Source of the DNA: Lentilactobacillus diolivorans DSM 14421
GTDB lineage: Bacteria; Bacillota; Bacilli; Lactobacillales; Lactobacillaceae
Assembly (NCBI RefSeq): GCF_001434255.1
Contig: NZ_AZEY01000108.1
Location: forward strand, 59,859 to 123,858
Direction: 5' to 3'
DNA length: 64,000 nt
This document shows, one piece after another, positions 1 to 64,000 of the stretch (within the stretch, counting starts at the first letter, position 1; each line of letters begins with the position of its first letter). Made by a program: the position numbers and the translations under genes. The notes under the pieces were generated by a model. That model was not told the DNA's origin. It was given only the letters and a program-made list of their open reading frames with translations, and did no database searches.

Positions 1-355
1 AATAAACAGCAGCCCGGTTCTGAATATTAGGTCTAGGGGCCTTACATGGCCGGAATCTGCTTCTTTGAACACGTTTCGGAACGAAAAAAAGGCAATAAAC
101 AGCAGCCCGGTTCTGAATATTAGGTCTAGGGGCCTTACATGGTCGGGATCTGCTTCTTTGAACACGTTTCGGAACGAAAAAAAGGCAATAAACAGCAGCC
201 CGGTTCTGAATATTAGGTCTAGGGGCCTTACATGGTCGGGATCTGCTTCTTTGAACACGTTTCGGAACGAAAAAAAGGCCGCGGAAAAGCATCCGTTTTA
301 AATATTAGGTTTAGCGGCCTTACATGGCCTTCTTTGAACACGTTTCGGAAGGAAG
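1..355 (+). repeat. Tandem 93-bp repeats (hairpin-element family)
   Basis: Three consecutive near-identical units begin at 1, 94 and 187 (period 93 bp). A diverged partial unit follows at about 280-355. Each unit holds the right-arm signature of the hairpin family seen elsewhere in the window: a 'CTTACATGG(C/T)CGG' block, a variable piece, then 'AACACGTTTCGGAACG'. An apparent 78-codon frame (65-301) is only the repeat read through. The array starts outside the window and ends about 50 bp before cobS. There are no unique spacers, so it is not a CRISPR array. Confidence 0.85.
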
Positions 356-405
356 CATCATTTGCTTTTCGCACAAAAATACAAGTATAGGAAAGAAGAA
401 GTGAT

Positions 406-1161
406 ATGGGACAAGCGATGATCTTGTTTGCACAGTTCTTTACCAGAATTTCAATTCCAGTTGAAATTCCTGACGTTACAAATAAATTTAAGGGTAATAT
501 TCAGTATTTTACATTATTTGGTTTTCTAATTGGTGCCTTGGAGGCAGGCTTTTTTTGGTTGATGAGTCTCGTCTTTCCAGTTTGGTTTGCCTGGGTGGCA
601 TTCTGGATTTTTGATGGCATTTTAACTGGTGGCTTCCATTTAGATGCATTAGCGGATACGGCTGATGGCCTTTTTTCATCCCGGAAACCAGAGCGAATGC
701 ATGAAATTATGAAAGACAGCCGACTGGGGACCATGGGCAGTTTGGCATTACTTTATTTCTATATGATCGTAATTGGCGTGGGATTAGTGGTTGCCAATCG
801 ACTGTCGTTATGGCAGATGGCCGGATTGGTTGCTGTTTCGACAATGATGGCTAAAGCCGGTATTGCACTATTATTTTATAAGATGCTTTATGCCGGCACT
901 GGGTTGGCAAGCATCTGGACTGGGGTTTCAACTTGGCGAATCATTGTTGCTCAACTCTTCTCAATCATTGTGATTGGTGGTTTGTTACGGATTCCGGGCT
1001 TAATTAGTTATGTTATGGTGTTAATTTTCGTTTATTTTTATCGACGACATATTATTCATATTCTGGGTGGCCTGAGCGGTGATCCAATTGGTGCTTGTGG
1101 CGTTTTATCACAGGCGGTCTTTTTATTGGTTTACGCGGGTTTAACTAAGGTGATCTTATGA
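406..1161 (+). CDS. cobS: Adenosylcobinamide-GDP ribazoletransferase (cobalamin synthase)
   Basis: Integral membrane enzyme that joins adenosylcobinamide-GDP to alpha-ribazole(-5'-phosphate) near the end of B12 synthesis. The 251-aa product is of usual family length, strongly hydrophobic with several membrane segments. It has the CobS signature 'GGFHLDALADTADGLFSSR' around residues 65-85 and a second conserved stretch 'MKDSRLGTMG'. The start is preceded by an AGGAAAGAAGAAG ribosome site. Its last four bases overlap the cobC start (ATGA), so translation is probably coupled. Together with cobC and hemD it forms the 3' end of a cobalamin/haem operon whose earlier genes lie outside the window; the repeat array just upstream would fall inside that operon. 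Confidence 0.95.
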   Translation: MGQAMILFAQFFTRISIPVEIPDVTNKFKGNIQYFTLFGFLIGALEAGFFWLMSLVFPVWFAWVAFWIFDGILTGGFHLDALADTADGLFSSRKPERMHEIMKDSRLGTMGSLALLYFYMIVIGVGLVVANRLSLWQMAGLVAVSTMMAKAGIALLFYKMLYAGTGLASIWTGVSTWRIIVAQLFSIIVIGGLLRIPGLISYVMVLIFVYFYRRHIIHILGGLSGDPIGACGVLSQAVFLLVYAGLTKVIL

Positions 1162-1745
1162 AATTGTTAGTGATGCGACATGGTGAAACAACTTTTAATC
1201 ATCAAAGGAAGTTTTATGGTAAAACCGACGTCTCACTAGATGAAACGGGTGTGAAACAAGCTGAAATTGTTTCAAAAAAGTTGAAAAATGAGTCATTGGA
1301 CGCAATTATTCGCAGTAATATGCGTCGAACAGCCGAAACATCCAAGCCAATTATCGCTGATCATCCAAATGCTGATTTATACGTTGATTCGGGTTTTGAT
1401 GAGATGTCGTTTGGTGATTGGGAAGGGATGGACGCAAATCAAATTGAGGCGGCTGATCCCCAAAATTGGCAGCGGTGGCTTGATCAACCGTTTAAAGTAG
1501 CTCCGGGAAATGGTGAGTCCTATGAAACTTTCAAAGTTCGGGTGACGCAGGCAATGACAAAATATTACCAGAAATTATCACCTGCCAGCACAACGCTATT
1601 GATTGCCCATTTGGGAACATTAAGGACGTTGTATCATTCATGGTTTCCGAGTGAAGATTATTGGCAAACAAAATTTGAAGCCGGTTGTTATTCGGTCTTT
1701 GATTTGTCGGCAGACGGTATTGAACTGTTGGCGTTAAATGTTTAA
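1158..1745 (+). CDS. cobC: Alpha-ribazole phosphatase / histidine phosphatase
   Basis: Histidine-phosphatase superfamily protein of 195 aa. The catalytic 'MRHGET' motif lies at residues 6-11, with further conserved residues in 'RRTAETS' and the late His of 'IAHLGTLRTL'. In the cobalamin pathway CobC removes phosphate from alpha-ribazole-5'-phosphate or adenosylcobalamin-5'-phosphate. It overlaps cobS by 4 bp, and its 3' end is followed at once by the hemD ribosome site. Genomic context supports the CobC assignment over a generic phosphoglycerate-mutase-like phosphatase, which the sequence alone would not exclude. Confidence 0.88.
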   Translation: MKLLVMRHGETTFNHQRKFYGKTDVSLDETGVKQAEIVSKKLKNESLDAIIRSNMRRTAETSKPIIADHPNADLYVDSGFDEMSFGDWEGMDANQIEAADPQNWQRWLDQPFKVAPGNGESYETFKVRVTQAMTKYYQKLSPASTTLLIAHLGTLRTLYHSWFPSEDYWQTKFEAGCYSVFDLSADGIELLALNV

Positions 1746-1761
1746 CTGGGGGGATTTGGAA

Positions 1762-2481
1762 ATGGCTTTCTTAATTACGTATCCTGAGCAAAAAGTAAAT
1801 TCAAAATTGCAGGATCGTCTGCAATCAGTCGGAGCGACAATATACTGTCCGATGAGGCTGCTTAGACCCGTTTCGGTATCCAATGCCGATAAAAAGTTGA
1901 TTGCTGATAGTGAGTATTTGGTGATTACAAGTCCATTTTCATTAAGCGTTTATTTGACCAAATTTAGTCAAATTAGTCCATCTGCAACTGTTATTGCGCT
2001 GAGCCAAAAGATGAAATCACGACTTAATGAGGCCGGTATCTCTAAGGTTCGTTTGCCTGAACAGGAGAATCAACGCAGCCTTGTTAAGCTGTTAAGAGAC
2101 TTATCAGATAAAAAAGTCATTTGGCTGAATGGCAATTTAATGCTAGCCCACTCATTGATACCTGATTCAGTGAAAACAGTTCAAATCTATGAAAATACTT
2201 GGAACAAACATTTAGAACAAGTCGCAATTACCAAGATAAGGTCGCACCAAATCAACCGGATTTTGGTGACGAGTCCTTCAAGTTATCAACGGATTAAGGT
2301 CATTCAGCAACAAATCCCCCAATGTTTTTCAGATGTCAGCTACTATGTTTTAGGACCAAGTACTGGTGAAACAATTCAGCGGGATGGTCAACGAGTTGTC
2401 GCACCAATAAATGCCATTGATGTTTTAAATCAAATGTTGAATCGAATGGTTACCGATGAGCTAAGTGCTCGGGTTAACTAA
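1762..2481 (+). CDS. hemD: Uroporphyrinogen-III synthase
   Basis: HemD-family protein of 239 aa that cyclises hydroxymethylbilane to uroporphyrinogen III, the branch point to haem and corrinoids. The family is poorly conserved, but two typical stretches are visible in the C-terminal half: 'ILVTSPSSYQRI' and 'YYVLGPSTGETIQRDG'. I chose the ATG at 1762 because a GGGGGGA ribosome site lies just upstream; an in-frame ATG at 1738 overlaps cobC and lacks such spacing. It follows cobS-cobC, as in the cobalamin clusters of B12-producing lactobacilli. Convergent pocR lies beyond the downstream repeat array. Confidence 0.85.
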   Translation: MAFLITYPEQKVNSKLQDRLQSVGATIYCPMRLLRPVSVSNADKKLIADSEYLVITSPFSLSVYLTKFSQISPSATVIALSQKMKSRLNEAGISKVRLPEQENQRSLVKLLRDLSDKKVIWLNGNLMLAHSLIPDSVKTVQIYENTWNKHLEQVAITKIRSHQINRILVTSPSSYQRIKVIQQQIPQCFSDVSYYVLGPSTGETIQRDGQRVVAPINAIDVLNQMLNRMVTDELSARVN

Positions 2482-2629
2482 TTAAATAAAGCGTCCGTGC
2501 TGATTGACATTATTTAATCACAGAATTTCTTTAAAGATAAAATAAGACTATTTTGTTTTTGCTTGGGGGTGGGTGCCATATTTAATTGGCGAATGGCTGT
2601 TGAATCGATATGTTCAGCCGAGAAGTCAT

Positions 2630-3001
2630 TTGGTGTTGCACCAAAACAGGCAGCTCTTGACCATATAAAGTAAATTAGCCCAACTTCCAAATCGGGTTGA
2701 ATTTACTACCGCGTCTAAACGTGCTAAAGAGATAGCTCCCGGCCATATGAAGCAAATCATTGTAACCTTCCAAATCGGGTTGGCCTTGTTACCGAGTCTA
2801 AACGTGCTAAAAAAGACAGCTCCCGGCCATATAAGCAAATAATTGTAGCTTTCCAAATCGGGTTGGCCTTGTTACCGAGTCTAAACGTGCTAAAAGAGAC
2901 AGCTCCTGGCCATATAAACAAAACAACCGTAACTTCCTAAACCCTGGAAGTTACGGTTGTTTTGTTTATATTCTGGGAGCTAAGCGTCTTTTTTAGCACT
3001 C
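2630..3001 (-). repeat. Reverse-oriented hairpin element with tandem 83-bp partial units
   Basis: Three partial units spaced 83 bp apart ('GTCTAAACGTGCTAAA' at 2713, 2796 and 2879) lead into one complete hairpin. Its outer 14-nt arms are 2887-2900 and 2986-2999, and a perfect 22-bp inner stem is formed by 2916-2937 and 2946-2967 with an 8-nt loop. Connectors follow the family rule (AGCTCC.TGGCCATATA / TATATTCTGGGAGCT). It sits between the convergent hemD and pocR genes, so it may act as a bidirectional transcription end. 2482-2630 contains nothing else recognisable. Confidence 0.85.
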
Positions 3002-3002
3002 T

Positions 3003-4124
3003 CTACAAATTATCATACGAAGTAAACACCCACTGCACTACCGACAAACCGTTGGTACTGATTGAACTTGCCGGAGCTGTTGGTTGCTTGCAATCCACCG
3101 TGTAGATCCAGCCACGATTCCCGGCTGAATCAGCCAAACCACCGATATTATTGATATAAGGATAACCGTTGACTGGTTGAGAGAAATAGTTAATATGATT
3201 CTTCTTGAAGTACCGGGTCGAAACATCAAAGATTGTATCGTTCTCATGCCATGAAAGATCTCGCCGAATGGTATAAACTTTTTGAATATCAGAATTGTGG
3301 TGTCGATATTCAGATGGGGTTAAACCCGTTCGATGTTTAAAAATTTTAGTGAAGTAGCTGGTCTGTGAAAACCCGATTTGATTGGAAACATGACAAATTG
3401 GTAACTGGGTTAACGCCAGCTTTTCACACGCAATAGCAATTTTTTGATTATTAATATAGTCGATGAAGTTAACATCGAGGACTTTTTTGAAAATTCGACT
3501 CAGATAAGATGGTGATAAGAAAACTTCTTGGGCAACTTCATCCAGTGAAATTGTTTGACGAATATTTTTACCAATATATTGAATGGCAGCTGAAAGACTC
3601 TTATGCATATCGTCTTCACTGGTTGTGAGGCTCTCATCGGCTGCCTTTGAGTCATTGATTGAATCGTGATGATTTAAACTAATCTTTTTTTCTAACGGAT
3701 CATGCCCTGACGATGAAGCCTTCAACAGGGTACCGAGATATCTGATTTGAGAAAGTTGGTCGGAAGCCAAAGCATCCCAAACCGCAACTTTCATGTTTAA
3801 ATCAGGGTCAATAACCTCGTTAACAATATTTTCAAGATAACTTCGTGATAAATAAATCCGTTGCTGTGACACGTTTACCGAGTTACAAATCACGCACCCC
3901 CAAAATCCGTGATTAATTGTAACTGGGAAAATTGAATAAATCTCTAGAGAACTAAGATCAAGATTTTGTTGAATTTCAGCAGGATCTGAATAAATATGGC
4001 CATCTTTTAATAAGTTGCCATCAAGTGTGTAAAACACAGTTTGAATTTGAGTAATTCGTGAAAAAGAATCGATTGCTTCTGCAAGCGTACCGTAATCCTT
4101 TTGTTCTAGTGGATAAGTGAGCAT
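3003..4124 (-). CDS. pocR: AraC-family activator PocR with C-terminal transcobalamin beta-like domain
   Basis: Likely activator of the divergent pdu operon. The 373-aa protein has three parts: an N-terminal PocR-type sensory region (about 1-150), an AraC-type double helix-turn-helix (about 180-280, 'SLDEVAQEVFLSPSYLSRIF' and 'ISNQIGF'-like second helix, 'RTGLTPSEYR'), and an extra C-terminal domain of about 90 residues. That tail ('YPYINNIGGLADS', 'GWIYTVDCKQP', 'VVQWVFTSY') resembles DUF4430, the beta domain of transcobalamin/intrinsic factor. The ATG at 4124 is preceded by GGGGAGG; an upstream in-frame start has no such site. Known PocR proteins respond to 1,2-propanediol/glycerol; the added domain suggests a corrinoid input as well. 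A paralogue lies at 22276-23373. Confidence 0.85.
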   Translation of the reverse strand: MLTYPLEQKDYGTLAEAIDSFSRITQIQTVFYTLDGNLLKDGHIYSDPAEIQQNLDLSSLEIYSIFPVTINHGFWGCVICNSVNVSQQRIYLSRSYLENIVNEVIDPDLNMKVAVWDALASDQLSQIRYLGTLLKASSSGHDPLEKKISLNHHDSINDSKAADESLTTSEDDMHKSLSAAIQYIGKNIRQTISLDEVAQEVFLSPSYLSRIFKKVLDVNFIDYINNQKIAIACEKLALTQLPICHVSNQIGFSQTSYFTKIFKHRTGLTPSEYRHHNSDIQKVYTIRRDLSWHENDTIFDVSTRYFKKNHINYFSQPVNGYPYINNIGGLADSAGNRGWIYTVDCKQPTAPASSISTNGLSVVQWVFTSYDNL

Positions 4125-4280
4125 TAATAGTACCTCCCCGTACGATTCAAAAAAATCGGCATCACCAACTATATCTGAAAACGCTCCCACCAACACCACC
4201 AATTTTATGATAAAAAAGTCACGAATTCAAGCTAAACTTGCCTATTTTTTGGTATTATTTTGTGTTTTTGTCATATTTTG

Positions 4281-4294
4281 TGAAAGCGTTCTCA
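4281..4294 (+). promoter_or_regulatory. cre box (CcpA operator), pocR-pduA intergenic region
   Basis: TGAAAGCGTTCTCA matches the cre consensus TGWNANCGNTNWCA at every position. It lies in the divergent pocR/pduA spacer, so carbon catabolite repression of the pdu operon, pocR or both is likely. The call is by consensus match; binding is inferred. Confidence 0.7.
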
Positions 4295-4352
4295 GATATT
4301 GTGATTGCCTATCTTAACTTCATCAAGATAGGATAATGAAATTCGCTTATAC

Positions 4353-4366
4353 TGAAAGTGTTTTCA
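4353..4366 (+). promoter_or_regulatory. Second cre-like palindrome upstream of pduA
   Basis: TGAAAGTGTTTTCA differs from the cre consensus at one position (T for the central C) but keeps the palindrome. It lies 72 bp after the perfect cre box and about 97 bp before the pduA start. It overlaps a TATACT that could be a -10 element (4348-4353), a position compatible with repression. Confidence 0.5.
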
Positions 4367-4463
4367 AAGACGATTAAAACAGACTTGTGACTTCCATCAC
4401 TTGGCTGGGGATTAAGTGGCTTTGAAAGCAACTAGACTTCAAAACACTTAGGAGGAAACACAC

Positions 4464-4772
4464 ATGGATAACGAACAAGAAGCTTTAGGTTTGATTGAAA
4501 CAGAAGGTCTTGTCGCAAACATTGAAGCAGCCGATGCAATGGTTAAAGCTGCTAATGTTCATTTAATTGGACAAGAAAAAATTGGCCACGGCTTAGTTAC
4601 GGTTATGGTTCGTGGTGATGTTGGTGCTGTTAAGGCCGCTGTTGACGCAGGTGTATCTGCTGCTGAAAACATTGGTGACGTTGTTTCTAACTACGTAATT
4701 CCTCGTCCACATACTGATGTTGAGGGAATTCTTCCAAATCCAAAAGATTTAGGTCAAGACGCTAACAACTAA
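4464..4772 (+). CDS. pduA: Microcompartment shell hexamer protein PduA
   Basis: First gene of the pdu operon: a 102-aa single BMC-domain protein that forms hexameric tiles of the propanediol-utilisation microcompartment shell. The canonical segment '[20 protein letters not shown]' is at residues 7-26, followed by '[15 protein letters not shown]' and the strand '[10 protein letters not shown]'. It has a short C-terminal extension beyond the domain, unlike its close paralogue pduJ (11542-11817). Start supported by AGGAGGAAAC. The roughly 340-bp divergent spacer upstream carries two cre-type sites, and PocR probably binds there too. Confidence 0.96.
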
Positions 4773-4800
4773 TCATTTCTTCTTGTGAAAGTAGGAAACT

Positions 4801-5625
4801 ATGACAGTTGATAAAAACGTATTAGTGCAAAGAGTGGTTAATGAGTTACTAAAGAGAGGCATCACCATTAACCCAGAGAATCAACCAAAGTCTTCGGGAG
4901 GATTTCATATGAATGATTTTTTAAATTCAACTAGTGTCGTTCCTGAGTTCGTTGGGACTCGAAAGATCGGAGACACGATTGGAATGTGTATTCCTAGTGT
5001 CGATGGGATGTTACTTGATAAATTACATTTAACAAAACGCTACTCCGTACTTGGCGTCTTAAGTGCTCGTTCCGGTGCCGGTCCACATATCATGGCAATG
5101 GATGAAGCCGTTAAGACAACGAATACTGAAGTCGTTGATATCGAGCTTCCACGTGACACAAAGGGCGGCGCTGGCCACGGTTCCTTAATTATAATTGGTG
5201 GTTATGACCCATCAGATGTTCGCCAGGCGATTCAAGTTGCTTTAGATAATTTAAGCCGGACTTTTGGCGATGTTTACAATACACCTGCCGGCCATTTGGA
5301 ATTACAGTTTACGGCTCGAGCTGCCGGTGCTTGTCATTTAGCATTTGGCGCTCCGGTTGGTAAAGCTTATGGTCTAATTTGTGGTGCACCAGCCGGAATT
5401 GGTGTTGTAATGGCTGATACCGCAATTAAAACTGCTGGTGTTAATGTATTATCGTTCGCATCTCCAGGCCATGGAACCAGCTTTTCAAACGAAGGGATGG
5501 TTCATATTAGTGGTGATTCAGGAGCTGTCCGTCAAGCCGTTATGGCTGGCCGAGAAGTCGGTCTTAAGTTGCTTAGTCAATTAGGTGGAACACCTAAAAA
5601 TGATTTTCCATCATATATTAAGTAA
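4801..5625 (+). CDS. pduB: Microcompartment shell protein PduB (with internal PduB' start)
   Basis: Shell protein of 274 aa with two tandem BMC domains that forms pseudo-hexameric trimers. Recognisable stretches include 'VPEFVGTRKIGDTIGMCIP', 'GHGSLIIIGG' and 'SFASPGHGTSFSNEGM'. Residues 1-36 form a basic/polar extension. An internal ATG at 4909 (residue 37) has its own GGGAGGA ribosome site at 4896, so a short PduB' is probably made from the same gene, as is known for Salmonella pduB/B'. In that system the extension tethers the shell to the enzyme core. It lies 28 bp after pduA. Confidence 0.95.
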   Translation: MTVDKNVLVQRVVNELLKRGITINPENQPKSSGGFHMNDFLNSTSVVPEFVGTRKIGDTIGMCIPSVDGMLLDKLHLTKRYSVLGVLSARSGAGPHIMAMDEAVKTTNTEVVDIELPRDTKGGAGHGSLIIIGGYDPSDVRQAIQVALDNLSRTFGDVYNTPAGHLELQFTARAAGACHLAFGAPVGKAYGLICGAPAGIGVVMADTAIKTAGVNVLSFASPGHGTSFSNEGMVHISGDSGAVRQAVMAGREVGLKLLSQLGGTPKNDFPSYIK

Positions 5626-5643
5626 CCGGGAGGAGGAACATAA

Positions 5644-7320
5644 TTGAAACGTCAAAAGAGATTTGAAAAACTAGAGAAACGTCCAGTTCATTTGGATGGA
5701 TTCGTTAAAGAATGGGATGACGAAGGATTAGTTGCCATGGAAGGCAAAAACGATCCCAAGCCAAGCGTTAAGGTTGAAAACGGAGTTGTTACCGAATTAG
5801 ATGGTAAGAAGAAAGCTGACTTCGATTTAATCGATAAATATATTGCTGAATATGGTTTCAACATTGATAAAGCTGAGGAAGTTATGGCAATGGATTCAAC
5901 TAAGATTGCTAAGATGTTAGTTGATCCAAACGTTCCCCGTTCGGAAATTGTTAAATTAACAACTGCAATGACCCCAGCTAAGGCAGAAGAGGTTATTAGT
6001 AAATTAAACTTTGGTGAAATGATTATGGCTGTTCAAAAGATGCGGCCACGTCGAACACCAGCCACCCAATGTCATATTACCAACACTCGGGATAATCCGG
6101 TTGAAATTGCCGCTGATGCTGCTGAAGCTTCACTACGTGGATTTCCTGAACAAGAAACCACGACTGCGATTGCTCGGTACGCACCTTTAAATGCGATTTC
6201 AATTATGGTTGGTTCACAAACTGGTCGTCCAGGTGTTATCACCCAGTGTTCAGTTGAGGAATCAGAGGAATTATCATTAGGGATGCGTGGCTTTACGGCC
6301 TATGCTGAAACCATTTCAGTTTATGGGACCGATCGAGTATTTACTGATGGTGATGATACACCATGGTCCAAAGGATTCTTAGCTTCCTGTTATGCATCTC
6401 GAGGATTAAAGATGCGATTTACTTCAGGTGCCGGTTCAGAAGTTATGATGGGCTACACGGAAGGTAAATCAATGCTTTATCTTGAAGCACGATGCATTTT
6501 CATTACCAAAGGTTCAGGTGTTCAAGGCCTTCAAAATGGTGGTGTTAGTTGTATCGGTATCCCAGGTGCCGTACCAAGTGGTTTGCGTGAAGTTCTTGGC
6601 GAAAACCTCTTGTGCATGATGATCGATGTAGAATGTGCATCCGGTTGTGACCAAGCCTTCTCACATTCCGATATTCGTCGGACTGAACGAATGATTGGTC
6701 AATTCATTGCCGGTACTGATTACATCTCATCAGGATACGCTGCCGAAGAGAACCGTGATAACACATTTGCCGGTTCAAATATGGATGTTCTTGATTACGA
6801 TGATTATTGCTCAATGGAACGAGACCTTTCAATTAACGGTGGGATTGTGCCAATCCACGAAGAAGACGCCATTAAGATTCGTAACAAAGGTGCTAAAGCA
6901 ATCCAAGCAGTATTTGATGGCTTAGGCTTACCTAAGATTACGGATGAAGAAGTTGAAGCTGCAACTTATGGCAGTAACTCAGATGACATGCCAAAACGTG
7001 ACATGGTTCAAGATATGAAGGCTGCTCAAGATTTGATGGATCGTGGGACCACGATTTCAGACGTTATCAAAGCCTTATATGACCATGACTTTAAGGATGT
7101 TGCTGAAGCTGTTCTTAAGTTGGCCCAACAAAAAGTTTGTGGGGATTATCTACAAACATCAGCAATCTTTGACGGCGATTGGAATTGCATCTCAGCAGTT
7201 AATGATACTAATGATTACATGGGTCCAGGAACAGGTTACCGTTTGTGGGAAGACAAGCCGCAATGGGATAAGATCAAAGATATTCCATGGGCAATGGATC
7301 CACAACATATGGACTTCTAA
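5644..7320 (+). CDS. pduC: Propanediol/glycerol dehydratase, large (alpha) subunit
   Basis: Catalytic 558-aa subunit of adenosylcobalamin-dependent diol dehydratase, converting 1,2-propanediol to propionaldehyde and usually glycerol to 3-hydroxypropionaldehyde. Length and sequence fit the family from end to end: 'KRFEKLEKRPVHLDGFV' near the N-terminus, 'GRPGVITQCSVEESEELSLG', 'RGLKMRFTSGAGSEVMMGY' and 'SGCDQAFSHSDIRRTERM'. The start is TTG at 5644, placed by a strong GGGAGGAGG site. Followed by the medium and small subunits. Expected inside the microcompartment. Confidence 0.97.
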   Translation: MKRQKRFEKLEKRPVHLDGFVKEWDDEGLVAMEGKNDPKPSVKVENGVVTELDGKKKADFDLIDKYIAEYGFNIDKAEEVMAMDSTKIAKMLVDPNVPRSEIVKLTTAMTPAKAEEVISKLNFGEMIMAVQKMRPRRTPATQCHITNTRDNPVEIAADAAEASLRGFPEQETTTAIARYAPLNAISIMVGSQTGRPGVITQCSVEESEELSLGMRGFTAYAETISVYGTDRVFTDGDDTPWSKGFLASCYASRGLKMRFTSGAGSEVMMGYTEGKSMLYLEARCIFITKGSGVQGLQNGGVSCIGIPGAVPSGLREVLGENLLCMMIDVECASGCDQAFSHSDIRRTERMIGQFIAGTDYISSGYAAEENRDNTFAGSNMDVLDYDDYCSMERDLSINGGIVPIHEEDAIKIRNKGAKAIQAVFDGLGLPKITDEEVEAATYGSNSDDMPKRDMVQDMKAAQDLMDRGTTISDVIKALYDHDFKDVAEAVLKLAQQKVCGDYLQTSAIFDGDWNCISAVNDTNDYMGPGTGYRLWEDKPQWDKIKDIPWAMDPQHMDF

Positions 7321-7343
7321 TAGACTGAAAGGAGGTAAGTTCT

Positions 7344-8141
7344 GTGAGCCAAGAAATTGATGAAACACTATTAAGAAATATCATTAAAAACGTTATTGGG
7401 GAAATGAAGGATACTGATACGCCAATTTCATTTGGTAAGAAGGATTCTTCTGCAAACCACGAATCTAATCAACTTGCATTGCATGGAGACAGCTGGTTTA
7501 AGTCGGGTGACGATCCGGTTTCAAATTCATCATCTGCGACCGCAACAGCAAGTGCACCCAGCCAGTCCACATCAGGAAATGGTGATATTAAGAGCCTTGA
7601 TTGGTTCAAGCATGTTGGGGTTGCAAAACCAGGATTATCAAAAGATGAAGTTGTTATTGGGGTTGCACCTGCATTTGCTGAAGTGCTAACTAAGACAATG
7701 ACTAAAATCCCTCATAAAGATGTCTTACGTCAAATTATTGCCGGAATTGAAGAGGAAGGTCTAAAAGCCCGGGTTGTTAAAGTTTACCGGACATCAGATG
7801 TTTCATTTATTGCTGATGAGGTTGATAAACTTTCAGGTTCCGGAATCGCAGTTGCTGTTCAATCAAAGGGAACTGCTATTATTCACCAAAAGGATCAGGA
7901 ACCTCTAAATAACTTGGAATTGTTCCCACAGGCACCAGTGATTGATTTGCCAACTTATCGGGCAATCGGTAAGAACGCAGCTCAATATGCCAAGGGATTA
8001 TCTCCAGACCCGGTTCCAACAGTTAATGATCAAATGGCTCGTGTTCAATACACCGCCTTATCATCATTGATGCATATTGCTGAAACCAAACGGGTGGTTG
8101 TTGGTAAGCCTGCCGAAGAAATTCAAGTAACCTTTAATTGA
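7344..8141 (+). CDS. pduD: Propanediol/glycerol dehydratase, medium (beta) subunit
   Basis: The 265-aa medium subunit starts at GTG 7344, 7-8 nt after GGAGG. Residues 1-20 ('EIDETLLRNIIKNVIGEM') form an amphipathic helix of the encapsulation-peptide type. A Ser/Thr/Ala-rich linker follows (to about residue 80), then the conserved core ('LDWFKHVGVAKPG', 'VIGVAPAFAEVLTKTM', 'GSGIAVAVQSKGTAIIHQ'). The protein is longer than the roughly 224-aa enteric PduD because of the linker. In Salmonella the PduD N-terminus targets the whole dehydratase to the microcompartment. Confidence 0.95.
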   Translation: MSQEIDETLLRNIIKNVIGEMKDTDTPISFGKKDSSANHESNQLALHGDSWFKSGDDPVSNSSSATATASAPSQSTSGNGDIKSLDWFKHVGVAKPGLSKDEVVIGVAPAFAEVLTKTMTKIPHKDVLRQIIAGIEEEGLKARVVKVYRTSDVSFIADEVDKLSGSGIAVAVQSKGTAIIHQKDQEPLNNLELFPQAPVIDLPTYRAIGKNAAQYAKGLSPDPVPTVNDQMARVQYTALSSLMHIAETKRVVVGKPAEEIQVTFN

Positions 8142-8155
8142 GGAGGATATGATTT

Positions 8156-8698
8156 ATGAGCGAAGTTGATGAATTAGTTTCTAAAATTCTGAGTCAACTA
8201 AATAATGGTGATAGCTCACAGTCAACCGGAACAACCACTGCTTCATCGGTAACACCGACAAGTAGTCCTGCAAATTCCGGTAAGACGTTTGATAAGGGCG
8301 ATTATCCACTATTCAGAAAGCACCCAGATGATGTTAAAACGCCAACGGGCAAAGCAGTAAGTGATATTACACTTGATAACGTTGTTAGCGGCAAGGTTGA
8401 TTCTAAAGATTTACGAATTACCGCAAATACTTTGAGACGCCAAGGCGAAATTGCTGCCAGTGCCGGCCGTCCAGCTATTCAACGAAACTTTCAACGAGCC
8501 GCTGAACTAACTAAGATTCCGGATGACAAAGTGCTATCTTTCTATAATGCATTGCGACCATTCCGATCAAGTAAACAGGACTTACTGGATATTGCTAAGC
8601 AACTCCGTGACACCTATCACGCACCAGTTTGTGCAAATTGGTTTGAAGAAGCTGCCGGTAATTACGAAATCAGCAAGAAGTTGAAGGGTGATAACTAG
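8156..8698 (+). CDS. pduE: Propanediol/glycerol dehydratase, small (gamma) subunit
   Basis: Small 180-aa subunit of the B12-dependent dehydratase. Conserved core stretches include 'DYPLFRKHPDDVKTPTGKA', 'GRPAIQRNFQRAAELTKIPD' and 'LRPFRSSKQDLLDIA'. The N-terminus ('EVDELVSKILSQLNN') is a second amphipathic targeting-type helix, followed by a Ser/Thr-rich linker of about 35 residues. It follows pduD by 14 bp with GAGGAG in the gap. Confidence 0.95.
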   Translation: MSEVDELVSKILSQLNNGDSSQSTGTTTASSVTPTSSPANSGKTFDKGDYPLFRKHPDDVKTPTGKAVSDITLDNVVSGKVDSKDLRITANTLRRQGEIAASAGRPAIQRNFQRAAELTKIPDDKVLSFYNALRPFRSSKQDLLDIAKQLRDTYHAPVCANWFEEAAGNYEISKKLKGDN

Positions 8699-8713
8699 TT
8701 AGGAGTTTTTAAT

Positions 8714-10543
8714 ATGAAACGTGTAATTGGCGTTGATATTGGTAATTCCTCAACTGAAGTTGCATTAGCTGATGTCTCGGATACTGGCGAAGTCAATTTC
8801 ATTGGTTCTGGAATTGCGGAAACAACGGGAATCAAAGGAACCAAGCAAAATTTGATTGGAGTCAGAAATGCTATCAATTCAGTTTTGCGGAAAACAAACA
8901 CCGAAATTTCTGATGTTGACTTGATCAGAATTAACGAAGCAACGCCGGTAATTGGTGATGTTGCAATGGAAACAATTACCGAAACCGTCATTACCGAGTC
9001 AACGATGATTGGTCATAATCCAGGAACCCCTGGTGGCATTGGAACAGGTTCTGGTTACACAATTGAATTATTAAAACTACTTCAGCAAACTGACAAGCAG
9101 CGGCCATACATTGTGATTATTCCAAAGGAAGTTGATTTTGCGGATGCAGCACATCTGATCAATGCTTACGTTGCTGCAGGATATCAAATTACTGCGGCAA
9201 TTCTGCAAAGTGACGATGGGGTCCTGATTGATAATCGACTCAAACACCGAATTCCAATTGTGGATGAAGTCAGCAGAATTGACAAAGTACCGTTAAACAT
9301 GTTGGCAGCCGTTGAAGTTGCTGATCAAGGCAAAGTCATTTCTCAATTGTCAAACCCTTATGGAATTGCAACGTTATTCCATCTGACGTCTGAAGAAACA
9401 AAGAACATTGTGCCGGTTGCCCGGGCGTTAATTGGGAACCGTTCAGCGGTTGTTATCAAAACGCCTAAAGGTGATGTGAAGGCACGGGTTATCCCGGCTG
9501 GATCAATTACGATTCAGGGTGACAAGGGCCGGTCCAACGTGAATGTTGCGGCTGGCGCCAATGCGATCATGAAAAAGGTTAATGAATTCAATAATATTGA
9601 TGACATTACCGGGGAATCCGGTACAAACGTTGGCGGGATGCTTGAAAAAGTTCGTCAGACAATGGCCGACCTCACTGATAAGCAGAATAAAGATATTGCC
9701 ATTCAAGATTTGTTAGCTGTTAATACTTCGGTTCCTGTCAAAGTTAAAGGTGGTCTGGCCGGCGAGTTCTCAATGGAACAAGCGGTTGGAATTGCGGCGA
9801 TGGTCAAATCAGATCATCTGCAAATGCAATTGATTGCTAATTTAATTCAAGATCAGATGCATGTACCGGTTGAAATTGGTGGTGCTGAAGCTGAATCGGC
9901 TATTCTTGGCGCGCTTACGACACCTGGAACAACTAAGCCATTAGCAATTCTTGATCTTGGAGCTGGTTCAACTGATGCTTCGATCATCAATAAAAAGGAT
10001 GAACGAGTTGCCATTCATTTGGCCGGTGCTGGTGATATGGTCACGATGATCATTAATTCAGAACTTGGTTTGGATGATATTTATCTGGCAGAGGATATTA
10101 AACGATATCCACTGGCTAAAGTTGAGAATTTGTTCCAACTTCGTCATGAAGATGGTTCTGTTCAATTCTTTGAAAAACCATTGCCGGCTAAATTATTTGC
10201 TCGGGTAGTTGTCATCAAGCCAGACGGTTATGAGCCAATTCCAGGCAACCTTGGTATTGAGAAGGTTAAGATTGTTCGCCAAACTGCTAAGAAGCGGGTC
10301 TTTGTGACTAACGCTACCAGGGCGCTGCAACATGTCAGCCCAACTGGCAACATTCGTGACATTCCATTTGTTGTCATTGTTGGTGGTTCGGCTTTGGACT
10401 TCGAAATTCCACAACTGGTAACTGATGAGTTGTCACATTACAACTTGGTTGCTGGTCGAGGAAATATTCGAGCTATCGAAGGACCACGGAATGCGGTTGC
10501 AACTGGATTAATTCTTTCGTACGCGAATGAGGTAAGGGGGTAG
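8714..10543 (+). CDS. pduG: Diol dehydratase reactivase, large subunit
   Basis: Actin-like ATPase of 609 aa that, with PduH, exchanges damaged cobalamin out of inactivated diol dehydratase. The N-terminal 'VIGVDIGNSSTEVALAD' and the later 'LAILDLGAGSTDASIIN' are the two phosphate-binding motifs of the ASKHA fold. The region around 'GHNPGTPGGIGTGSGYT' is typical of DdrA/PduG. Length matches enteric PduG. Start at ATG after AGGAG; 15 bp after pduE and 3 bp before pduH. Confidence 0.96.
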   Translation: MKRVIGVDIGNSSTEVALADVSDTGEVNFIGSGIAETTGIKGTKQNLIGVRNAINSVLRKTNTEISDVDLIRINEATPVIGDVAMETITETVITESTMIGHNPGTPGGIGTGSGYTIELLKLLQQTDKQRPYIVIIPKEVDFADAAHLINAYVAAGYQITAAILQSDDGVLIDNRLKHRIPIVDEVSRIDKVPLNMLAAVEVADQGKVISQLSNPYGIATLFHLTSEETKNIVPVARALIGNRSAVVIKTPKGDVKARVIPAGSITIQGDKGRSNVNVAAGANAIMKKVNEFNNIDDITGESGTNVGGMLEKVRQTMADLTDKQNKDIAIQDLLAVNTSVPVKVKGGLAGEFSMEQAVGIAAMVKSDHLQMQLIANLIQDQMHVPVEIGGAEAESAILGALTTPGTTKPLAILDLGAGSTDASIINKKDERVAIHLAGAGDMVTMIINSELGLDDIYLAEDIKRYPLAKVENLFQLRHEDGSVQFFEKPLPAKLFARVVVIKPDGYEPIPGNLGIEKVKIVRQTAKKRVFVTNATRALQHVSPTGNIRDIPFVVIVGGSALDFEIPQLVTDELSHYNLVAGRGNIRAIEGPRNAVATGLILSYANEVRG

Positions 10544-10546
10544 CTC

Positions 10547-10897
10547 ATGGCAATTCAAAATGATCGGCCTGCAATTTTTATTGCAATTCCGAAAAATTTA
10601 AATGGTCAGCTTCCCACAAACTTATCGCCAATGTTAAACGGCATTGAAGAAGAGCAAATTCCAGTTGAATTAATTACATTGGATTTTGATACAGCCGTTA
10701 AAAGAGCTTATCAGGCTTCGGTTGCATCACGACTATCAGTTGGAATCTCGTTTGATGATCAGCACATTATTGTGCATTACAAAAATTTACCAGCTGATCA
10801 GCCGCTCTTCCAAGTTGCAATTGACAACCCAACCAACATTCGCAAAATTGGTGCGAATGCAGCACGGTTAGTTAAAGGAGTGCCATTTAAGAGTTAA
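10547..10897 (+). CDS. pduH: Diol dehydratase reactivase, small subunit
   Basis: Small 116-aa partner of PduG. It resembles the beta subunit of the dehydratase and displaces it during reactivation. Recognisable features are 'IEEEQIPVELITLD', 'ASRLSVGISFDDQHIIVHYKN' and a C-terminal 'NIRKIGANAARLVKGVPF', like the end of PduH/DdrB. The start lies 3 bp after the pduG stop, with the ribosome site (AAGGGGG) inside pduG, so translation is probably coupled. Confidence 0.92.
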   Translation: MAIQNDRPAIFIAIPKNLNGQLPTNLSPMLNGIEEEQIPVELITLDFDTAVKRAYQASVASRLSVGISFDDQHIIVHYKNLPADQPLFQVAIDNPTNIRKIGANAARLVKGVPFKS

Positions 10898-10912
10898 AGA
10901 TAGGTGATGTTT

Positions 10913-11527
10913 ATGGAACAATCAATTGGATATCTTGAAATATCCGGCCTCGCGGGTGCCATCGTTGCTGCCGATAAGATGTTGAAGACAGCTGCCGTTC
11001 GGCTTCATGGAATTGAAGAAGCAAAAGGTAGCGGTTGGATGACTGTTTCGATTGTTGGCGATGTTGCTGCTGTTGAAGCCGCTGTTGAAGAAGGTAAGGC
11101 GGCTCTTGGCGATCGGGTCATTAGCTCCGATGTCATTGCCCGCCCTGCAGAAGGAATTAGTGGTTTAGGCAAGACTGATGTGATGAAGGGCAAACACCCA
11201 AAAGATGATGGCCCGGATGATCCGCAAAGCCCAACGGACGGTGGTAAGGGCCCAGATACTCCGAGCGCGCCATCTGCTGGGAACGGCGGCTCATCAGCTA
11301 AACATGAACTGTCAATTTCCCAGAAAAAAGAACTGGCGGTCAAAAAGGATAATCGACCGGCTGTTCAGAAGGACACTGTTACTGAAAAGCCAGAGGATCA
11401 GGTTGTCACTTGTAATCTCTGTGGTGATCCAAGGTGTCCGCGTAAAATCGGTGAACCGCATAAGAAATGTATTCATTATGAAGAACTAGAGAAGAAAAAA
11501 GCCAAAAAAGGTAAAGACGCTAAATAA
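10913..11527 (+). CDS. pduK: Microcompartment shell protein PduK with C-terminal cysteine motif
   Basis: The 204-aa protein has an N-terminal BMC domain ('[20 protein letters not shown]', '[14 protein letters not shown]'), a Gly/Pro/Asp/Ser-rich low-complexity linker (about residues 85-140), and a C-terminal cluster 'CNLCGDPRC' plus a further Cys about ten residues on ('HKKCIHY'). PduK proteins are minor shell components whose tail can bind an Fe-S cluster or metal. I start at ATG 10913, six bases after AGGTG; GTG 10904 and ATG 10907 are possible but overlap the ribosome site. Confidence 0.9.
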
Positions 11528-11541
11528 TAGGAGGAATTCTC

Positions 11542-11817
11542 ATGAATAACGCATTAGGTATGATCGAAACCAAAGGACTTGTAGCATCAATTGAAGCAGC
11601 AGATGCAATGGTAAAAGCAGCTAACGTTGTCTTGGTTGGCCAAGAAAAGATCGGTAGTGGATTGGTAACAGTTATGGTCCGTGGTGATGTTGGTGCCGTT
11701 AAGGCTTCAGTAGACGCCGGTGTTTCAGCAGCAGAAAATGTTGGTGAAGTGATGACATCGTATGTAATCCCTCGTCCACATTCAGAAGTTGAAGGAATTT
11801 TACCGGACAAGAAATAG
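11542..11817 (+). CDS. pduJ: Microcompartment shell hexamer protein PduJ
   Basis: A 91-aa single BMC-domain protein very close to PduA, minus the C-terminal extension ('[18 protein letters not shown]', '[17 protein letters not shown]', '[15 protein letters not shown]'). It is an abundant shell tile in known pdu systems. RBS AGGAGG. It is the last gene before a 587-bp break in the operon filled by the hairpin-repeat array, so its mRNA may be a processing or termination point. Confidence 0.95.
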
Positions 11818-11818
11818 A

Positions 11819-12246
11819 GTGTGATAGAAGGCGCCCAGCTCCCAGAATATAAGTGAATCATTCAAACATTCCCGATTCTGGAATGTTTGAATGATTCGCT
11901 TATATGGCAGGGAGCTGCCTTCTAGCACACGTTTCGGCTAGGTAAAAAGCGAAATCATTAAACTTCCAATCATGGCGCATTTGAATGATTCGCTTATATG
12001 GCAGGGAGTTGCTTCCGGGAACACGTTTCGGCCAGGTAAAAAGCGAGATCATCAAACTTCCAATCATGGCGCATTTGAATGATTCGCTTATATGGCAGGG
12101 AGTTGCTTCCGGGAACACGTTTCGGCTAGGTAAAAAGCGAAATTATCAAACTTCCAATTATGGCGCATTTGAATGATTCGCTTATATGGCAGGGAGTTGC
12201 TTCCGGGAACACGTTTCGGCTAGATAAAAAGCGAAATCATCAAACA
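11819..12246 (+). repeat. Hairpin element plus three 94-bp tandem partial copies inside the pdu operon
   Basis: A complete hairpin comes first: outer 14-nt arms 11819-11832 and 11917-11930, and a 22-bp inner stem 11851-11872/11880-11901 with a single G-T wobble. Then come partial right-arm units with 'GGTAAAAAGC' at 11941, 12035 and 12129 (period 94), and a last diverged start at 12223. Each partial copy keeps a weaker version of the inner stem. The array separates pduJ from pduL. 12247-12404 holds no gene; it contains a small inverted repeat (TTTGAG...CTCAAA, about 12327-12349) and the pduL ribosome site. Confidence 0.88.
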
Positions 12247-12404
12247 TTCCCGAGCTGTGTGGATGTTTAAATAATTAACCTAATCCCTAGCTGAACAAAG
12301 ATAATAGTCGTGATCAGGAAAGTATTTGAGGTCAGAGCTATCTCAAAGTGCTTAAATGATATTTCGCCTCACAGATAAACTAAGTAAAAGGCGGTTATTG
12401 ATTT

Positions 12405-13046
12405 ATGGAAATTAACGAAGAAAAATTGCGTCTGATCATTCGGCAAGTGATTCATGAAATGGCTGATCCATACCGAGTACCGATTGGTGTTTCAAATCAC
12501 CATATTCATTTGACTAAACATGATTTTCAGACATTATTTCCCGGCCAGACAATGAAAGTTCGGGCTCAGTTAAAACAACCGGGCGAGTTTGCAAGTGAAC
12601 AAACAGCAACCGTCATTGGGCCGTTGGGAACGGTTCAACATGTTCGAATCTTAGGACCTTACCGATCCCATTCACAAGTTGAAATTGCCCGTTCCGAGGC
12701 GATTGCAATTGGGGTGGACGCACCGATCCGTCTCTCAGGACATTTGGATAATACCCCGTCTGTTCAGTTACAAACTAAAGATGGTACTGTGACCGTTCAA
12801 GGAGTGATTGTTGCCAAACGGCATATTCACATGAGTTTAGACGATGCTAAGCGATTTGGTGTTGCCGCTGGTGATGAAGTATCGGTTGACGTTCTTTCAA
12901 ATGATCGTCGGACGACTTTCCACAACGTTGTTTGCCGGCCAAGAAAAGATTTTGTTTTGGAAATGCATATTGATACCGATGAGGCTAATGCAGCCAACGT
13001 TAACAATGATACGGTTGGTCATATTATCGTTGAAAAAGACAAGTGA
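12405..13046 (+). CDS. pduL: Phosphate propanoyltransferase
   Basis: Phosphotransacylase that converts propionyl-CoA and phosphate to propionyl-phosphate and recycles CoA in the microcompartment. The 213-aa protein has the zinc-binding histidines in 'NHHIHLT' (residues 31-37) and 'KRHIHMS' (about 137-143), and late conserved 'HIDTDEANAA'. The first 20 residues ('EINEEKLRLIIRQVIHEMA') are an encapsulation-type amphipathic helix. It is the first gene after the intra-operon repeat array, so it may have its own promoter or depend on read-through. Confidence 0.95.
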   Translation: MEINEEKLRLIIRQVIHEMADPYRVPIGVSNHHIHLTKHDFQTLFPGQTMKVRAQLKQPGEFASEQTATVIGPLGTVQHVRILGPYRSHSQVEIARSEAIAIGVDAPIRLSGHLDNTPSVQLQTKDGTVTVQGVIVAKRHIHMSLDDAKRFGVAAGDEVSVDVLSNDRRTTFHNVVCRPRKDFVLEMHIDTDEANAANVNNDTVGHIIVEKDK

Positions 13047-13076
13047 TGATTTTTTGAATGAAGGTTGGTGGGCAAC

Positions 13077-13580
13077 GTGGATCAGATTATTGAACAAGTT
13101 ATGGCAAAAATCAGGCAACGCGAACACCAATCTTACGAAGTTGATTATCGATTAAAGGGTTTGCCACCTGATGAAGAAGTTTATACGGATCACGCCAACG
13201 TTGTCATAAACGACGTTGCGATCGGATTAGTAGCGGACTTGTATCGGGCTGACACATCGAATCCATGGGTTCAGTGGATCCTTCAGGGAATTAGCTTTCA
13301 GGTTAATTTTACTTTTCAGATTAGCAAACAAATGATTAATTTTATTCCCAGGAAGATGCTACTGAACTGGCCCATTGAATTTGTAGTCGATGCTCGTCAT
13401 CCAGTGTTTGGATTTTTTGGGAAATCAGTCAGCCGCTCCGATCTGGCCGCTTTGCCGGATCAATCAGTTGTTGTTTTAACACCAACACAGCGGCTCACAG
13501 CAGAAGCTGAGGAAATATGCCAATATAAGCAGATAATTAAAAAGATTAGGACTGATGAAGATTGTATATGGCAAAAGTAA
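13077..13580 (+). CDS. pduM: Microcompartment protein PduM
   Basis: About 167 aa. PduM is a structural protein needed for proper microcompartment assembly in Salmonella; its biochemical role is unclear. Recognition rests on position between pduL and pduN, length, and the PduM-like body ('EVVYTDHANVVINDVAIGLV'-type region, 'FVVDARHPVFGFFGKSVSRSD'). I prefer GTG 13077 after GGTGGG; a TTG at 13065 would add four residues. The N-terminus 'VDQIIEQVMAKIRQRE' is again amphipathic. The 3' end overlaps pduN. Confidence 0.82.
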   Translation: MDQIIEQVMAKIRQREHQSYEVDYRLKGLPPDEEVYTDHANVVINDVAIGLVADLYRADTSNPWVQWILQGISFQVNFTFQISKQMINFIPRKMLLNWPIEFVVDARHPVFGFFGKSVSRSDLAALPDQSVVVLTPTQRLTAEAEEICQYKQIIKKIRTDEDCIWQK

Positions 13581-13834
13581 TCGGAAGTGTCGTTTCCACC
13601 CAGAAGGACCCTTCACTGATTGGCCGAAAGCTGATGATTGTGCAGCCCATTGACTCTGACGGTAAACCGGTTCGCAGCGAAGAGGTCGCCGCTGATACAG
13701 TGGGTGCCGGAATTGGTGAGTTTGTCCTACTGGTCCGTGGTGCAGGTGCACGAAAGGCCACTTCGAAATACGACGTAAAGAATGATGTTAACGACTGTTC
13801 AATTGTCGGAATCATCGATTCATTTGACAAGTAA
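13568..13834 (+). CDS. pduN: Microcompartment vertex pentamer protein PduN
   Basis: An 88-aa EutN/CcmL-family protein that forms the pentamers closing shell vertices. The segment 'AKVIGSVVSTQKDPSLIGRK' is the family N-terminus, and 'VAADTVGAGIGEFVLLVRG' and 'DCSIVGIIDS' match later strands. ATG 13568 overlaps the pduM stop by 13 bp, so the pair is likely translationally coupled. A TTG two codons upstream is the only alternative start. Confidence 0.93.
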   Translation: MAKVIGSVVSTQKDPSLIGRKLMIVQPIDSDGKPVRSEEVAADTVGAGIGEFVLLVRGAGARKATSKYDVKNDVNDCSIVGIIDSFDK

Positions 13835-13850
13835 GGAGAAGGGATAGTTT

Positions 13851-14432
13851 ATGGCTATTTACACTAAAGGTGGCGATAAAGGGTCGACAAGCTTATTTGA
13901 CGGTAAGCGAGTTCGTAAGGATTCTTTACAAGTTGAGACATACGGAACCTTTGATGAACTAAATGCAAATATTAGTTTAGCTGATAAATTCTGTATTAGT
14001 AAACGCAATAAGCAAATTTTGCAGCAGGTTGAATACCGGATGTTTTATCTTCAAGGAGAAATTGCTACCCATGATCCAGAAAAGTTCCGCGCTCAAAGTA
14101 ATATCATTTCGGACGAGGATGTTCATTTTCTAGAGTCGGTCATTGATGATTACACAGCGAAACTACCTAAAGTAACAAGTTTTATTTTGCCGGGGTCCAG
14201 CTTGGCAGGTGCACAGTTGCATGTTTGCCGGACTGTTTGCCGACGGGCTGAGCGATTGTTGGTTGCATTCATGGCAGACAATGAGGTTCGACCCGAGTTA
14301 GAGAGATATGTTAACCGGCTATCGGACTTTATGTACATTATGGCCCGCTCCGAAGATCATGAAGACTATCTGAATAAGGTTGTCAGTGAAGTTGTGCGTC
14401 GCTATAAAAAAGCAATGGAAGGTAAGCAATAA
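13851..14432 (+). CDS. pduO: Cob(I)alamin adenosyltransferase (PduO type)
   Basis: A 193-aa enzyme that transfers adenosyl from ATP to cob(I)alamin, supplying coenzyme B12 to the dehydratase. Family signatures are 'YTKGGDKGSTSLFDGKRV', 'VETYGTFDELNANI', and the C-terminal helix 'LHVCRTVCRRAERL'. It corresponds only to the N-terminal catalytic domain of enteric PduO; the HbpS-like second domain is a separate gene immediately downstream (stop and start overlap as TAATG). Confidence 0.96.
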   Translation: MAIYTKGGDKGSTSLFDGKRVRKDSLQVETYGTFDELNANISLADKFCISKRNKQILQQVEYRMFYLQGEIATHDPEKFRAQSNIISDEDVHFLESVIDDYTAKLPKVTSFILPGSSLAGAQLHVCRTVCRRAERLLVAFMADNEVRPELERYVNRLSDFMYIMARSEDHEDYLNKVVSEVVRRYKKAMEGKQ

Positions 14433-14914
14433 TGGACATGGATAAAGAACAAATTAATCAAGTTATTCGCGAAGTTTTAGCAAATAATTCAGACGATCAA
14501 TTGTTTGAACGACACAAGATGGAAAGAGTCATTGATGCAGCAGTAGCAAAGGCTGATGAATTAAATGTTGGCGTTACCATTTGCATTATGGATATTACCA
14601 ATACCGTTCAGATGTTGTATCACATGCGCAATGCAAATTTGGTAAGTTCAACTCTGGCCCCTAAAAAGGCTTGGTCAGCGATTGCTATGAAAGAACCCAC
14701 AAAAGATATCAGTAAAGATATTCAACCTGGTGGGCCATTGTATCAAATGGAAACGATGCTAGACGGAAAGTTGGTATCGTTCCCTGGTGGAATTCCACTG
14801 AAACACGATGATGGCAAAATCTTTGGTGCCATTGGTTGTAGCGGTGGTTTGATTGAACAGGATCAAGCTATTTGCGAAGCAGCTGTTCGCGAATTTATGA
14901 AGGAGCGAAACTAG
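14432..14914 (+). CDS. HbpS/GlcG-like protein (detached PduO C-terminal domain)
   Basis: A 160-aa GlcG/HbpS (DUF336) family protein. Residues 'AVAKADELNVGVTICIMDI', 'LAPKKAWSAIAMKEPTKDIS' and the Gly-rich 'GGIPLKHDDGKIFGAIGCSGG' are typical. In enteric PduO this domain is fused behind the adenosyltransferase and can bind haem or corrinoid; here it is split off and carries its own amphipathic N-terminus ('KEQINQVIREVLAN'), as if independently targeted to the compartment. It overlaps the pduO stop codon. Confidence 0.85.
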   Translation: MDMDKEQINQVIREVLANNSDDQLFERHKMERVIDAAVAKADELNVGVTICIMDITNTVQMLYHMRNANLVSSTLAPKKAWSAIAMKEPTKDISKDIQPGGPLYQMETMLDGKLVSFPGGIPLKHDDGKIFGAIGCSGGLIEQDQAICEAAVREFMKERN

Positions 14915-14917
14915 AAT

Positions 14918-16357
14918 ATGCAAGAACAAAACATTGAAGAAGCCATCAGAAGAATTTTACAAGAAGAACTTACTAACGACGCTCATAGTGACTCCGATGT
15001 TTCACATTCTGCCGGAGCATTAGGTAACGGCATCTTTGAAACCGTTGACGAAGCAATTGCTGCGGCTAAGCAGGCTGAAGAAGTTTATGTTGATAAACCA
15101 ATGGCCTTTCGAAAAAAGGTTATTAAAGCCATCAAAGACGGTTTTGGTCCTCACATTGACGAAATTGCCAAGGCTATTTATGACGAGACTGGTATGGGAA
15201 CCGTTGACGCCAAGGTTGTTAAATTGAAGAATGCCTTGTACAACACACCAGGACCGGAAGTCTTGGAACCGGATGTTGAAACTGGCGATGGCGGCATGGT
15301 GATGTACGAGTACACACCATTCGGCGTTATCGGTGCGGTTGGCCCAAGTACCAATCCTGCCGAAACGGTGATCAACAATGCCATCATGATGTTGTCGGGC
15401 GGCAATACGATGTATTTTGGTGCTCATCCGGGTGCCAAGAACATTACCCGCTGGATGATTGAGCATTTAAATGAATACGTTTATAAAGCGACCGGCATTC
15501 GTAATCTGGTTGTTTCAATTGCAACGCCTTCAATTGAATCTGTTCAGCAAATGATGCACCATCCAGATGTTGATATGTTATCAATTACTGGTGGCCCAGC
15601 AGTTGTTCATCAAGCAATGATCAGTGGTAAAAAGGCGGTTGGTGCCGGAGCTGGAAATCCACCTGCGATGGTCGATGCAACAGCCAATATTGATTTGGCA
15701 GCTCATGATATTATCAAATCTTGTGGGTTTGACAATAATATTCTATGTACTGCCGAAAAAGAAGTCATTGTTGATCAAACTGTTAAGGATGCATTGATTG
15801 CTAAGATGCAGGAAAAGGGTGCGTTTCTCATTAAGGATCCGGCAGTCGTTGACAAGATTGCTAAAATGACGATTGGCGATAATGGTGCGCCAAGTCGGAA
15901 ATTTGTTGGGAAAGACGCTACTTACATTTTGGATGAAGCTGGTGTTAAGTATACCGGCAAGCCAACAGTTGTTATTTTTGAAGCTAAAAAGGATCATCCA
16001 TTAGTCACGACAGAAATGCTTATGCCATTATTACCAATTGTTTCCTGCCCAGACTTTGAGAGTATCCTCAAAACAGCCGTTGAAGTAGAAGGTGGTAATC
16101 ACCATACTGCTTCGATTCATTCTGAAAGTATCCGTCACATTAATCGAGCAGGTCATCGAATGAATACATCAATCTTTGTTGTTAATGGACCAACGTTTGT
16201 TGCAACGGGGGTTGGTGATAACGGTTATTGGAGCGGTGCTGCAGCCCTGACGATTGCAACACCAACCGGTGAAGGAACAACGACTACCAAAACATTTACG
16301 CGTCGTCGCCGTTTCAATTCACCAGAAGGATTTTCATTACGTTCATGGGAGGTTTAA
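14918..16357 (+). CDS. pduP: CoA-acylating propionaldehyde dehydrogenase
   Basis: A 479-aa NAD+- and CoA-dependent aldehyde dehydrogenase converting propionaldehyde to propionyl-CoA. The catalytic cysteine is Cys277 in 'NNILCTAEKEV'; upstream 'GAVGPSTNPAETVINNA' and 'MLSITGGPAVVH' belong to the nucleotide-binding region. The N-terminal 18 residues ('NIEEAIRRILQEEL') match the PduP encapsulation peptide shown in Salmonella to direct lumen import. It starts 3 bp after the preceding stop. Confidence 0.96.
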   Translation: MQEQNIEEAIRRILQEELTNDAHSDSDVSHSAGALGNGIFETVDEAIAAAKQAEEVYVDKPMAFRKKVIKAIKDGFGPHIDEIAKAIYDETGMGTVDAKVVKLKNALYNTPGPEVLEPDVETGDGGMVMYEYTPFGVIGAVGPSTNPAETVINNAIMMLSGGNTMYFGAHPGAKNITRWMIEHLNEYVYKATGIRNLVVSIATPSIESVQQMMHHPDVDMLSITGGPAVVHQAMISGKKAVGAGAGNPPAMVDATANIDLAAHDIIKSCGFDNNILCTAEKEVIVDQTVKDALIAKMQEKGAFLIKDPAVVDKIAKMTIGDNGAPSRKFVGKDATYILDEAGVKYTGKPTVVIFEAKKDHPLVTTEMLMPLLPIVSCPDFESILKTAVEVEGGNHHTASIHSESIRHINRAGHRMNTSIFVVNGPTFVATGVGDNGYWSGAAALTIATPTGEGTTTTKTFTRRRRFNSPEGFSLRSWEV

Positions 16358-16360
16358 TTT

Positions 16361-17482
16361 ATGGAAGAAATTCGAATTCCAACCAAAGTCTTTTCAGGAA
16401 ATGATAGCTTGGACTGGCTGGAAAAATTGTCAAACAAGAAAATTCTGTTGGTATGTGATTCGTTTCTACCTAATACACCAACATTTGACACAATTAAAAG
16501 CAAGGTTGAAGGAAATAACGAGGTTACGATTTTCTCCGATGTCAAACCAGACCCACCGCTGCATAACATTATGCTGGGGGTTGAACAATTTAGTAAGGTT
16601 AAGCCCAATGTCATGATTGGTATTGGTGGTGGTTCGGCAATTGATACCGGTAAAGCGATTCGGTTCTTTGGCGAGAAAATTGAAAAGTATGATATTGAAC
16701 AATTTATTGCCATCCCAACAACGAGTGGAACAGGTTCCGAAGTTACTAATACCAGTGTTGTTTCCGATCCTGAAAAGCATCAGAAGTTCCCAATCATGGA
16801 AGACTATTTAACACCGGATATTGCTTTACTGGATCCTCGATTGGTTATGACGGCACCTAAGAGTGTTACTGCATTCTCAGGCTTGGACGTTTTAACCCAT
16901 TCACTGGAATCATTGGTTGCCAAAGATGCCAACACGATCACTGAAGCATTATCAGAAAAAGGCATTGATGTCATGACCCATCTGTTGGTTGAATGTTATA
17001 AGCATGGTGACAATGAAGATGCAAGAAAGGTCGTTCACGAAGCGTCATGTGCAGCCGGAATTGCCTTCAATAACGCTGGTTTAGGAATTTGTCATTCACT
17101 AGCTCACCAATTAGGTGCCAACTTTCATGTTCCTCATGGCTTAGCTTGTGCCATGTTATTGCCACACGTTGTTTTATACAACGCTGAACATGACAAGACA
17201 GCCATGCATAAATATGCCCAGGCTTTCAAAAAGACGGGCTTTGTTGCTCAGGGAATGGGAGATCAAATTGCCGTTCGTCGTTTAGCGGGTAAGATCAAGC
17301 AAATGATGATCGCAATGGATTGTCCATTAACCCTGAAAGCATTTGGAATTGATCCGGCAACTGCTGAATCAAAGACGGAAACAGTTATTGCAGATGCAAA
17401 GAAGGATGGGACATTCCCAGGAAATCCTGTTGTGCCGTCAGATGATGACTTGCGCAACATTTACAAGAAAGTAATCCGTTAA
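16361..17482 (+). CDS. pduQ: 1-propanol dehydrogenase (iron-dependent)
   Basis: Group III iron-containing alcohol dehydrogenase of 373 aa that reduces propionaldehyde (or 3-hydroxypropionaldehyde) to the alcohol and recycles NAD+. Visible motifs are 'GIGGGSAIDTGKAIRF', 'IPTTSGTGSEVT' and the metal-binding histidine region 'GICHSLAHQLGANFHVPHG'. No encapsulation-type helix is visible, as in enteric PduQ, which enters by binding PduP. It starts 3 bp after pduP. Confidence 0.95.
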   Translation: MEEIRIPTKVFSGNDSLDWLEKLSNKKILLVCDSFLPNTPTFDTIKSKVEGNNEVTIFSDVKPDPPLHNIMLGVEQFSKVKPNVMIGIGGGSAIDTGKAIRFFGEKIEKYDIEQFIAIPTTSGTGSEVTNTSVVSDPEKHQKFPIMEDYLTPDIALLDPRLVMTAPKSVTAFSGLDVLTHSLESLVAKDANTITEALSEKGIDVMTHLLVECYKHGDNEDARKVVHEASCAAGIAFNNAGLGICHSLAHQLGANFHVPHGLACAMLLPHVVLYNAEHDKTAMHKYAQAFKKTGFVAQGMGDQIAVRRLAGKIKQMMIAMDCPLTLKAFGIDPATAESKTETVIADAKKDGTFPGNPVVPSDDDLRNIYKKVIR

Positions 17483-17498
17483 CGACAGGAGTTTTTCT

Positions 17499-18683
17499 AT
17501 GGCTGAAAAAATACTTGCTATCAATGCCGGCAGTTCCTCTTTGAAATTTAAGCTCTATCTAATGCCTGCCGAACAGGTCTTGGTTAGTGGCTTGGTGGAT
17601 CGAATCGGCCATGATGATGCAATCTTTACTTATCATCTCAACGGCGACAAACATGAAACCGTTCAGGCAATTGCTGATCATTTACAAGCCGTTAAATTGG
17701 TCATTGAGGCTTTGTTGAATAGTGGTTTAATTCAAGACAAGGCTGAAATTGTCGGTGTTGGTCACCGAGTATCTCATGGTGGCAGCACCTACACCAAATC
17801 TGTGGAAATTAACGCAGATGTGATGAAACAAATTGATAGATTATCGGTTCTTTCACCATTGCATAATCCCGTTAATCTCGTGGGGATCAAGGCGTTTGAA
17901 ACACTATTGCCTGATGCTCGCGAAGTTGCGGTATTTGATACCTCGTTTCATAGTACAATGCCCGCAAGTGCTTATACGTACGCCTTACCTCATGAATTGG
18001 TTGAAAAATATGGTATTCGGCGCTATGGATTCCATGGCCAATCGCATGAGTATGTATATAGTGAAGCTTTGCGCCGATTTGGTGAAACGCAGACTAGTCA
18101 GATGATTTCCTGTCATTTGGGAAATGGTGCCAGTGTGTGTGCCATTAAAAATGGTGAATCGGTAAATACGTCGATGGGGTTCACACCCTTGGCTGGGTTA
18201 GTGATGGGAACACGTTCCGGTGATATTGATCCGGGAATTGTGCCTTTCATTGAAAAGGAAGAACACTTAAGTGCCGAAGATGTCCGAAAATTACTGAATA
18301 GTGATTCAGGACTCCAGGGGATTTCTGGTCTTTCAAATGATGTTCGGGATATTTTGGAAGCTGAAAAGCAGGGTAACCAGCGGGCAAAATTAGCGTTGGC
18401 GGTCTATGTTCATCAGATTCTGGAATATATTGGGGCTTACACGACGGATCTTGGTGGTTTAAAGACGTTGGTCTTCACCGCCGGAGTTGGTGAGCATTCT
18501 GCTCCAATTCGTGAACGGATTTGCAGCCGGTTAGGTTATTTGGGTGTTAAGATTGACAGTGAGAAGAATCATCGAAATGACTTTGAAATTCAAGCGGATG
18601 ATAGCCAAGTAAAGGTTTTGGTGATTCCGACTGATGAAGAATTAGTTATTTCAAGGGAAACAGTAAAAGTGCTTGATTCTTAA
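17499..18683 (+). CDS. pduW: Propionate/acetate kinase
   Basis: A 394-aa acetate-kinase-family enzyme. 'LAINAGSSSLKFKLY' at the N-terminus, 'RRYGFHGQSHEYV', 'CHLGNGASVCAIKNG' and 'TPLAGLVMGTRSGDIDPG' are the ASKHA-type signatures. Inside the pdu operon it most likely converts propionyl-phosphate to propionate with ATP gain, completing the oxidative branch after PduP and PduL. A housekeeping acetate kinase would be sequence-similar; the PduW call rests on context. Confidence 0.92.
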   Translation: MAEKILAINAGSSSLKFKLYLMPAEQVLVSGLVDRIGHDDAIFTYHLNGDKHETVQAIADHLQAVKLVIEALLNSGLIQDKAEIVGVGHRVSHGGSTYTKSVEINADVMKQIDRLSVLSPLHNPVNLVGIKAFETLLPDAREVAVFDTSFHSTMPASAYTYALPHELVEKYGIRRYGFHGQSHEYVYSEALRRFGETQTSQMISCHLGNGASVCAIKNGESVNTSMGFTPLAGLVMGTRSGDIDPGIVPFIEKEEHLSAEDVRKLLNSDSGLQGISGLSNDVRDILEAEKQGNQRAKLALAVYVHQILEYIGAYTTDLGGLKTLVFTAGVGEHSAPIRERICSRLGYLGVKIDSEKNHRNDFEIQADDSQVKVLVIPTDEELVISRETVKVLDS

Positions 18684-18708
18684 AAAATCATAGATGGAGG
18701 CTTGTAAC

Positions 18709-19053
18709 ATGGCAAGAAATATTGAACGTTCCATTCAAGAGTATGTTCCTGGTAAGCAGGTGACCCTTGCTCATATTGTTGCCAATCCAACGGCCGATAT
18801 TTACGAAAAGTTAGGAATCCAGGCGCATAAGAACGCGTTAGGCATCTTAACAATTACGCCGAGTGAAGCGTCGATTATCGCCGGTGATATTTGTACGAAA
18901 TCAAGTAATGTCACGTTGGGATTCATCGACAGATTTAGTGGCTCGGTGGTCATTGTAGGGGAAGTGTCGGAGGTGGAATCAGCCTTAAAGCAGGTAGTGG
19001 AAAAGTTGCATGATCTGCTGGGGTTTGATATTCCGAAGATTACAAGAACCTAG
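18709..19053 (+). CDS. pduU: Microcompartment shell protein PduU
   Basis: A 114-aa circularly permuted BMC-domain protein. The N-terminal '[20 protein letters not shown]' is the PduU/EutS signature, and the C-terminal half carries the swapped strands ('[18 protein letters not shown]'). It is a minor shell hexamer with a beta-barrel cap in the known structure. I start at ATG 18709 because GGAGG lies at 18696-18700; the ATG at 18694 overlaps that site. It is the last gene of the pdu operon; a hairpin element begins exactly at its stop. Confidence 0.93.
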
Positions 19054-19180
19054 TGTTTCAGCAAGCGGTTAGCTCCCAGAATATAAGCCTCTTAACCGAA
19101 TATTCTGGTTTTGAATATTTGGTTAAGAGGCTTATATGGCCGGGAGCTGCTTGCTGAAACACGTCTCGGCTCGGTAGCCA
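19053..19180 (+). repeat. Complete hairpin element after pduU
   Basis: Outer arms 19053-19066 and 19149-19162 (GTGTTTCAGCAAGC / its complement) and inner arms 19085-19105 and 19113-19133 (one G-T pair) enclose a 7-nt loop. Connectors TTAGCTCCCAGAATAT and ATATGGCCGGGAGCTG match the family. It directly overlaps the pduU stop codon and probably ends or processes the pdu transcript. Confidence 0.88.
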
Positions 19181-19261
19181 TAAGGAAAAACAATTGTAAT
19201 TGTTTAACGCGTTTTGATTCATTGGATTTTAGTCGCGTGGATATAAATGGGAGCTGTTCAC

Positions 19262-20305
19262 ATGCAATTAGATCGAATTCTAAATTCATATCAGCTTACC
19301 CGGAATTTTAAATTAAAGAATCGCATCGTATTGGCGCCCCTGAACATTCAGTCGGCGCTATTTGATGGTAAAGTTAGTTTAAATGATCTGGATTTTCACA
19401 GTAAGCGTTCTAAAGATGTTGGCATGGACGTTGTGGGGTCGGCCTATGTCTCTGAATCAGGCAATACAGCATTTGGGTCAATTAGTGCTGCTAAAGATGA
19501 GGATATTCCTGGTTTAAGAAGACTTTCTGAAACGATTCATCAAAATGGCTGTAAAGCAATTTTACAATTAGTTCATGCGGGTCGAATGACCAATCAGTTT
19601 GTGACAAAAGGCCACCCGGTTGTCGGCCCCAGTCCGATTAAGGCCGAACATGGGGTAGTGGACACACCAACTGAATTAACAAATGATATCATTAAGCAAG
19701 TTATTGACGATTTTGTTAGTGCAACCAATCGTGCTATTCAGGCTGGTTTTGATGGGGTGGAGCTGCATGGGGCTAATACATTTTTGCTTCAGCAATTTAT
19801 GTCGCCATGTTCAAATCAACGTCATGATCAATTTGGCGGTTCAATCATGAATCGGGTTAAGTTTCCGTTGCTGGTGGCGCATGAAGTTGCTCGAGCTGCT
19901 CACACAGAAACGTTTCATCCATTTGTTGTTGGTTATCGATTGTCACCTGAAGAAGTTGAAACAGGTGGGTTGACGTTTACCGATAATTTGGTTTTAATGT
20001 CGTTGTTAAAACAAGTTGGCATTGATTATCTAGGGTTATCGTTGCGTCGGTATAATCAACACTCGGTAACCAATCAACAACTTGGCCGTTTTTCGGTTGC
20101 AGAAGTTGTTCGTCAGGTTGTTGGTGAGCTACCCATGATTGTGAGCGGTCAGTTAAATGATCCTGCTCATTTACGGGAAGCTGGAGGCGACTTGTTTGCA
20201 GTTGGTAAGCAATTGTTTGTCAAGCCTGACTGGGCTAAGACATTAAATAAAGGTTATTCAGAAGCTGAGTTGTTTAAGTTGATGAAATTACCGTATTCGG
20301 GCTAA
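19262..20305 (+). CDS. NADH-dependent flavin oxidoreductase (old yellow enzyme family)
   Basis: A 347-aa FMN-dependent TIM-barrel reductase. Typical elements are 'LKNRIVLAPLNIQ', 'ILQLVHAGRM', 'GFDGVELHGANTFLLQQF' and 'NQRHDQFGGSIMNR'. Substrate unknown; such proteins reduce alpha,beta-unsaturated carbonyls. Acrolein-type derivatives of 3-hydroxypropionaldehyde would be a plausible substrate given the neighbouring pdu genes, but that is speculation. The start at ATG 19262 follows GGGAGC; ATG 19247 overlaps that site. Confidence 0.85.
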   Translation: MQLDRILNSYQLTRNFKLKNRIVLAPLNIQSALFDGKVSLNDLDFHSKRSKDVGMDVVGSAYVSESGNTAFGSISAAKDEDIPGLRRLSETIHQNGCKAILQLVHAGRMTNQFVTKGHPVVGPSPIKAEHGVVDTPTELTNDIIKQVIDDFVSATNRAIQAGFDGVELHGANTFLLQQFMSPCSNQRHDQFGGSIMNRVKFPLLVAHEVARAAHTETFHPFVVGYRLSPEEVETGGLTFTDNLVLMSLLKQVGIDYLGLSLRRYNQHSVTNQQLGRFSVAEVVRQVVGELPMIVSGQLNDPAHLREAGGDLFAVGKQLFVKPDWAKTLNKGYSEAELFKLMKLPYSG

Positions 20306-20350
20306 ATAAACACTCACTGGTAGTCAATTAATCGAATGGGGGTTACACCA

Positions 20351-21142
20351 ATGGATTCTGACAAGCGAATTTTAGACATCGATCAAGGCGTCAACTTCCG
20401 GGACCTTGGTGGCTATCAAGCTGCTGGTGGGCGAACGACTTGTTGGAAAAAATTGATTAGGGCGGGGGCACTTTCAAATCTAACCCCGCCAGATCAGCAA
20501 CTGTTGACTGATTATGGGATTTCAACGGTGATTGATTTGCGTTCTCCTTATGAACTAAAGCAGTATCCAGATAAGGTGCCATTCAGTTGTAAATATATTC
20601 ACTTGCCAATTTTTAATGATGATGAGACAGAAAGTCAAACCAATAACCAGGAACTTCAAAAGGCATACTCTGCGGATCCGCGAAGTGGTTATCTACGGAT
20701 GTTGTATGTTTATCGGCGAATGATTGTCGATCCACAGCCTCAAGCTGCCTATCGACATTTCTTTGATTACTTGCTGGTTCATGGGGCTGATGAGACAATC
20801 TTATTTCACTGTTCTGCTGGTAAAGACCGAACGGGTATCCTGGCGGTACTGTTGCTTGATGCCCTGGGTGTTGATAGTCAAACAGTTCGAAGAGATTATT
20901 TGATGACGAACCCAGCCTCGATTCGTCGGATTGATTTGAGAATTCAAAATGCCAAACAATCACGAAAGGGGCCGGCTTTTGTCAGTTCAGTTCATGATCT
21001 ATCGACCGTCAGTGACGATTACTTTGATCAAGCGATGATCATTGTTAATGAGGTGTACGGTGGTGTTCGAGCCTATTTAAGGGATGTCGTTGGCATTGAT
21101 AAAGACATGATGGCTGAATTGAGACAAATTTATACTGAATAG
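20351..21142 (+). CDS. Protein-tyrosine phosphatase-like phosphatase
   Basis: A 263-aa cysteine phosphatase of the Tyr_phosphatase3/PTPLP type. The P-loop 'LFHCSAGKDRTGILAVLLL' contains the catalytic Cys and Arg; the N-terminal 'GVNFRDLGGYQAAGG' and 'VIDLRSPYELKQYP' (general-acid/rhodanese-like region) are family hallmarks. Substrate unknown (phosphotyrosine proteins or phosphoinositides in relatives). ATG 20351 preferred, after GGGGG. A terminator follows. Confidence 0.87.
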   Translation: MDSDKRILDIDQGVNFRDLGGYQAAGGRTTCWKKLIRAGALSNLTPPDQQLLTDYGISTVIDLRSPYELKQYPDKVPFSCKYIHLPIFNDDETESQTNNQELQKAYSADPRSGYLRMLYVYRRMIVDPQPQAAYRHFFDYLLVHGADETILFHCSAGKDRTGILAVLLLDALGVDSQTVRRDYLMTNPASIRRIDLRIQNAKQSRKGPAFVSSVHDLSTVSDDYFDQAMIIVNEVYGGVRAYLRDVVGIDKDMMAELRQIYTE

Positions 21143-21149
21143 CGTGAAG

Positions 21150-21203
21150 AAAAAGTGCTTCTACCCTCGAAACAATTATCTGGGTTTAAAGCACTTTTTG
21201 TGT
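21150..21203 (+). terminator. Rho-independent terminator after the phosphatase gene
   Basis: AAAAAGTGCTT (21150-21160) pairs with AAGCACTTTTT (21189-21199), and T-rich sequence follows. It lies directly downstream of the phosphatase stop. Confidence 0.75.
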
Positions 21204-21246
21204 TTAATTGGCTTATTCATTTGTTAACGAAAGTGTCCGAGTGACA

Positions 21247-22076
21247 CTAGTCACCGCTCTCAACATCCCCGAGGTAGAAGAAACGGTGTCCACCAACATT
21301 ATAATTAGTCCATCTGGCTGAGAAGAAATCCTCGCCGGAATGCCAAGTCTTACCAATCGTTGTCAGCTGATGGATTGTCAGCCGATAATTAGTCTTGGAA
21401 ACCTTTTTTCAGCTAAGCCCTTTACCGGTGTTCGGTAATAGAGATAGTAATGTTTTCCCTTAACTAAAAACCGATTGACCTTTATTGACCGGGTCGGCTT
21501 GATTTTGAACAATGGATTATCAACCGCCGGTCCACCATTGCCCGGCTTGCCATAGCTCATGTTATTTTGAATGCGATAATGCTTTAGCCGTGATTGGCTG
21601 TAATATTGCAGGTAGCCGTCCATGGTTACGACAAAGATCGGTTTGTAGTGTTCGGAGCCATTATTGGCATATTGTCCAAGTTGTAAGAATTGGCTACGCA
21701 TGGGCAATTTAAGCGAATACGGTTTGAAGTATGTTGTATTGTAGTTGCGAATGTAAACCCCATTCTTTGGTTGATAAATTCGCTGTTGTTTAGCGTAACT
21801 GATCTGACCTAGAGAAAAGACGGCCTGGCTGCGCTGACTGCCCGCTGTTGAGCCAGTAGTCCCCAGAACTTTTAAGATGGTTCCCTTAGGCGTTATAATC
21901 CGGTGCCCTTTCTTGCCGTTAACTTTGGTGTATTGACCAGTGAAAGTCGGCTTCTTAACTTTAACATATTGAATATTCTCATTATTACCTAAATCGGTAC
22001 TGGCATTAGCTGCAATTGTACTGCTGGTGAAAAGTGCAATCCCAATAGCAAATGATAACGTTATTTTCTTTAGCAT
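21247..22076 (-). pseudogene. Secreted protein gene with C-terminal frameshift
   Basis: The frame from 22076 reads 232 aa with a clear signal peptide ('LSFAIGIALFTSSTIAANAS') and ends at 21378 just after a run of six A (plus-strand T6 at 21404-21409). Shifting frame at that run gives an uninterrupted continuation ('VSKTNYRLTIHQLTTIGKTW', then 'SARWTNYNVGGHRFFYLGD') to a stop at 21247, for about 277 aa. The continuation looks like genuine coding sequence, so the gene is frameshifted or the run is miscounted. Function unknown; tyrosine- and basic-rich lactobacillar exported proteins of this sort are usually surface-associated. Confidence 0.72.
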
Positions 22077-22275
22077 TGGTTAAATCCCTCCTGGCGATTG
22101 TTTAACACTTAGTATTATAGTCGTTTACCCGTGGTGATTCTATTGGTTTGAATGTTGGCAATAGTGTTGGTTCGTTTGAATTCGTGAGATTTGCAAAGCA
22201 GCTGAATAATAACATTTGACTGAAAATGGATAAAGCAAAATGCGATTGTTAAAAAAGAAACCAGTCGGATGCCTT

Positions 22276-23373
22276 CTATAAAAAATCATTATAAGGTGTG
22301 AATAACCATTGAATAATAGAGATGCCATCAAGCTCAATTTGGCTTACTGGCAAGGCTGGCTGTCGACAATTAACGGTGTAGACCCATCCTTGGTGATTGA
22401 CCGCGGAGTTGCGCAACCCGCCGATTTCATCGATATACGGATAACCATTAATGGTCTGGGCGGAAAAAGGGATGCGGTTGTCCTTGAAAAATTGGGATGA
22501 AACGTCGAGAATCGTTTGTTTATTACCCCAATCCAAATTGCGTTTTATCGTATAACTTTTCTTGATATTGGCGTTTTGCCGTTTATATTGAGTTGGCGTG
22601 ACGCTGGTCCGAGCCTTGAAGAGTTTTGAGAAATAGCTGGTTTGGTTGAAACCAACCTGATGGGCAATTTGACGAATCGTATTGGTGGTGAAAATCAGTT
22701 GATCGCAAGCAAGTGCCATTTTTTGATTATTAATATAATCAACAAAATTGATTTTAAATGTTTTCTTGAATAATCGGCTCAGATAGGCGGGTGACAAGAA
22801 TACATGTTGCGCAACTTCAGTTAAGGTGAGTGGTTTTTGACTGTTTTTGTCGATATACTGGATGGCGGCCCTTAAGCTGTGAGTCGCTTCGTAATCACCA
22901 AAATTTGGTTTTGCCGGGGAAATCACTGTTTTATCAGTGGTTAGCGATGTCGAAATGGGATCTGTTGTCCTAACCAGGTTATTGATGAAGTTGATTTGGG
23001 ACAGCTGGTGGTTGTCGAGTGGATTTAAAACAGTAATGTGGCCGTGTCGTTTAGTGATAATAGCGTCGTTTAGTGTTTTTTCAAGATAACTTTGAGCCAA
23101 AAATACCCGCCGCTGTGAAGTATGAGTTGTGTCACAAATTAGGTATCCCCAAAACTTGTGATCAATGATTACGGGAAAAAGCGACTGCCGCCCTTGTGAA
23201 TCAACCTGAAGTGCGTGCTTGATTGCTACAGGATCGGTCTGAATTTCTTCAGATTTTAACAGATGATTATCGAAAGTATAAAAGTAGGTTTGAATTTGAG
23301 TCATTTCTGAAAACAAATGAAGTGCTTCAGCTAACTGAGAATAATCTTGGGGTTCCAATGGATATGTGGGCAT
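22276..23373 (-). CDS. Second PocR-like AraC regulator with transcobalamin beta-like domain
   Basis: A 365-aa paralogue of PocR at 3003-4124 with the same three parts: sensory N-terminus ('PLEPQDYSQLAEALHLFSEM'), AraC helix-turn-helix (about 175-270, 'LTLTEVAQHVFLSPAYLSRL', 'HQVGFNQTSYFSKLFKA') and a DUF4430-like tail ('YPYIDEIGGLRNSA', 'GWVYTVNCRQPA', 'IIQWLFTPY'). The start at 23373 has GGAGG seven bases upstream. It lies beyond the other end of the pdu block from PocR, and both are on the minus strand. Target unknown; the downstream secreted-protein gene, the pdu operon or the B12-uptake operon are candidates. Confidence 0.82.
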   Translation of the reverse strand: MPTYPLEPQDYSQLAEALHLFSEMTQIQTYFYTFDNHLLKSEEIQTDPVAIKHALQVDSQGRQSLFPVIIDHKFWGYLICDTTHTSQRRVFLAQSYLEKTLNDAIITKRHGHITVLNPLDNHQLSQINFINNLVRTTDPISTSLTTDKTVISPAKPNFGDYEATHSLRAAIQYIDKNSQKPLTLTEVAQHVFLSPAYLSRLFKKTFKINFVDYINNQKMALACDQLIFTTNTIRQIAHQVGFNQTSYFSKLFKARTSVTPTQYKRQNANIKKSYTIKRNLDWGNKQTILDVSSQFFKDNRIPFSAQTINGYPYIDEIGGLRNSAVNHQGWVYTVNCRQPALPVSQIELDGISIIQWLFTPYNDFL

Positions 23374-23524
23374 TATCATTCCTCCATTGTCCGAATTCGG
23401 TTTTGTTACATAAAGGTTATTTTAGGCGGAATGAAAGAATTCGGCAAGGATGAAAAGCTGCAGAATAATAGATTAGTTTCAGGTTGTAACCTTTGAATAT
23501 TACCCTAAATTATTCGGCTCTTCG

Positions 23525-23630
23525 TCTGCAGAGCGGGACAAAAGGCGTTTTCGCTCGGTAACAATCGTGTTTACACGAACAGAGGCTAGGATAAATGACT
23601 ATTGTCCCAGCCTCATGATGAAAGGGAATT
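23525..23630 (+). repeat. Fragment of a second intergenic repeat (GGTAACAATCGTG...GTCCCAGCCTC)
   Basis: The segment with 'CTCGGTAACAATCGTG', 'CACGAACAGAGGCTAGGATAAA' and 'TTGTCCCAGCCTC' recurs in related form at about 29790-29850, 55500-55565 and 58478-58545. Its ends (GGCTRGGA..TCCCAGCC) can pair, so it may be a terminator-like or mobile hairpin. At the other three loci it directly abuts right arms of the main hairpin family. Confidence 0.6.
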
Positions 23631-23634
23631 CTTC

Positions 23635-23784
23635 ATGTTAAAGCTAACTTCATTCTCGGAAGTAACCCCCCGAAGTAAAACCTATGGCTTGTCTGTGATC
23701 GCTTCAATGAACAACAAGTTTGTAGCTCTTGTAACTGCTAAAAGTGAGCCAATGTATGAACTTATTTTAGGACAATTAACTTAA
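23635..23784 (+). CDS. Small hypothetical protein
   Basis: A 49-codon frame starting at ATG 23635 with a GAAAGGGAA ribosome-like site eight bases upstream. The product is mixed in composition ('SVIASMNNKFVALVTAK') with no recognised domain or signal. It begins right after the repeat fragment. It could be a real small protein or the remnant of a longer gene; I do not recognise it. Confidence 0.35.
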   Translation: MLKLTSFSEVTPRSKTYGLSVIASMNNKFVALVTAKSEPMYELILGQLT

Positions 23785-24170
23785 AAATTAATTGATTCAA
23801 AAATTACTATTAATTGGGAATTAGTGGTGTGTTTATTACTTCTCCACGCTATTTAAAGATAAGTTAGTGGCAGATTGGTTTAGTAGGATACTCAGTAGTC
23901 AGATGGTCACAATTAAATTCTACCAAAATCAGAATTTCTATTTTGTATTAAAACAATGTCCTCTTTTAAGATTGGTTAAGAGGTAACCAATTATCGAGAT
24001 AAATTCGTATTTAATAAAATCAATGAATTACTTATAACCCATGTGCTTAGTGGAATTATAAGGAACTACTAAGTTGGGGTATGTTGACGAATGTCAGACT
24101 AAGTGATACTTTGAAACGGTCGACGATATAACTAATGTGCATTAGAATCTATACCCACAAAGGAAATTAT
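23785..24170 (+). other. 386-bp intergenic stretch, A+T-rich, with a candidate promoter
   Basis: No gene is visible. TTGACG (24084-24089), a 17-bp spacer and TACTTT (24107-24112) could be a promoter for the secreted protein that starts at 24171. Confidence 0.4.
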
Positions 24171-24836
24171 ATGTTTAAGTCAAAAAAATCATTTGCTTTA
24201 TTAGCAGTTACTTTAACGTTAGGGGCTTCAGTAATTGCTCCAACAATTTCAGCTTCTGCAGATTCGGTTGCCAGCGACAGTTCTAAATCTCAGTTGAGTA
24301 GCAATTTGCAGTCTTCAGCTAACCTTCAGAATAATATTGGAGGCAGCGATACGACAAATGATTCGCAGTTATCAGCTGCACAGCAACAACAACTACAACA
24401 AGAAATAGCCAAGCAAACGATAACTACGACGGATAGTAATGGAAATACTGTTGAATCCATTAGTGATTCTGATATGTTAAATGCTGTTTATCAAGTTGAT
24501 CCTAAGCTTGCAAACGAAGTAGCGCTTACTATGGGTCCGCCCGCTAATGGAACCAAGGGAACCTCGAAAATTATTTGGCATGGAAAGGCCCGGCACGGAA
24601 ATGTCGACATTTATATAAGCGCTGGAATGCTTAACTTTGCTAAAAAGGTTGGCATTAATATTGCCCTAACAGGGTTACTGGCGCCATTAGCTGCCATTCC
24701 TGGTGCTGGCGCTGCTGCCGCGGTTCTCTTGGTTAAGCAAGTGTTATCAGGTTGGGTTGTTCACGAAAATCATTTTAGTGATGGACGTGTTTTACACTTT
24801 GAAGGTTTTAATTATAAAGGTTGGGATAGACAATAA
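24171..24836 (+). CDS. Exported protein with C-terminal hydrophobic Gly/Ala segment (bacteriocin-like?)
   Basis: A 221-aa protein with a standard signal peptide ('SFALLAVTLTLGASVIAPT', cleavage near 'SASA-DS'). A Ser/Asn/Gln-rich region follows (about 35-85), a middle domain ('ESISDSDMLNAVYQVDPKLA'), and then a strongly hydrophobic Gly/Ala-rich stretch ('LAAIPGAGAAAAVLLVKQVL') before a polar end ('GFNYKGWDRQ'). Start at ATG 24171 after AAAGGA; an upstream frame start lacks a ribosome site. I do not recognise the family. The hydrophobic segment and the small membrane-protein gene 32 bp downstream resemble a toxin/immunity layout, but that is only a suggestion. Confidence 0.65.
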   Translation: MFKSKKSFALLAVTLTLGASVIAPTISASADSVASDSSKSQLSSNLQSSANLQNNIGGSDTTNDSQLSAAQQQQLQQEIAKQTITTTDSNGNTVESISDSDMLNAVYQVDPKLANEVALTMGPPANGTKGTSKIIWHGKARHGNVDIYISAGMLNFAKKVGINIALTGLLAPLAAIPGAGAAAAVLLVKQVLSGWVVHENHFSDGRVLHFEGFNYKGWDRQ

Positions 24837-24868
24837 AACGAAATAATTGGTTATACACTTTAGATATT

Positions 24869-25228
24869 TTGGGTGTCTTAATTGCGTATTTTTTTGCTAA
24901 TTTTTTGAATTACCCATTAGATAAAAGGTTATTATTTTTTTTGTTAGCCGGTGTATCTTTAATAATCTCAATACATTTTATGACGTATTTGTTTATTAGA
25001 GACCGGGAGCAACAAGTTGATTCAAAATTAGGTCGGCAAGTAGCATTTGCCTGTGATATTTTATTCACGTTTGTTTTATTTTCATTTCAATCAATAGAAC
25101 TTCAAGGCTACTTACGAGTTATATGGACGATTAGTTATCTTGTTTGTATGAGTAGTTTTTTTATAGCTATTTATTTTTGTGTGTATTGGATCACGAATGG
25201 ACTTGAACACTATTTTCGAAAAAAGTGA
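24869..25228 (+). CDS. Small multi-spanning membrane protein (possible immunity partner)
   Basis: A 119-aa protein with about four membrane segments ('VLIAYFFANFLNY', 'LLFFLLAGVSLIISIHF', 'FACDILFTFVLFSFQ', 'CMSSFFIAIYFCVYWI') and a basic end. TTG 24869 is the earliest usable start after an in-frame stop, and no clear ribosome site is visible, so expression may depend on coupling to the gene 32 bp upstream. Family not recognised; size and topology are compatible with a bacteriocin-immunity protein. Confidence 0.5.
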   Translation: MGVLIAYFFANFLNYPLDKRLLFFLLAGVSLIISIHFMTYLFIRDREQQVDSKLGRQVAFACDILFTFVLFSFQSIELQGYLRVIWTISYLVCMSSFFIAIYFCVYWITNGLEHYFRKK

Positions 25229-25348
25229 TTTGGTAAGAGCTTAACAAGTCAGTGAGAGAAAAAATATTTAGTCAATAAGCTTAAGTTCAAACAAGTTTGT
25301 GGCGGATTTTGACTTTTTTACAATAAGATTACTGAAACAGTCTCTCCC

Positions 25349-25519
25349 ATTTATGGTTATGCGCGTGTCTCTACAACTGGCCAAGATTTAAAATCCCAAA
25401 TAGAACAATTAGAAAGTGCCGGGGTGGCCCGGCAAAATATTTACGCGGAAAAATTCACGGGGACTAAAACTAATCTGCCCGATTTTGATCAAGTGTTTAA
25501 CAAATTACAAAGGGGGTGA
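25349..25519 (+). pseudogene. Remnant of a serine recombinase (resolvase) N-terminus
   Basis: Frame 25349-25519 reads 'IYGYARVSTTGQDLKSQIEQ' and 'YAEKFTGTKTNLPDFDQVF' before a stop. This is the first ~57 residues of a resolvase/invertase, including the catalytic Ser of 'ARVS'. The usual start codon is missing (CCC before the Ile codon) and the rest of the gene is gone. It resembles the N-terminus of the recombinase pseudogene at 38907. The flanks (25229-25348 and 25520-25898) have no other gene; 25710-25722 carries the GGATGTTCCATTG motif shared with two other recombinase/IS remnants. Confidence 0.75.
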
Positions 25520-25898
25520 TACCTTAACAGTGGAACGAGGTCAATATTTGAGACACATTTTGTGAAAGATTCTTTTGAACCGAGACTAGTTCCGTGGTCC
25601 AACTTGGTGCATTGCATTGCTAATTAAAATAAGTGGGACTTGTGCCGGCTTCATCTCCATTACAATGGGGATAGATTGGGCATTGATAACTTTGCCGCTA
25701 CTTTCCACAGGATGTTCCATTGACCCAAAATCGATTCTGTTAATCACAATTTTCTCGATATTTAACAGCCCGATTTTGATCTGGAAATAATCAGTTTGGG
25801 GTGTACCATTGATTCTAAAACGACATCTTATTCAAAATATCCGTTACAATGGAAGTTAACAAAGCAACCAATTTATCTTTATTCTGGAGGCTCATTTT

Positions 25899-26726
25899 AT
25901 GAAAAAGCAACTATTAAAAATCCTTCTGTCCGGGTTAGTATTCTGTGGAATATTCACTATTGCTTCAGTTGCGCAAGCAAAGAAACCTTACAGTTGGTCG
26001 GTAATGGACGGTCCATTAATGTACTATACCAAGCCAAATGCCAAAGGGGATATTTGGAATTATAGTCATACCAAAAAATTGCATAACGTTAAAAACTATC
26101 GTTATACCAGTTGGCTCGTTACTAATGCTTTCACCAAGACTATTAAGGGTAAAAGAGCAATTTACTATCGAATCTATTCTGCCAATAAGAAGGTTAAAGG
26201 GCTTGTTTGGAGTGGCTACCTGACAAAGGCGATTGCCACGCCATTAGATAAAATAACCAGCAATCGGCAGTATTTAAACTACATTAATTCCAATTCTAGT
26301 CAACGTTTAACCAAGGCTTTAATTAAGTTATTTCCAAATAGTCCCATTGATATCAGCTTATCTCGTTCAATTGAGAATATTACTGCAACTGTACCTATCC
26401 AAAATCGTAATTTCACCGATTTTGTTGCAATTAGTGATCTCAAAGATCCTAATAATCCCAATCGTCATCAAGATGGAAGTATCGATAGTTATCTCTACTA
26501 TAGTTATGGTCAAGCAATTACACCACGGGTTAAACGGGTCGCTGAGATTCTTAATGCCAATGGTTATAGTGCCAGCAAACGAGCTTCGATGGGTAACTAT
26601 TCAATTGGGGTCGATGTTGTAGATGGTGCTCTTTATGGAACGGCGACTAATTCGCCATATCCGCAGCATGATGACCAGACAACCCGGTTGATTTACCAAA
26701 TATATCTTGCTAAAAGCAAAGCTTAA
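25899..26726 (+). CDS. Secreted protein of unknown function
   Basis: A 275-aa protein with a signal peptide ('LLKILLSGLVFCGIFTIASV', cleavage near 'AQA-KK'). The mature N-terminal part is Tyr/Lys/Trp-rich ('YSWSVMDGPLMYYTKPNA') and resembles the SH3-like surface proteins common in lactobacilli. The C-terminal part contains 'ITPRVKRVAEILNANGYSAS', suggesting a folded domain. No catalytic motif recognised. RBS GGAGG. A hairpin element follows at once and separates it from the convergent amidase gene. Confidence 0.7.
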   Translation: MKKQLLKILLSGLVFCGIFTIASVAQAKKPYSWSVMDGPLMYYTKPNAKGDIWNYSHTKKLHNVKNYRYTSWLVTNAFTKTIKGKRAIYYRIYSANKKVKGLVWSGYLTKAIATPLDKITSNRQYLNYINSNSSQRLTKALIKLFPNSPIDISLSRSIENITATVPIQNRNFTDFVAISDLKDPNNPNRHQDGSIDSYLYYSYGQAITPRVKRVAEILNANGYSASKRASMGNYSIGVDVVDGALYGTATNSPYPQHDDQTTRLIYQIYLAKSKA

Positions 26727-26743
26727 AAACCAGATTTGGCCAG

Positions 26744-26835
26744 CAAGCGGTTAGATCCCAGAATATAAGCCTCCTAACTTGATATTCCCGATTTTTTGGA
26801 ATATTAAGTTAGGAGGCTTATCTTATATGGCCGGA
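26744..26835 (+). repeat. Degenerate hairpin element between convergent genes
   Basis: Inner arms 26767-26788 and 26798-26819 (AAGCCTCCTAACTTGATATTCC-type) still pair over 22 positions, and the left side 'CCAGCAAGCGGTTAGATCCCAGAATAT' is intact. The right side carries a small insertion (TTATCTTATATGG) and has lost its outer arm. Confidence 0.8.
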
Positions 26836-26895
26836 AATGTCTGTTTTTGTGTTTAATAACAGTTTTGGTAGAACTAAATAACCGGTAGTTACCAG

Positions 26896-27579
26896 TTACT
26901 TAATTGTTTCATGAGTGATTGCCTCAATATCGTTCTTAGCAATCTGATCGAGATGTTGATTAATCTTTTTAAAATCATGTTTATTGGTAATGAAGCCCAT
27001 TTCAACGAGGCTGTAGTCAATACCACGGCGACGTAATACGTTGCAGTTACGCAAATTAGTTCGATAACTATAACCATGGTAAGCAGGGTTAAGACCAACG
27101 TATTTTTTGATGACGTGGGCCAATCGCCGATCACGTTTTGTAGGGATCGGTCGATGAATAATGACGTGGCCGCCATGAGCATAAGTACCGCCACCAGCGT
27201 CTAAATGAAACATAATGACAGTTGTTTTCTTGTTAATCTTATACGAGCCCTTGTGGAAAACCAAAGTGTCTCGGACAATATCGTGTTTGGGATTGTAAAA
27301 AGTGACCCGACTATTCTTGACTTCTTTAGCGTATTTCCGTAGTTTAGGTAAAAATTTTGCCCGTAAAAAATGGGCTTCGGTGGTTCCGTTACCATGAGCA
27401 CCGGGATCACCAGCACCATGACCCATAACCAGTAAGTAGTGGTGCTTGGGCTTAACGGACTTGGTAATGTTGGGCTCGGGCTTTTGAGATGCAAAGATGG
27501 TTTGCTTATATGTCAAACCAGTAATTAAGATTGCCGATAACGTGAGACAGGTGATGACAACGATTCTTAACTTTTTCAT
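26896..27579 (-). CDS. N-acetylmuramoyl-L-alanine amidase (Amidase_3)
   Basis: A 227-aa exported zinc amidase. An N-terminal hydrophobic signal/anchor ('IVVITCLTLSAILITGLTY') is followed by the catalytic domain: 'GHGAGDPGAHGNGTTE' (zinc His and Glu region), 'MFHLDAGGGTYAHGGHV' and the late 'SLVEMGFITNKHD' with the catalytic Glu. It cleaves the amide bond between muramic acid and the stem peptide. No cell-wall-binding repeats are present. RBS GAGGAGAATTCT upstream of the ATG. Confidence 0.85.
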   Translation of the reverse strand: MKKLRIVVITCLTLSAILITGLTYKQTIFASQKPEPNITKSVKPKHHYLLVMGHGAGDPGAHGNGTTEAHFLRAKFLPKLRKYAKEVKNSRVTFYNPKHDIVRDTLVFHKGSYKINKKTTVIMFHLDAGGGTYAHGGHVIIHRPIPTKRDRRLAHVIKKYVGLNPAYHGYSYRTNLRNCNVLRRRGIDYSLVEMGFITNKHDFKKINQHLDQIAKNDIEAITHETIK

Positions 27580-27787
27580 AGAATTCTCCTCTGAATTAAT
27601 GATATGTTATTAATTATACCGCTATCCATTATTTGTGATGCGATGTTTTCTGGAATTGACATCATACTCACTAGTTTAAGACTAATTTTGTTCTGATTGT
27701 GGTTCCAAAATTTTTTTGTAATTAGTATTGCAGTATTAGTATATAAAGAATATACTAAACAAACCAATTCGAAAAGGAGAAAAAATA

Positions 27788-29155
27788 ATGGATAATACTA
27801 ATTCAATGAAAGAATTTGGAAGACAAAGAATGACCCGAGTTCAAAGGATCGTTCTCTCACTAGCTTTAATTGGTGCCTTTTTGGGGGTTCTTGATACTTC
27901 AATTGTGTTTACAGGAACTGTTAAGATGGCTGATCAGCTTCATTTAAACGCCAGCGCTCTGTCTTGGGTTCAAGTTTCTTATGCATTAACTTATGCAGGA
28001 TTTATGTTGATTGGTGGTAAGTTGGGAGATATCTATGGTCGAAAATCGCTGTTTATTTCAAGTTTGATGATCTTTGGAATCGGTAGTTTGGCTGTTGGCG
28101 CAGCCACTAACGCTGTGATGATGATCAGTTTTCGAGCATTTCAAGGAATTGGGGCAGCAATTCTGGCACCAAATTGTTTAGCACTTCTAACTGATACGTT
28201 TGAGGGTCAGGCAAGACAAAAGGCAATTGGGTACTATGCGTCGGTTATTGGCGCAGGTGCAGCGATTGGGCTTGTCATTGGCGGCTTTTTCGCGACATTT
28301 GCATCTTGGCGAGTTGGTTTTTATATGAATGGACCCATTGCCTTTATCATGGTGATCATTGCCGCAAAAGTCCTAGCTAAATCAGAGACCCAAAATGGAA
28401 AAATTGATTGGGTCGGGACGATTCTGTCCATCCTTGCCATGACGTCGATTTCTTATGGCCTTGATGGCAGTCCATGGCCGATACCGACATTGATTTTGTC
28501 ACTGTTTCTTTGGATTGGATTCATTATTAGCCAAGGAAAAGTGGCCCGACCCACGATGCCCCTTGAAATCTTTAAGGACCGGGAAAGATTGGCATCTTAT
28601 GTTAGCTCACTTTTGTTTAGCTCAGCCGGGATTGGGTTTTGGTTTTATACACCGCAGCTTTTACAGGGGACCCTTGGACTTAGCCCGTTTGTTACTGCTC
28701 TTGGCATGGTACCGATGGCCGTTCTGCTCTTTATTGCCGCTGTTCGGGCGAGAAATTTGATTGCTCGCTGGGGAAATTCACGAGTAATGGTGATTGGTTT
28801 TGTGATTGTTTTGTTGTCAATGATAGAGTTATCGGTTGTTGCCCATTCAGCCAACTATGTGCTTCTACTAATTGGAACATTGGGCTATGCGATTGGTTTT
28901 GCACTCGCTTTTGCAACACTTGCGACTTCCGGATTAGCCAGGGTTCGCCATGAAGTGTCAGGAGCAGCATCCGGTGTTTACAATACGGCGCGGCAATTTG
29001 GCGGTGCCTTGGGGCTGGCAATCTTTGCTGCTTTTACGGCAAATATAACGAAAATATCAGCTGTCTTTAGTCAGTCCATGTTAATTGGCGTAGGGTTAAC
29101 GTTTGTGGGGTTGCTGTTAGTGTTAACCCTGATTGTGCCATTGGAAAGGAAATAA
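27788..29155 (+). CDS. MFS transporter, DHA2-type drug exporter
   Basis: A 455-aa membrane protein with at least 12-14 hydrophobic segments. Family motifs: 'FLGVLDTSIVFTG' in the first helix, 'GGKLGDIYGRKS' (motif A) in loop 2-3, 'FRAFQGIGAAILAP' and 'GAGAAIGLVIGG' (motif C). Likely a proton-driven multidrug or metabolite exporter; substrate unknown. RBS AAAAGGAGA. Followed 56 bp later by a regulator gene that has its own -10 box. Confidence 0.88.
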   Translation: MDNTNSMKEFGRQRMTRVQRIVLSLALIGAFLGVLDTSIVFTGTVKMADQLHLNASALSWVQVSYALTYAGFMLIGGKLGDIYGRKSLFISSLMIFGIGSLAVGAATNAVMMISFRAFQGIGAAILAPNCLALLTDTFEGQARQKAIGYYASVIGAGAAIGLVIGGFFATFASWRVGFYMNGPIAFIMVIIAAKVLAKSETQNGKIDWVGTILSILAMTSISYGLDGSPWPIPTLILSLFLWIGFIISQGKVARPTMPLEIFKDRERLASYVSSLLFSSAGIGFWFYTPQLLQGTLGLSPFVTALGMVPMAVLLFIAAVRARNLIARWGNSRVMVIGFVIVLLSMIELSVVAHSANYVLLLIGTLGYAIGFALAFATLATSGLARVRHEVSGAASGVYNTARQFGGALGLAIFAAFTANITKISAVFSQSMLIGVGLTFVGLLLVLTLIVPLERK

Positions 29156-29210
29156 TTTTAACGATAGATTTGGTATAATAGCCTATACTTAAAGAAATAA
29201 TTGGAGGCCT

Positions 29211-29651
29211 ATGATGTCCTTTTCTATCGCGTTTTCACAAGCTCTTGAAATGACGGCTTATGTTGGTATCAAGTCTCAAGAAGAGCAGTATGATTATTTA
29301 TCAATTCAAAAAATATCTGAAAAGCTTAACATCCCGATTCCAAGCATTAAAAAGATTTCGTCGTTGCTTACTAAAAACGGCATTTTAAGATCCAAAACCG
29401 GGATTTATGGTGGTTTACGATTGGCCAAACAACCTAAAGAGATTACGGTTTATGATGTCTTGATGGCAATTGAAGGCACCGGCCAGTTGTTTGAGGTTCA
29501 TAAAGATTTTGATACCAGTGCTTTTGTGCATCAAGATCGGGTGAACCGATGGCTTGAAAATAGCTCAAAAGTGTTAAACCAGGCTGAAGAAGCGATGCTG
29601 ACGGTTTTAAAAAAGACGAGCCTTGAAGATATTGGTGACATGTCAGAATAG
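29211..29651 (+). CDS. Rrf2-family transcriptional regulator
   Basis: A 146-aa winged-helix protein ('YLSIQKISEKLNIPIPSIKK', 'LLTKNGILRSKTGIYGG', 'ITVYDVLMAIEG') typical of Rrf2 regulators. It has no cysteine, so the Fe-S ligands of IscR/NsrR-type members are absent and another signal must be used. A TATAAT (29174-29179) upstream and GGAGG before the tandem ATGs (29211 or 29214) indicate independent transcription. It may control the adjacent MFS exporter. Confidence 0.85.
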   Translation: MMSFSIAFSQALEMTAYVGIKSQEEQYDYLSIQKISEKLNIPIPSIKKISSLLTKNGILRSKTGIYGGLRLAKQPKEITVYDVLMAIEGTGQLFEVHKDFDTSAFVHQDRVNRWLENSSKVLNQAEEAMLTVLKKTSLEDIGDMSE

Positions 29652-29659
29652 AATTTTGC

Positions 29660-29855
29660 GAAAATAGAGTGAGACATAAAAAGGTGGTTAACTTCCAGAG
29701 TACAACTGGATTATCCGAATATGCTCCGGGTAGAATAGTGGGATAATTCGGTTGTACGGCAGGAAGTTGCCTTTTATCTCACGTTTCCGCACGGTAATAA
29801 TCATGACTACACAAATAGGGACTGGGAAAAATTACCCTTGTCCCAGCCTCCCGTT
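29660..29855 (+). repeat. Variant hairpin element joined to the second repeat family
   Basis: Outer arms GTGAGACATAAAAAGG (about 29669) and CCTTTTATCTCAC (about 29771), and an inner stem GTACAACTGGATTATCC (about 29700) / GGATAATTCGGTTGTAC (about 29742). In this copy even the usual ATATAAG/CTTATAT boundary is replaced by GTAC on both sides while CTTCCAGA and GGCAGGAAG connectors remain. It continues into 'ACGGTAATAATCATGACTACACAAA' and 'TTGTCCCAGCCTC' (second family). It lies between convergent genes. Confidence 0.75.
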
Positions 29856-29899
29856 TTGTGTAAATGTGATTATTATTCGAGCAAAAGCATGAGGTAAAA

Positions 29900-30375
29900 A
29901 ACAGCTTCCAGCCGTGTAAGGCAGTTATCCAAATAATTAAGTTCAGAATATCTCGGTGGACTTGTTACTTAGTTAAAGAGTGGACCAGCAAGCAGACCCC
30001 GGCCATATAAGCCCCCTAACTTAATATTCCAAAATCAGGGATATTAAGTTGAACTTGTTACTTGGTTGAAACGTGGACCAGCAAGCAGGCCCCGGCCATA
30101 TAAGCCCCTTAACTTAATATCCTAAAATCAGGGATATCAAGTTGAACTTGTTACTTGGTTGAAACGTGGACCAGCAAGCAGGCCCCGGCCATATAAGCCC
30201 CCTAACTTAATATTCCAAAATCAGGAATATCTCGTTGAACTTTTTACTTGGTTGAAACGTGGACCAGCAAGCAGACTCCGGCCATATAAGCCCCCTAACC
30301 TTAATATTCCAGAATCGGGAACATTAAGGTTAGGGGGCTTATATTCTGGAGTCTAAACGCTTGCTGGTCCACTCT
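29900..30375 (-). repeat. Reverse-oriented hairpin array, 93-bp period
   Basis: 'TGGACCAGCAAGCAG' recurs at 29981, 30074, 30167 and 30260, exactly 93 bp apart. The last copy is a complete hairpin: outer arms 30259-30272 and 30359-30372, and a 23-bp inner stem 30288-30310/30318-30340 with one wobble. The earlier units have only one connector and a degenerate inner stem. The array sits downstream of eutP/pduV (minus strand) and of the variant element. Short frames across it are repeat read-through. Confidence 0.88.
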
Positions 30376-30429
30376 GTTTTTAGCCTGATTAAATTGTTGG
30401 TACATGTCACGATTCAACAAAGAATACGA

Positions 30430-30861
30430 TTAGTACTGTTTTAAATAATCCATGAATTCCTTCACGTTGGTTCCCTTGATCGCGGAAACAGTGAAAACTT
30501 TTTTAACACCGGCTTCAAGTAACCGTTTCTTGACTAAGTCGATTTGTTGTTGCGTCGCTAAATCAATTTTGGTGACGACACCAATGGATTCCTGCGTAAA
30601 CATGGTACTAAATCCAGCTGGCAGGACGATTCGCGGGTCAACGGCACTTTGCATTAAAACGACCAGCTTGGCACCGGTGGAAGTTGTTCTCAACCCTGAG
30701 TACAATTCCCGATGCTCAACGTATTCACCAGGGGTATCAATGATATTATCGTAAAATTCAATGGCTTGAGTTTTGTTGTAGCGGATGTGCATATCGCCCA
30801 TTCTTTGAATGAGGGTGGTTTTACCACAACCAATCGCGCCAACGAACATCGCTTTTTTCAT
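30430..30861 (-). CDS. EutP/PduV-family GTPase
   Basis: A 143-aa Ras-like P-loop protein: G1 'GAIGCGKTTLIQRM', G3 'DTPGEYVEHREL', G4 'VTKIDLATQ', G5 'VSAIKGTNV'. EutP and PduV occur in ethanolamine and propanediol microcompartment operons; PduV has been linked to compartment movement, and the exact role is unsettled. Here it is not in the pdu operon but is the last gene of the ECF/transcobalamin-like operon, 6 bp after the upstream stop. That ties the operon to B12-dependent diol metabolism. Confidence 0.88.
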   Translation of the reverse strand: MKKAMFVGAIGCGKTTLIQRMGDMHIRYNKTQAIEFYDNIIDTPGEYVEHRELYSGLRTTSTGAKLVVLMQSAVDPRIVLPAGFSTMFTQESIGVVTKIDLATQQQIDLVKKRLLEAGVKKVFTVSAIKGTNVKEFMDYLKQY

Positions 30862-30867
30862 GAGTGA

Positions 30868-31659
30868 TCACTCTTTATAACCGTCAACTGAGAAGTACCA
30901 GTGAACAGTTTCACCTTTCTTTAGCCGCTTAAGACCAGCTGATTTGTCAACGAATTTATGGTTAACAGAATACATCCAACCACTGCCGGGGCGGACATCG
31001 TTCTCTCTTAACCCATTAATTGAACTGACATAAATATCAGGTGTACTGGTGTAAACGAGCTTTAAATGGGTGGCTTTCAAGACGGAAAATGCGGTTGATT
31101 TCTTAGTGATGGGCATTTTGCCAGTGTAGAACGTTTTTTTATATCCGGACACTTTTAAATAGACAGTAGCGTGATGTTGGTCAGACTTTCTTGCAACCAC
31201 CACCCGTTTCTTTTCAGCGGTTCGCTTTTTAGCAGGCGTGTTTTTCTTCGCTGTTGATTGACGAGCCAATCGCGTTGAAGTGGAGGTGCCTTTTTTGGAA
31301 GCAGCCGTTGACCGGTTAGTTGGCTTAGTACCAGAATGACCTTTGGCAGCTTGGTGGGACGTTGTGGTCGAATGAGTCGTTGCCTTTGAACTCGGCTTGT
31401 TTTTTCTTGCTTGCTGGTGTTTTTGACCTTGCTTAGCTGCCTGCTTTTTGGATTGGCTGGCAGTCTGCTTGGATTTATCCGACGACTTCTTAGCCGATTT
31501 CGTTGAGGTGGGCTGTTTTTGACTGGCAGATTTTTTGGAAGCGGATTGACTCTTTTGCGTCGCAACTGGTGTTGAATGGTTGGACATGACTTGACGAACA
31601 CCGAATGCCAGACCAAACACGAGGGCGACGCCAATTAAAATACCGACAATTTTTTTCAT
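30868..31659 (-). CDS. Surface-anchored DUF4430 protein, transcobalamin beta-domain-like
   Basis: A 263-aa protein. The N-terminal membrane segment ('IVGILIGVALVFGLAFGV') has no lipobox Cys, so it is probably a signal anchor. A long Lys/Ser/Thr/Gln-rich linker (about 30-160) crosses the wall, and the C-terminal domain (about 165-263) is DUF4430: 'STAFSVLKATHLKLVYTS', 'YVSSINGLRENDV', 'GSGWMYSVNHKFVD', 'LKKGETVHWYFSVDG'. This domain corresponds to the C-terminal beta domain of transcobalamin/intrinsic factor, which caps B12. It lies 18 bp after the helical-barrel gene and in an ECF operon. Ligand B12 is inferred. Confidence 0.82.
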   Translation of the reverse strand: MKKIVGILIGVALVFGLAFGVRQVMSNHSTPVATQKSQSASKKSASQKQPTSTKSAKKSSDKSKQTASQSKKQAAKQGQKHQQARKNKPSSKATTHSTTTSHQAAKGHSGTKPTNRSTAASKKGTSTSTRLARQSTAKKNTPAKKRTAEKKRVVVARKSDQHHATVYLKVSGYKKTFYTGKMPITKKSTAFSVLKATHLKLVYTSTPDIYVSSINGLRENDVRPGSGWMYSVNHKFVDKSAGLKRLKKGETVHWYFSVDGYKE

Positions 31660-31677
31660 TTTGAAAGTTCCTAACTA

Positions 31678-32721
31678 TTAGTTCAATGTGTAAACAGAAT
31701 GCTTCTTTTGAGCCTGTTGGTAAGCAGCCGTTGCTAAATTAACTTGGCCGACACCTAAGAGTTGTGAGTAAGCACCCTTGATCGAACCGGTTTTATTAAC
31801 GTAACCGAGCATGGCACGCAATGAAGAGGCGGCTTGATTAGCTTTCGTACTGTTGTTAACAAATTTTAGTGTATTCAAGTTGGTTGAAAAGGCAATGACA
31901 ACTTCAGCGGTTGAGTTGGCATTTGGTGTATTCTTGCCTTGGAAGGTATAACCGTATGAACCAGAAGGATAGACGGCATTCTTTAAGTAGGTTTGGCCCT
32001 TGGTGATGGCACCGGTAACGGCACTGCTGTTGGTTTTACCGCGAGTTAACCCGATAACGGCCATTGAAGTCGTATCGCTGTCAACCGTGGCAAGGTTATT
32101 ACTGTAGCCCCAGCCGTTGTTGCTTTGTTGGGTCTTCACAATGGCATTGCTTAAGCTGGCTTTTGTAAACTTGGCATTGGCTGGCCGTTTAAATGACGAA
32201 CTAGCCGATAATGCAATTAAAGACTGGCTTTGAACGTTAACCGTTTGTTTGGTCATTGATTGACGGTAAAGTTGGGAAACCAAATTCATAGATTTTTTTG
32301 CCCCAGCTGGTTTGAAGTTGGTTGGATTGAGGCCAACTGCTTTCAAGCCCATAATGGCAGTTGCCAAATCAGCAGCGGTACTCTTTGAGTTAACGACCAA
32401 ATTTTTAGCGACTAAATTTTTCTGGTTTTTGGTAAATTTGTACCCGTGACCCTTTAAACCAACTAAAAGATCGGAGTAACCAGCTGCGGCACCAGTTGTT
32501 TTATAAGCCTTCTTGCTGAAAATATAAGCCGTTTTGCCAGAAAGGCCAGTTCGATTCTTAGCCATCATTTTTTTGGCGTAAGTGTAAAGCGCCTTATTTT
32601 TACTCTTTTGGTAACTGGTTGAAGCAGTTTTGACAGCTGCTTGAGAAGTAATAGCAGGAGCCATAGCACCAAATGTTAACAGACTTGCAACGGATAACAC
32701 TAATAATTTGGTTTTCTTCAT
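31678..32721 (-). CDS. Secreted alpha6/alpha6-barrel protein, transcobalamin alpha-domain-like
   Basis: A 347-aa protein with a signal peptide ('LLVLSVASLLTFGAMAPAI', cleavage near 'SQA-AV') and a body of repeated helical hairpins. The segment 'NGWGYSNNLATVDSDTTSMA' and the following 'VIGLTRG' match the prenyltransferase/terpene-cyclase-like repeat, also the fold of the alpha domain of transcobalamin and intrinsic factor ('DT.AMA..A' helix). No catalytic Asp-rich cyclase motif is evident, so a binding role fits better than an enzyme. It is encoded between the ECF S component and the DUF4430 protein; the two exported proteins probably clamp one ligand. Confidence 0.78.
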   Translation of the reverse strand: MKKTKLLVLSVASLLTFGAMAPAITSQAAVKTASTSYQKSKNKALYTYAKKMMAKNRTGLSGKTAYIFSKKAYKTTGAAAGYSDLLVGLKGHGYKFTKNQKNLVAKNLVVNSKSTAADLATAIMGLKAVGLNPTNFKPAGAKKSMNLVSQLYRQSMTKQTVNVQSQSLIALSASSSFKRPANAKFTKASLSNAIVKTQQSNNGWGYSNNLATVDSDTTSMAVIGLTRGKTNSSAVTGAITKGQTYLKNAVYPSGSYGYTFQGKNTPNANSTAEVVIAFSTNLNTLKFVNNSTKANQAASSLRAMLGYVNKTGSIKGAYSQLLGVGQVNLATAAYQQAQKKHSVYTLN

Positions 32722-32741
32722 GAATAATCACACTTTCAAAT

Positions 32742-33443
32742 TTATTTAGATAGTAACTGATACTTCTGAACTAAACGATTAAATAATAGTTCCCATGGTT
32801 TGTACAAAAAGGTTAATAACAAAACGTTGGCTCCGGCATGGAGAGCATCAAACGGTACGCTGGCACCGAATGCTAAAATGAAACTTTTTAAATTGAGCGG
32901 ATTAATATAGGCTAATGCGTACCAAAGATCCATAATCCAACCGAATAAGAAGCCCCAAACGCCGCCAAAAATAACGACCAAGAGCAGACTTTTCTTAATC
33001 CTGGTTTTGCCTAAAAGACCAGCCGTTAATCCCATTAACCCCCAAGCAAGCATTTGCCATGGTGTCCATGGCCCCTGGCCTAAGAACATGTTTGAGACTA
33101 AAGCGGTTGTTGATCCGGTGATAAAACCTAATTCGGGTCCCAAGCTGATGCCACCGATAATGATGATAAAGCTGGCAGCTTGAACGCTTGGAATAGCAGC
33201 GAGTGGTACCCGACCGGCAACCGCCAACGCAATTAAAATTGCAATGAACATTAATGTTTTGGTTCTGATTGGCTCACGTTCAAAGCGCCAATATGCTGGC
33301 AGGATACTACATAGTAAACACATAAAACTAAATAGCAGATAATGTTTTCCTCGTAATAGAAGTAGCAACACTAAAAAGGTCATCATTAACAGAACAGCGA
33401 TTAGCAGCCGATGAACATAGGTTAGATCAAGAAGTTTTTTCAA
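32742..33443 (-). CDS. ECF transporter substrate-binding (S) component, probable cobalamin type
   Basis: A 233-aa membrane protein with six or more hydrophobic segments. The core 'LAVAGRVPLAAIPSVQAASF' followed by 'GGISLGPELGFITGSTTAL' is typical of ECF S components, and 'GQGPWTPWQMLAWGLMGLT' is shared with S components annotated for cobalamin (CbrT-like), as far as I can judge by eye. TTG 33443 is preferred (GGGGGTGAG upstream); TTG 33464 would overlap that site. It lies after the fused ATPase gene and before the two exported proteins. Substrate inferred from context. Confidence 0.8.
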   Translation of the reverse strand: MKKLLDLTYVHRLLIAVLLMMTFLVLLLLLRGKHYLLFSFMCLLCSILPAYWRFEREPIRTKTLMFIAILIALAVAGRVPLAAIPSVQAASFIIIIGGISLGPELGFITGSTTALVSNMFLGQGPWTPWQMLAWGLMGLTAGLLGKTRIKKSLLLVVIFGGVWGFLFGWIMDLWYALAYINPLNLKSFILAFGASVPFDALHAGANVLLLTFLYKPWELLFNRLVQKYQLLSK

Positions 33444-33502
33444 GCATGACTCACCCCCTTTCAAGTCACTTCCAAAGCTAATTGATATTAATTGGTTAAC
33501 CC

Positions 33503-35161
33503 CTAACCATTCGAAGCGTTGTTAAGTTCAATGTCCCTTGCCAGCATTGCCTCTGGAACTTGATTTCTGACCAAGCGATTAATTGATGTTGTAAAGAAGA
33601 AATTATGGGTAAAAAAATTTCTTGTTGGTAAATACGTATTAATGTGGCCGTCGAACATGAAGGCACAGTGATCGGCAAATGTGGCGCAAAAGCCCATATC
33701 GTGGCTTGCCATAATAATGGTTGTCCCGGCTTGTTGCACCTGCTTTAAAATATTGCCAACAAAATTTTTAGTAAATGGATCCAATCCCTTGGTGGGTTCA
33801 TCCAAAATAAGAAGGGTTGGTTTTGCTAATAAAGCAATTGCCAAGCCAAGGAGTTGTTGTTGACCGCCACTGATATCGAATGGATTATGTTTGAGAATCG
33901 ACTGGAGTTTCAGCTGGTCAACAATCGCGTTAATCCGTGATTGGGGATGATCTAAAGCTAATTCCCTGGCTTGGATAGTTAGTTGCTCATAGACACTTCC
34001 GCTTCGAAATTGAAGAGTTGGGGTTTGCGATAGAAAGGAAAGGGATTTGATTCGTTGTGGCGTAGGAATCTTCCAAACAACCTTTTGATTAAAATAAACC
34101 TTCCCGTGTTGCGGTGTTCGCAATCCAGTTAATAAATTTAACAGCGTCGATTTGCCAGCCCCATTTTTACCGATAATTGCCAGCCAATCTCCTTGATGGA
34201 CATTTAAATCCAAGTGGTCAACAACATTTTTTTGCCGGTCAAATGAAAACTGAATATTCTTAGCTTTTAAAATGACATTGGCAGGTCGCTGAATTGGTGA
34301 TTGGGTTAAGGCTGTTGTTGGCTTGAAGTGAATCCGATCCTTGCGAATTGCCCGTTGTCCCGCGGCCACTGAAATTGGTAGGTCGTCGAGATGACGCTTA
34401 CCAGCCAGAAAGACTTGTGAGACGGGAGGAATAAAGTATCCCAGCCGCTCATCGTTACCCATTAGCTTGATTCCCTCAGTCGGTGGGCCGTCAAACGTAA
34501 TTGTTTGATGTTGAATCAAGAGCATCCGGTTAGCTAGTGAAAGCGCGATGCTTAAATGATGTTCGCTGAGGATGATGGTAATTCCCAGTTCCTCATGGAC
34601 GCGGCGGAGTACTTCAAAGAAATGCTGAGTGGTGAGCGGATCCAATTGAGAAGTTGGCTCATCCAATAAGATAATTTTAGGTCGAAGAATGAGGACGGAT
34701 GCCAAGTTGGCCAGTTGCAGTTGACCACCGGAGAGTTCACTGATTTGGCGGTCCAGCAATTGATCAAGTCCTAAGTAATTACTTAGTTCAGCGATTCGGC
34801 GTTCAATTTCATTACTGGGGCAGCCAACGTTTTCTAATGGGAAAGCCAGTTCTTCGATAACTGTCGACATGATCGGCTGGGTTTGCGGATTTTGAGCAAC
34901 GTATCCCACGGTTTGGGCGCTGTCGAGTTGGGAAAGGGTTTTGATGGGCTTACCGTTAATTAAGACGTCACCGGTCGTTTCCCCAGCTGGAATGAGTTCT
35001 TTTTTCAGGTGGTTGAGCAGGGTGGTTTTGCCGCTTCCAGTATCGCCGGCAATGACAATAAAGTCGCCATGATTAACGGTAAGGTTGATATCTTTTAAAA
35101 CTGGCTGTTGTTGGGCTGGATAAGTGAACGTTAAATCTTGAATTTGAATTAATTGGTCCAT
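33503..35161 (-). CDS. ECF transporter ATPase, two fused nucleotide-binding domains
   Basis: A 552-aa protein with two complete ABC ATPase domains. First: Walker A 'GDTGSGKTTLLNHL', signature 'LSGGQLQLANLAS', Walker B 'IILLDEPTSQLDP'. Second (from about residue 295): 'GKNGAGKSTLLNLLTG', 'ISGGQQQLLGLAI', 'LLILDEPTKGLDP'. It replaces the usual separate EcfA1 and EcfA2. The start overlaps the T-component gene by 13 bp. Having its own ATPase and T subunit makes this a dedicated (group I-like) importer rather than one sharing the cell's general ECF module. Confidence 0.92.
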   Translation of the reverse strand: MDQLIQIQDLTFTYPAQQQPVLKDINLTVNHGDFIVIAGDTGSGKTTLLNHLKKELIPAGETTGDVLINGKPIKTLSQLDSAQTVGYVAQNPQTQPIMSTVIEELAFPLENVGCPSNEIERRIAELSNYLGLDQLLDRQISELSGGQLQLANLASVLILRPKIILLDEPTSQLDPLTTQHFFEVLRRVHEELGITIILSEHHLSIALSLANRMLLIQHQTITFDGPPTEGIKLMGNDERLGYFIPPVSQVFLAGKRHLDDLPISVAAGQRAIRKDRIHFKPTTALTQSPIQRPANVILKAKNIQFSFDRQKNVVDHLDLNVHQGDWLAIIGKNGAGKSTLLNLLTGLRTPQHGKVYFNQKVVWKIPTPQRIKSLSFLSQTPTLQFRSGSVYEQLTIQARELALDHPQSRINAIVDQLKLQSILKHNPFDISGGQQQLLGLAIALLAKPTLLILDEPTKGLDPFTKNFVGNILKQVQQAGTTIIMASHDMGFCATFADHCAFMFDGHINTYLPTRNFFTHNFFFTTSINRLVRNQVPEAMLARDIELNNASNG

Positions 35162-36045
35162 AAATGGTAGACCCCCTCAGCGATTAATGGCATTAACGTA
35201 AAGCTACCCAATAGAACCATTGGATAAAGGTCGCCAGTGAAAAGGATGGTGTTGAAATCGGCAACCGAATTCGTCCAACCCATTGCGTTGATCCTTACAA
35301 ACAATAATAACGCAAAAGCAGCCGTGGTAACCATCAGAAAGAACCAGTCGGTTGGGTTAAAACGATAGGAACGGTAATGAGTTCGCTTGGCGGCCCCGAA
35401 GCCACGGGCATCCATCAGATTGGCAGTCTCCATCGCGGATGATAGGGAATCTTCAAGCAAAATTTGAAACAGACTTAATATTTTTTTTAGCCGGGTTGGT
35501 AATGATCCAGTTGTGGTATCGAGATTTCGAGTCTTTTGTAAAAGTAACAGCTGACCAAATCGTTTGATTAAATCTCTGACTAGATTAAACGAAATTGTGA
35601 CCAGTAGTGCGAGCTTTGGTGTTATTGGCGCAAAAACATAAATTAATTTATTGGCGGTTAAAATGGTGTTTAACAAGGCAAACGTCATTAACATCTCGGT
35701 CAACATGATTCCCATCGTGATGCCGTAGAGGAGCGCCGGATAGGATAACTTAAATGTGAAAAAGCCGGTTGACACTTTCCATAGAAAGGGTGAAAACTTT
35801 TGATTAAGTAAGACGTTAAAAAAGACAATCATGAAAAATAAGACGCCGTTGAATTTGAGCTGTTGCCAAGCAGCGTGTCTGCCAAGATAGAAAACATTGA
35901 TGATCATCAAAGAAACAATTCCTGTCAACGCCACGGCAACGTGATTGAACAGCATTGTCAGAACAATTAATTCACCAAAAAAGATGGTGGCAATGATGGG
36001 ATGCAGTTGAAAAAAGAAAGTCATTTTGATTGGTATTTGGCGCAT
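35149..36045 (-). CDS. ECF transporter T component (CbiQ/EcfT family)
   Basis: A 298-aa membrane protein with about five to six hydrophobic segments and the coupling-helix signature 'LMDARGFGAAKRTHYR' (Ala-Arg-Gly motif) typical of EcfT/CbiQ; it links the ATPases to the S component. ATG 36045 has AAAGAGG eight bases upstream; an in-frame start six codons earlier lacks this. First gene of the five-gene transporter/receptor operon plus EutP, transcribed from a TATAAT at 36083-36088. Confidence 0.9.
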   Translation of the reverse strand: MRQIPIKMTFFFQLHPIIATIFFGELIVLTMLFNHVAVALTGIVSLMIINVFYLGRHAAWQQLKFNGVLFFMIVFFNVLLNQKFSPFLWKVSTGFFTFKLSYPALLYGITMGIMLTEMLMTFALLNTILTANKLIYVFAPITPKLALLVTISFNLVRDLIKRFGQLLLLQKTRNLDTTTGSLPTRLKKILSLFQILLEDSLSSAMETANLMDARGFGAAKRTHYRSYRFNPTDWFFLMVTTAAFALLLFVRINAMGWTNSVADFNTILFTGDLYPMVLLGSFTLMPLIAEGVYHLWTN

Positions 36046-36082
36046 GGCAGAAACCTCTTTCACAGTCTAGTAAACCCTTACA

Positions 36083-36088
36083 ATTATA
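36083..36088 (-). promoter_or_regulatory. -10 box for the ECF/transcobalamin-like operon
   Basis: On the minus strand a perfect TATAAT is followed by TGTAAGGG and lies about 40 bp before the T-component start. The -35 is less clear (TTTATT about 18 bp upstream). No cobalamin-riboswitch core could be found in the upstream region. Confidence 0.55.
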
Positions 36089-36196
36089 ACATCAAATGGG
36101 TTGGAATAAATGGCTTTATGGTGTGCGGTTCGCCTGTTATGTTGGAAACAGCGATGAATGAGCAAAATGAGGTTTTTAATTTCTTTTGTTAATACT

Positions 36197-36253
36197 AAAA
36201 AACGTGGCACGAAAAGTAACTTTTAGTGAATCAGTCCTTTTTCGTGTCACGTT
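36197..36253 (-). terminator. Minus-strand terminator upstream of the ECF operon
   Basis: AACGTGGCACGAAAA (plus strand 36201-36215) pairs with TTTTCGTGTCACGTT (36239-36253), one mismatch. On the minus strand it is followed by TTTTTTAG. It lies downstream of pepO and its repeat array and upstream of the operon -10 box, so it probably isolates the ECF operon from pepO transcription. Confidence 0.75.
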
Positions 36254-36349
36254 AATACAATTAGTGATTAAATTAGCAGATTGTAGCGGTTATTGTGTTG
36301 CTATTGTGATTGTCACCGAATGAAAAATATGTGCCAGTGGATAAATGCC

Positions 36350-36627
36350 GACTATTTAAACCGATTAGCCAAATATTCAGGATCAGAATATGCTTTGATG
36401 GACTGGCTAAATAGCCGAAACGTGTGACAGCAAGCAGACCCCGGCCATATAAGGCCCTTAATCAAATATTCAGATTCAGAATATGCTTTGCTGGGACTGG
36501 CTAAATAGCCGAAACGTGTGACAAAAAACAGCTTCCGGCCATATAAGGACTCTAATCCCAATATTCAAACCCGGAATATTGAAATTAGAGTCCTTATATT
36601 CTGGAAGCTAACCGTTTTTTGTCACAC
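36350..36627 (-). repeat. Reverse-oriented hairpin array downstream of pepO
   Basis: Two partial units with 'GAAACGTGTGACA' (about 36418 and 36511, period near 93) lead to a complete hairpin: outer arms 36516-36530 and 36614-36627, inner arms 36545-36566 and 36574-36595 (two mismatches). Connectors are GCTTCCGGCCATAT and ATATTCTGGAAGCTAACCG. The hairpin ends three bases before the pepO stop codon. Confidence 0.85.
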
Positions 36628-36629
36628 TC

Positions 36630-38606
36630 TTACCAAATTTTAACCCGCTCTTCCGGCTTCAAGTACATGCCATCACCAGGTTGAACTTCAAACGTGGCAT
36701 AGAAGTCGTCCAGATTCTTGACCTGCACATTTGCCCGCAATTCAGCTGGCGCGTGGACATCAATATTTAGTAGTAATTGCTTATATTCCTTAGTTGCTTT
36801 CATCCGCCAAACTTTTGCCCAGTTGATGAAGAAATCATATAAGTTGTAGTTACCCTCGTTTTTAGCGGCTTCGTTGGCACAACTGAGACCACCAGCATCG
36901 GCAATGTTTTCGGAAACGGTTAACTTACCGTTAACTTTGCCGCCAGCAAATGGAATCCCATTAAATTCGTTAATCATTTTATCAGCCAACTTACTAAAGT
37001 ATTCATGGTCTTCTTTGGTCCACCAGTTGTTTAAATTCCCTAGTTCATCAAACAGGGAACCGTTGTTGTCAAAGGCATGGGAAATTTCATGTGCGATCAC
37101 GGCACCAATCCCACCATAATTTTGACTGGACGTTTGTTTTAGGCTGTAGAAGGGTGCCTGCAAAATGGCAGCTGGAAAGACAATAATGTTTTTAAATGGC
37201 TCATAATAGGCATTCACCGTGCTGGCACTCATTTCCCAACGAGTTCGGTCAACCGGCTTACCGAGTTTGGCAAAGTTATCTGCCAAAGCAATTCGGCCAA
37301 ATTTTGACGCGTTTTCAAACAACGTACCGCCTTGATCTTCTGGCGTTACCTGATATTTATATTCAATTTCGTCAATGTGATCGGGGTAACCGACTTGAAG
37401 TTCCAATTTATCAAGCTTTAAAATCGCTTTTTCACGAGTCGCTTTGCCCAACCAGGTATTATTTTTCAACCGGTTTTCATAAACGCTAATCATATTCCGA
37501 ACCATGTGTTCAACGTCAGCCTTGGCTTTTGGCCCGAAATACTTTTTGGCATAATAATCACCAATGGTTTGACCAAAGATTCCTGACGCCAAGTAGAAAG
37601 CCGATTTCTTTTGTGGGGTTGCCGACTTTTTGCCGGACAAAGCCCGACCAAAAGTCGAACCGGTTTGTCGGAATTCTTCGGACAGGTAACTGGATGATGA
37701 GTAAATTGTATTAACCAGGATCCAGTTCTTCATGTCGCTGAAAGTATCCTCGTTAACGATTGAGTCAAGCGCTTCATAGTACTTAGGCTCCGTGACGATC
37801 ACCTGTTCCGGTACTTTATCGAAGATTTCCTTCGCCAACTTAGTAATATCCAAATGACTGCTGGATTTAGCGAAATCACTGAATTTCTGTGGGTTGTACA
37901 TTTTACTGTAATCGGCATTTTCTTCAGATGACTTAACGTGGGGTGCGATTAAGGCATCGAATTTCTTTGCCGACTCGACAATTTGGTCGGCCTCGTTGCT
38001 GCTATAATCGGCCAAGACTAATAGTTGGCTGAGGGTCTTGGTTAAAATTGGCATTAATTGTTTGTAAGCTGGATTATTATTTTCGTAGTAGGTCCGATCT
38101 GGCAGAAATAGGCGTGGCACACCGGCAAATAAAGCGTTGATTTGGGTATTCTTCATGTCGGGACCAACGTCAAATCCAAACGGCAAATTAAACCCTTCTT
38201 TGACCCAGTCGCCGATTTGGGCGTTTAAATCATCAAAACTGGTGATGTTTTCAATCTTTTCCAAGTATGGTTTTAACGGTTCAGCTCCGTCAGCATCCCG
38301 TTTCTTGAAGTTTTGAGCCAGTTCATAAAATTTTAAAAATTCGGAGAAAGGTGCCTCGTAACTGTTTTTGTTGCCTTTTAGGATCTCGTCCAAATCGCCC
38401 ATTAATAGTTTATCAATGTTGTCATTGAGATCCATAAAGCCACCGGTTGATGAATGATCAGCCGGAATTTTAGCAGTCTTTTCCCAACGGCCGTTGACGG
38501 CTTGATAAAGGTCATCTTTCAATAGAGATTTATCAATCGAATCACTGGTTGGCTGGTCTGATTGACCACCTTCAGCATTATTGGCTGCGACTAATAGATT
38601 TTTCAA
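36630..38606 (-). CDS. pepO: Endopeptidase O (M13 neprilysin-like metallopeptidase)
   Basis: A 658-aa oligopeptidase. The zinc motif 'VIAHEISHAFDNNGSLFDE' (HExxH) and the third ligand motif 'ENIADAGGLSCANEA' are present, with the M13 C-terminal 'NVDVHAPAELRANVQ'-like segment ('LLNIDVHAPAELRANVQVKN'). It cleaves intermediate-sized peptides in the cytoplasm of lactic acid bacteria. TTG 38606 is preceded by AAGGAGG; the frame extends 26 codons upstream without a better start. No signal peptide. Confidence 0.92.
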   Translation of the reverse strand: MKNLLVAANNAEGGQSDQPTSDSIDKSLLKDDLYQAVNGRWEKTAKIPADHSSTGGFMDLNDNIDKLLMGDLDEILKGNKNSYEAPFSEFLKFYELAQNFKKRDADGAEPLKPYLEKIENITSFDDLNAQIGDWVKEGFNLPFGFDVGPDMKNTQINALFAGVPRLFLPDRTYYENNNPAYKQLMPILTKTLSQLLVLADYSSNEADQIVESAKKFDALIAPHVKSSEENADYSKMYNPQKFSDFAKSSSHLDITKLAKEIFDKVPEQVIVTEPKYYEALDSIVNEDTFSDMKNWILVNTIYSSSSYLSEEFRQTGSTFGRALSGKKSATPQKKSAFYLASGIFGQTIGDYYAKKYFGPKAKADVEHMVRNMISVYENRLKNNTWLGKATREKAILKLDKLELQVGYPDHIDEIEYKYQVTPEDQGGTLFENASKFGRIALADNFAKLGKPVDRTRWEMSASTVNAYYEPFKNIIVFPAAILQAPFYSLKQTSSQNYGGIGAVIAHEISHAFDNNGSLFDELGNLNNWWTKEDHEYFSKLADKMINEFNGIPFAGGKVNGKLTVSENIADAGGLSCANEAAKNEGNYNLYDFFINWAKVWRMKATKEYKQLLLNIDVHAPAELRANVQVKNLDDFYATFEVQPGDGMYLKPEERVKIW

Positions 38607-38756
38607 ACAAATTCCTCCTTCTGCGATATGTGGATCATTTGGTTTGAAACTAGAGTACGCTGTTCCGAAACGTTTCTCAACCAAATGTCACAATTCCTAT
38701 AAAATTAATTATACGCTAATTATGAGAGAATGATTAGAGCACGAATGTGGAAAACC

Positions 38757-38853
38757 ATAGTTTTTGGAAAGGTTTCGCTATACTTTGATTAGGTTGATTT
38801 AACCGGGTTTTGAGTTTTCAAAAACTCATTATCAAAAAGTTTATAATAAACCA
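38757..38853 (+). repeat. Left ~97-bp inverted repeat bounding a 6.4-kb island
   Basis: The sequence from ATAGTTTTTGGAAAGG (38757) to ...AAAGTTTATAATAAACC (38853) recurs in reverse complement at about 45092-45188 with no difference seen by eye. It includes a near-palindrome TGAGTTTTCAAAAACTCA. It lies just upstream of a serine-recombinase gene, the usual place for a recombinase crossover site. 38607-38756 holds nothing else recognisable. Confidence 0.85.
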
Positions 38854-38906
38854 TTGTGAAAAGATAGCTAAATTTATCCTGGCTATCAAAAACTAAGGAG
38901 TCACTC

Positions 38907-39492
38907 ATGATTATTGGATATGCACGGGTTTCAAAAGATGATCAGAATCTCAATCGCCAAATCGATCAATTAACGGCTTATGGTGCCGAAAAAATCATTC
39001 AAGAAAAATTTACCGGGACCCGGCAAAAAAGACCGGGAATTATCCAGCTTTTCCAGACCATTTGGGCTCATGATGTCGTGGTCGTTGAAAGCATTTCCCG
39101 CTTGGGCCGAAATACGTTGGATATTTTAAATTTGATTACTGCTGCACCAAAAACAAATTAAGTTTGTTTCTTTAAAGGAGCAGATGGACACCGAGACACC
39201 AACTGGTCGAGCCATGTTGCAAATGATGAGTGTGATTTCAGAACTGGAGCGGAATTTATTAGCCGATCGGGTTAAAGAAGGAATTGCGGCCAGTCGTCGA
39301 CGTGGCGTAACAGTTGGCCGTCCACAAATCGCCCAAGAAAAGTTGGATATTGCCATTCGGATGTATCAAAGTGGTGACTATTCAGTTAAAGAGATTTTAA
39401 CCACTAACCCAATTTTCTCTGGAACTTTTTACCGCGAAGTGAATCGGTTGAAACTAAAAAAGCTCAAACGAAAAAACGAACAACCTCACTAA
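38907..39492 (+). pseudogene. Serine recombinase (resolvase/invertase), frameshifted
   Basis: The first frame (38907-39161) gives 'MIIGYARVSKDDQNLNRQID' and 'VVVESISRLGRNTLDI', the catalytic domain with Ser in 'ARVS'. The second frame continues as 'IKFVSLKEQMDTETPTGRAM', 'SELERNLLADRVKEGIAASR' and a C-terminal helix-turn-helix to 39492. The break lies near 39141, where ATTACTG is followed directly by CTGCACCAA; one extra or two missing bases explain it. RBS AAGGAG. A full-length enzyme would be about 195 aa and would act at sites such as the adjacent inverted repeat. Confidence 0.85.
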
Positions 39493-39522
39493 TTTAAGTG
39501 CTGGTTATTCGCCTTTCTACCG

Positions 39523-40323
39523 CTACTTTTCGTTTGGATGTTCCATTGACCCCTTGTTGCTTACTAACAATTTCTTTTTGAAAAATAGTCCTTGTTCGTA
39601 GATAAATATAATGAAAATTAAAAACGTAATTATTATTCCGTATATGAGTAAGGCTGACCCCCATGGAGCAACCTTACTCATAATGGGCCCGCTTGGAACT
39701 AAATCTATCCATGAATGGATCAAAACACTTAACCATATATCTTTTGAAATAATTCTGACAGCTACTAATATTAGTCCCATTGCAATAGCAAATATTACTT
39801 GCTGCAATGTGCCTTCTAGTGGTTGCCCTCCCCAGAAGAAATTTGACAAATGCCAAAAGCCAAAAAGCAATGAAGAGATGATGCCTGAATAGGTCAGGGG
39901 TAAATTACTTTTACTCAATATATTAAGTATTGCTTGAAAAAACATTCCTCTGAAAAGAAATTCCTCGAGCAGTGCTGACGATACAGCAATTAACAGAATT
40001 ACTAAGAAATTAGCTGAGTTTATTACAATGTGTATGTGGGTATAAATACCATTGAATGCAACAAAAATAAATAAAATTAGCAGTGCTGAAAGTGTAACTG
40101 CCCATCTAAGTTCTATCTTTTGTCTAATCTTTAACTTTGTGGTTTTAAAAATAAGATAGTACATAACTAGGAAAATAATGACCATTACACAATGAATTAT
40201 TGCTAATTGAATAGTTAGCATCACATTTCCCGCTCTTAGGGCTGCACTGATCCAGAAAATACTAAATGATAAAAATGCAACAAACAACTGCTTGAATCCT
40301 TTGTTTATTCTTGATCTTCCCAT
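39523..40323 (-). CDS. CPBP-family intramembrane metalloprotease
   Basis: A 266-aa membrane protein with about seven to eight segments and the three CPBP/Abi motifs: 'SSALLEEFLFRGMFFQAIL' (EExxxR), 'LLFGFWHLSNFFWGG' (FxxxH) and 'SVLIHSWIDL' (HxxxD/N-like). In lactobacilli such proteins often serve as bacteriocin self-immunity or maturation factors. A 22-codon peptide gene lies 28 bp upstream on the same strand. The last residues ('SMEHPNEK') are encoded by a motif (39536-39548) shared with two IS-like remnants, so its C-terminus may have been replaced. Confidence 0.85.
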   Translation of the reverse strand: MGRSRINKGFKQLFVAFLSFSIFWISAALRAGNVMLTIQLAIIHCVMVIIFLVMYYLIFKTTKLKIRQKIELRWAVTLSALLILFIFVAFNGIYTHIHIVINSANFLVILLIAVSSALLEEFLFRGMFFQAILNILSKSNLPLTYSGIISSLLFGFWHLSNFFWGGQPLEGTLQQVIFAIAMGLILVAVRIISKDIWLSVLIHSWIDLVPSGPIMSKVAPWGSALLIYGIIITFLIFIIFIYEQGLFFKKKLLVSNKGSMEHPNEK

Positions 40324-40351
40324 AATGTATTGTCCTCTGTAGGAGTCTTAT

Positions 40352-40420
40352 TTAAACGTGCGATTTTCCAAGCATAGCATCGGGTTGATCTTGTAACTTC
40401 AATACTGGGTTGTTGTTCAT
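40352..40420 (-). CDS. 22-aa peptide gene upstream of the CPBP protease
   Basis: ATG 40420 has an excellent ribosome site (AGAGGAGA, eight bases upstream) and opens a 22-codon frame: 'MNNNPVLKLQDQPDAM' followed by 'LGKSHV'. It stops 28 bp before the CPBP gene start, so the two are probably co-transcribed and divergent from the LytTR/agr genes. It has no double-glycine leader and no cysteine. It could be a leader peptide, an unmodified signalling/bacteriocin-like peptide, or the stub of a truncated bacteriocin precursor. Confidence 0.5.
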   Translation of the reverse strand: MNNNPVLKLQDQPDAMLGKSHV

Positions 40421-40791
40421 AATGATTATCTCCTCTTTTTTATATTGCTGTTACCAACAATTAATGTAATCAGTTTAATGAATAAAGTCTTTCGGAATAC
40501 CTTATATCATTAGATACACATTAATTACTAAAAGCAACCAATGCTTGATTACGATTGTTACTTTACATCAGATAGATAGCTTCTTAAATACAGATAACCT
40601 GAACGGTATGATTATTACCATGAATGGTTAAATTCAAACATAAGCAGTGGTTGGGCAAAGTGTAAGAAGATGATTCAAATTACCAATCACAGCTAATTTT
40701 TGGCCTTTCATTACTTTACTAATTTAAATGATTAGTATTTGTTTTATAATGCTTTGTGTTTCTACCTTAAATAACGATTGGAGATATACGA
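40421..40791 (+). other. 371-bp divergent regulatory spacer
   Basis: A+T-rich, with no gene. A TATAAT at 40745-40750 is a good -10 for the LytTR gene at 40792. The peptide-CPBP promoter must lie on the other strand. Direct repeats for LytTR regulators are expected here, but I could not identify a convincing pair by eye. Confidence 0.45.
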
Positions 40792-41139
40792 ATGGAAGAA
40801 AAGACTATACTACTGAATAATAAAAATAGTTCTCAACTAATTCAGATGAATAAATTATTGTTTGTTACAACGTCAATTCATGATCACTATCTAGACTTTA
40901 TTACAAAAGATGAAACCTTGATTTCACAAGGAACTTTAAGGGAACTTGAAAATAAGTATTCTGAGCTTATTCGTTGTCATCGCCATATATTAGTAAATAT
41001 CAATGCTATTAAAAGTATCGATAAAAAATATCATCGAATTTATTTCTGGGAGAGTCAAAATATTCATTGTAACATCTCGAGACGACAATATATAAAAGTT
41101 TACTCTGCTTGGGAAAGACACGTACAAATGACTTTTTAA
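40792..41139 (+). CDS. Stand-alone LytTR DNA-binding protein
   Basis: A 115-aa protein made almost only of a LytTR domain ('LLFVTTSIHDHYLDFITKDE', 'SELIRCHRHILVNINAIKSI', 'NISRRQYIKV'). It has no receiver domain, unlike the AgrA-like regulator at 43243. It could modulate the same direct-repeat promoters, perhaps antagonising AgrA or sensing independently. RBS GGAG at about 40780. Confidence 0.82.
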   Translation: MEEKTILLNNKNSSQLIQMNKLLFVTTSIHDHYLDFITKDETLISQGTLRELENKYSELIRCHRHILVNINAIKSIDKKYHRIYFWESQNIHCNISRRQYIKVYSAWERHVQMTF

Positions 41140-41245
41140 CTCATTGCCATTTAAAGCGCAGAATCAACCGCTCACGAAATATCTAATGCATTATACTCAT
41201 ACCGGTATATAATAACTACCAAAAGTATAAAGAAGGATTTAGCTC

Positions 41246-41854
41246 ATGAGCGTGTCCAAGTATCTGCTTAACAAGATTTTTGGTAATAGTTCTTTGTCTA
41301 AAGATCAGTATGACGTTGCTGATTATCATCTACAGACTCTACTTATAAATTTAAAGAAGTGTTTTATAGTTTATGTGATAGCTATTGTCGTTCATTCATT
41401 TTTACTTACCCTATATGTCCACGCCGTTTTTGTAGTCTTCCGTAAGTATGCGGGTGGTTGGCATGCGGAAACGTCTAGGAATTGTACAGTAGTATCAGCA
41501 CTTTTCTTTATACTTTTACCTAATTTTTTGTACAATTATGTTGCCAACATTAATATTGAGCTCATTATCGTGTTTCAAGTAATAGTATTAGTGATCGCAG
41601 CTAGATATTCACCTGCAGATACTGAGAAAAATCCTTTATTCAGTAAAAGTCGAAGGAAGACAATGAAAGTAAGGGCAATTATATTTGTTCTGTTGTTAAC
41701 ACTTTTGTGTTTGCTGTTTTCTTCACTTGTACTGCGTGTTGCAATTTTAATTGGAGAACTTTCAGAATCTGTATTAATTACTCCGGCATTCTATAAATTG
41801 TTGGGAAGGAGTTATCGAAATTATGAAAAGTATGAAGTTAAAGAACCTAATTAG
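41246..41854 (+). CDS. agrB: AgrB-like accessory gene regulator protein (peptide processing)
   Basis: A 202-aa membrane cysteine protease. The catalytic region 'RKYAGGWHAETSRNC' holds the conserved His and Cys of AgrB/LamB/FsrB; five to six hydrophobic segments follow. It removes the C-terminal tail of AgrD and forms the thiolactone ring. -10 TATAAT at 41208-41213 and RBS AGAAGGA. The 3' end overlaps the previously unlisted agrD gene by 32 bp. Confidence 0.9.
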   Translation: MSVSKYLLNKIFGNSSLSKDQYDVADYHLQTLLINLKKCFIVYVIAIVVHSFLLTLYVHAVFVVFRKYAGGWHAETSRNCTVVSALFFILLPNFLYNYVANINIELIIVFQVIVLVIAARYSPADTEKNPLFSKSRRKTMKVRAIIFVLLLTLLCLLFSSLVLRVAILIGELSESVLITPAFYKLLGRSYRNYEKYEVKEPN

Positions 41855-41948
41855 AAAATTTATTTTAAATACTGATTTTAGTTGCTTCCTATTCCTTTAT
41901 GAGCCTACAAATCCCGACTTGAAAAAACATGTTAGGAGATCAGAATGA
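41823..41948 (+). CDS. agrD: AgrD-like autoinducing-peptide precursor
   Basis: A 41-codon frame overlapping the agrB end, with GGAAGGAG 11 bases upstream. It has the AgrD architecture: an amphipathic basic N-terminus ('MKSMKLKNLIRKFIL'), a core with one Cys at residue 21 ('DFSCFLFL'), and a charged tail with a Pro-Asp-Leu motif ('YEPTNPDLKKHVRRSE'). By analogy with L. plantarum LamD (CVGIW then FETKIPDEL), cleavage after Leu25 would give a five-residue thiolactone ring Cys-Phe-Leu-Phe-Leu. Its stop overlaps the ATG of the histidine-kinase gene. Confidence 0.85.
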   Translation: MKSMKLKNLIRKFILNTDFSCFLFLYEPTNPDLKKHVRRSE

Positions 41949-43242
41949 TTAATAATATTCATGTAGATATAGAAGCTTTTTTTCAAATAGTTTTCTTAAT
42001 TGTTGTTTATTACCAGGTTAGTAACATTCGACCCCGCTTTTTTTTCTATCGCAATTCTATTCTTGGTAACGGTGTTGGGAAACGTTATTTTTAAGAATGC
42101 CTTCTTTATATTTGTATTGCTGGCATTTTATTGGATTGGTCTCAAGAATGATCTGACAAAAAAAGATCCCTAGCTTTTTTTTATGCCGTCTATAGCCTTT
42201 CGTTTTTTAGCTTCATTGGTAATATATTTATTTCAATTAATCATCATTTTTTTCAAGGGAATTTGCTTTCGACTTTACTAGCTAGTTTTCTACCAATTCT
42301 GTTAAATTATGTAATACTGAAGATATTTCACCCTAATTTCCAATTTCTAAAAGGCAACTATACATTTGGATTGGATCATTTGCTGATTTTTATTAACAGT
42401 TTCCTTTTTAGTCTTTGTTCATTACAATTCATCGGGTATTTTTATGAGGCTCATTATTCCAGCCTAGATTCTTAGGATATTTTCTCACATTTGGATTCAT
42501 CGTTCTTCAGATATCTTTACTGATGTATTTAAGTCTCAAAATTCAGCTAATTCAACATACCCAGATTGAAAGTCTACGTGAAGAGCAGTTAAAACAGCTA
42601 TCTCAATATACTAATCAGATTGAAGGGCTGTACAATGATATTCGTGGAATTCGACATGACCATATCAATGTTATAAAGACCTTACAAAACAGTATAGAAG
42701 AACGAAATTTAAAAGGTATTGAAGAAACATTTAACTCTGTAATCAAGAATTTTGGTGCTTCTTTGCAGGGAGAAAAATTTGCTATTACTTATCTTGATAA
42801 AGTGAAGATTAGCGCTGTTAAAAGCCTATTAGCATCAAAATTGATTCAAGCTCAAACGGCGGGGATTCAGATAAATGTTGAAATTGATCAACCAGTTACA
42901 ACTTGTTACATCAATCTGTTAGACTATATTCGTATTTTATCTGTATTTCTCGATAATGCCATTGATGCCTCAAAACAGGCAGCTAATCCTATTTTGTCGA
43001 TTGCCTTAATTGTAGATAAGCCTAATCACGAAGAGATATTGGTAGTTAAAAATAATTGTAAAGAGACTACTATTGACAAACGAAAGATATTTGAACTAGG
43101 GTACTCATCTAAAGGTAAGGGGCGGGGAATTGGTCTTGCAACGGTAAAAGGGTTATTAATTAAGCACCCTAATATAAATCTAGAGACGGAGTTTAAAAAC
43201 CACTTTTTCACGCAGACGCTTGTCTTACAGGAGGAACCTTAA
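41945..43242 (+). pseudogene. agrC: AgrC-like histidine kinase with three frameshifts
   Basis: Starting at ATG 41945, the coding sequence must change frame near 42037-42046 (a run of eight T), near 42160-42182 (A7 and T8 runs) and near 42465-42475. It then reads as 'FLGYFLTFGFIVLQISLLMY' and the intact kinase half to 43242. Membrane-segment character is kept in every piece. The C-terminal half has the HPK10 phospho-acceptor region ('IRGIRHDHINVIKTLQ'), 'FLDNAIDAS' (N box) and 'GRGIGLATVKGL' (G box). Either the sensor is decayed or the homopolymer runs are miscounted. Overlaps agrD by 4 bp; agrA follows directly. Confidence 0.85.
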
Positions 43243-43986
43243 ATGAATATCTTTATTTTAGAAGATAATGTTATTCAACAGCAATATCTTCAGCATTTGG
43301 TTGAAAATTATATTCTCAAGGCAGGTTATAAATACAGTGAGAATGTAATAATTACAACTTCGCGACCTGCAGAATTACTCACTAAAGTTACTGAGCATGT
43401 AAATTCAAATGTTTATTTTTTAGATATACAAATAAAAGATGATCATAGAGCTGGATTGAAACTTGCGAAAAATATACGGGCTTTAGACCCATTTGGTTGG
43501 ATAGTTTTTGTTACTACACACTCTGAGTTTCTTCCAATCACTTATCAATATAAGTTAACTGCGCTGGATTTTATTGAAAAAGATCTTGGCGAGCAAGACT
43601 TTGGTGTCAGAGTTAACGAATGCCTAGATATCGCGTATTCTAAGGAAAAAATTTCGAAATCAGATGACATATTCGTATTCGACAATCAACACTCAAGATT
43701 TCAGATTCCATTTGCTGACATTTTATATTTTGAGACAACTGAACTCACACATAAAATTCGACTTGTGACACTGACAAAACATAGTGAATTTTATGCAAAT
43801 CTTAATGACATCGAACGGATGGATGATCGCTTATTTAAGTGTCATAAATCTTATGTAGTAAATATTAATAATATACGTCGTGTAGATAAAAAAATAAAAA
43901 CAATTTTTTTCGATCATGATTCTGAAAGCTGCTTGGTATCTCGTAATAAGTTGAAGCCGCTTCTGAAATTATTATCATATAATTAA
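43243..43986 (+). CDS. agrA: AgrA-like response regulator (LytTR)
   Basis: A 247-aa protein with an N-terminal receiver ('MNIFILEDNVIQQQYLQHLV', phospho-acceptor Asp in 'VYFLDIQIKDDHRAG') and a C-terminal LytTR DNA-binding domain ('LYFETTELTHKIRLVT', 'FKCHKSYVVNINNIRRVDKK'). Intact, in contrast to its kinase partner. It begins one base after the agrC stop with AGGAGG in the kinase 3' end. Expected to activate the agrBDCA promoter. Confidence 0.92.
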   Translation: MNIFILEDNVIQQQYLQHLVENYILKAGYKYSENVIITTSRPAELLTKVTEHVNSNVYFLDIQIKDDHRAGLKLAKNIRALDPFGWIVFVTTHSEFLPITYQYKLTALDFIEKDLGEQDFGVRVNECLDIAYSKEKISKSDDIFVFDNQHSRFQIPFADILYFETTELTHKIRLVTLTKHSEFYANLNDIERMDDRLFKCHKSYVVNINNIRRVDKKIKTIFFDHDSESCLVSRNKLKPLLKLLSYN

Positions 43987-44059
43987 ATCGTTTTATGTAC
44001 CTGTTTTAAGTGGTTTCGCTGAGTGCTAAGGGCAGTTTAAAAATGTTTTTTACAAATGA

Positions 44060-44240
44060 CTCCTTTCCATACTTCCGTGCTTGGGCTAATTTTTTCAAGT
44101 AATAGTATTTTTAGACGCAAACTTTCAAATTAGTTGTGGCTAAACATGCCACGCTTAATAAATTTCAATTTGGTATTTTGCTCCTCAACCGATCCGTTAG
44201 AATACTCTCGAAAAATAATTGCATTCTGAATTGCTGTGGC
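44060..44240 (-). pseudogene. Remnant of an ISL3-family transposase C-terminus
   Basis: Read on the minus strand from about 44234: 'REYSNGSVEEQNTKLKFIKR' then a stop at 44130, then more diverged sequence. This matches the conserved 'SNGP.EG.N.KIK.IKR' end of ISL3-family transposases. The N-terminal part is gone. The motif GGATGTTCCATTG (44242-44254) abuts the break point. 44255-44456 contains a hairpin-like CCCACAATCACTAGACTTACTTGTCTAACAATTGTGGG (about 44290-44332) and no gene. Confidence 0.6.
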
Positions 44241-44456
44241 TGGATGTTCCATTGCACTCTAAATCCACTACCACCTTTTTTCACAAGAAAAGCCCCACAA
44301 TCACTAGACTTACTTGTCTAACAATTGTGGGACACTTCAAGATCCCTGTTGTTGGGTTATGCTCTATTTACTTGAATATTAAAATCAAAATCATCATTAT
44401 TTTAATGCTTTTAACCTATCCAAGACCTGTTACCGAAATGACCACAGTTTTTCCAA

Positions 44457-44887
44457 GTGGTTAAATCAACCGGAGACGGCAATTCCCCAGCAGCCAAGCA
44501 GGCCGATTTTGAATGCCAACTGCGCTTGAAGACGTTGGCCGCCATGCGTGAAATCGATCAACCTACCGCTTTATTAGCTGATTTACTGACCGATCGGTAT
44601 ATTCGCCACTTAACCATTCCACAAACGGTGGCTGATTTATCTACCAAGTACCATCAGGGTTATCTCGCCGGACTGTTAACCGATATCAAAACCGGGCCTT
44701 ATTAATCTTTGCCTATGCCTGCCCGCGTGACTTGTCGGTTAACATGTTGCGATTACGGCTGTTTAAAATAGCTGGGAAAGTCGTCCGCAGCGGGCGCAAA
44801 ATCCAGCTGAAATTAAGCACCCATCATGTTTATCGAAACCTGTTTTACCAATTGCTAGCCCAGATTCAAGCTCTGGGTTACTCATAA
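44457..44887 (+). pseudogene. Remnant of an IS1380-like transposase C-terminus
   Basis: Frame 44702-44887 reads 'LLIFAYACPRDLSVNMLRLR', 'LFKIAGKVVRSGRKIQLKLS' and '...LLAQIQALGYS', like the C-terminal end of IS1380-type DDE transposases. An overlapping frame (44457-44705, 'ECQLRLKTLAAMREIDQPTA') precedes it in another phase and may be part of the same decayed gene; I do not recognise that part. No terminal repeats of an intact IS were found. Confidence 0.55.
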
Positions 44888-45038
44888 TAGCGTATTGAGG
44901 GCTGAGCTAACTTAAAAAATTGATTCCTTTAACACCAAGGGAAAAGTGCACCCAAAATTTAGAAAAGCCACGTTAAGTTATCCCCCAGAATGGCCGAAGT
45001 GTCGCTAAAGTGATCATTAAGGTCAAAGATAGCCAATC

Positions 45039-45082
45039 CTTTTAACGAAACCGTTAAAAGGATTGGCTATTTTGAAGCTATG
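45039..45082. terminator. Perfect 18-bp hairpin inside the island's right end
   Basis: ATAGCCAATCCTTTTAAC and GTTAAAAGGATTGGCTAT flank a 6-nt loop and are followed by TTTT on the plus strand. Terminator-like in both directions. It lies between the IS1380-like remnant and the right inverted repeat; 44888-45228 has no gene. Confidence 0.75.
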
Positions 45083-45091
45083 AATAATTCG

Positions 45092-45188
45092 GGGTTTATT
45101 ATAAACTTTTTGATAATGAGTTTTTGAAAACTCAAAACCCGGTTAAATCAACCTAATCAAAGTATAGCGAAACCTTTCCAAAAACTAT
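45092..45188 (-). repeat. Right ~97-bp inverted repeat of the 6.4-kb island
   Basis: Reverse complement of 38757-38853 (begins GGTTTATTATAAACTTTTTG, ends CCTTTCCAAAAACTAT). No obvious target-site duplication flanks the pair. Confidence 0.85.
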
Positions 45189-45228
45189 TGTCTAGTGGTG
45201 TCATAACCTGAAATAATGATTCTTTCAA

Positions 45229-45753
45229 TTAGTCTATAACCCGGCTTAAGGTATATGCTTTTTCACAAATTTCATAGACCAAATCATATTCATGATCAAT
45301 TAACGGTTGGTATTTATGGGTTGATTTTATCATTCGGTGTTTAAAAACCGGATAGGGTAGAATCCAGCCAACGAGCCCAACTGTCCCTAAAACAACCATC
45401 CCAATTGTGTATCCGGCGTCATTGGCAAAAACTGATCCGGCTACAAAAGCAGTCCCGATAAGGCCAATGATACTTGCAACAATTGTGGGTGAAAGTGTTT
45501 TTAATCTTTCAAGTTTTTCAATATTTGCCATCTTTGACTCAAATTTACGCTGAAGCCGTTTTAATTCAGTCTGATTAATCAGCTTTCGATCACGTTTCAT
45601 TTTTAGTAGTGTCTTGTCATGATGTTCTTTACCAGCACTTTTTCGTTCAATCTGCCACCCAAAATTAGGGTAAGCGTCGGAGTAAATATCAACATATTTT
45701 TTATCAATTAGGATGTCACGGTGTTCATAGCCGATAAAATGTTTACTCATCAT
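45229..45753 (-). CDS. Hypothetical membrane protein with coiled-coil
   Basis: About 174 aa. A charged N-terminal half ('GKEHHDKTLLKMKRDRKLIN' and 'ELKRLQRKFESKMANIEKLE', probably helical/coiled-coil) is followed by two membrane segments ('IVASIIGLIGTAFVAGSVF', 'IGMVVLGTVGLVGWILPY') and a basic cytoplasmic tail. No recognised family. Start at one of the tandem ATGs 45753/45750, after GGCGAGA. First gene outside the right inverted repeat. Confidence 0.65.
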   Translation of the reverse strand: MMSKHFIGYEHRDILIDKKYVDIYSDAYPNFGWQIERKSAGKEHHDKTLLKMKRDRKLINQTELKRLQRKFESKMANIEKLERLKTLSPTIVASIIGLIGTAFVAGSVFANDAGYTIGMVVLGTVGLVGWILPYPVFKHRMIKSTHKYQPLIDHEYDLVYEICEKAYTLSRVID

Positions 45754-45886
45754 TAGTCTCGCCAATCTGTATAGGATTTACAACCTATAAAAAATAGGTT
45801 GCAGCTTGTAGTTCCATATTACCGGAAAGAATTTGATTTGTTGTTTGAAAAATGTTAATTATTAAAGAAGGTGTCTTTATTAGAAA

Positions 45887-46933
45887 CTAATGATCCGAGT
45901 TATTGTCGGGCAGCCAAACGGTAAATTTGCTGCCGTGGCCGACCTGGCTTTCAACACTAATCGTGCCGTTCATTAATCTAACAATTCGATTAACGAGCGC
46001 TAATCCTAATCCATTTCCACTTTGAGAATGTGAGGTATCCCCCTGATAAAATTTATCGAAGATTCGGTTGATTGTGTCTTGATCCATTCCCTCACCAGTA
46101 TCGGCTATCGAAACTTCAATCCCGTCAGCTACGATTTTAGCTTTAATTGAGACACTTTGACCTGCCAAAGTGAATTTAAAAGCATTGCTCAACAGATTCT
46201 GCCAAACAATGTTCATCATCTCGGTATCTGCTGTCACCTGCAGATTATCTGGAATATCAACTTTGAGTGAAATCTGGCCGGCTTCCCATATGGATTCAAA
46301 CGTCAATGTTGTCTCAACGAGTTGACGACTGACGTTATAAGTTGACATTGTTGGATGAATTGCTTGATTTTCAATTTTGTTTAACTTTAGAACATTAGTG
46401 ATTAAGGTGGCCATTTTGTCAGTTTCATCAATAATTATTTGGATATATTGATCAGTCTGCGGATGGGAGTTGTTTGAATTGTTTTGAAGCGCATTTGCGT
46501 AGCTTTTGATAACGGCCAGCGGAGCTTTAAATTCATGAGAAACGTTTGCAATAAAGTCGTTCTTTAAGGTTTCGGTGGATCCTAGTTCGGCTACCATTGT
46601 ATTGAAATCTTCAAACAAATTATCAATCTCAGTGGGATTTTTAGATGAATGAATTGGTTGTAAATAAATTGAAAAATCACCCTTGGTAACTGATTTGGCA
46701 GCTTTGCTTAATCGAGCAAGCGGAACATCAAATGAAATGTGTTTTTGATAAGCAATGATTCCGATAAAGATTGCTGACACTACAATCCAGTATAAAACGT
46801 ACCATTTAAGGTAGCTGCTGCCAATATTACGGGAATTGTTTCCATATAAGAATATTGGTAATGTTGCGAAGAAAACAAAAATGACGAAGGTACCCAAATA
46901 TCCAGCAATTGAAATGTTTCGCTGCTTTCTCAT
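45887..46933 (-). CDS. Sensor histidine kinase (two-component system)
   Basis: A 348-aa membrane kinase: two N-terminal membrane segments with a very short loop between them, a HAMP-like linker ('LARLSKAAKSVTKGDFSIYL'), H box 'ANVSHEFKAPLAVIKSY', N box 'NLLSNAFKF', and G boxes 'IADTGEGMDQ' and 'GNGLGLALVNRIV'. The almost absent extracellular loop suggests intramembrane sensing of envelope stress. Its start overlaps the upstream response-regulator stop by 4 bp. Confidence 0.9.
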   Translation of the reverse strand: MRKQRNISIAGYLGTFVIFVFFATLPIFLYGNNSRNIGSSYLKWYVLYWIVVSAIFIGIIAYQKHISFDVPLARLSKAAKSVTKGDFSIYLQPIHSSKNPTEIDNLFEDFNTMVAELGSTETLKNDFIANVSHEFKAPLAVIKSYANALQNNSNNSHPQTDQYIQIIIDETDKMATLITNVLKLNKIENQAIHPTMSTYNVSRQLVETTLTFESIWEAGQISLKVDIPDNLQVTADTEMMNIVWQNLLSNAFKFTLAGQSVSIKAKIVADGIEVSIADTGEGMDQDTINRIFDKFYQGDTSHSQSGNGLGLALVNRIVRLMNGTISVESQVGHGSKFTVWLPDNNSDH

Positions 46934-47601
46934 TTTAAGACCACCTTATATCCTAATCCGTGGACAGTTACAATTTTGAATGCATCAAAAGTTGCAAACT
47001 TAGTTCTAATCTTTATGATATACACATCCACAGCTCGTAAACTAGTTGTGCTGTCAATTCCCCAAAACTCGTCTAATAATTGTGATCGCGAGAACGTTTT
47101 ATTTGGGTAAGAGAGCAGTTTGAATAGAATATTAAATTCACGAACAGTCATTGGAATATCTTGTTGGCCAATAACAACACTCATTGAATCCGCATTCATT
47201 ACCAGATTATCAATGCTTAGCTGGCGATCATTAGCAATATTTGCTCGCTTTAACAGGGCAGTCACCCGCATTAGCAGTTCTTCCATGTCAATTGGTTTGA
47301 CCATGTAATCGTCAATCCCAGATTCATAGCCACGTCGTTTGGATTGAATGTCGTCGCGCGCGGTGACAAACAGAATTGGGATTCCTGGATTGATTTCACG
47401 GACATTTTTGGCAAACTCAAATCCATCAATGTTTGGCATCATGATATCTGAGATAATGAGATCGAACAATTGGTTATACATCTTGTCATAAGCGTCTTGC
47501 ACACTTAAGACCCCTTGAGCTGATTGACCGTGGTTATTCAAATAGATGCAACCGATTTGGTTGAACTGAGGATCGTCCTCGACAACTAAAATATTCGCCA
47601 T
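46930..47601 (-). CDS. OmpR-family response regulator
   Basis: A 223-aa protein with a receiver domain ('NILVVEDDPQFNQIG', Asp in 'LIISDIMMPNIDGFEF', Lys in 'DDYMVKPIDMEE') and a winged-helix output domain ('DIPMTVREFNILFKLLS', 'VDVYIIKIRTKF'). ATG 47601 is placed by GGGAGT upstream; the frame extends 13 codons further without a ribosome site. Pairs with the kinase immediately downstream. Divergent from the acyltransferase gene at 47800, a possible target. Confidence 0.9.
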   Translation of the reverse strand: MANILVVEDDPQFNQIGCIYLNNHGQSAQGVLSVQDAYDKMYNQLFDLIISDIMMPNIDGFEFAKNVREINPGIPILFVTARDDIQSKRRGYESGIDDYMVKPIDMEELLMRVTALLKRANIANDRQLSIDNLVMNADSMSVVIGQQDIPMTVREFNILFKLLSYPNKTFSRSQLLDEFWGIDSTTSLRAVDVYIIKIRTKFATFDAFKIVTVHGLGYKVVLK

Positions 47602-47799
47602 ATATAAATCAAACTCCCTTACTGTAAGAATTGATACCATTATGGGCCTATTGTTCGATCTAACACAATGGATTTATTGATGTTGTTTACCAATTAACAT
47701 TTCTCAAACATTTTATAAACAACGGCTTAACACTTCTTTTGTAAAGTTAGTGCAATCTCAAACAACGAGCTAACTGACAAATTTAAAGGAGTGCAAATT

Positions 47800-49146
47800 A
47801 TGACAATGACAACTATTGACGCAACCTACCAAGATATTTTTAAAACAGTTAATGGAAAAGTTTATCTTGCAGCACTTACTAAGGTTGATAAACTAACTTC
47901 CGGTCAATCTTTTTTATATGGTAAGCAGGGTGCTCACAGTATGGTAATTGATATTCGACTAACGGAACCCATTGATCAATCAATTCTTCAGCAAGCTTTA
48001 AATCACGCGCTTAAGCGTTACCCGTATTTAACCAGTAAGATGGTTCTAAAAAACAGCAGCTATTTTTTAGCCTATAACAAGCTGCCAATGGTGGTTACTC
48101 AAACTGAAGAATTGCGGCGACTGGGCGGTCCGGAGACCAATTTTCATTTGGTCGATGTCACCTTTGATCAGCAACGTTTATTTGTTTCATACCATCATGC
48201 TTTGGCGGACGGCCGTGGCATCATGCCGTTTGTTAACACGTTATTGTATGATTATTTTTCTATTAAGAATCAGCAGTTTCCAGAAATTCCAGGTATTAAT
48301 TTAGATGACGATCCGATGGAACCAGATGAAATTGGTGAACCATTTGAATATTTACCACCAGTGAACGCCAATTCTGCTGACATTCCGGAAATTGATCATC
48401 ATGGTCATCAATTGATTGAGACGAAATATCATTTGAATGATCGAAGCTATCGTCATGAACTGGTTATTGATCAGGCTAGTTTTATGAAATATGCCAAGGC
48501 ACACGATGCGACACCGGCCATTGCCGTTTCAATTATGGTTAGTCAGGCTATTCAACAAATCTACCCCGATATTTCCGATCCAATTGTCACCAATATGGCA
48601 AGCGATTTACGATCCGGCATTATGAATGAGCATACTTTTCGAAATTGCGTGGGAAGTGTGGCATTGCCAATTAATACTGAGGTTTTGACCGATGACCAAT
48701 TTACAGAAGCAGCAACCCATTTTCGAAGCTTAATTAGGGCACATAAGGCGCAGAAAAGTTTAAGAGTTGAAGCTAACAAGATGGCCTGTTTATTTAAGCA
48801 TTTAGATAATTTATCAACGTTTACTGAAAAACAAAAGATGATGGCGTTTATTGATCATGTTTTACTTAATACATTTGTGCTTAGCTATTCAGGCCAAACT
48901 AAACTAGGAAAATATGAGTCGTATATTGATGAAATGCACACTTATATGAGTGGCACAAACGGACTATCAATCGAGATGTTGGCGACAAACGGTAAAATCT
49001 TCGTAGACATGTCGCAGAGCTTTAATAGTGATGTGTATGCAGTGACGCTTGCCAAAATTCTGAGAAGAAATGGGATTAAATATCAGTTAGGGGAGCCGAC
49101 GTATTTTAAAACACCAGTTGATGAATTGGCTAAGGGTGACCGTTAA
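47800..49146 (+). CDS. Condensation-domain-like acyltransferase
   Basis: A 448-aa protein with 'VSYHHALADGRGIMPFVNTL', the HHxxxDG active-site motif of the chloramphenicol-acetyltransferase/condensation/wax-ester-synthase superfamily, around residue 140. The C-terminal 'DMSQSFNSDVYAVTLAKIL' fits the same fold. Stand-alone members esterify alcohols or modify lipids and glycopeptides; the substrate is not evident here. RBS AAAGGAG; ATG 47800. Confidence 0.75.
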   Translation: MTMTTIDATYQDIFKTVNGKVYLAALTKVDKLTSGQSFLYGKQGAHSMVIDIRLTEPIDQSILQQALNHALKRYPYLTSKMVLKNSSYFLAYNKLPMVVTQTEELRRLGGPETNFHLVDVTFDQQRLFVSYHHALADGRGIMPFVNTLLYDYFSIKNQQFPEIPGINLDDDPMEPDEIGEPFEYLPPVNANSADIPEIDHHGHQLIETKYHLNDRSYRHELVIDQASFMKYAKAHDATPAIAVSIMVSQAIQQIYPDISDPIVTNMASDLRSGIMNEHTFRNCVGSVALPINTEVLTDDQFTEAATHFRSLIRAHKAQKSLRVEANKMACLFKHLDNLSTFTEKQKMMAFIDHVLLNTFVLSYSGQTKLGKYESYIDEMHTYMSGTNGLSIEMLATNGKIFVDMSQSFNSDVYAVTLAKILRRNGIKYQLGEPTYFKTPVDELAKGDR

Positions 49147-49248
49147 TTTCGACTCTGATGTCGTAAATTGGTCGAAAAGTAAACATGATTGACACTACAT
49201 GAGCTTCCCTGTGCTATCTTTAAAGTGATAGGCAAGGAGGTTTTTATT

Positions 49249-50145
49249 TTGGATGATAAAAAAATATTTGATCGTGAAAAATCATTTCGCTATAACGGTG
49301 ATGATAAATTTAAACTAAGTAAACGGCCGACCGCTGCAACTGATGAAGATTTAAGCAAGACGGATATCAAAGCAAGAATTGAAAGTAATATTAGTACTTT
49401 GCAGGATTTGCAGGGTAAATTGTATGCCCAGAACCGCTTTGGGATGTTGATCGTTTTTCAAGGGATGGATGGTTCCGGTAAGGACAGTATGATCCGCCAC
49501 ATTTTGAGTGGGGTCAATCCCCAAGGATGTGAAGTCACTAGTTTTAAGGTGCCAACGTCAATTGAATTGAACCATGATTATCTTTGGCGGATTCGGCGCC
49601 ACATGCCAGCTCGGGGAATGATTGGTATTTTTAATCGGTCATATTATGAAGATGTCTTGGTTAGCAAGGTTCACCCGCAGCTGATTTTGAACGCGCATAT
49701 TGGTGACTATTCAAAGTTGGACCAGGTAAACGATGATTTCTTCGCAGATCGGTACAAGGATATCAATTTTTTGGAAGATTATATGCAAAGAAATGGATTT
49801 ATGGTCTTGAAATTCTTCTTGCATATGTCGAAGGATGAGCAGAAGAATCGGTTCAAGCGGCGGATTGAAATGCCGGATCACAATTGGAAGTTCTCGGCAG
49901 CTGACATTAAGGAGCGTCAGTACTGGGATGATTATCAAGCAGCTTACGAAAAGGCAATTAAGAATACAGCATCAAAGCAAAATCCATGGTATGTGATTCC
50001 ATCAGATGATAAGTGGTATTCAAGATTATGTGTCTCGGATATTATTGATCGAAGAATGAAGGAATTACCGTTGAAGTACCCGGATCTGGATGACGCAAGC
50101 AAGGCGCAGCTTGAAAATGCGTTGGATGAGTTGGAGAAGAATTAG
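49249..50145 (+). CDS. Polyphosphate kinase 2 family protein
   Basis: A 298-aa PPK2-family kinase. Walker A 'FQGMDGSGKDSMIRHIL', lid region 'RIRRHMPARGMIGIFNRSYY', and 'KFFLHMSKDEQKNRFKRRIE'. It transfers phosphate between polyphosphate and nucleotides (usually AMP or ADP). The start is TTG 49249 with AAGGAGG upstream; the frame extends 20 codons earlier with no ribosome site. A complete hairpin element begins four bases after the stop. Confidence 0.88.
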   Translation: MDDKKIFDREKSFRYNGDDKFKLSKRPTAATDEDLSKTDIKARIESNISTLQDLQGKLYAQNRFGMLIVFQGMDGSGKDSMIRHILSGVNPQGCEVTSFKVPTSIELNHDYLWRIRRHMPARGMIGIFNRSYYEDVLVSKVHPQLILNAHIGDYSKLDQVNDDFFADRYKDINFLEDYMQRNGFMVLKFFLHMSKDEQKNRFKRRIEMPDHNWKFSAADIKERQYWDDYQAAYEKAIKNTASKQNPWYVIPSDDKWYSRLCVSDIIDRRMKELPLKYPDLDDASKAQLENALDELEKN

Positions 50146-50148
50146 AGA

Positions 50149-50450
50149 GCGCAAAAAGCCGCGGTTAGCGCCCAGAATATAAGAGACTTGGGTCCATATT
50201 CCTGGTTCTGGAATATGGACCCAAGTCTCTTATATGGCCGGGCGCTGCGGCTTTTTGCGCGTTTTAGCAAAGTAACACTGGTGATTCGCAAAAAGAAATA
50301 TAAATTTCAATCCCATATATGGCCGGAAGCCGCGGCTTTTTTGCGCGTTTTAGCAAAGCAGAAATGGTGATTCACAAAAAGAAATATAAATCTCAATCCC
50401 ATATATGGCCGGAAGTTGCGTTTCTTTTGCGCGTTTTAGCAAAGTAGCAA
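50149..50450 (+). repeat. Hairpin element with two 86-bp tandem partial copies
   Basis: Outer arms 50149-50162 and 50247-50260 (GCGCAAAAAGCCGC and complement) and a perfect 22-bp inner stem 50181-50202/50210-50231. 'GCGCGTTTTAGCAAAG' recurs at 50257, 50343 and 50429 (period 86). 50451-50546 contains nothing else but the start of the next gene's leader. Confidence 0.88.
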
Positions 50451-50546
50451 TGGTGCTTAACCCCGTCAAGCCGATTTTGCAATCCCACGTGTTTTGTCAT
50501 ACGCTAGTCATACCTAGATTTACCGTAGGGTAGGGAAGGTGTCTTA

Positions 50547-50771
50547 GTGAAAAGTTCTTGGATAAGAACGTTGTATATGTATGTCGCCTGTCTAATCTGT
50601 TTAGTGATTATCTTAATTACCAGCTGGGTGTTTCTAGACAACATTGCTGAACTGATCTGGCCGGATAATAACGGGTTGGCGTATGTTTATCAAGAGATGT
50701 TCTCTAGTGGGATCATGTTAATTGCGTCAATTGGTTTGTTTATCTTTCACTGGAAACATGCCAAAGATTAA
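50547..50771 (+). CDS. Small membrane protein, unknown function
   Basis: A 74-aa protein with two membrane segments ('MYVACLICLVIILITSWVFL' and 'MFSSGIMLIASIGLFIFHW') and a short polar loop. GTG start at 50547 after AGGGAAGG. No family recognised. It lies between the repeat array and a terminator. Confidence 0.6.
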   Translation: MKSSWIRTLYMYVACLICLVIILITSWVFLDNIAELIWPDNNGLAYVYQEMFSSGIMLIASIGLFIFHWKHAKD

Positions 50772-50810
50772 TTAGTGGCAGAAAGCTTAAACGAAATTCA
50801 AATTAGAAGG

Positions 50811-50847
50811 CATCAAGTCCTGTTAATTAACAGTATTTGGTGTTTTT
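50811..50847 (+). terminator. Terminator after the small membrane-protein gene
   Basis: CATCAAG..CCTGTTAATTAACAG..TTTGGTG folds into an interrupted hairpin followed by TTTTT. It includes the palindrome CTGTTAATTAACAG. Confidence 0.6.
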
Positions 50848-50914
50848 AGTCTGTTTAGATAAGAAAAAACACCTACCCCCGATTAGATAGATGCCATGGA
50901 ATAATTTTCAATTG

Positions 50915-51703
50915 TTAACTAACTTCACCAGCAAAACTTGGTGCAAAGTATGGTGAAATTGTTTGTGTTTGAACTGTCTTACCAGGTTCCGGTGCATTTA
51001 CGTATTGGTTGTTGCCAATATAAATAGCACTGTGATAAACGCCACCCTTGCTTCCCCAGAACAAGAGATCACCTGGTTGGGCGTCTGAAACTGACTCGTA
51101 AGTCGTTGCTTCAGCTTGAGCTTCGGCAGTTCGTGGTAGTGAAACGCCATTTTGCTTATAGACGTATTGAACTAACCCAGAGCAATCAAATCCTTTGGTG
51201 GTTGTGCCACCCCATTGATAAGGGATACTTTGAGTCGTCAGTTGTTGCGCTAAACCGACAACACCAGTGGTATTGGCAGTGGTGCCGGCAGTCTTAATTG
51301 AGCTGGTAAATGTTGACTTGGTAGCTGCCTTTTTAACAGACTTCGTACTGCTCTGATTTTTATTTTTGGTGCTTGGACTAACATATGTACTGGTTGTTTG
51401 TTTCTTGACCCCAGTATAAGTTTTCCCTGTTGTGTATTTTTTAGCTTTGGTGCTTGATGAAGAAGTTAAACTTGTCTTGCTTGGAACTGTTAATTGTGAC
51501 CCCGTTACAATTGTATTGATATCCTTTAGATGATTTGCTTTGGCAAGTGTGCTAACAGTCGTATGGTACTTGGTGGCGATTCGATAAAGCGTATCACCAG
51601 ACTTGACAGTTACTTTGGTATCAGCACTCGCGGCAACTTGGCTTAATGTAAAAATGCTAGCCATTGAAAACAAACCGACAGCGACTTGTTTCTTTATCTT
51701 CAT
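50915..51703 (-). CDS. LysM-NlpC/P60 cell-wall hydrolase
   Basis: A 262-aa secreted endopeptidase. Signal peptide ('VAVGLFSMASIFTLSQVAAS'), one LysM domain ('VKSGDTLYRIATKYHTTVST', about 32-75), a Ser/Thr/Lys-rich linker, and an NlpC/P60 domain with catalytic Cys in 'TTKGFDCSGLVQYVY' and His in 'GVYHSAIYIGNN'. It cleaves gamma-D-Glu to diamino-acid bonds in peptidoglycan. Upstream, 51704-52020 is A+T-rich with no gene. Confidence 0.93.
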   Translation of the reverse strand: MKIKKQVAVGLFSMASIFTLSQVAASADTKVTVKSGDTLYRIATKYHTTVSTLAKANHLKDINTIVTGSQLTVPSKTSLTSSSSTKAKKYTTGKTYTGVKKQTTSTYVSPSTKNKNQSSTKSVKKAATKSTFTSSIKTAGTTANTTGVVGLAQQLTTQSIPYQWGGTTTKGFDCSGLVQYVYKQNGVSLPRTAEAQAEATTYESVSDAQPGDLLFWGSKGGVYHSAIYIGNNQYVNAPEPGKTVQTQTISPYFAPSFAGEVS

Positions 51704-52020
51704 TAAAAATCATCTCCCCAAACTCGTTATATTATTAAGAAATTCTTAAGACACCTATACCATACCATGTTTTTTGCTTTGGTTTGTAACAAGCTCGTTA
51801 CATTTTTGACTTTCCAATTATATTAGTGATTTGAGCCGCAAATATTGACATATCAGCGCTTAGGGTTATTAAATCAATAATGTTAAACTTGCTGAGAAGT
51901 CTTTTGAAACATTTTTGTAACATTTAATGATTGAAATAGGTGATGAAATAACTTATTTTGGGTCAAAGTGCAGAAAAACACGAAATCGTTTTCACAAAGA
52001 ATGTTGAATAAATGTTGTAA

Positions 52021-52034
52021 TGTCAACGCTTTCA
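52021..52034 (+). promoter_or_regulatory. cre box upstream of a hypothetical gene
   Basis: TGTCAACGCTTTCA matches TGWNANCGNTNWCA at all positions. It lies 136 bp before the gene at 52170 in the 466-bp spacer shared with the divergent NlpC/P60 gene. Carbon catabolite control is likely for one of them. Confidence 0.65.
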
Positions 52035-52169
52035 ATTGCTTTTTCACTTGCACGATTAGAAATTCTGTTTAAAATGAAAATTGACAAGTGGAATAAAGAT
52101 CTCATTTACAAAAAACGAGCTCAACAAGTCCAATTCGTCAATGTGAAATAAAGAAAGGAAGTTTTTGAA

Positions 52170-52502
52170 ATGACTGCTACTAAAGAACAATGGAAAGTTG
52201 CATTAAATTCAAAGGAAGCCTTTCACGACTTTATTACAAACTATTTTATGGCTCACAAAGAGTTAAAGGGAAACTATGATAACCAATATTACTTTGAAAA
52301 CTATGCTGTAAGTTTGGATAGTAAAAAGGGATTGGTTGTCACTCTGACAACAGGTTCATATACCGGAACCGGTTTTCCAATCAAGGATGTGGAACACATC
52401 TCGATTGAAGACTTTCGCCAGTTGCTTTTAAATAAGAAGTTCGCTGATAAGAATGTGACGTTGCCACAGGTCTTTAATATTGCCGCTTATATGATCGCTT
52501 AG
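52170..52502 (+). CDS. Hypothetical cytoplasmic protein
   Basis: A 110-aa soluble protein of balanced composition ('KEQWKVALNSKEAFHDFITN', 'SYTGTGFPIKDVEHISIEDF') with no signal peptide or membrane segment. I do not recognise the family. It has a strong AAAGGAAG ribosome site, a cre box upstream and a terminator just after it, so it is a well-defined single-gene unit under probable CcpA control. Confidence 0.7.
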   Translation: MTATKEQWKVALNSKEAFHDFITNYFMAHKELKGNYDNQYYFENYAVSLDSKKGLVVTLTTGSYTGTGFPIKDVEHISIEDFRQLLLNKKFADKNVTLPQVFNIAAYMIA

Positions 52503-52519
52503 TGATGAACATGAAAATA

Positions 52520-52566
52520 ACACCAGCTTCCGAAAATTACTTTTTCAGCAGCTGGTGTTATTTTTT
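52520..52566. terminator. Bidirectional terminator between convergent genes
   Basis: AACACCAGCT (52520-52529) pairs with AGCTGGTGTT (about 52551-52560), flanked by T-rich sequence on the plus side and by A runs that serve the minus-strand DUF3021 gene. Confidence 0.75.
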
Positions 52567-52977
52567 GTCTAGATTTCGTTTCTTTAATGCCTGATTAATT
52601 CGCCTAATTTTTGTGTTGATGGTTAGGTAAATGATGACCCATGCCAGTCCATAGACAATCACGAATTCTAATAGGTAGCTCATCCAGAATTGTGGCATTT
52701 GCCATTGATCCAACCAGCCGTTATATGCCATCATTGCTGAAACTAAGGTAAACGTAATGATTAAATGGCCGATTAGCACAACTAAATAGGATAACGACTC
52801 AATTTCAAATATTTGACTGAGTAAGCCAATCAGGCCGCTCATCAGCATGACACTTAGAATGTTTTTAACTGTTGGCGGTGTTGATTGATAGCCACTCGCA
52901 ATGATTAGCAGGTACAGAGTCGAGCCAATTGTCACGCCACGAACAAAATATCGCATATTTTTCATTAATAATTTCAT
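52558..52977 (-). CDS. DUF3021 membrane protein
   Basis: A 139-aa protein with four membrane segments ('GSTLYLLIIASGY', 'ILSVMLMSGLIGLLSQIF', 'LVVLIGHLIITFTLVSAMM', 'LLEFVIVYGLAWVIIYL') and a basic tail, typical of DUF3021. These are regularly encoded right after a LytTR regulator and may hold it at the membrane or inhibit it. The frame overlaps the regulator stop. ATG 52977 chosen; GTG 52995 is possible. Confidence 0.82.
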   Translation of the reverse strand: MKLLMKNMRYFVRGVTIGSTLYLLIIASGYQSTPPTVKNILSVMLMSGLIGLLSQIFEIESLSYLVVLIGHLIITFTLVSAMMAYNGWLDQWQMPQFWMSYLLEFVIVYGLAWVIIYLTINTKIRRINQALKKRNLDKK

Positions 52978-52991
52978 TGTTAATCTCGCTT

Positions 52992-53447
52992 TCACAAACC
53001 AAGTCGATGTTCCAATTCATTTAAATATTTTCGACTGATATCGGTTTTGACGTTACCGGTTAGAATTGCGGTCATTCCGCCAGTAAAACTATCTTCCAAT
53101 GATAAGAGGTGATCCAGGTTAATGACCGCATGTTTTGAAATTTGAATGAAGTTGGGATTCTTGAGCCGGTCCGAAAATGCGTAAAGTCGGCCTTTAGTGG
53201 GAATGACCTGCTCCGTTGTGTAAATTAATAATTCGGTTCCCGAAATATCGATTAGGATAATGTCTTGGGGTTTGACCAATAAGACGTGATCCGCTGATTT
53301 TATCGGAATAAGTGTTGGCGGGTTCGCATGATAATTTTTTAGATAACCAATGATGCTGTCCACTTCCGCCGATTGATGGTTGGCTGAAATTGTGGCATTG
53401 ATTTCGCCATCATTAAGCTGTTCATTTTTGTGAAAGTGAATTTCCAT
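52992..53447 (-). CDS. LytTR-domain transcriptional regulator
   Basis: A 151-aa protein whose C-terminal ~100 residues form a LytTR domain ('VLLVKPQDIILIDISGTELL', 'DRLKNPNFIQISKHAVINLD'). The N-terminal ~50 residues are not a receiver. Partner of DUF3021; such pairs control adjacent ABC exporters, here the two genes upstream (53497-55225). ATG 53447 with GAGAGG upstream. Confidence 0.85.
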   Translation of the reverse strand: MEIHFHKNEQLNDGEINATISANHQSAEVDSIIGYLKNYHANPPTLIPIKSADHVLLVKPQDIILIDISGTELLIYTTEQVIPTKGRLYAFSDRLKNPNFIQISKHAVINLDHLLSLEDSFTGGMTAILTGNVKTDISRKYLNELEHRLGL

Positions 53448-53496
53448 ACGGTTTGCCAACCTCTCCGAGAATATGTGTAAAGTTACTTATATTCTA

Positions 53497-54363
53497 TCAT
53501 TCAAAGTCAGTTACTTTGTTTCTTTTTTGACTTCTAATTAATTCGGTTAGTAAAAGTACCAACATCCCAATTATGAAGGCAGCGATTAATAGTTCGATGG
53601 TTTGATTTCCAGTTAAGAGATGCTGCCACGCTATTTTAACGCCCATTATTTTTTCAAAGTGACCTTGTTGCCCGTGAAATGCATTGGTGAGAGGGTCATT
53701 CATAAAGATTTGGCGATAAAGCGCGGCGACGTAAGATCCTGGAGTAAATTTGATGAGTAATTGGGCGAAATAGGGTAGGCCGCCGATTGGAATGTAAGTG
53801 CCAACCAGAAAACCACTTGCGGCACCTAAAATTGATTCGATGGTTCCTAGTGAGTCAAATCGGCTGATAAATTGGACAAAGAGCATATTAATGACAACTG
53901 ATAAAAGTGCACTTAAAAATGCCAACCCCAATACGGCGGGAGTTTTTGACCAGGGGATGACTAAATTATCGGTAGCAGCAAAGTATCCCAGCATGATGGC
54001 CAACATGATAAGCTGCATGAGGAAGCCAATAATGGCGGCACTTAGCATGTAACTGACTTTCATTTTGAATCTGGAGATGTCAGTTAAGTAAAAATCTTTG
54101 ATTACCCCGCGTTCTTTATCTCTAACCAGTTGGCCAAGTGATGAAAGGGTCGTCGTGATAGCAGTAACGGATAAGGTACCGCCGATCAACCAAAAGTCTA
54201 GTAGCTGACGGGAGTTGGGGACCTGCTGCCAGCTGGAAATCATTGTCTCCTTTAAAAAAATAACGTAGAGGACAAAGGAAATCATCGCGCCAAGTAGTGA
54301 GAAGAAAACGCCGGTGTGGTTACGGAAATATAATAGTAGGTTTCGTTTTGTTAATGCGAACAT
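53497..54363 (-). CDS. ABC-2 type transporter permease
   Basis: A 288-aa membrane protein with six hydrophobic segments and the ABC-2 exporter layout (N-terminal 'LTKRNLLLYFRNHTGVFFSL', central 'FLVGTYIPIGGLPYFAQLL'). Pairs with the ATPase whose stop lies one base upstream. Likely exports a peptide, drug or lipid; substrate unknown. Confidence 0.87.
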   Translation of the reverse strand: MFALTKRNLLLYFRNHTGVFFSLLGAMISFVLYVIFLKETMISSWQQVPNSRQLLDFWLIGGTLSVTAITTTLSSLGQLVRDKERGVIKDFYLTDISRFKMKVSYMLSAAIIGFLMQLIMLAIMLGYFAATDNLVIPWSKTPAVLGLAFLSALLSVVINMLFVQFISRFDSLGTIESILGAASGFLVGTYIPIGGLPYFAQLLIKFTPGSYVAALYRQIFMNDPLTNAFHGQQGHFEKIMGVKIAWQHLLTGNQTIELLIAAFIIGMLVLLLTELIRSQKRNKVTDFE

Positions 54364-54364
54364 G

Positions 54365-55225
54365 TTAACGCATCTCCCTTCCGGTTAATTTCAGAAAGGC
54401 ATCGTCGATTGTGCCGTTCTGGTAGTCAAAAGTAACAATATACTGTCGGTATTTTTCCAATAAATTCAAAGCAGCTTGTGTATCTGCGGGTAAACAAATT
54501 ACCTTTTGATTATCTTGAGTATGGGGAATTCTTTCTGGAATCAGTTTCATTAACTGTTGGGCATCGTTGGTGATAATCGTTAGCCGGTTGGTTGCGTAAT
54601 CGTTTTTAATTTTTGCTGCCGAACCGCTGGCAATGACTTTGCCGTGATCAATGATGTAAACCTCATCGGCGTTGTCGGCTTCCTCGAGGTAGTGGGTGGT
54701 CAAAATAATGGTTAAACGGGTGTCATGTTGCAGTGAATGAAGCAGATTCCAGATTGCGGAGCGGGTTTGAATGTCTAAACCGGTTGTCGGTTCATCCAGG
54801 AAAAGGACATCGGGTTGGTTGATTAAAGCCCTGGCAATATCGACCCGGCGACGTTGCCCACCTGAGAGACTGCTATATTTTTGATTGATAAAGTCGTTCA
54901 GGCCAACCTTTTCAATTAATGCGTCGATCTCGTGAACAGCCTGCTGATAAAATCGGCTACGGATCATTATATTTTCTTTGACGGTTAGCTGATCATCAAG
55001 GATGCTTTGCTGAAATACCATGCTGATTTTAGTGTCAGAAGTCATTTGAATTGTTCCGGCAGTTGGGGTTAATAAGCCGGTTAACATCGACATTGTAGTT
55101 GTTTTTCCCGCACCGTTTGGACCAAGTAGGGCGGTTAAGCTACCTCGTTCAACTGCTAAATCGATATGGTTAACGGCAACTTTGCTTTGGTAAGCTTTAG
55201 TGAGGCCGGTTGCTTGAATAATCAT
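54365..55225 (-). CDS. ABC transporter ATP-binding protein
   Basis: A 286-aa ATPase: Walker A 'LLGPNGAGKTTTMSML', Q-loop 'ISMVFQQSILDDQL', signature 'YSSLSGGQRRRVDIARAL', Walker B 'VLFLDEPTTGLD', switch 'ILTTHYLEEAD', plus a C-terminal extension typical of drug/antibiotic exporters. ATG 55225 is set by AAGGAG nine bases upstream; the longer frame to 55378 has no ribosome site. Confidence 0.9.
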   Translation of the reverse strand: MIIQATGLTKAYQSKVAVNHIDLAVERGSLTALLGPNGAGKTTTMSMLTGLLTPTAGTIQMTSDTKISMVFQQSILDDQLTVKENIMIRSRFYQQAVHEIDALIEKVGLNDFINQKYSSLSGGQRRRVDIARALINQPDVLFLDEPTTGLDIQTRSAIWNLLHSLQHDTRLTIILTTHYLEEADNADEVYIIDHGKVIASGSAAKIKNDYATNRLTIITNDAQQLMKLIPERIPHTQDNQKVICLPADTQAALNLLEKYRQYIVTFDYQNGTIDDAFLKLTGREMR

Positions 55226-55383
55226 GGTGCTCATCTCCTTTATTGATTGTATCCTAGCATGGTCCAATCGATTTGAGGTTGAAATATCGATGAGTGGTTG
55301 AATAATGAATACAAGGGGTAAAATGAGACAGGTGAAATTTAGAGCTATCTTGATATATGGATAGCTGATTGTTAGCAACAGAA

Positions 55384-55429
55384 AAGACGTATAAATCCAG
55401 GTGAAAATGATCCTGGATTTATACGTCTT
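55384..55429. repeat. Perfect 18-bp hairpin
   Basis: AAGACGTATAAATCCAGG (55384-55401) and CCTGGATTTATACGTCTT (55412-55429) flank a 10-nt loop. No T-tract directly follows, so it is either a weak terminator or another structured element between the methyltransferase gene and the ABC operon. Confidence 0.75.
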
Positions 55430-55444
55430 AGATACTTGGTGGGC

Positions 55445-55567
55445 TAAGGGTGGGACGAAAGGCGGTTACGCGGCAGAAAGTTGCCTTTTGGCGCACGTTT
55501 TCCACTCGGTAATAATCGTGATTACACAAAGGGACTGAAATAAAATTACTGTTGTGCCAGCCCCAAC
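55445..55567 (-). repeat. Partial hairpin-family right arm joined to the second repeat family
   Basis: 'GGTTACGCGGCAGAAAGTTGCC', 'TTTTGGCGCACGTTTTCCACTC' then 'GGTAATAATCGTGATTACACAAA' and 'TGTGCCAGCCCC'. It repeats the composite order seen at 29750-29855 and 58430-58545. It lies downstream of the methyltransferase gene. Confidence 0.65.
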
Positions 55568-55569
55568 TC

Positions 55570-56325
55570 CTATGCTTTTTGGGCAATCACAATAAACCGA
55601 TCCTCGTTAGTAGTTATTGATTTTTGTGTGTCAATAATTTGCTGTAAAGCTAAGAGTTGTGGCAAACATTTATCAACTGAAAAGTTGGGAAATTCCCAGG
55701 GAATGATTGAAGCATAATAGACAATTGCACCAACATCAAAGAATGTCATTTTTGGGAAAGCTTGCTTGTCCAACCGAATCTTTAACCCCGCTTTCTGACA
55801 TGCATTGATTGTTTGAAGCAAGGTATTTTTTGGGAAAGCTGGCACATAATTTGGATTTAGAAACTGTGATAGTGAGAAATTGTTGGTGGCACCGACTTGT
55901 TGAGTGATGAATAGACCAGTTGAATTGAGTTTATTGGCAACTGATTTTGCGTTAAAAGCATTATGACTATTCGTAATGATATCGACTGATTGATTGTGAA
56001 CTGGCAGCATATCCGCTTGTTTAACAGGATAAACAGTCACTCCAATCGGTTCGAATTTTTTGCGCAATAGATCAATATTTGGCTGCCATGCCTCCGTTAC
56101 AGCTGTCTGATGAGCAGGATGATGAAATGACGACAGCAGCTCACCGCCGCCAGTCCCCATATCCAAAAGCATTTTGTTGGGTGTTAGCGACTGTAAAACC
56201 AGCTGTCGATAGTCCCAAGGCAGCTTTTCATTATTCCAACGTCGCTTAAGGTGGGAGAAGTCCCAACCGCGAATGCCGATTCTTTCTTCATGTTTCCAAA
56301 ATCTTTTTAATTGCTTTTCGTTCAT
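55570..56325 (-). CDS. SAM-dependent methyltransferase
   Basis: A 251-aa class I methyltransferase. Motif I 'KMLLDMGTGGGELLSSF' binds S-adenosylmethionine, 'QADMLPVHNQSVDIITNSHN' covers motifs II/III, and the N-terminal 'RFWKHEERIGIRGWDFSHL' is typical of a group often annotated as rRNA or small-molecule methyltransferases. Substrate unknown. ATG 56325 has GGAGG ten bases upstream; the 21-codon extension lacks one. Confidence 0.83.
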   Translation of the reverse strand: MNEKQLKRFWKHEERIGIRGWDFSHLKRRWNNEKLPWDYRQLVLQSLTPNKMLLDMGTGGGELLSSFHHPAHQTAVTEAWQPNIDLLRKKFEPIGVTVYPVKQADMLPVHNQSVDIITNSHNAFNAKSVANKLNSTGLFITQQVGATNNFSLSQFLNPNYVPAFPKNTLLQTINACQKAGLKIRLDKQAFPKMTFFDVGAIVYYASIIPWEFPNFSVDKCLPQLLALQQIIDTQKSITTNEDRFIVIAQKA

Positions 56326-56590
56326 GATAACTATGCCTCCAAATTGATAGAATTTATTTTGGATGATTGGCACAGTTGACTCTGCCATTCGCTCGACACA
56401 TTGGCAGAAGCGATTACTGTGCCGAGCACTTCACTAGTTTAAGATGATTTACCATTTGGCATTTTCCCTTCCATTTAAAATAATTATAGTTTAACACGTT
56501 AAATTTCATTTTTTTCAGTAAAATGGTAAACTATCTGTGTAGTGAACGTTAGTTCGTATTGAAAGACATTACGAAAAAGAAGGTGTCAAT

Positions 56591-57913
56591 TTGAGACAAG
56601 AATCGCTATTTGCCGGGAATCAGCAGGCTAATCAGCCGTTAGCTAGTCGGGTGCGGCCCAAAACGCTCTCGGAATTTGCTGGGCAACAACAGCTGCTCGG
56701 CAAGGGAAAAGTGCTTCGCGAAATCATTGAAAGCGACCAGTTACCCTCAATTATTTTTTGGGGGCCGCCCGGTGTTGGGAAAACGACTTTAGCAGAAATC
56801 ATTGCCCGTAAAACCCAGGCTAAGTTTGTGACCTTTAGTGCGGTAACCAGCGGGATCAAAGATATTCGCAATTTGATGAAAGATGCTGAGGCCAACCGGG
56901 ATATGGGCGGTAAAACAATTGTCTTTGTTGACGAGATTCACCGATTTAATAAAGCCCAACAAGATGCCTTTTTACCGTTTGTTGAGCGGGGAAGCATCAC
57001 ATTAATTGGCGCGACTACTGAGAATCCCTCGTTTGAAATTAATTCAGCACTGTTATCGCGGTGCAAAGTCTTTGTGCTTCACCCATTAACTACCGATGAC
57101 ATTATTCAATTGATTCATAACGCGCTTAAAAATCCAGACGGGTTTAAACAAACCATCGAAATCGATGATGAGGCGATTCACCAAATTGCGGAATTTGCGA
57201 ATGGGGATGCCCGAGTTGCCTTAAATACACTTGAAATGGCGGTTAACAATAGTCCAAAAGCCGGCGATAAAACAAAGGTTTCAACTGACGATCTTCATCA
57301 ATTAATGGCCACTAAGTCTTTCTTATATGATAAGAATGGTGAAGAACACTATAATCTGATTTCGGCACTGCATAAATCAATGCGTAATAGTGACGCAGAT
57401 GCCGCTACCTATTGGCTGTCACGGATGCTAAGCGGCGGTGAAGATCCGTTGTATATTGCCCGGCGGTTGGTTCGGTTTGCCAGTGAAGATATTGGACTTG
57501 CAGATACCAATGCCCTTAATGTGGCAATCAACGTTTTTCAAGCTTGCCAGTTTATTGGCATGCCGGAATGTAATGTTCATTTAACTGAAGCGGTAATTTA
57601 TTTGTCACTTGCCCCCAAGTCAAATGCCGTTTATAAGGCCACTTTAAAGGCTGAAGCTGATGTGAAGCATTCAATTAACGAGCCGGTACCGTTGCAGCTA
57701 CGGAATGCCCCTACCAAATTAATGTCTGAGTTGGGCTATGGTAAGGGGTATCAATATGCGCACGAATCCAAAGCTAAGCTGACGACGATGCAAACAATGC
57801 CGGATTCGCTAATTGGCCAAGTTTACTATGAACCAACGGAACAGGGTAACGAGAGTCGGTTTAAAAAGCGATTGGCGCAAATTAAGCAGTGGGAACAAAT
57901 GCATCGCGAATAG
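56591..57913 (+). CDS. rarA: Replication-associated recombination protein A (MgsA/RarA)
   Basis: A 440-aa AAA+ ATPase acting at stalled replication forks. N-terminal 'RPKTLSEFAGQQQLLGKGK', Walker A 'WGPPGVGKTTLAEIIA', Walker B 'FVDEIHRFNKAQQDAF', and the tetramerisation half ('EHYNLISALHKSMRNSDADA', 'GYQYAHESKA') are all present. TTG start at 56591 behind AAGAAGGTG. Housekeeping gene of normal length. Confidence 0.94.
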   Translation: MRQESLFAGNQQANQPLASRVRPKTLSEFAGQQQLLGKGKVLREIIESDQLPSIIFWGPPGVGKTTLAEIIARKTQAKFVTFSAVTSGIKDIRNLMKDAEANRDMGGKTIVFVDEIHRFNKAQQDAFLPFVERGSITLIGATTENPSFEINSALLSRCKVFVLHPLTTDDIIQLIHNALKNPDGFKQTIEIDDEAIHQIAEFANGDARVALNTLEMAVNNSPKAGDKTKVSTDDLHQLMATKSFLYDKNGEEHYNLISALHKSMRNSDADAATYWLSRMLSGGEDPLYIARRLVRFASEDIGLADTNALNVAINVFQACQFIGMPECNVHLTEAVIYLSLAPKSNAVYKATLKAEADVKHSINEPVPLQLRNAPTKLMSELGYGKGYQYAHESKAKLTTMQTMPDSLIGQVYYEPTEQGNESRFKKRLAQIKQWEQMHRE

Positions 57914-57996
57914 TTGGTTGTGAGCCGAAGGTCCTTTTCGTTTACTCTCATTTGGATGACGATTATAATATTAGGAAAAAAGGGGAATTATTTAAC

Positions 57997-58233
57997 ATGG
58001 AACTGACACAAACTGATTTTGATATTTTAAATGCCATTCAATCTGGCCGAGTAGGGGCTGGGACGCCGGTCAACCACTTTGTTGATTACTGTGACAATGC
58101 GATCGGCGGGAATCCGCGACCGTTGATTGAAGCTGGCTATATTAAGAGTGACGGTGACTCCGTTAATGGGTTAACCGACAAGGGATTGGCTGCTTGGAAA
58201 GACTTTAAAGACAAGCATCCCCAAGATGATTAG
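57997..58233 (+). CDS. Small hypothetical protein, possibly winged-helix
   Basis: A 78-aa soluble protein ('MELTQTDFDILNAIQSGRVG', 'GYIKSDGDSVNGLTDKGLAA') whose pattern of two helices, a turn and a 'LTDKGLAAW' end recalls small winged-helix proteins. ATG 57997 has AAAAGGGGAA upstream and a TATAAT at 57964-57969, indicating its own promoter just after rarA. A complete hairpin element follows. Confidence 0.65.
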   Translation: MELTQTDFDILNAIQSGRVGAGTPVNHFVDYCDNAIGGNPRPLIEAGYIKSDGDSVNGLTDKGLAAWKDFKDKHPQDD

Positions 58234-58261
58234 AATGAGAATTTTATAATAATTAATAAAC

Positions 58262-58545
58262 AGAGTGGACCAGCAAGCGGTTAGGCCCCAGAATATAAGC
58301 CCCCTAACTTGATATTCCTGATTTTGGAATATTAAGTTAGGGGGCTTATATGGCCGGGGCCTGCTTGCTGGTCCACGTTTCAACCAAGTAAAAAGTTCAA
58401 CGAGATATTCTGAGCCTGAATATTTGGATAATTCGGTTATGCGGTAGGAAGTTGTCTTTTGGCGTACGTTTTCACTTGGTAATAATCATGATGACACAAA
58501 ACGGGACTGGACAAAAATAATTTTGTCCAGTCCCGTTTTGTGCTC
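58262..58545 (+). repeat. Complete hairpin element plus second-family hairpin
   Basis: Outer arms 58265-58278 and 58363-58376 (GTGGACCAGCAAGC, the same outer stem as the 29.9-30.4 kb array), inner arms 58297-58318/58326-58347. Middle connector AGGCCCC pairs with GGGGCCT. It is followed by a partial right arm (58430-58475) and then 'TTGGTAATAATCATGATGACAC' and the hairpin ACGGGACTGGACAAAA / TTTTGTCCAGTCCCGT (about 58500-58537), which is terminator-like. 58546-58770 has no gene. Confidence 0.85.
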
Positions 58546-58770
58546 GTTATTAGAATATGAAATTCACAGAAAATTCATACTTTTTTCAATAAATGGTGAT
58601 CGAAAAAATTAAGCATAACCGATTACCTTTTTTATGATAGTAATTATGGCCCCTGTTTAATTAATTTATAACATAAAAGGGCTTTTCCATAAATGTTTTG
58701 GCTACAAAAATATAAAACGTGTCATTTTAATGACAATTTTTACATTTTTTTCTGATGTATTCGAACTGAA

Positions 58771-58800
58771 TTGACATACTATGTTGCGCGCATCAATAAT
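58771..58800 (+). promoter_or_regulatory. Candidate promoter for the LPxTG adhesin
   Basis: TTGACA (58771-58776), an 18-bp spacer and AATAAT (58795-58800), about 75 bp before the start at 58875. Confidence 0.5.
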
Positions 58801-58874
58801 TGCACATGTGAACCTTAGAGGGGCATTAAGATTGATCGTTAATCGAAAGCAATTATTGAAGGGATGAGAAAAAG

Positions 58875-61800
58875 ATGCAAAGAGAAAACTTCTTGAAGCG
58901 AATTTACACTGTTCTAATGACGATGATATTAGCATTTCAACTAATTACACCATTTTTTCAAGTAACAGCATACGGGGCAGATACGACAGATATTAGCACT
59001 GTTTTACCGGATTCTGCCAACCATAGCATTATTGATAATGCGGATGTTTCATTTACTGATCAGAACAATCAGCCGTCGAATTCAAATCAGATTACGCCTG
59101 ATACTAATATTTCGTTACATTATGATTGGTCAATTCCAAATAAGCTAAAGAATAACTACCAATTGAAGAGTGGTGATTATTATACTTTTCAGCTGCCTAA
59201 GAATATTACATACAGCGCAAGAACTGGTCAACTTGGGGATTATGGAACTTATAGTATCACAGCAGATGGTAAAGTGACGTTCACGTTTAATAGTAATGTT
59301 GAAAATCACGATACGATTAGCGGTGAATTTACGTACACCCAGAAAATAGATTCTAAAACAACCGCTGGCAGCCAAACAATTGATATTCCGACGACAGATG
59401 GGGTTAAAACGACCAGCATTATTGTTAATCCGACGGGTGGAAACGATATCGCTAAAACGGGGACGGTGTCCAAGGATAATAAACAAATTACTTGGGATGT
59501 CTTAGTTAACACTGATACAAATGCATTGAAGGATGCACAAATAAAGGACCCGATGCCTAAGGGGACTACTTTGGACAAAACAGTGGTTTATCCGGTATCA
59601 GTTAACTTAAAAGGTGCCGTTATCTCCACTGGGGATCCTTTGATTGCTGGCACTGATTATACGGTTGACAAAGATGGCACGGTGCAGCTAATTGGCAAAT
59701 ATGCTGAAACAAATCAAGCTTTTAAGATCGAATACACAACGGATATTGATAGTAGTGCCGTTCCAGATGCTGGTGGACCGGTTAAATTTGATAATACAGC
59801 AACTCTTAGCAATAATGGACAGGATTATTCCGCCAATGCTTCAGTAACCGTCAATTATGGGAAATTCTTAGAGAAAAAATTTGATGGTCAAGATAATAAT
59901 GGTAGTCAAAAATATAATTGGCATGTTAATTATAACTTTGGTGAGAAATCACTTTCGACTAACACTCAATTAACGGATACATTGTCTAAAGGCCAAGTGT
60001 TTAGTGGTGATCCTAAATTAACTTATGAAGATGGGACAACGGTTACTGACGATCAATATAAAATCACCTACAATGATGATAAAACTCAGATGATTATTAC
60101 ATTTCCAAAAGGGCTTGATCGAGGCGTAAAAGTTGCCTATCAGTCTCAGTTGACGGGTCCAAATGATGATCAGGATACAATTAGCAATACTGCTTCCAGC
60201 AACGGCCAAACTGTGTCTGCCGGTGATCAACAAGTTAACCAACAAGGATTGTCAAAATCAATTGCGAGCGTTGATTACAATGCCAAAACGGTTCAGTGGC
60301 ACTTAGATATTAATATGGCTCGCCAAGACATGTCAGATTGGTCCATGACTGATTCGGTTCCAGATGGATTGACCGTTGATACCAAGTCGTTTGGATTAAC
60401 CGATAAAGACACAGGAAAGGAATTGGTTAATGGCACAGATTATCAGGTGGTGCCAACATCTACCGGTTTTAAAGTAACATTGTTGGGTAATTTGAAAAAA
60501 CACGCTAAAGATTGGCTTGTTTTAGCTTACAAGACGAGTTTTGATACGTCTAAATTGGCACATTCTTTGAAATGGACCAATCAAGCAAAGGCAACTTGGA
60601 CGGACTAATCAGGTTCACCCCATACCAATAATGCGCAAGCTGATTTTACACCTAAGGTTGAATTTCCAAATGATGGTAGTAAATCAGGCAGCTATAATCC
60701 AGTCGATAAGACCATTACTTGGACGGTTGTTGCCAATTATAATCAACGAACATTAAAAGATGCCCAAATTGTTGATAATATTCAAGGTGATCAAGATTAT
60801 GTTGCTAAGAGTGCAAAATTAACTGAGGCAACGATCAATTCGGATGGTTCCTATAAACCAGGAGCTGAAGTTGATAATGCTAATATCGGTTATGATTCTC
60901 AAAACCAACGATTAACGGCCAAATTACCGGATAATAGCACTAAAGCATATGTATTAACCTATCAAACAAGTTTAGCTGGTAAAGTAATTGATCAAGAAAC
61001 TTACAACAACACAGCAACGTATCAAAACAACGATCAAAGTAGTCAACTAACAGCAGCAGTAACAGTGCCTAATAGTGGTAATCTGGCTGAAAAGAGTGGG
61101 CAACAAGATCCAACAGATGCATCATATGCGTTGTGGAATATTTGGGTTAATAAGGAACAGTCCAGTTTAAAAGATGTGACCGTTAATGATACGCCATCAG
61201 ATAATCAAATTATTGATCCCTCAACGATTATCATTTATCCAACCAAGGTTGCTCAAAATGGCAGTTTCACTGAAGATACTGCCAATCCTTTAAAGGCCGG
61301 CTCCGATTATAACGTTGATTTGACGACGGACAATGCTGGCAAACAGGCATTAAAAATTGATTTTAAGAATCCGATTACCTCTGCTTATGCCATTCACTAT
61401 AAGGCGCTCATTAATTCATCTTTGGCAAATGATACTTTAACGAATGCAGTTACTGTAACTGGAAACGGTGAAAAAACCGTAACTCAGAGTAAAACGACAC
61501 AAACTAAAGTTGTTAATAGCGGTGGATCAGCAACTGGCAAAAATTCAAATTTGACGATTACTAAAGTTGATCAATCGACTAAAAGTTCCATTTCGGGGGT
61601 TAGCTTTGAATTATATGCCGATAATAATGGACAAAAAGGACAATTGTTAAGAAGCGGAACGACCGATAAAGACGGTAAACTTAATTGGCAAAATTTAAAA
61701 TCTGGCGACTATTTGCTCTTTGAAACCAAGGCAGCCGATGGCTATGTTATTCCAACTGAATACGCTCAAGGTAAAAAAGTCACCATTACCAGCAGTCAAG

Positions 61801-63983
61801 ATAATACTAATACCATCAATGATACTGTTCCAAATGAGAAAGGGAGCGTCACTGTTACTAAAACGGATTTTGACACCAATCAGCCTTTGCAAGGAGCTGT
61901 ATTCTCACTATACCAAGAAAACGGGACGTTAATTAAGTCAGGTTTAACGACTAATCAAGATGGTCAAGTGACATATACTGGTTTAAATGCCGGTAGTTAT
62001 TATTTAGTTGAGACTGACGCTCCAGATGGGTACAACTTTGATAAGAATAAAACATACGCATTCGCGATTGATGGCAGCCATATTAATCAAACAGTTGCTG
62101 TTACCAATTCGGAAAAAGCTGGGGCAGTTACGTTAACCAAAGTTGATCGTGATGATGGACAAAAGCTAGCTAGCGCAACCTTCTCATTGTTCCAAAAAGA
62201 TGGGACATTAATTAAAGCCGGTCTGGTAACGGATAGTTTGGGTAGGATTTCGTATGACAATTTAAAGCCCGGCGATTACTATTTTGTTGAAACACAGGCA
62301 CCAGTTGGTTATCAATTGGATAACCATCAGTATTCATTTACCGTTGCAGTTGGTCAACAAACTCAATCAGTATCTGTCACTGCGACTGATGAAAAGACAC
62401 CAGGATCAGTTCAATTAATCAAGCAAGACACCAATACCGGTAAAGCGCTTGGTGATGCAACGTTTGATCTATATCAACAACAAAATTCAGTTGCTAAATT
62501 GGTTCAATCTAATTTGAAAACGGATAGTAACGGTCAAATAACAGTTAGTGGTCTCCAACCTGGTGATTACTATTTTGTTGAGACCCAAGCACCAGCTGGT
62601 TATCAATTAAACAAAGATCAGCAGTATCCTTTTAAAATCATATTTAATCAAACGACGGCTGCCAAAGTTACCGTTAACGATAGCGAAGCCACTGGTTCAG
62701 TTGTTTTAACAAAGACTGATCAGCAAACCAAGCAAAAGTTGGCTAATGCTGAATTTGATTTATACAGTCAGGATGGCTCGATTGTTAAACAAGGCTTGAT
62801 AACAAATGCCAATGGTCAATTAACGGTTAGTGATTTAGCACCGGGAGACTACTATTTTGTTGAAACCAAAGCACCAGATGGCTATCAACTCGATAAAGAT
62901 CAACAATATCCAGTTACAGTCGAGTTTAATCAGCAGGCTCCTGCAGCTGTTAATGTGACCGATAGTCAAACACCTGGATCTGTTCAACTGACCAAAGTTG
63001 ATAAACAGACTAATCAGGCTTTATCAGGGGCAAGCTTTGCTTTATATAAGCAAGATGGCACCTTGGTTAAAAATGATTTGGTAACGAATAATCAAGGACA
63101 AATTCTTTACGACAACTTAATGCCGGGCAGTTATTACTTTGTTGAAACCAAAGCACCTGCTGGATATCAATTAAACAATCGCCAGTTATCGTTTACTATC
63201 AAAATTGGTTCCCAAACTGAACCAGTGACATTAACCGCTAGTGATGAGGAAACGCCTGGATCTGTTAAACTAATCAAAACTGATCAAAGCACTCATCAAC
63301 CATTGTCCGGAGCCGTTTTCGATCTTTATCGACGTCAAGGACCTGTTTCAACAGTTATTAAGACAGGCCTAATAACTGATTCAAATGGTCTGATTACAGT
63401 TGATAATTTGCAACCTGGTGACTACTATTTCGTTGAAACTAAAGCGCCAATGGGTTATCAGTTGAATAATGATGTTCAGTATCCAGTTACGGTTGCAATT
63501 GCTCAAAGCCAAGCTAGTACGGTTACAGTTCAAAATAAACCAACCAATTCGACGCCAACAAAACCGGTTTGTCCAGTAACACCTCAGACGGTTTATCCGT
63601 TAAATCCCGGTTGCGGTCAATCAACATCTGGCTCGACTTGCGGATCAACAGTTAACACGAATCAGAGTAGTGCTAACAATGGTGGTAATAGTGTGGGTAC
63701 CGTTATCAACAATCGAAATGGTGACAACTCAATGTCTTCTGGTGATTCAGCAACTAAATCCGCAAGCAGCAGTAGTCAAAATCAGGTACCAGCAATAGCG
63801 GGAAATTCAAGCCAATCTGCGGCTGGTTCCCCATCAACGGATGGCGCGACTAATCAAACACCAACACGGACTTCTAGTGTTTTACCACAAACGGGCGAAT
63901 CTCCCAATTATTTGATGCTGATTGGCTTTGTTTTACTCCTTGCTTGTGGGACATTTGTTTTGAGACGGTTTAAAAACAGATGA
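58875..63983 (+). pseudogene. Giant LPxTG adhesin (Cna/SpaA type) with an in-frame stop
   Basis: One continuous frame of 1702 codons broken only by TAA at 60606-60608 (codon 578). After that stop the frame stays open through 'SGSPHTNNAQADFTPKVEFP' to the end, so the downstream part is not a separate gene with its own start. Parts: signal peptide ('VLMTMILAFQLITPFFQV'), repeated adhesin/collagen-binding-like domains (to about 61530), seven SpaA/Cna-B repeats (each starting like 'GSVQLTKVDKQTNQALSGAS' and carrying 'ETKAPDGYQL'; about 61545-63540), a Ser/Asn/Gly-rich stalk, and sorting signal 'LPQTGESPNY' with a membrane tail. With the stop, only a 577-aa secreted, unanchored fragment would be made. 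Confidence 0.88.
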
Positions 63984-64000
63984 CGCCTCGTAAATGGGCA

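Follow-up and report, generated by a model that had tools for sequence, protein, structure and literature searches.

A predicted corrinoid uptake operon of Lentilactobacillus diolivorans encoding a tethered DUF4430 protein and an exported toroid protein

The operon and its surroundings

The DNA considered here (the window) is a stretch of 64,000 nucleotides from Lentilactobacillus diolivorans DSM 14421 (NZ_AZEY01000108.1, positions 59,859 to 123,858). On its minus strand lie six genes that a first-pass annotation had read as one operon, and all six were confirmed (Table 1): those for the T component (EcfT), the fused double ATPase and the substrate-specific component (EcfS) of an ECF importer, for an α/α-toroid protein and a DUF4430 protein, and for a GTPase of the EutP/PduV type. 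According to the gene coordinates, neighboring genes of the operon overlap by up to 13 bp or are up to 38 bp apart. The next gene upstream encodes PepO; 566 bp separate its end from the first start of the EcfT frame. A scan for promoters and terminators gave signals no better than those in shuffled sequence, and an Rfam scan of the whole window gave no match.

Table 1. Positions of the features in the window
Feature	Position	Strand	Remarks
Six-gene operon	30430-36045	-	EcfT, fused ATPase, EcfS, toroid, DUF4430, EutP/PduV
EcfT, transmembrane T component (CbrV in PMC6722938 naming)	35149..36045	-	Frame opens at GTG 36063
EcfA-EcfA, fused double ATPase (CbrU)	33503..35161	-	Two ABC_tran stretches (PF00005)
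EcfS, substrate-specific component, CbrT type	32742..33464	-	PF12822 47.1 bits, PF07155 41.6 bits, both above cut-off
Exported α/α-toroid protein, 347 aa	31678..32721	-	Candidate for the helical half of a corrinoid catcher; apparent signal peptide
Membrane-anchored DUF4430 protein (SLBB, transcobalamin β type)	30868..31659	-	PF14478 59.6 bits, cut-off 23.8
EutP/PduV GTPase, probably accessory	30430..30861	-	PF10662 176.2 bits; TIGR02528 169.4 bits, cut-off 138.35
PduC, large subunit of B12-dependent diol dehydratase	5644..7320	+	PF02286 match at G000:C60:65505-67163
AraC-type regulator with C-terminal DUF4430, beside pdu operon	3003..4202	-	PF12833 69.8 bits; PF14478 31.0 bits, cut-off 23.8
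Second AraC-type regulator with C-terminal DUF4430	22276..23379	-	PF12833 74.0 bits; PF14478 24.0 bits, marginal against cut-off 23.8
Stretch near-identical to a contig of Secundilactobacillus paracollinoides DSM 15502	30378..36196		98.5% identity (blastn)

The order T-ATPase-S-toroid-DUF4430 is found again in Lentilactobacillus, Levilactobacillus and Secundilactobacillus, and a recurrence across three genera means that the arrangement is not due to chance. The near-identity with S. paracollinoides DSM 15502 suggests that the operon was recently transferred between genera; since the next piece on the same contig matches positions 26851-27633 of the window (90.6% in blastn), the shared region may exceed the operon. 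A pdu operon containing the PduC gene lies at about 4464-19053, its other pdu names being read from translations. As an addition to the original observation, two AraC-DUF4430 regulators share the window with the uptake operon.

The ECF importer

The annotation of three genes as ECF T component, fused double ATPase and S component was borne out. In addition to its two ABC_tran stretches, the ATPase passes TIGR04520 (317.4 bits against a cut-off of 315). EcfT has no Pfam match at E ≤ 1 and is identified by synteny only: the corresponding gene on plasmid pMF1298-5 bears the annotation ECF component T, and in the recurring loci, too, it is the first gene of the operon. A phmmer search of the PDB with EcfS found 6fnp_A (ECF-CbrT) at E = 6.3e-9, and a profile of 12 relatives found CbrT at E = 1.2e-21, the next match being 4hzu_S at E = 0.1; the B12 component CbrT is thus the sole significant PDB relative of EcfS. 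The operon has the parts of a CbrT-type ECF cobalamin transporter: an S component homologous to CbrT, two ATPase domains and a T component placed by synteny.

The DUF4430 protein

The DUF4430 protein consists of a hydrophobic N-terminus, a 133-residue linker rich in K, S, T, A and Q, and a well-predicted C-terminal domain. It had been described as anchored and spanning the wall. Because the Pfam search listed no LPXTG match for it, "membrane-anchored" is safer than "wall-anchored." Its domain had also been claimed to have the fold of the transcobalamin β domain, and superposition of the model upholds this: VIA Z scores against the β domains of transcobalamin, intrinsic factor and haptocorrin are 12.5-14.7, that of the next unrelated fold being 7.7. 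In Foldseek, the modeled residues (about 156-262) matched 5no0, an isolated transcobalamin β domain, at E = 1.1e-6, and all 19 matches at E ≤ 0.001 were chains of the three animal carriers or bacterial 3u7z. The full-length protein and its full-length profile were uninformative against the PDB, as the linker swamps the matches; with a profile on sequence alone, six transcobalamin-named sequences rank first, weakly (best E = 0.0075, others 0.066-0.17). Both the PF14478 cut-off and a β-grasp fold scoring above other β-grasp folds place the domain in the transcobalamin type. On the model, it is related to the β domain of transcobalamin and intrinsic factor, with a clear likeness in fold and a weak one in sequence.

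The toroid protein

The toroid protein has no Pfam match at E ≤ 1, and its fold assignment rests on an AlphaFold2 model (pLDDT 89.3, pTM 0.88). It had been proposed as a transcobalamin-like helical half, of which the fold stands and the specificity does not. The model superposes as an α6/α6 toroid on the α domain of intrinsic factor (Z 19.3, rmsd 3.2, 235 aligned) and on the animal B12 carriers as a group (Z 18.6-19.3), whereas squalene-hopene cyclase is the top match, with a VIA Z score of 24.1. A profile search likewise put squalene-hopene cyclases at the top (E = 4.4e-20), and its 32 matches at E ≤ 1 include no transcobalamin. For PF01122, none was listed for the window toroid at E ≤ 10, and one of 34 relatives matches at E = 0.0023. 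As terpene cyclases lead both by Z score and by sequence, the toroid is not transcobalamin-like in particular, its closest sequence relatives being squalene-hopene cyclases. The helix motif DSDTT was rejected as transcobalamin-specific, since a terpene cyclase has its DVDDT helix at the aligned position.

Toroid and DUF4430 genes in other genomes

A survey with one query sequence, by which distant toroids are missed, found toroid relatives in 30 of 301 Lactobacillaceae genomes, the window's own included. Forty-seven named toroid loci were collected by a scan with one short pattern, near-identical copies included (L180-L183); the neighboring genes were labeled by best BLAST matches to proteins of the window, L005, L006 and L163. 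The first-pass annotation had called for a survey of whether both families co-occur beside ECF genes, and they do. A same-strand DUF4430 gene lies within 600 bp of the toroid gene in 42 of the 47 loci, which are not 42 independent cases because some loci are near-copies, and the T-ATPase-S genes lie directly upstream in 32 (33 with L168). The five toroid loci without an adjoining DUF4430 gene are L173, L196, L200, L206 and L207. Outside Lactobacillaceae, 20 Bacillota loci from 19 genomes were picked for score and variety rather than at random; in seven of them toroid and DUF4430 stand in one chain, two of these with weak toroid matches (L157, L162). A second toroid-DUF4430 pair is present elsewhere in the genome of the window.

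The GTPase gene belongs to the operon here, as annotated, and PF10662 confirms the protein; it follows the toroid gene in 10 of the 47 loci only, seven of which have pdu genes in view. This suggests a pdu gene, and a core role in uptake was rejected for it.

Evidence for a corrinoid substrate

Cobalamin or a related corrinoid had been proposed as the substrate, which the CbrT homology of EcfS, riboswitches before related operons, co-occurrence with B12-dependent enzymes, and neighboring cobalamin-salvage and nrdJ genes all support. Among the 301 Lactobacillaceae genomes, in comparisons that ignore shared ancestry, DUF4430 occurs in 71 of the 73 that have PduC or B12-dependent ribonucleotide reductase (RTPR) and in 12 of the 228 that have neither, and the toroid in 25 and 5 of these, respectively. 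Both B12-enzyme genomes without DUF4430 (G024, G142) have CbiD. Five toroid genomes have neither PduC nor an over-cut-off RTPR (G025, G027, G062, G119, G261): four of these have weak toroid matches only (E 1e-7 to 1e-13), G261 is a 76% complete genome, and G027 carries, on the same contig as its DUF4430 gene, an RTPR-like match that falls below cut-off. In 15 sampled genomes of the window's genus, RTPR occurs in 11 of 11 with the toroid and 0 of 4 without.

Upstream of related operons, the cobalamin riboswitch RF00174 was found in 14 of the 16 loci scanned among the 20 distant Bacillota loci, with a marginal match in L153 (34.6 bits, cut-off 31.5) and a partial one in L155 (model 47-167 of 189), and it is present in all 12 scanned loci where T and the double ATPase can be seen. 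An Rfam scan of seven lactobacillus loci gave no match. Neighbors of toroid loci are cblT-cblS-cobS (L180-L183, L209), nrdJ-cobA (L187) and, in several, pdu genes, and plasmid pMF1298-5 carries nrdJ, an adenosyltransferase gene, cobS and the same operon; the cblS and cblT names, and the cob/cbi names in L006, were read from translations, CbiD being tested by search. The context is corrinoid-related in the loci examined.

The pdu and cobalamin genes had been thought to supply the need for import. PduC in the window and RTPR in the genome fit this; however, CbiD was also found in the genome, with a cbi/cob cluster by reading of translations, and the organism probably makes B12 itself, which makes the need less obvious. 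Seventeen toroid genomes have a B12 enzyme and no CbiD, and for this reason probably depend on imported corrinoid. That the toroid follows the loss of B12 synthesis was rejected: the toroid is present in 9 of the 12 PduC genomes that lack CbiD and in 8 of the 17 that have it (p = 0.25).

Proposed mechanism and alternatives

How could a corrinoid be caught outside the membrane and handed to the importer? B12 capture outside the membrane is little understood in Gram-positive bacteria, and most descriptions of ECF transporters have them work without an extracellular binding protein. From homology and synteny, EcfT and the fused ATPase would energize the CbrT-type S component. The membrane-tethered DUF4430 domain may reach on its long linker into the wall and bind a corrinoid, over which the exported toroid would close; the corrinoid would then be passed to the S component and, once imported, serve the diol dehydratase and RTPR, both encoded in the genome. 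That the operon serves corrinoid uptake is very probable, and the toroid and DUF4430 proteins are likely to cooperate in capture. The explanation as a whole, a dedicated uptake system for B12 or cobinamide with both proteins acting together, is somewhat favored. For a putative true two-chain clamp around one corrinoid the chances seem even. Slightly more doubtful is the full picture of a split relative of the animal carriers, in which the tethered β half catches, the toroid closes, the pair docks on the CbrT-type S component, and the β domain also acts as the corrinoid sensor of pdu regulators. A split small transcobalamin-like catcher would be an unusually easy test object, with two proteins, a strongly colored ligand and a transporter with a solved relative.

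The two exported proteins might instead act independently, the DUF4430 protein alone capturing corrinoid for the S component and the toroid being a wall scaffold, a second, independent binder or a factor that frees corrinoid bound elsewhere. The toroid is undetected in 54 of the 83 DUF4430 genomes of the Lactobacillaceae survey, so there are cases in which the β half functions without it. At least 22 of the 43 toroid-negative RTPR genomes have a short DUF4430 gene at a distance of 205-265 bp from the RTPR match, and an isolated transcobalamin β domain is deposited with bound cyanocobalamin (5np4). Independence nevertheless appears unlikely, given that the DUF4430 gene is kept beside the toroid gene in most loci and that the two domains share one chain in the seven distant loci, as in the animal carriers.

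Could the toroid be an extracellular enzyme or lectin, terpene-cyclase-like or active on glycans? Its best PDB sequence matches are drimenyl-diphosphate and squalene-hopene cyclases, 16 diverse members all share D214, D216 and T218, glycoside hydrolases reach Z 19-21, and its database name in six of seven plasmid records is "fucose-binding lectin II." The catalytic motif of type II terpene cyclases is DxDD, which is absent from the window toroid: it reads DSDT, without the last Asp, where the aligned cyclase has DVDD. With this, the missing Pfam family and the corrinoid-related context, such a role is improbable. ECF modules serve many vitamins, and EcfS has a weak match to the folate family TIGR04518 (27.8 bits, cut-off 60); the importer could carry another nutrient, such as cobalt, α-ribazole or haem, with B12 genes nearby for other reasons. 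This reading is the least probable, considering the similarity of EcfS to CbrT, the riboswitches and the distribution of DUF4430 over B12-enzyme genomes; a cbiM/cbiQ/cbiO-like set in the same genome (by reading of translations) and a distinct CblT-like S gene that adjoins the operon in some relatives could fill the other roles. Corrinoid capture by both proteins together stays the preferred reading.

Relation to known systems

The system is a split variant of a predicted, uncharacterized B12 scavenger, the core idea of which was published in 2007, and its ECF part is annotated elsewhere as CbrTUV. Bacterial transcobalamin-like SLBB proteins with a toroid were predicted as B12 scavengers (Burroughs et al., 2007; PMC1796856). 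Shared with the systems described there are the SLBB (DUF4430) domain with an α/α toroid, CbiO/CbiQ-like operon neighbors and an AraC-SLBB fusion in Lactobacillus. The proteins described there are toroid-SLBB fusions, unlike the separate chains, CbrT-type S component and EutP here, and their bacteria usually are without key B12 synthesis enzymes, whereas the window's genome has CbiD. The DUF4430 domain of the AraC regulators beside pdu is a probable intracellular corrinoid sensor, the general form of which was proposed in the same paper.

In the models, both folds resemble those of transcobalamin, intrinsic factor and haptocorrin, but the system here consists of two polypeptides, one membrane-anchored, and the toroid sequence is nearer to terpene cyclases. 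Cleaved intrinsic factor, the two fragments of which together still bind B12 tightly, provides a precedent (PMC6257451). ECF-CbrT of Lactobacillus delbrueckii, with an S component of the same family as EcfS, mediates ATP-driven uptake of cobalamin and cobinamide; its cluster reads nrdJ-cbrS-cbrT-pduO, and its module is common to several S components, while that of the window is encoded with its S component and two exported proteins (PMC5997447). CbrTUV is the predicted cobalamin ECF transporter of plasmid pMF1298-5 of L. plantarum MF1298 (PMC6722938; also named in PMC8123684). The plasmid locus has the same order, EcfT-ATPase-S-toroid-DUF4430, beside cobalamin-salvage genes and nrdJ; the naming, as given in PMC6722938, covers the ECF subunits only, and the toroid carries the lectin name in the record.

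The ECF Operon and Its Genomic Surroundings

The six genes that the first-pass annotation had described as one operon, for EcfT, a fused double ATPase, an S component, an exported protein of 347 residues, a DUF4430 protein of 263 residues and EutP/PduV, are indeed present and closely packed (table below); EutP/PduV is probably no core part of the uptake machine. The order EcfT-ATPase-S-toroid-DUF4430 is also found on plasmid pMF1298-5, where the ECF subunits have been named CbrV, CbrU and CbrT (PMC6722938). Among PDB chains, the S component matches ECF-CbrT (6fnp) with E 6.3e-9, the sole other match being an unrelated chain (E 1.5), and a 12-member S-component profile finds CbrT at E 1.2e-21, with the next S component at just 0.1. 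ECF-CbrT takes up both cobalamin and cobinamide, and the work on it made use of an E. coli strain without btuF, btuC and metE (PMC5997447).

The same window contains pduC and cobS-like genes, the latter assigned by reading translations. CbiD is encoded upstream on this contig, and the B12-dependent ribonucleotide reductase RTPR on a different contig of the genome. Two AraC regulators with C-terminal DUF4430 domains flank the pdu region and are possibly a corrinoid-sensing pair; an AraC-SLBB fusion in Lactobacillus has been noted (Burroughs et al., 2007; PMC1796856).

Features of the window and a second toroid locus of the same genome
Feature	Position	Strand	Remark
ECF operon, six genes	36045-30430	-	
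Exported alpha/alpha-toroid protein	31678-32721	-	within operon
DUF4430 protein	30868-31659	-	within operon
AraC-DUF4430 regulator	3003-4202	-	
Second AraC-DUF4430 regulator	22276-23379	-	24.0 bits, cut-off 23.8
Collagen-binding and SpaA domain frame	58875-60608	+	
Neighbouring frame, same domains	61065-63983	+	LPQTGE-type anchor at end
Second toroid and DUF4430 pair	contig C8 (L005), 13175-15159 and 15211-17295	- and -	

The operon seems to have moved recently between genera, because positions 30378-36196 of the window share 98.5% identity with a Secundilactobacillus paracollinoides DSM 15502 contig (L165); an adjoining piece of that contig matches positions 26851-27633 at 90.6%. The EcfT and ATPase frames of the S. 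paracollinoides contig are in pieces. A plasmid typed as mobilizable (NZ_CP013155.2, L163) carries nrdJ, an adenosyltransferase gene, cobS and an additional S component gene together with this operon, and judged by its genes it may be a portable package for B12 use. 'Fucose-binding lectin II' is the name given to the toroid homologues in six of seven plasmid records (e.g., L163, 14989-16041), and the window protein has no Pfam support for it.

Predicted Structure of the Two Exported Proteins

In the DUF4430 protein, 133 residues rich in K, S, T, A and Q lie between a membrane-type N-terminus and a C-terminal domain, which is modeled with pLDDT mostly above 90 and has Y210, G227, W228, N233 and W254 among its conserved residues. 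At E<=0.001 this model has 19 Foldseek hits, each of them to a transcobalamin, intrinsic factor or haptocorrin chain or to the bacterial structure 3u7z, and its VIA Z scores are 12.5-14.7 for the animal carriers and 13.7 for 3u7z, as against 7.7 for the next chain. The proposal that this domain is a transcobalamin-type beta half is thus right as far as computation goes. A profile of 30 bacterial DUF4430 domains also places six transcobalamin sequences on top, if weakly (best E 0.0075; others 0.066-0.17).

The companion proposal, that the other exported protein is the transcobalamin alpha half, stands for the fold but was over-specific. The protein, in which D214, D216, N267 and N269 are conserved, is modeled with confidence (pLDDT 89.3) as an alpha/alpha toroid, with Z of 19.1-19.3 to intrinsic factor and 18.6-18.7 to transcobalamin, but squalene-hopene cyclase reaches 24.1. 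By sequence the family groups with the prenyltransferase/squalene cyclase group; transcobalamin is absent from the 32 hits of the toroid profile search at E<=1, and PF01122, the animal carrier family, is matched by one of 34 relatives (E 0.0023). As the cyclases lead in both Z and sequence, and as the helix once likened to that of transcobalamin has its counterpart in the DVDDT helix of a cyclase, the toroid is best regarded as a superfamily relative, and not demonstrably as the transcobalamin alpha domain itself.

Pairing of the Toroid and the DUF4430 Protein

A same-strand DUF4430 gene lies within 600 bp of the toroid in 42 of the 47 named toroid loci, and T-ATPase-S lies directly upstream in 32 (L168, missed by the script, is a 33rd), with the reservation that these loci include near-copies of one another and are not 47 independent cases. 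Among the five loci where no DUF4430 gene is adjacent (L173, L196, L200, L206 and L207), the locus itself holds a further toroid/DUF4430 set in the case of L196, L200 and L207, and L173 has one on its contig (L205). The two are joined in a single chain in 7 of 20 loci of other Bacillota (L143, L144, L152, L157, L158, L159 and L162), the toroid matches of L157 and L162 being weak. Because of this pairing and these fusions, the two exported proteins of the window resemble the split parts of what other loci with this operon context encode as one fused chain.

Corrinoid as the Probable Ligand

A cobalamin riboswitch (RF00174) was found upstream, on the operon's strand, in 14 of 16 distant loci scanned (marginal at L153, partial at L155), including all 12 in which T and the double ATPase are in view; the two in which it was not found, L149 and L150, are short DUF4430 and S units. 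None was found in the window or in the seven lactobacillus loci scanned, and we infer that the AraC-DUF4430 regulators may take over its role there. Across 301 Lactobacillaceae genomes, DUF4430 occurs in 71 of the 73 that have PduC or RTPR and in 12 of the other 228, and the toroid in 25 of 73 versus 5 of 228 (p 1.6e-53 and 6e-13, respectively, both inflated by shared ancestry). Among the 15 of these genomes that belong to the window's genus, RTPR accompanies the toroid in 11 of 11 genomes and occurs in none of the four lacking it. CbiD is found in only 8 of 30 toroid genomes, 17 having a B12 enzyme and no CbiD; among PduC genomes, the toroid is present in 9 of 12 without CbiD and 8 of 17 with it, a difference that is not significant (p 0.25). 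In Levilactobacillus brevis DSM 20054 (L188), the toroid, PduC and RTPR were found and CbiD was not. Within the reach of computation, the CbrT match, the riboswitches and the DUF4430 co-occurrence agree with the corrinoid substrate proposed earlier. Of the 43 RTPR genomes in which no toroid was detected, at least 22 have a short DUF4430 gene 205-265 bp from RTPR (e.g., G171:C1:1287803-1287991), possibly the cbrS of nrdJ-cbrS-cbrT-pduO.

A Model for Corrinoid Capture

ECF import with a corrinoid as ligand is well supported by homology and context. In the capture order that we infer, the tethered DUF4430 domain would bind the corrinoid as it passes the wall and the toroid would then cover it; the S component would receive the ligand from them, and ATP would drive its import. 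A two-chain clamp of this kind is plausible, and cleaved intrinsic factor provides a useful precedent: its two fragments together still bind B12 tightly (PMC6257451).

Burroughs et al. (2007; PMC1796856) predicted a B12-scavenging role for SLBB proteins that are encoded in CbiO/CbiQ operons and are in many cases fused to toroids, and they also proposed that the animal carriers were acquired from low-GC Gram-positives. In a proteomics study (PMC9963975), an 'additional lipoprotein component of putative cobalamin ECF transporter' is listed separately from a DUF4430 gene near rtpR. Searches of an openly licensed library turned up neither a description of a two-chain form nor an experimental test. 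The window system would be a split variant of an already predicted kind.

Other Toroid Loci and a Putative Adhesin

The second pair of the genome, on contig C8, is accompanied by a long third toroid-like protein, and no ECF genes were recognised near it within a 20-kb stretch. Two toroids of the C8 type (L092, 9158-10786; L094, 9235-10701) carry an LPXTG motif (PF00746, 25.7 and 20.7 bits; cut-off 20), and there the toroid itself is therefore wall-anchored. The frames at 58875-60608 and 61065-63983, both of which have collagen-binding and SpaA domains, may be a single interrupted adhesin gene.
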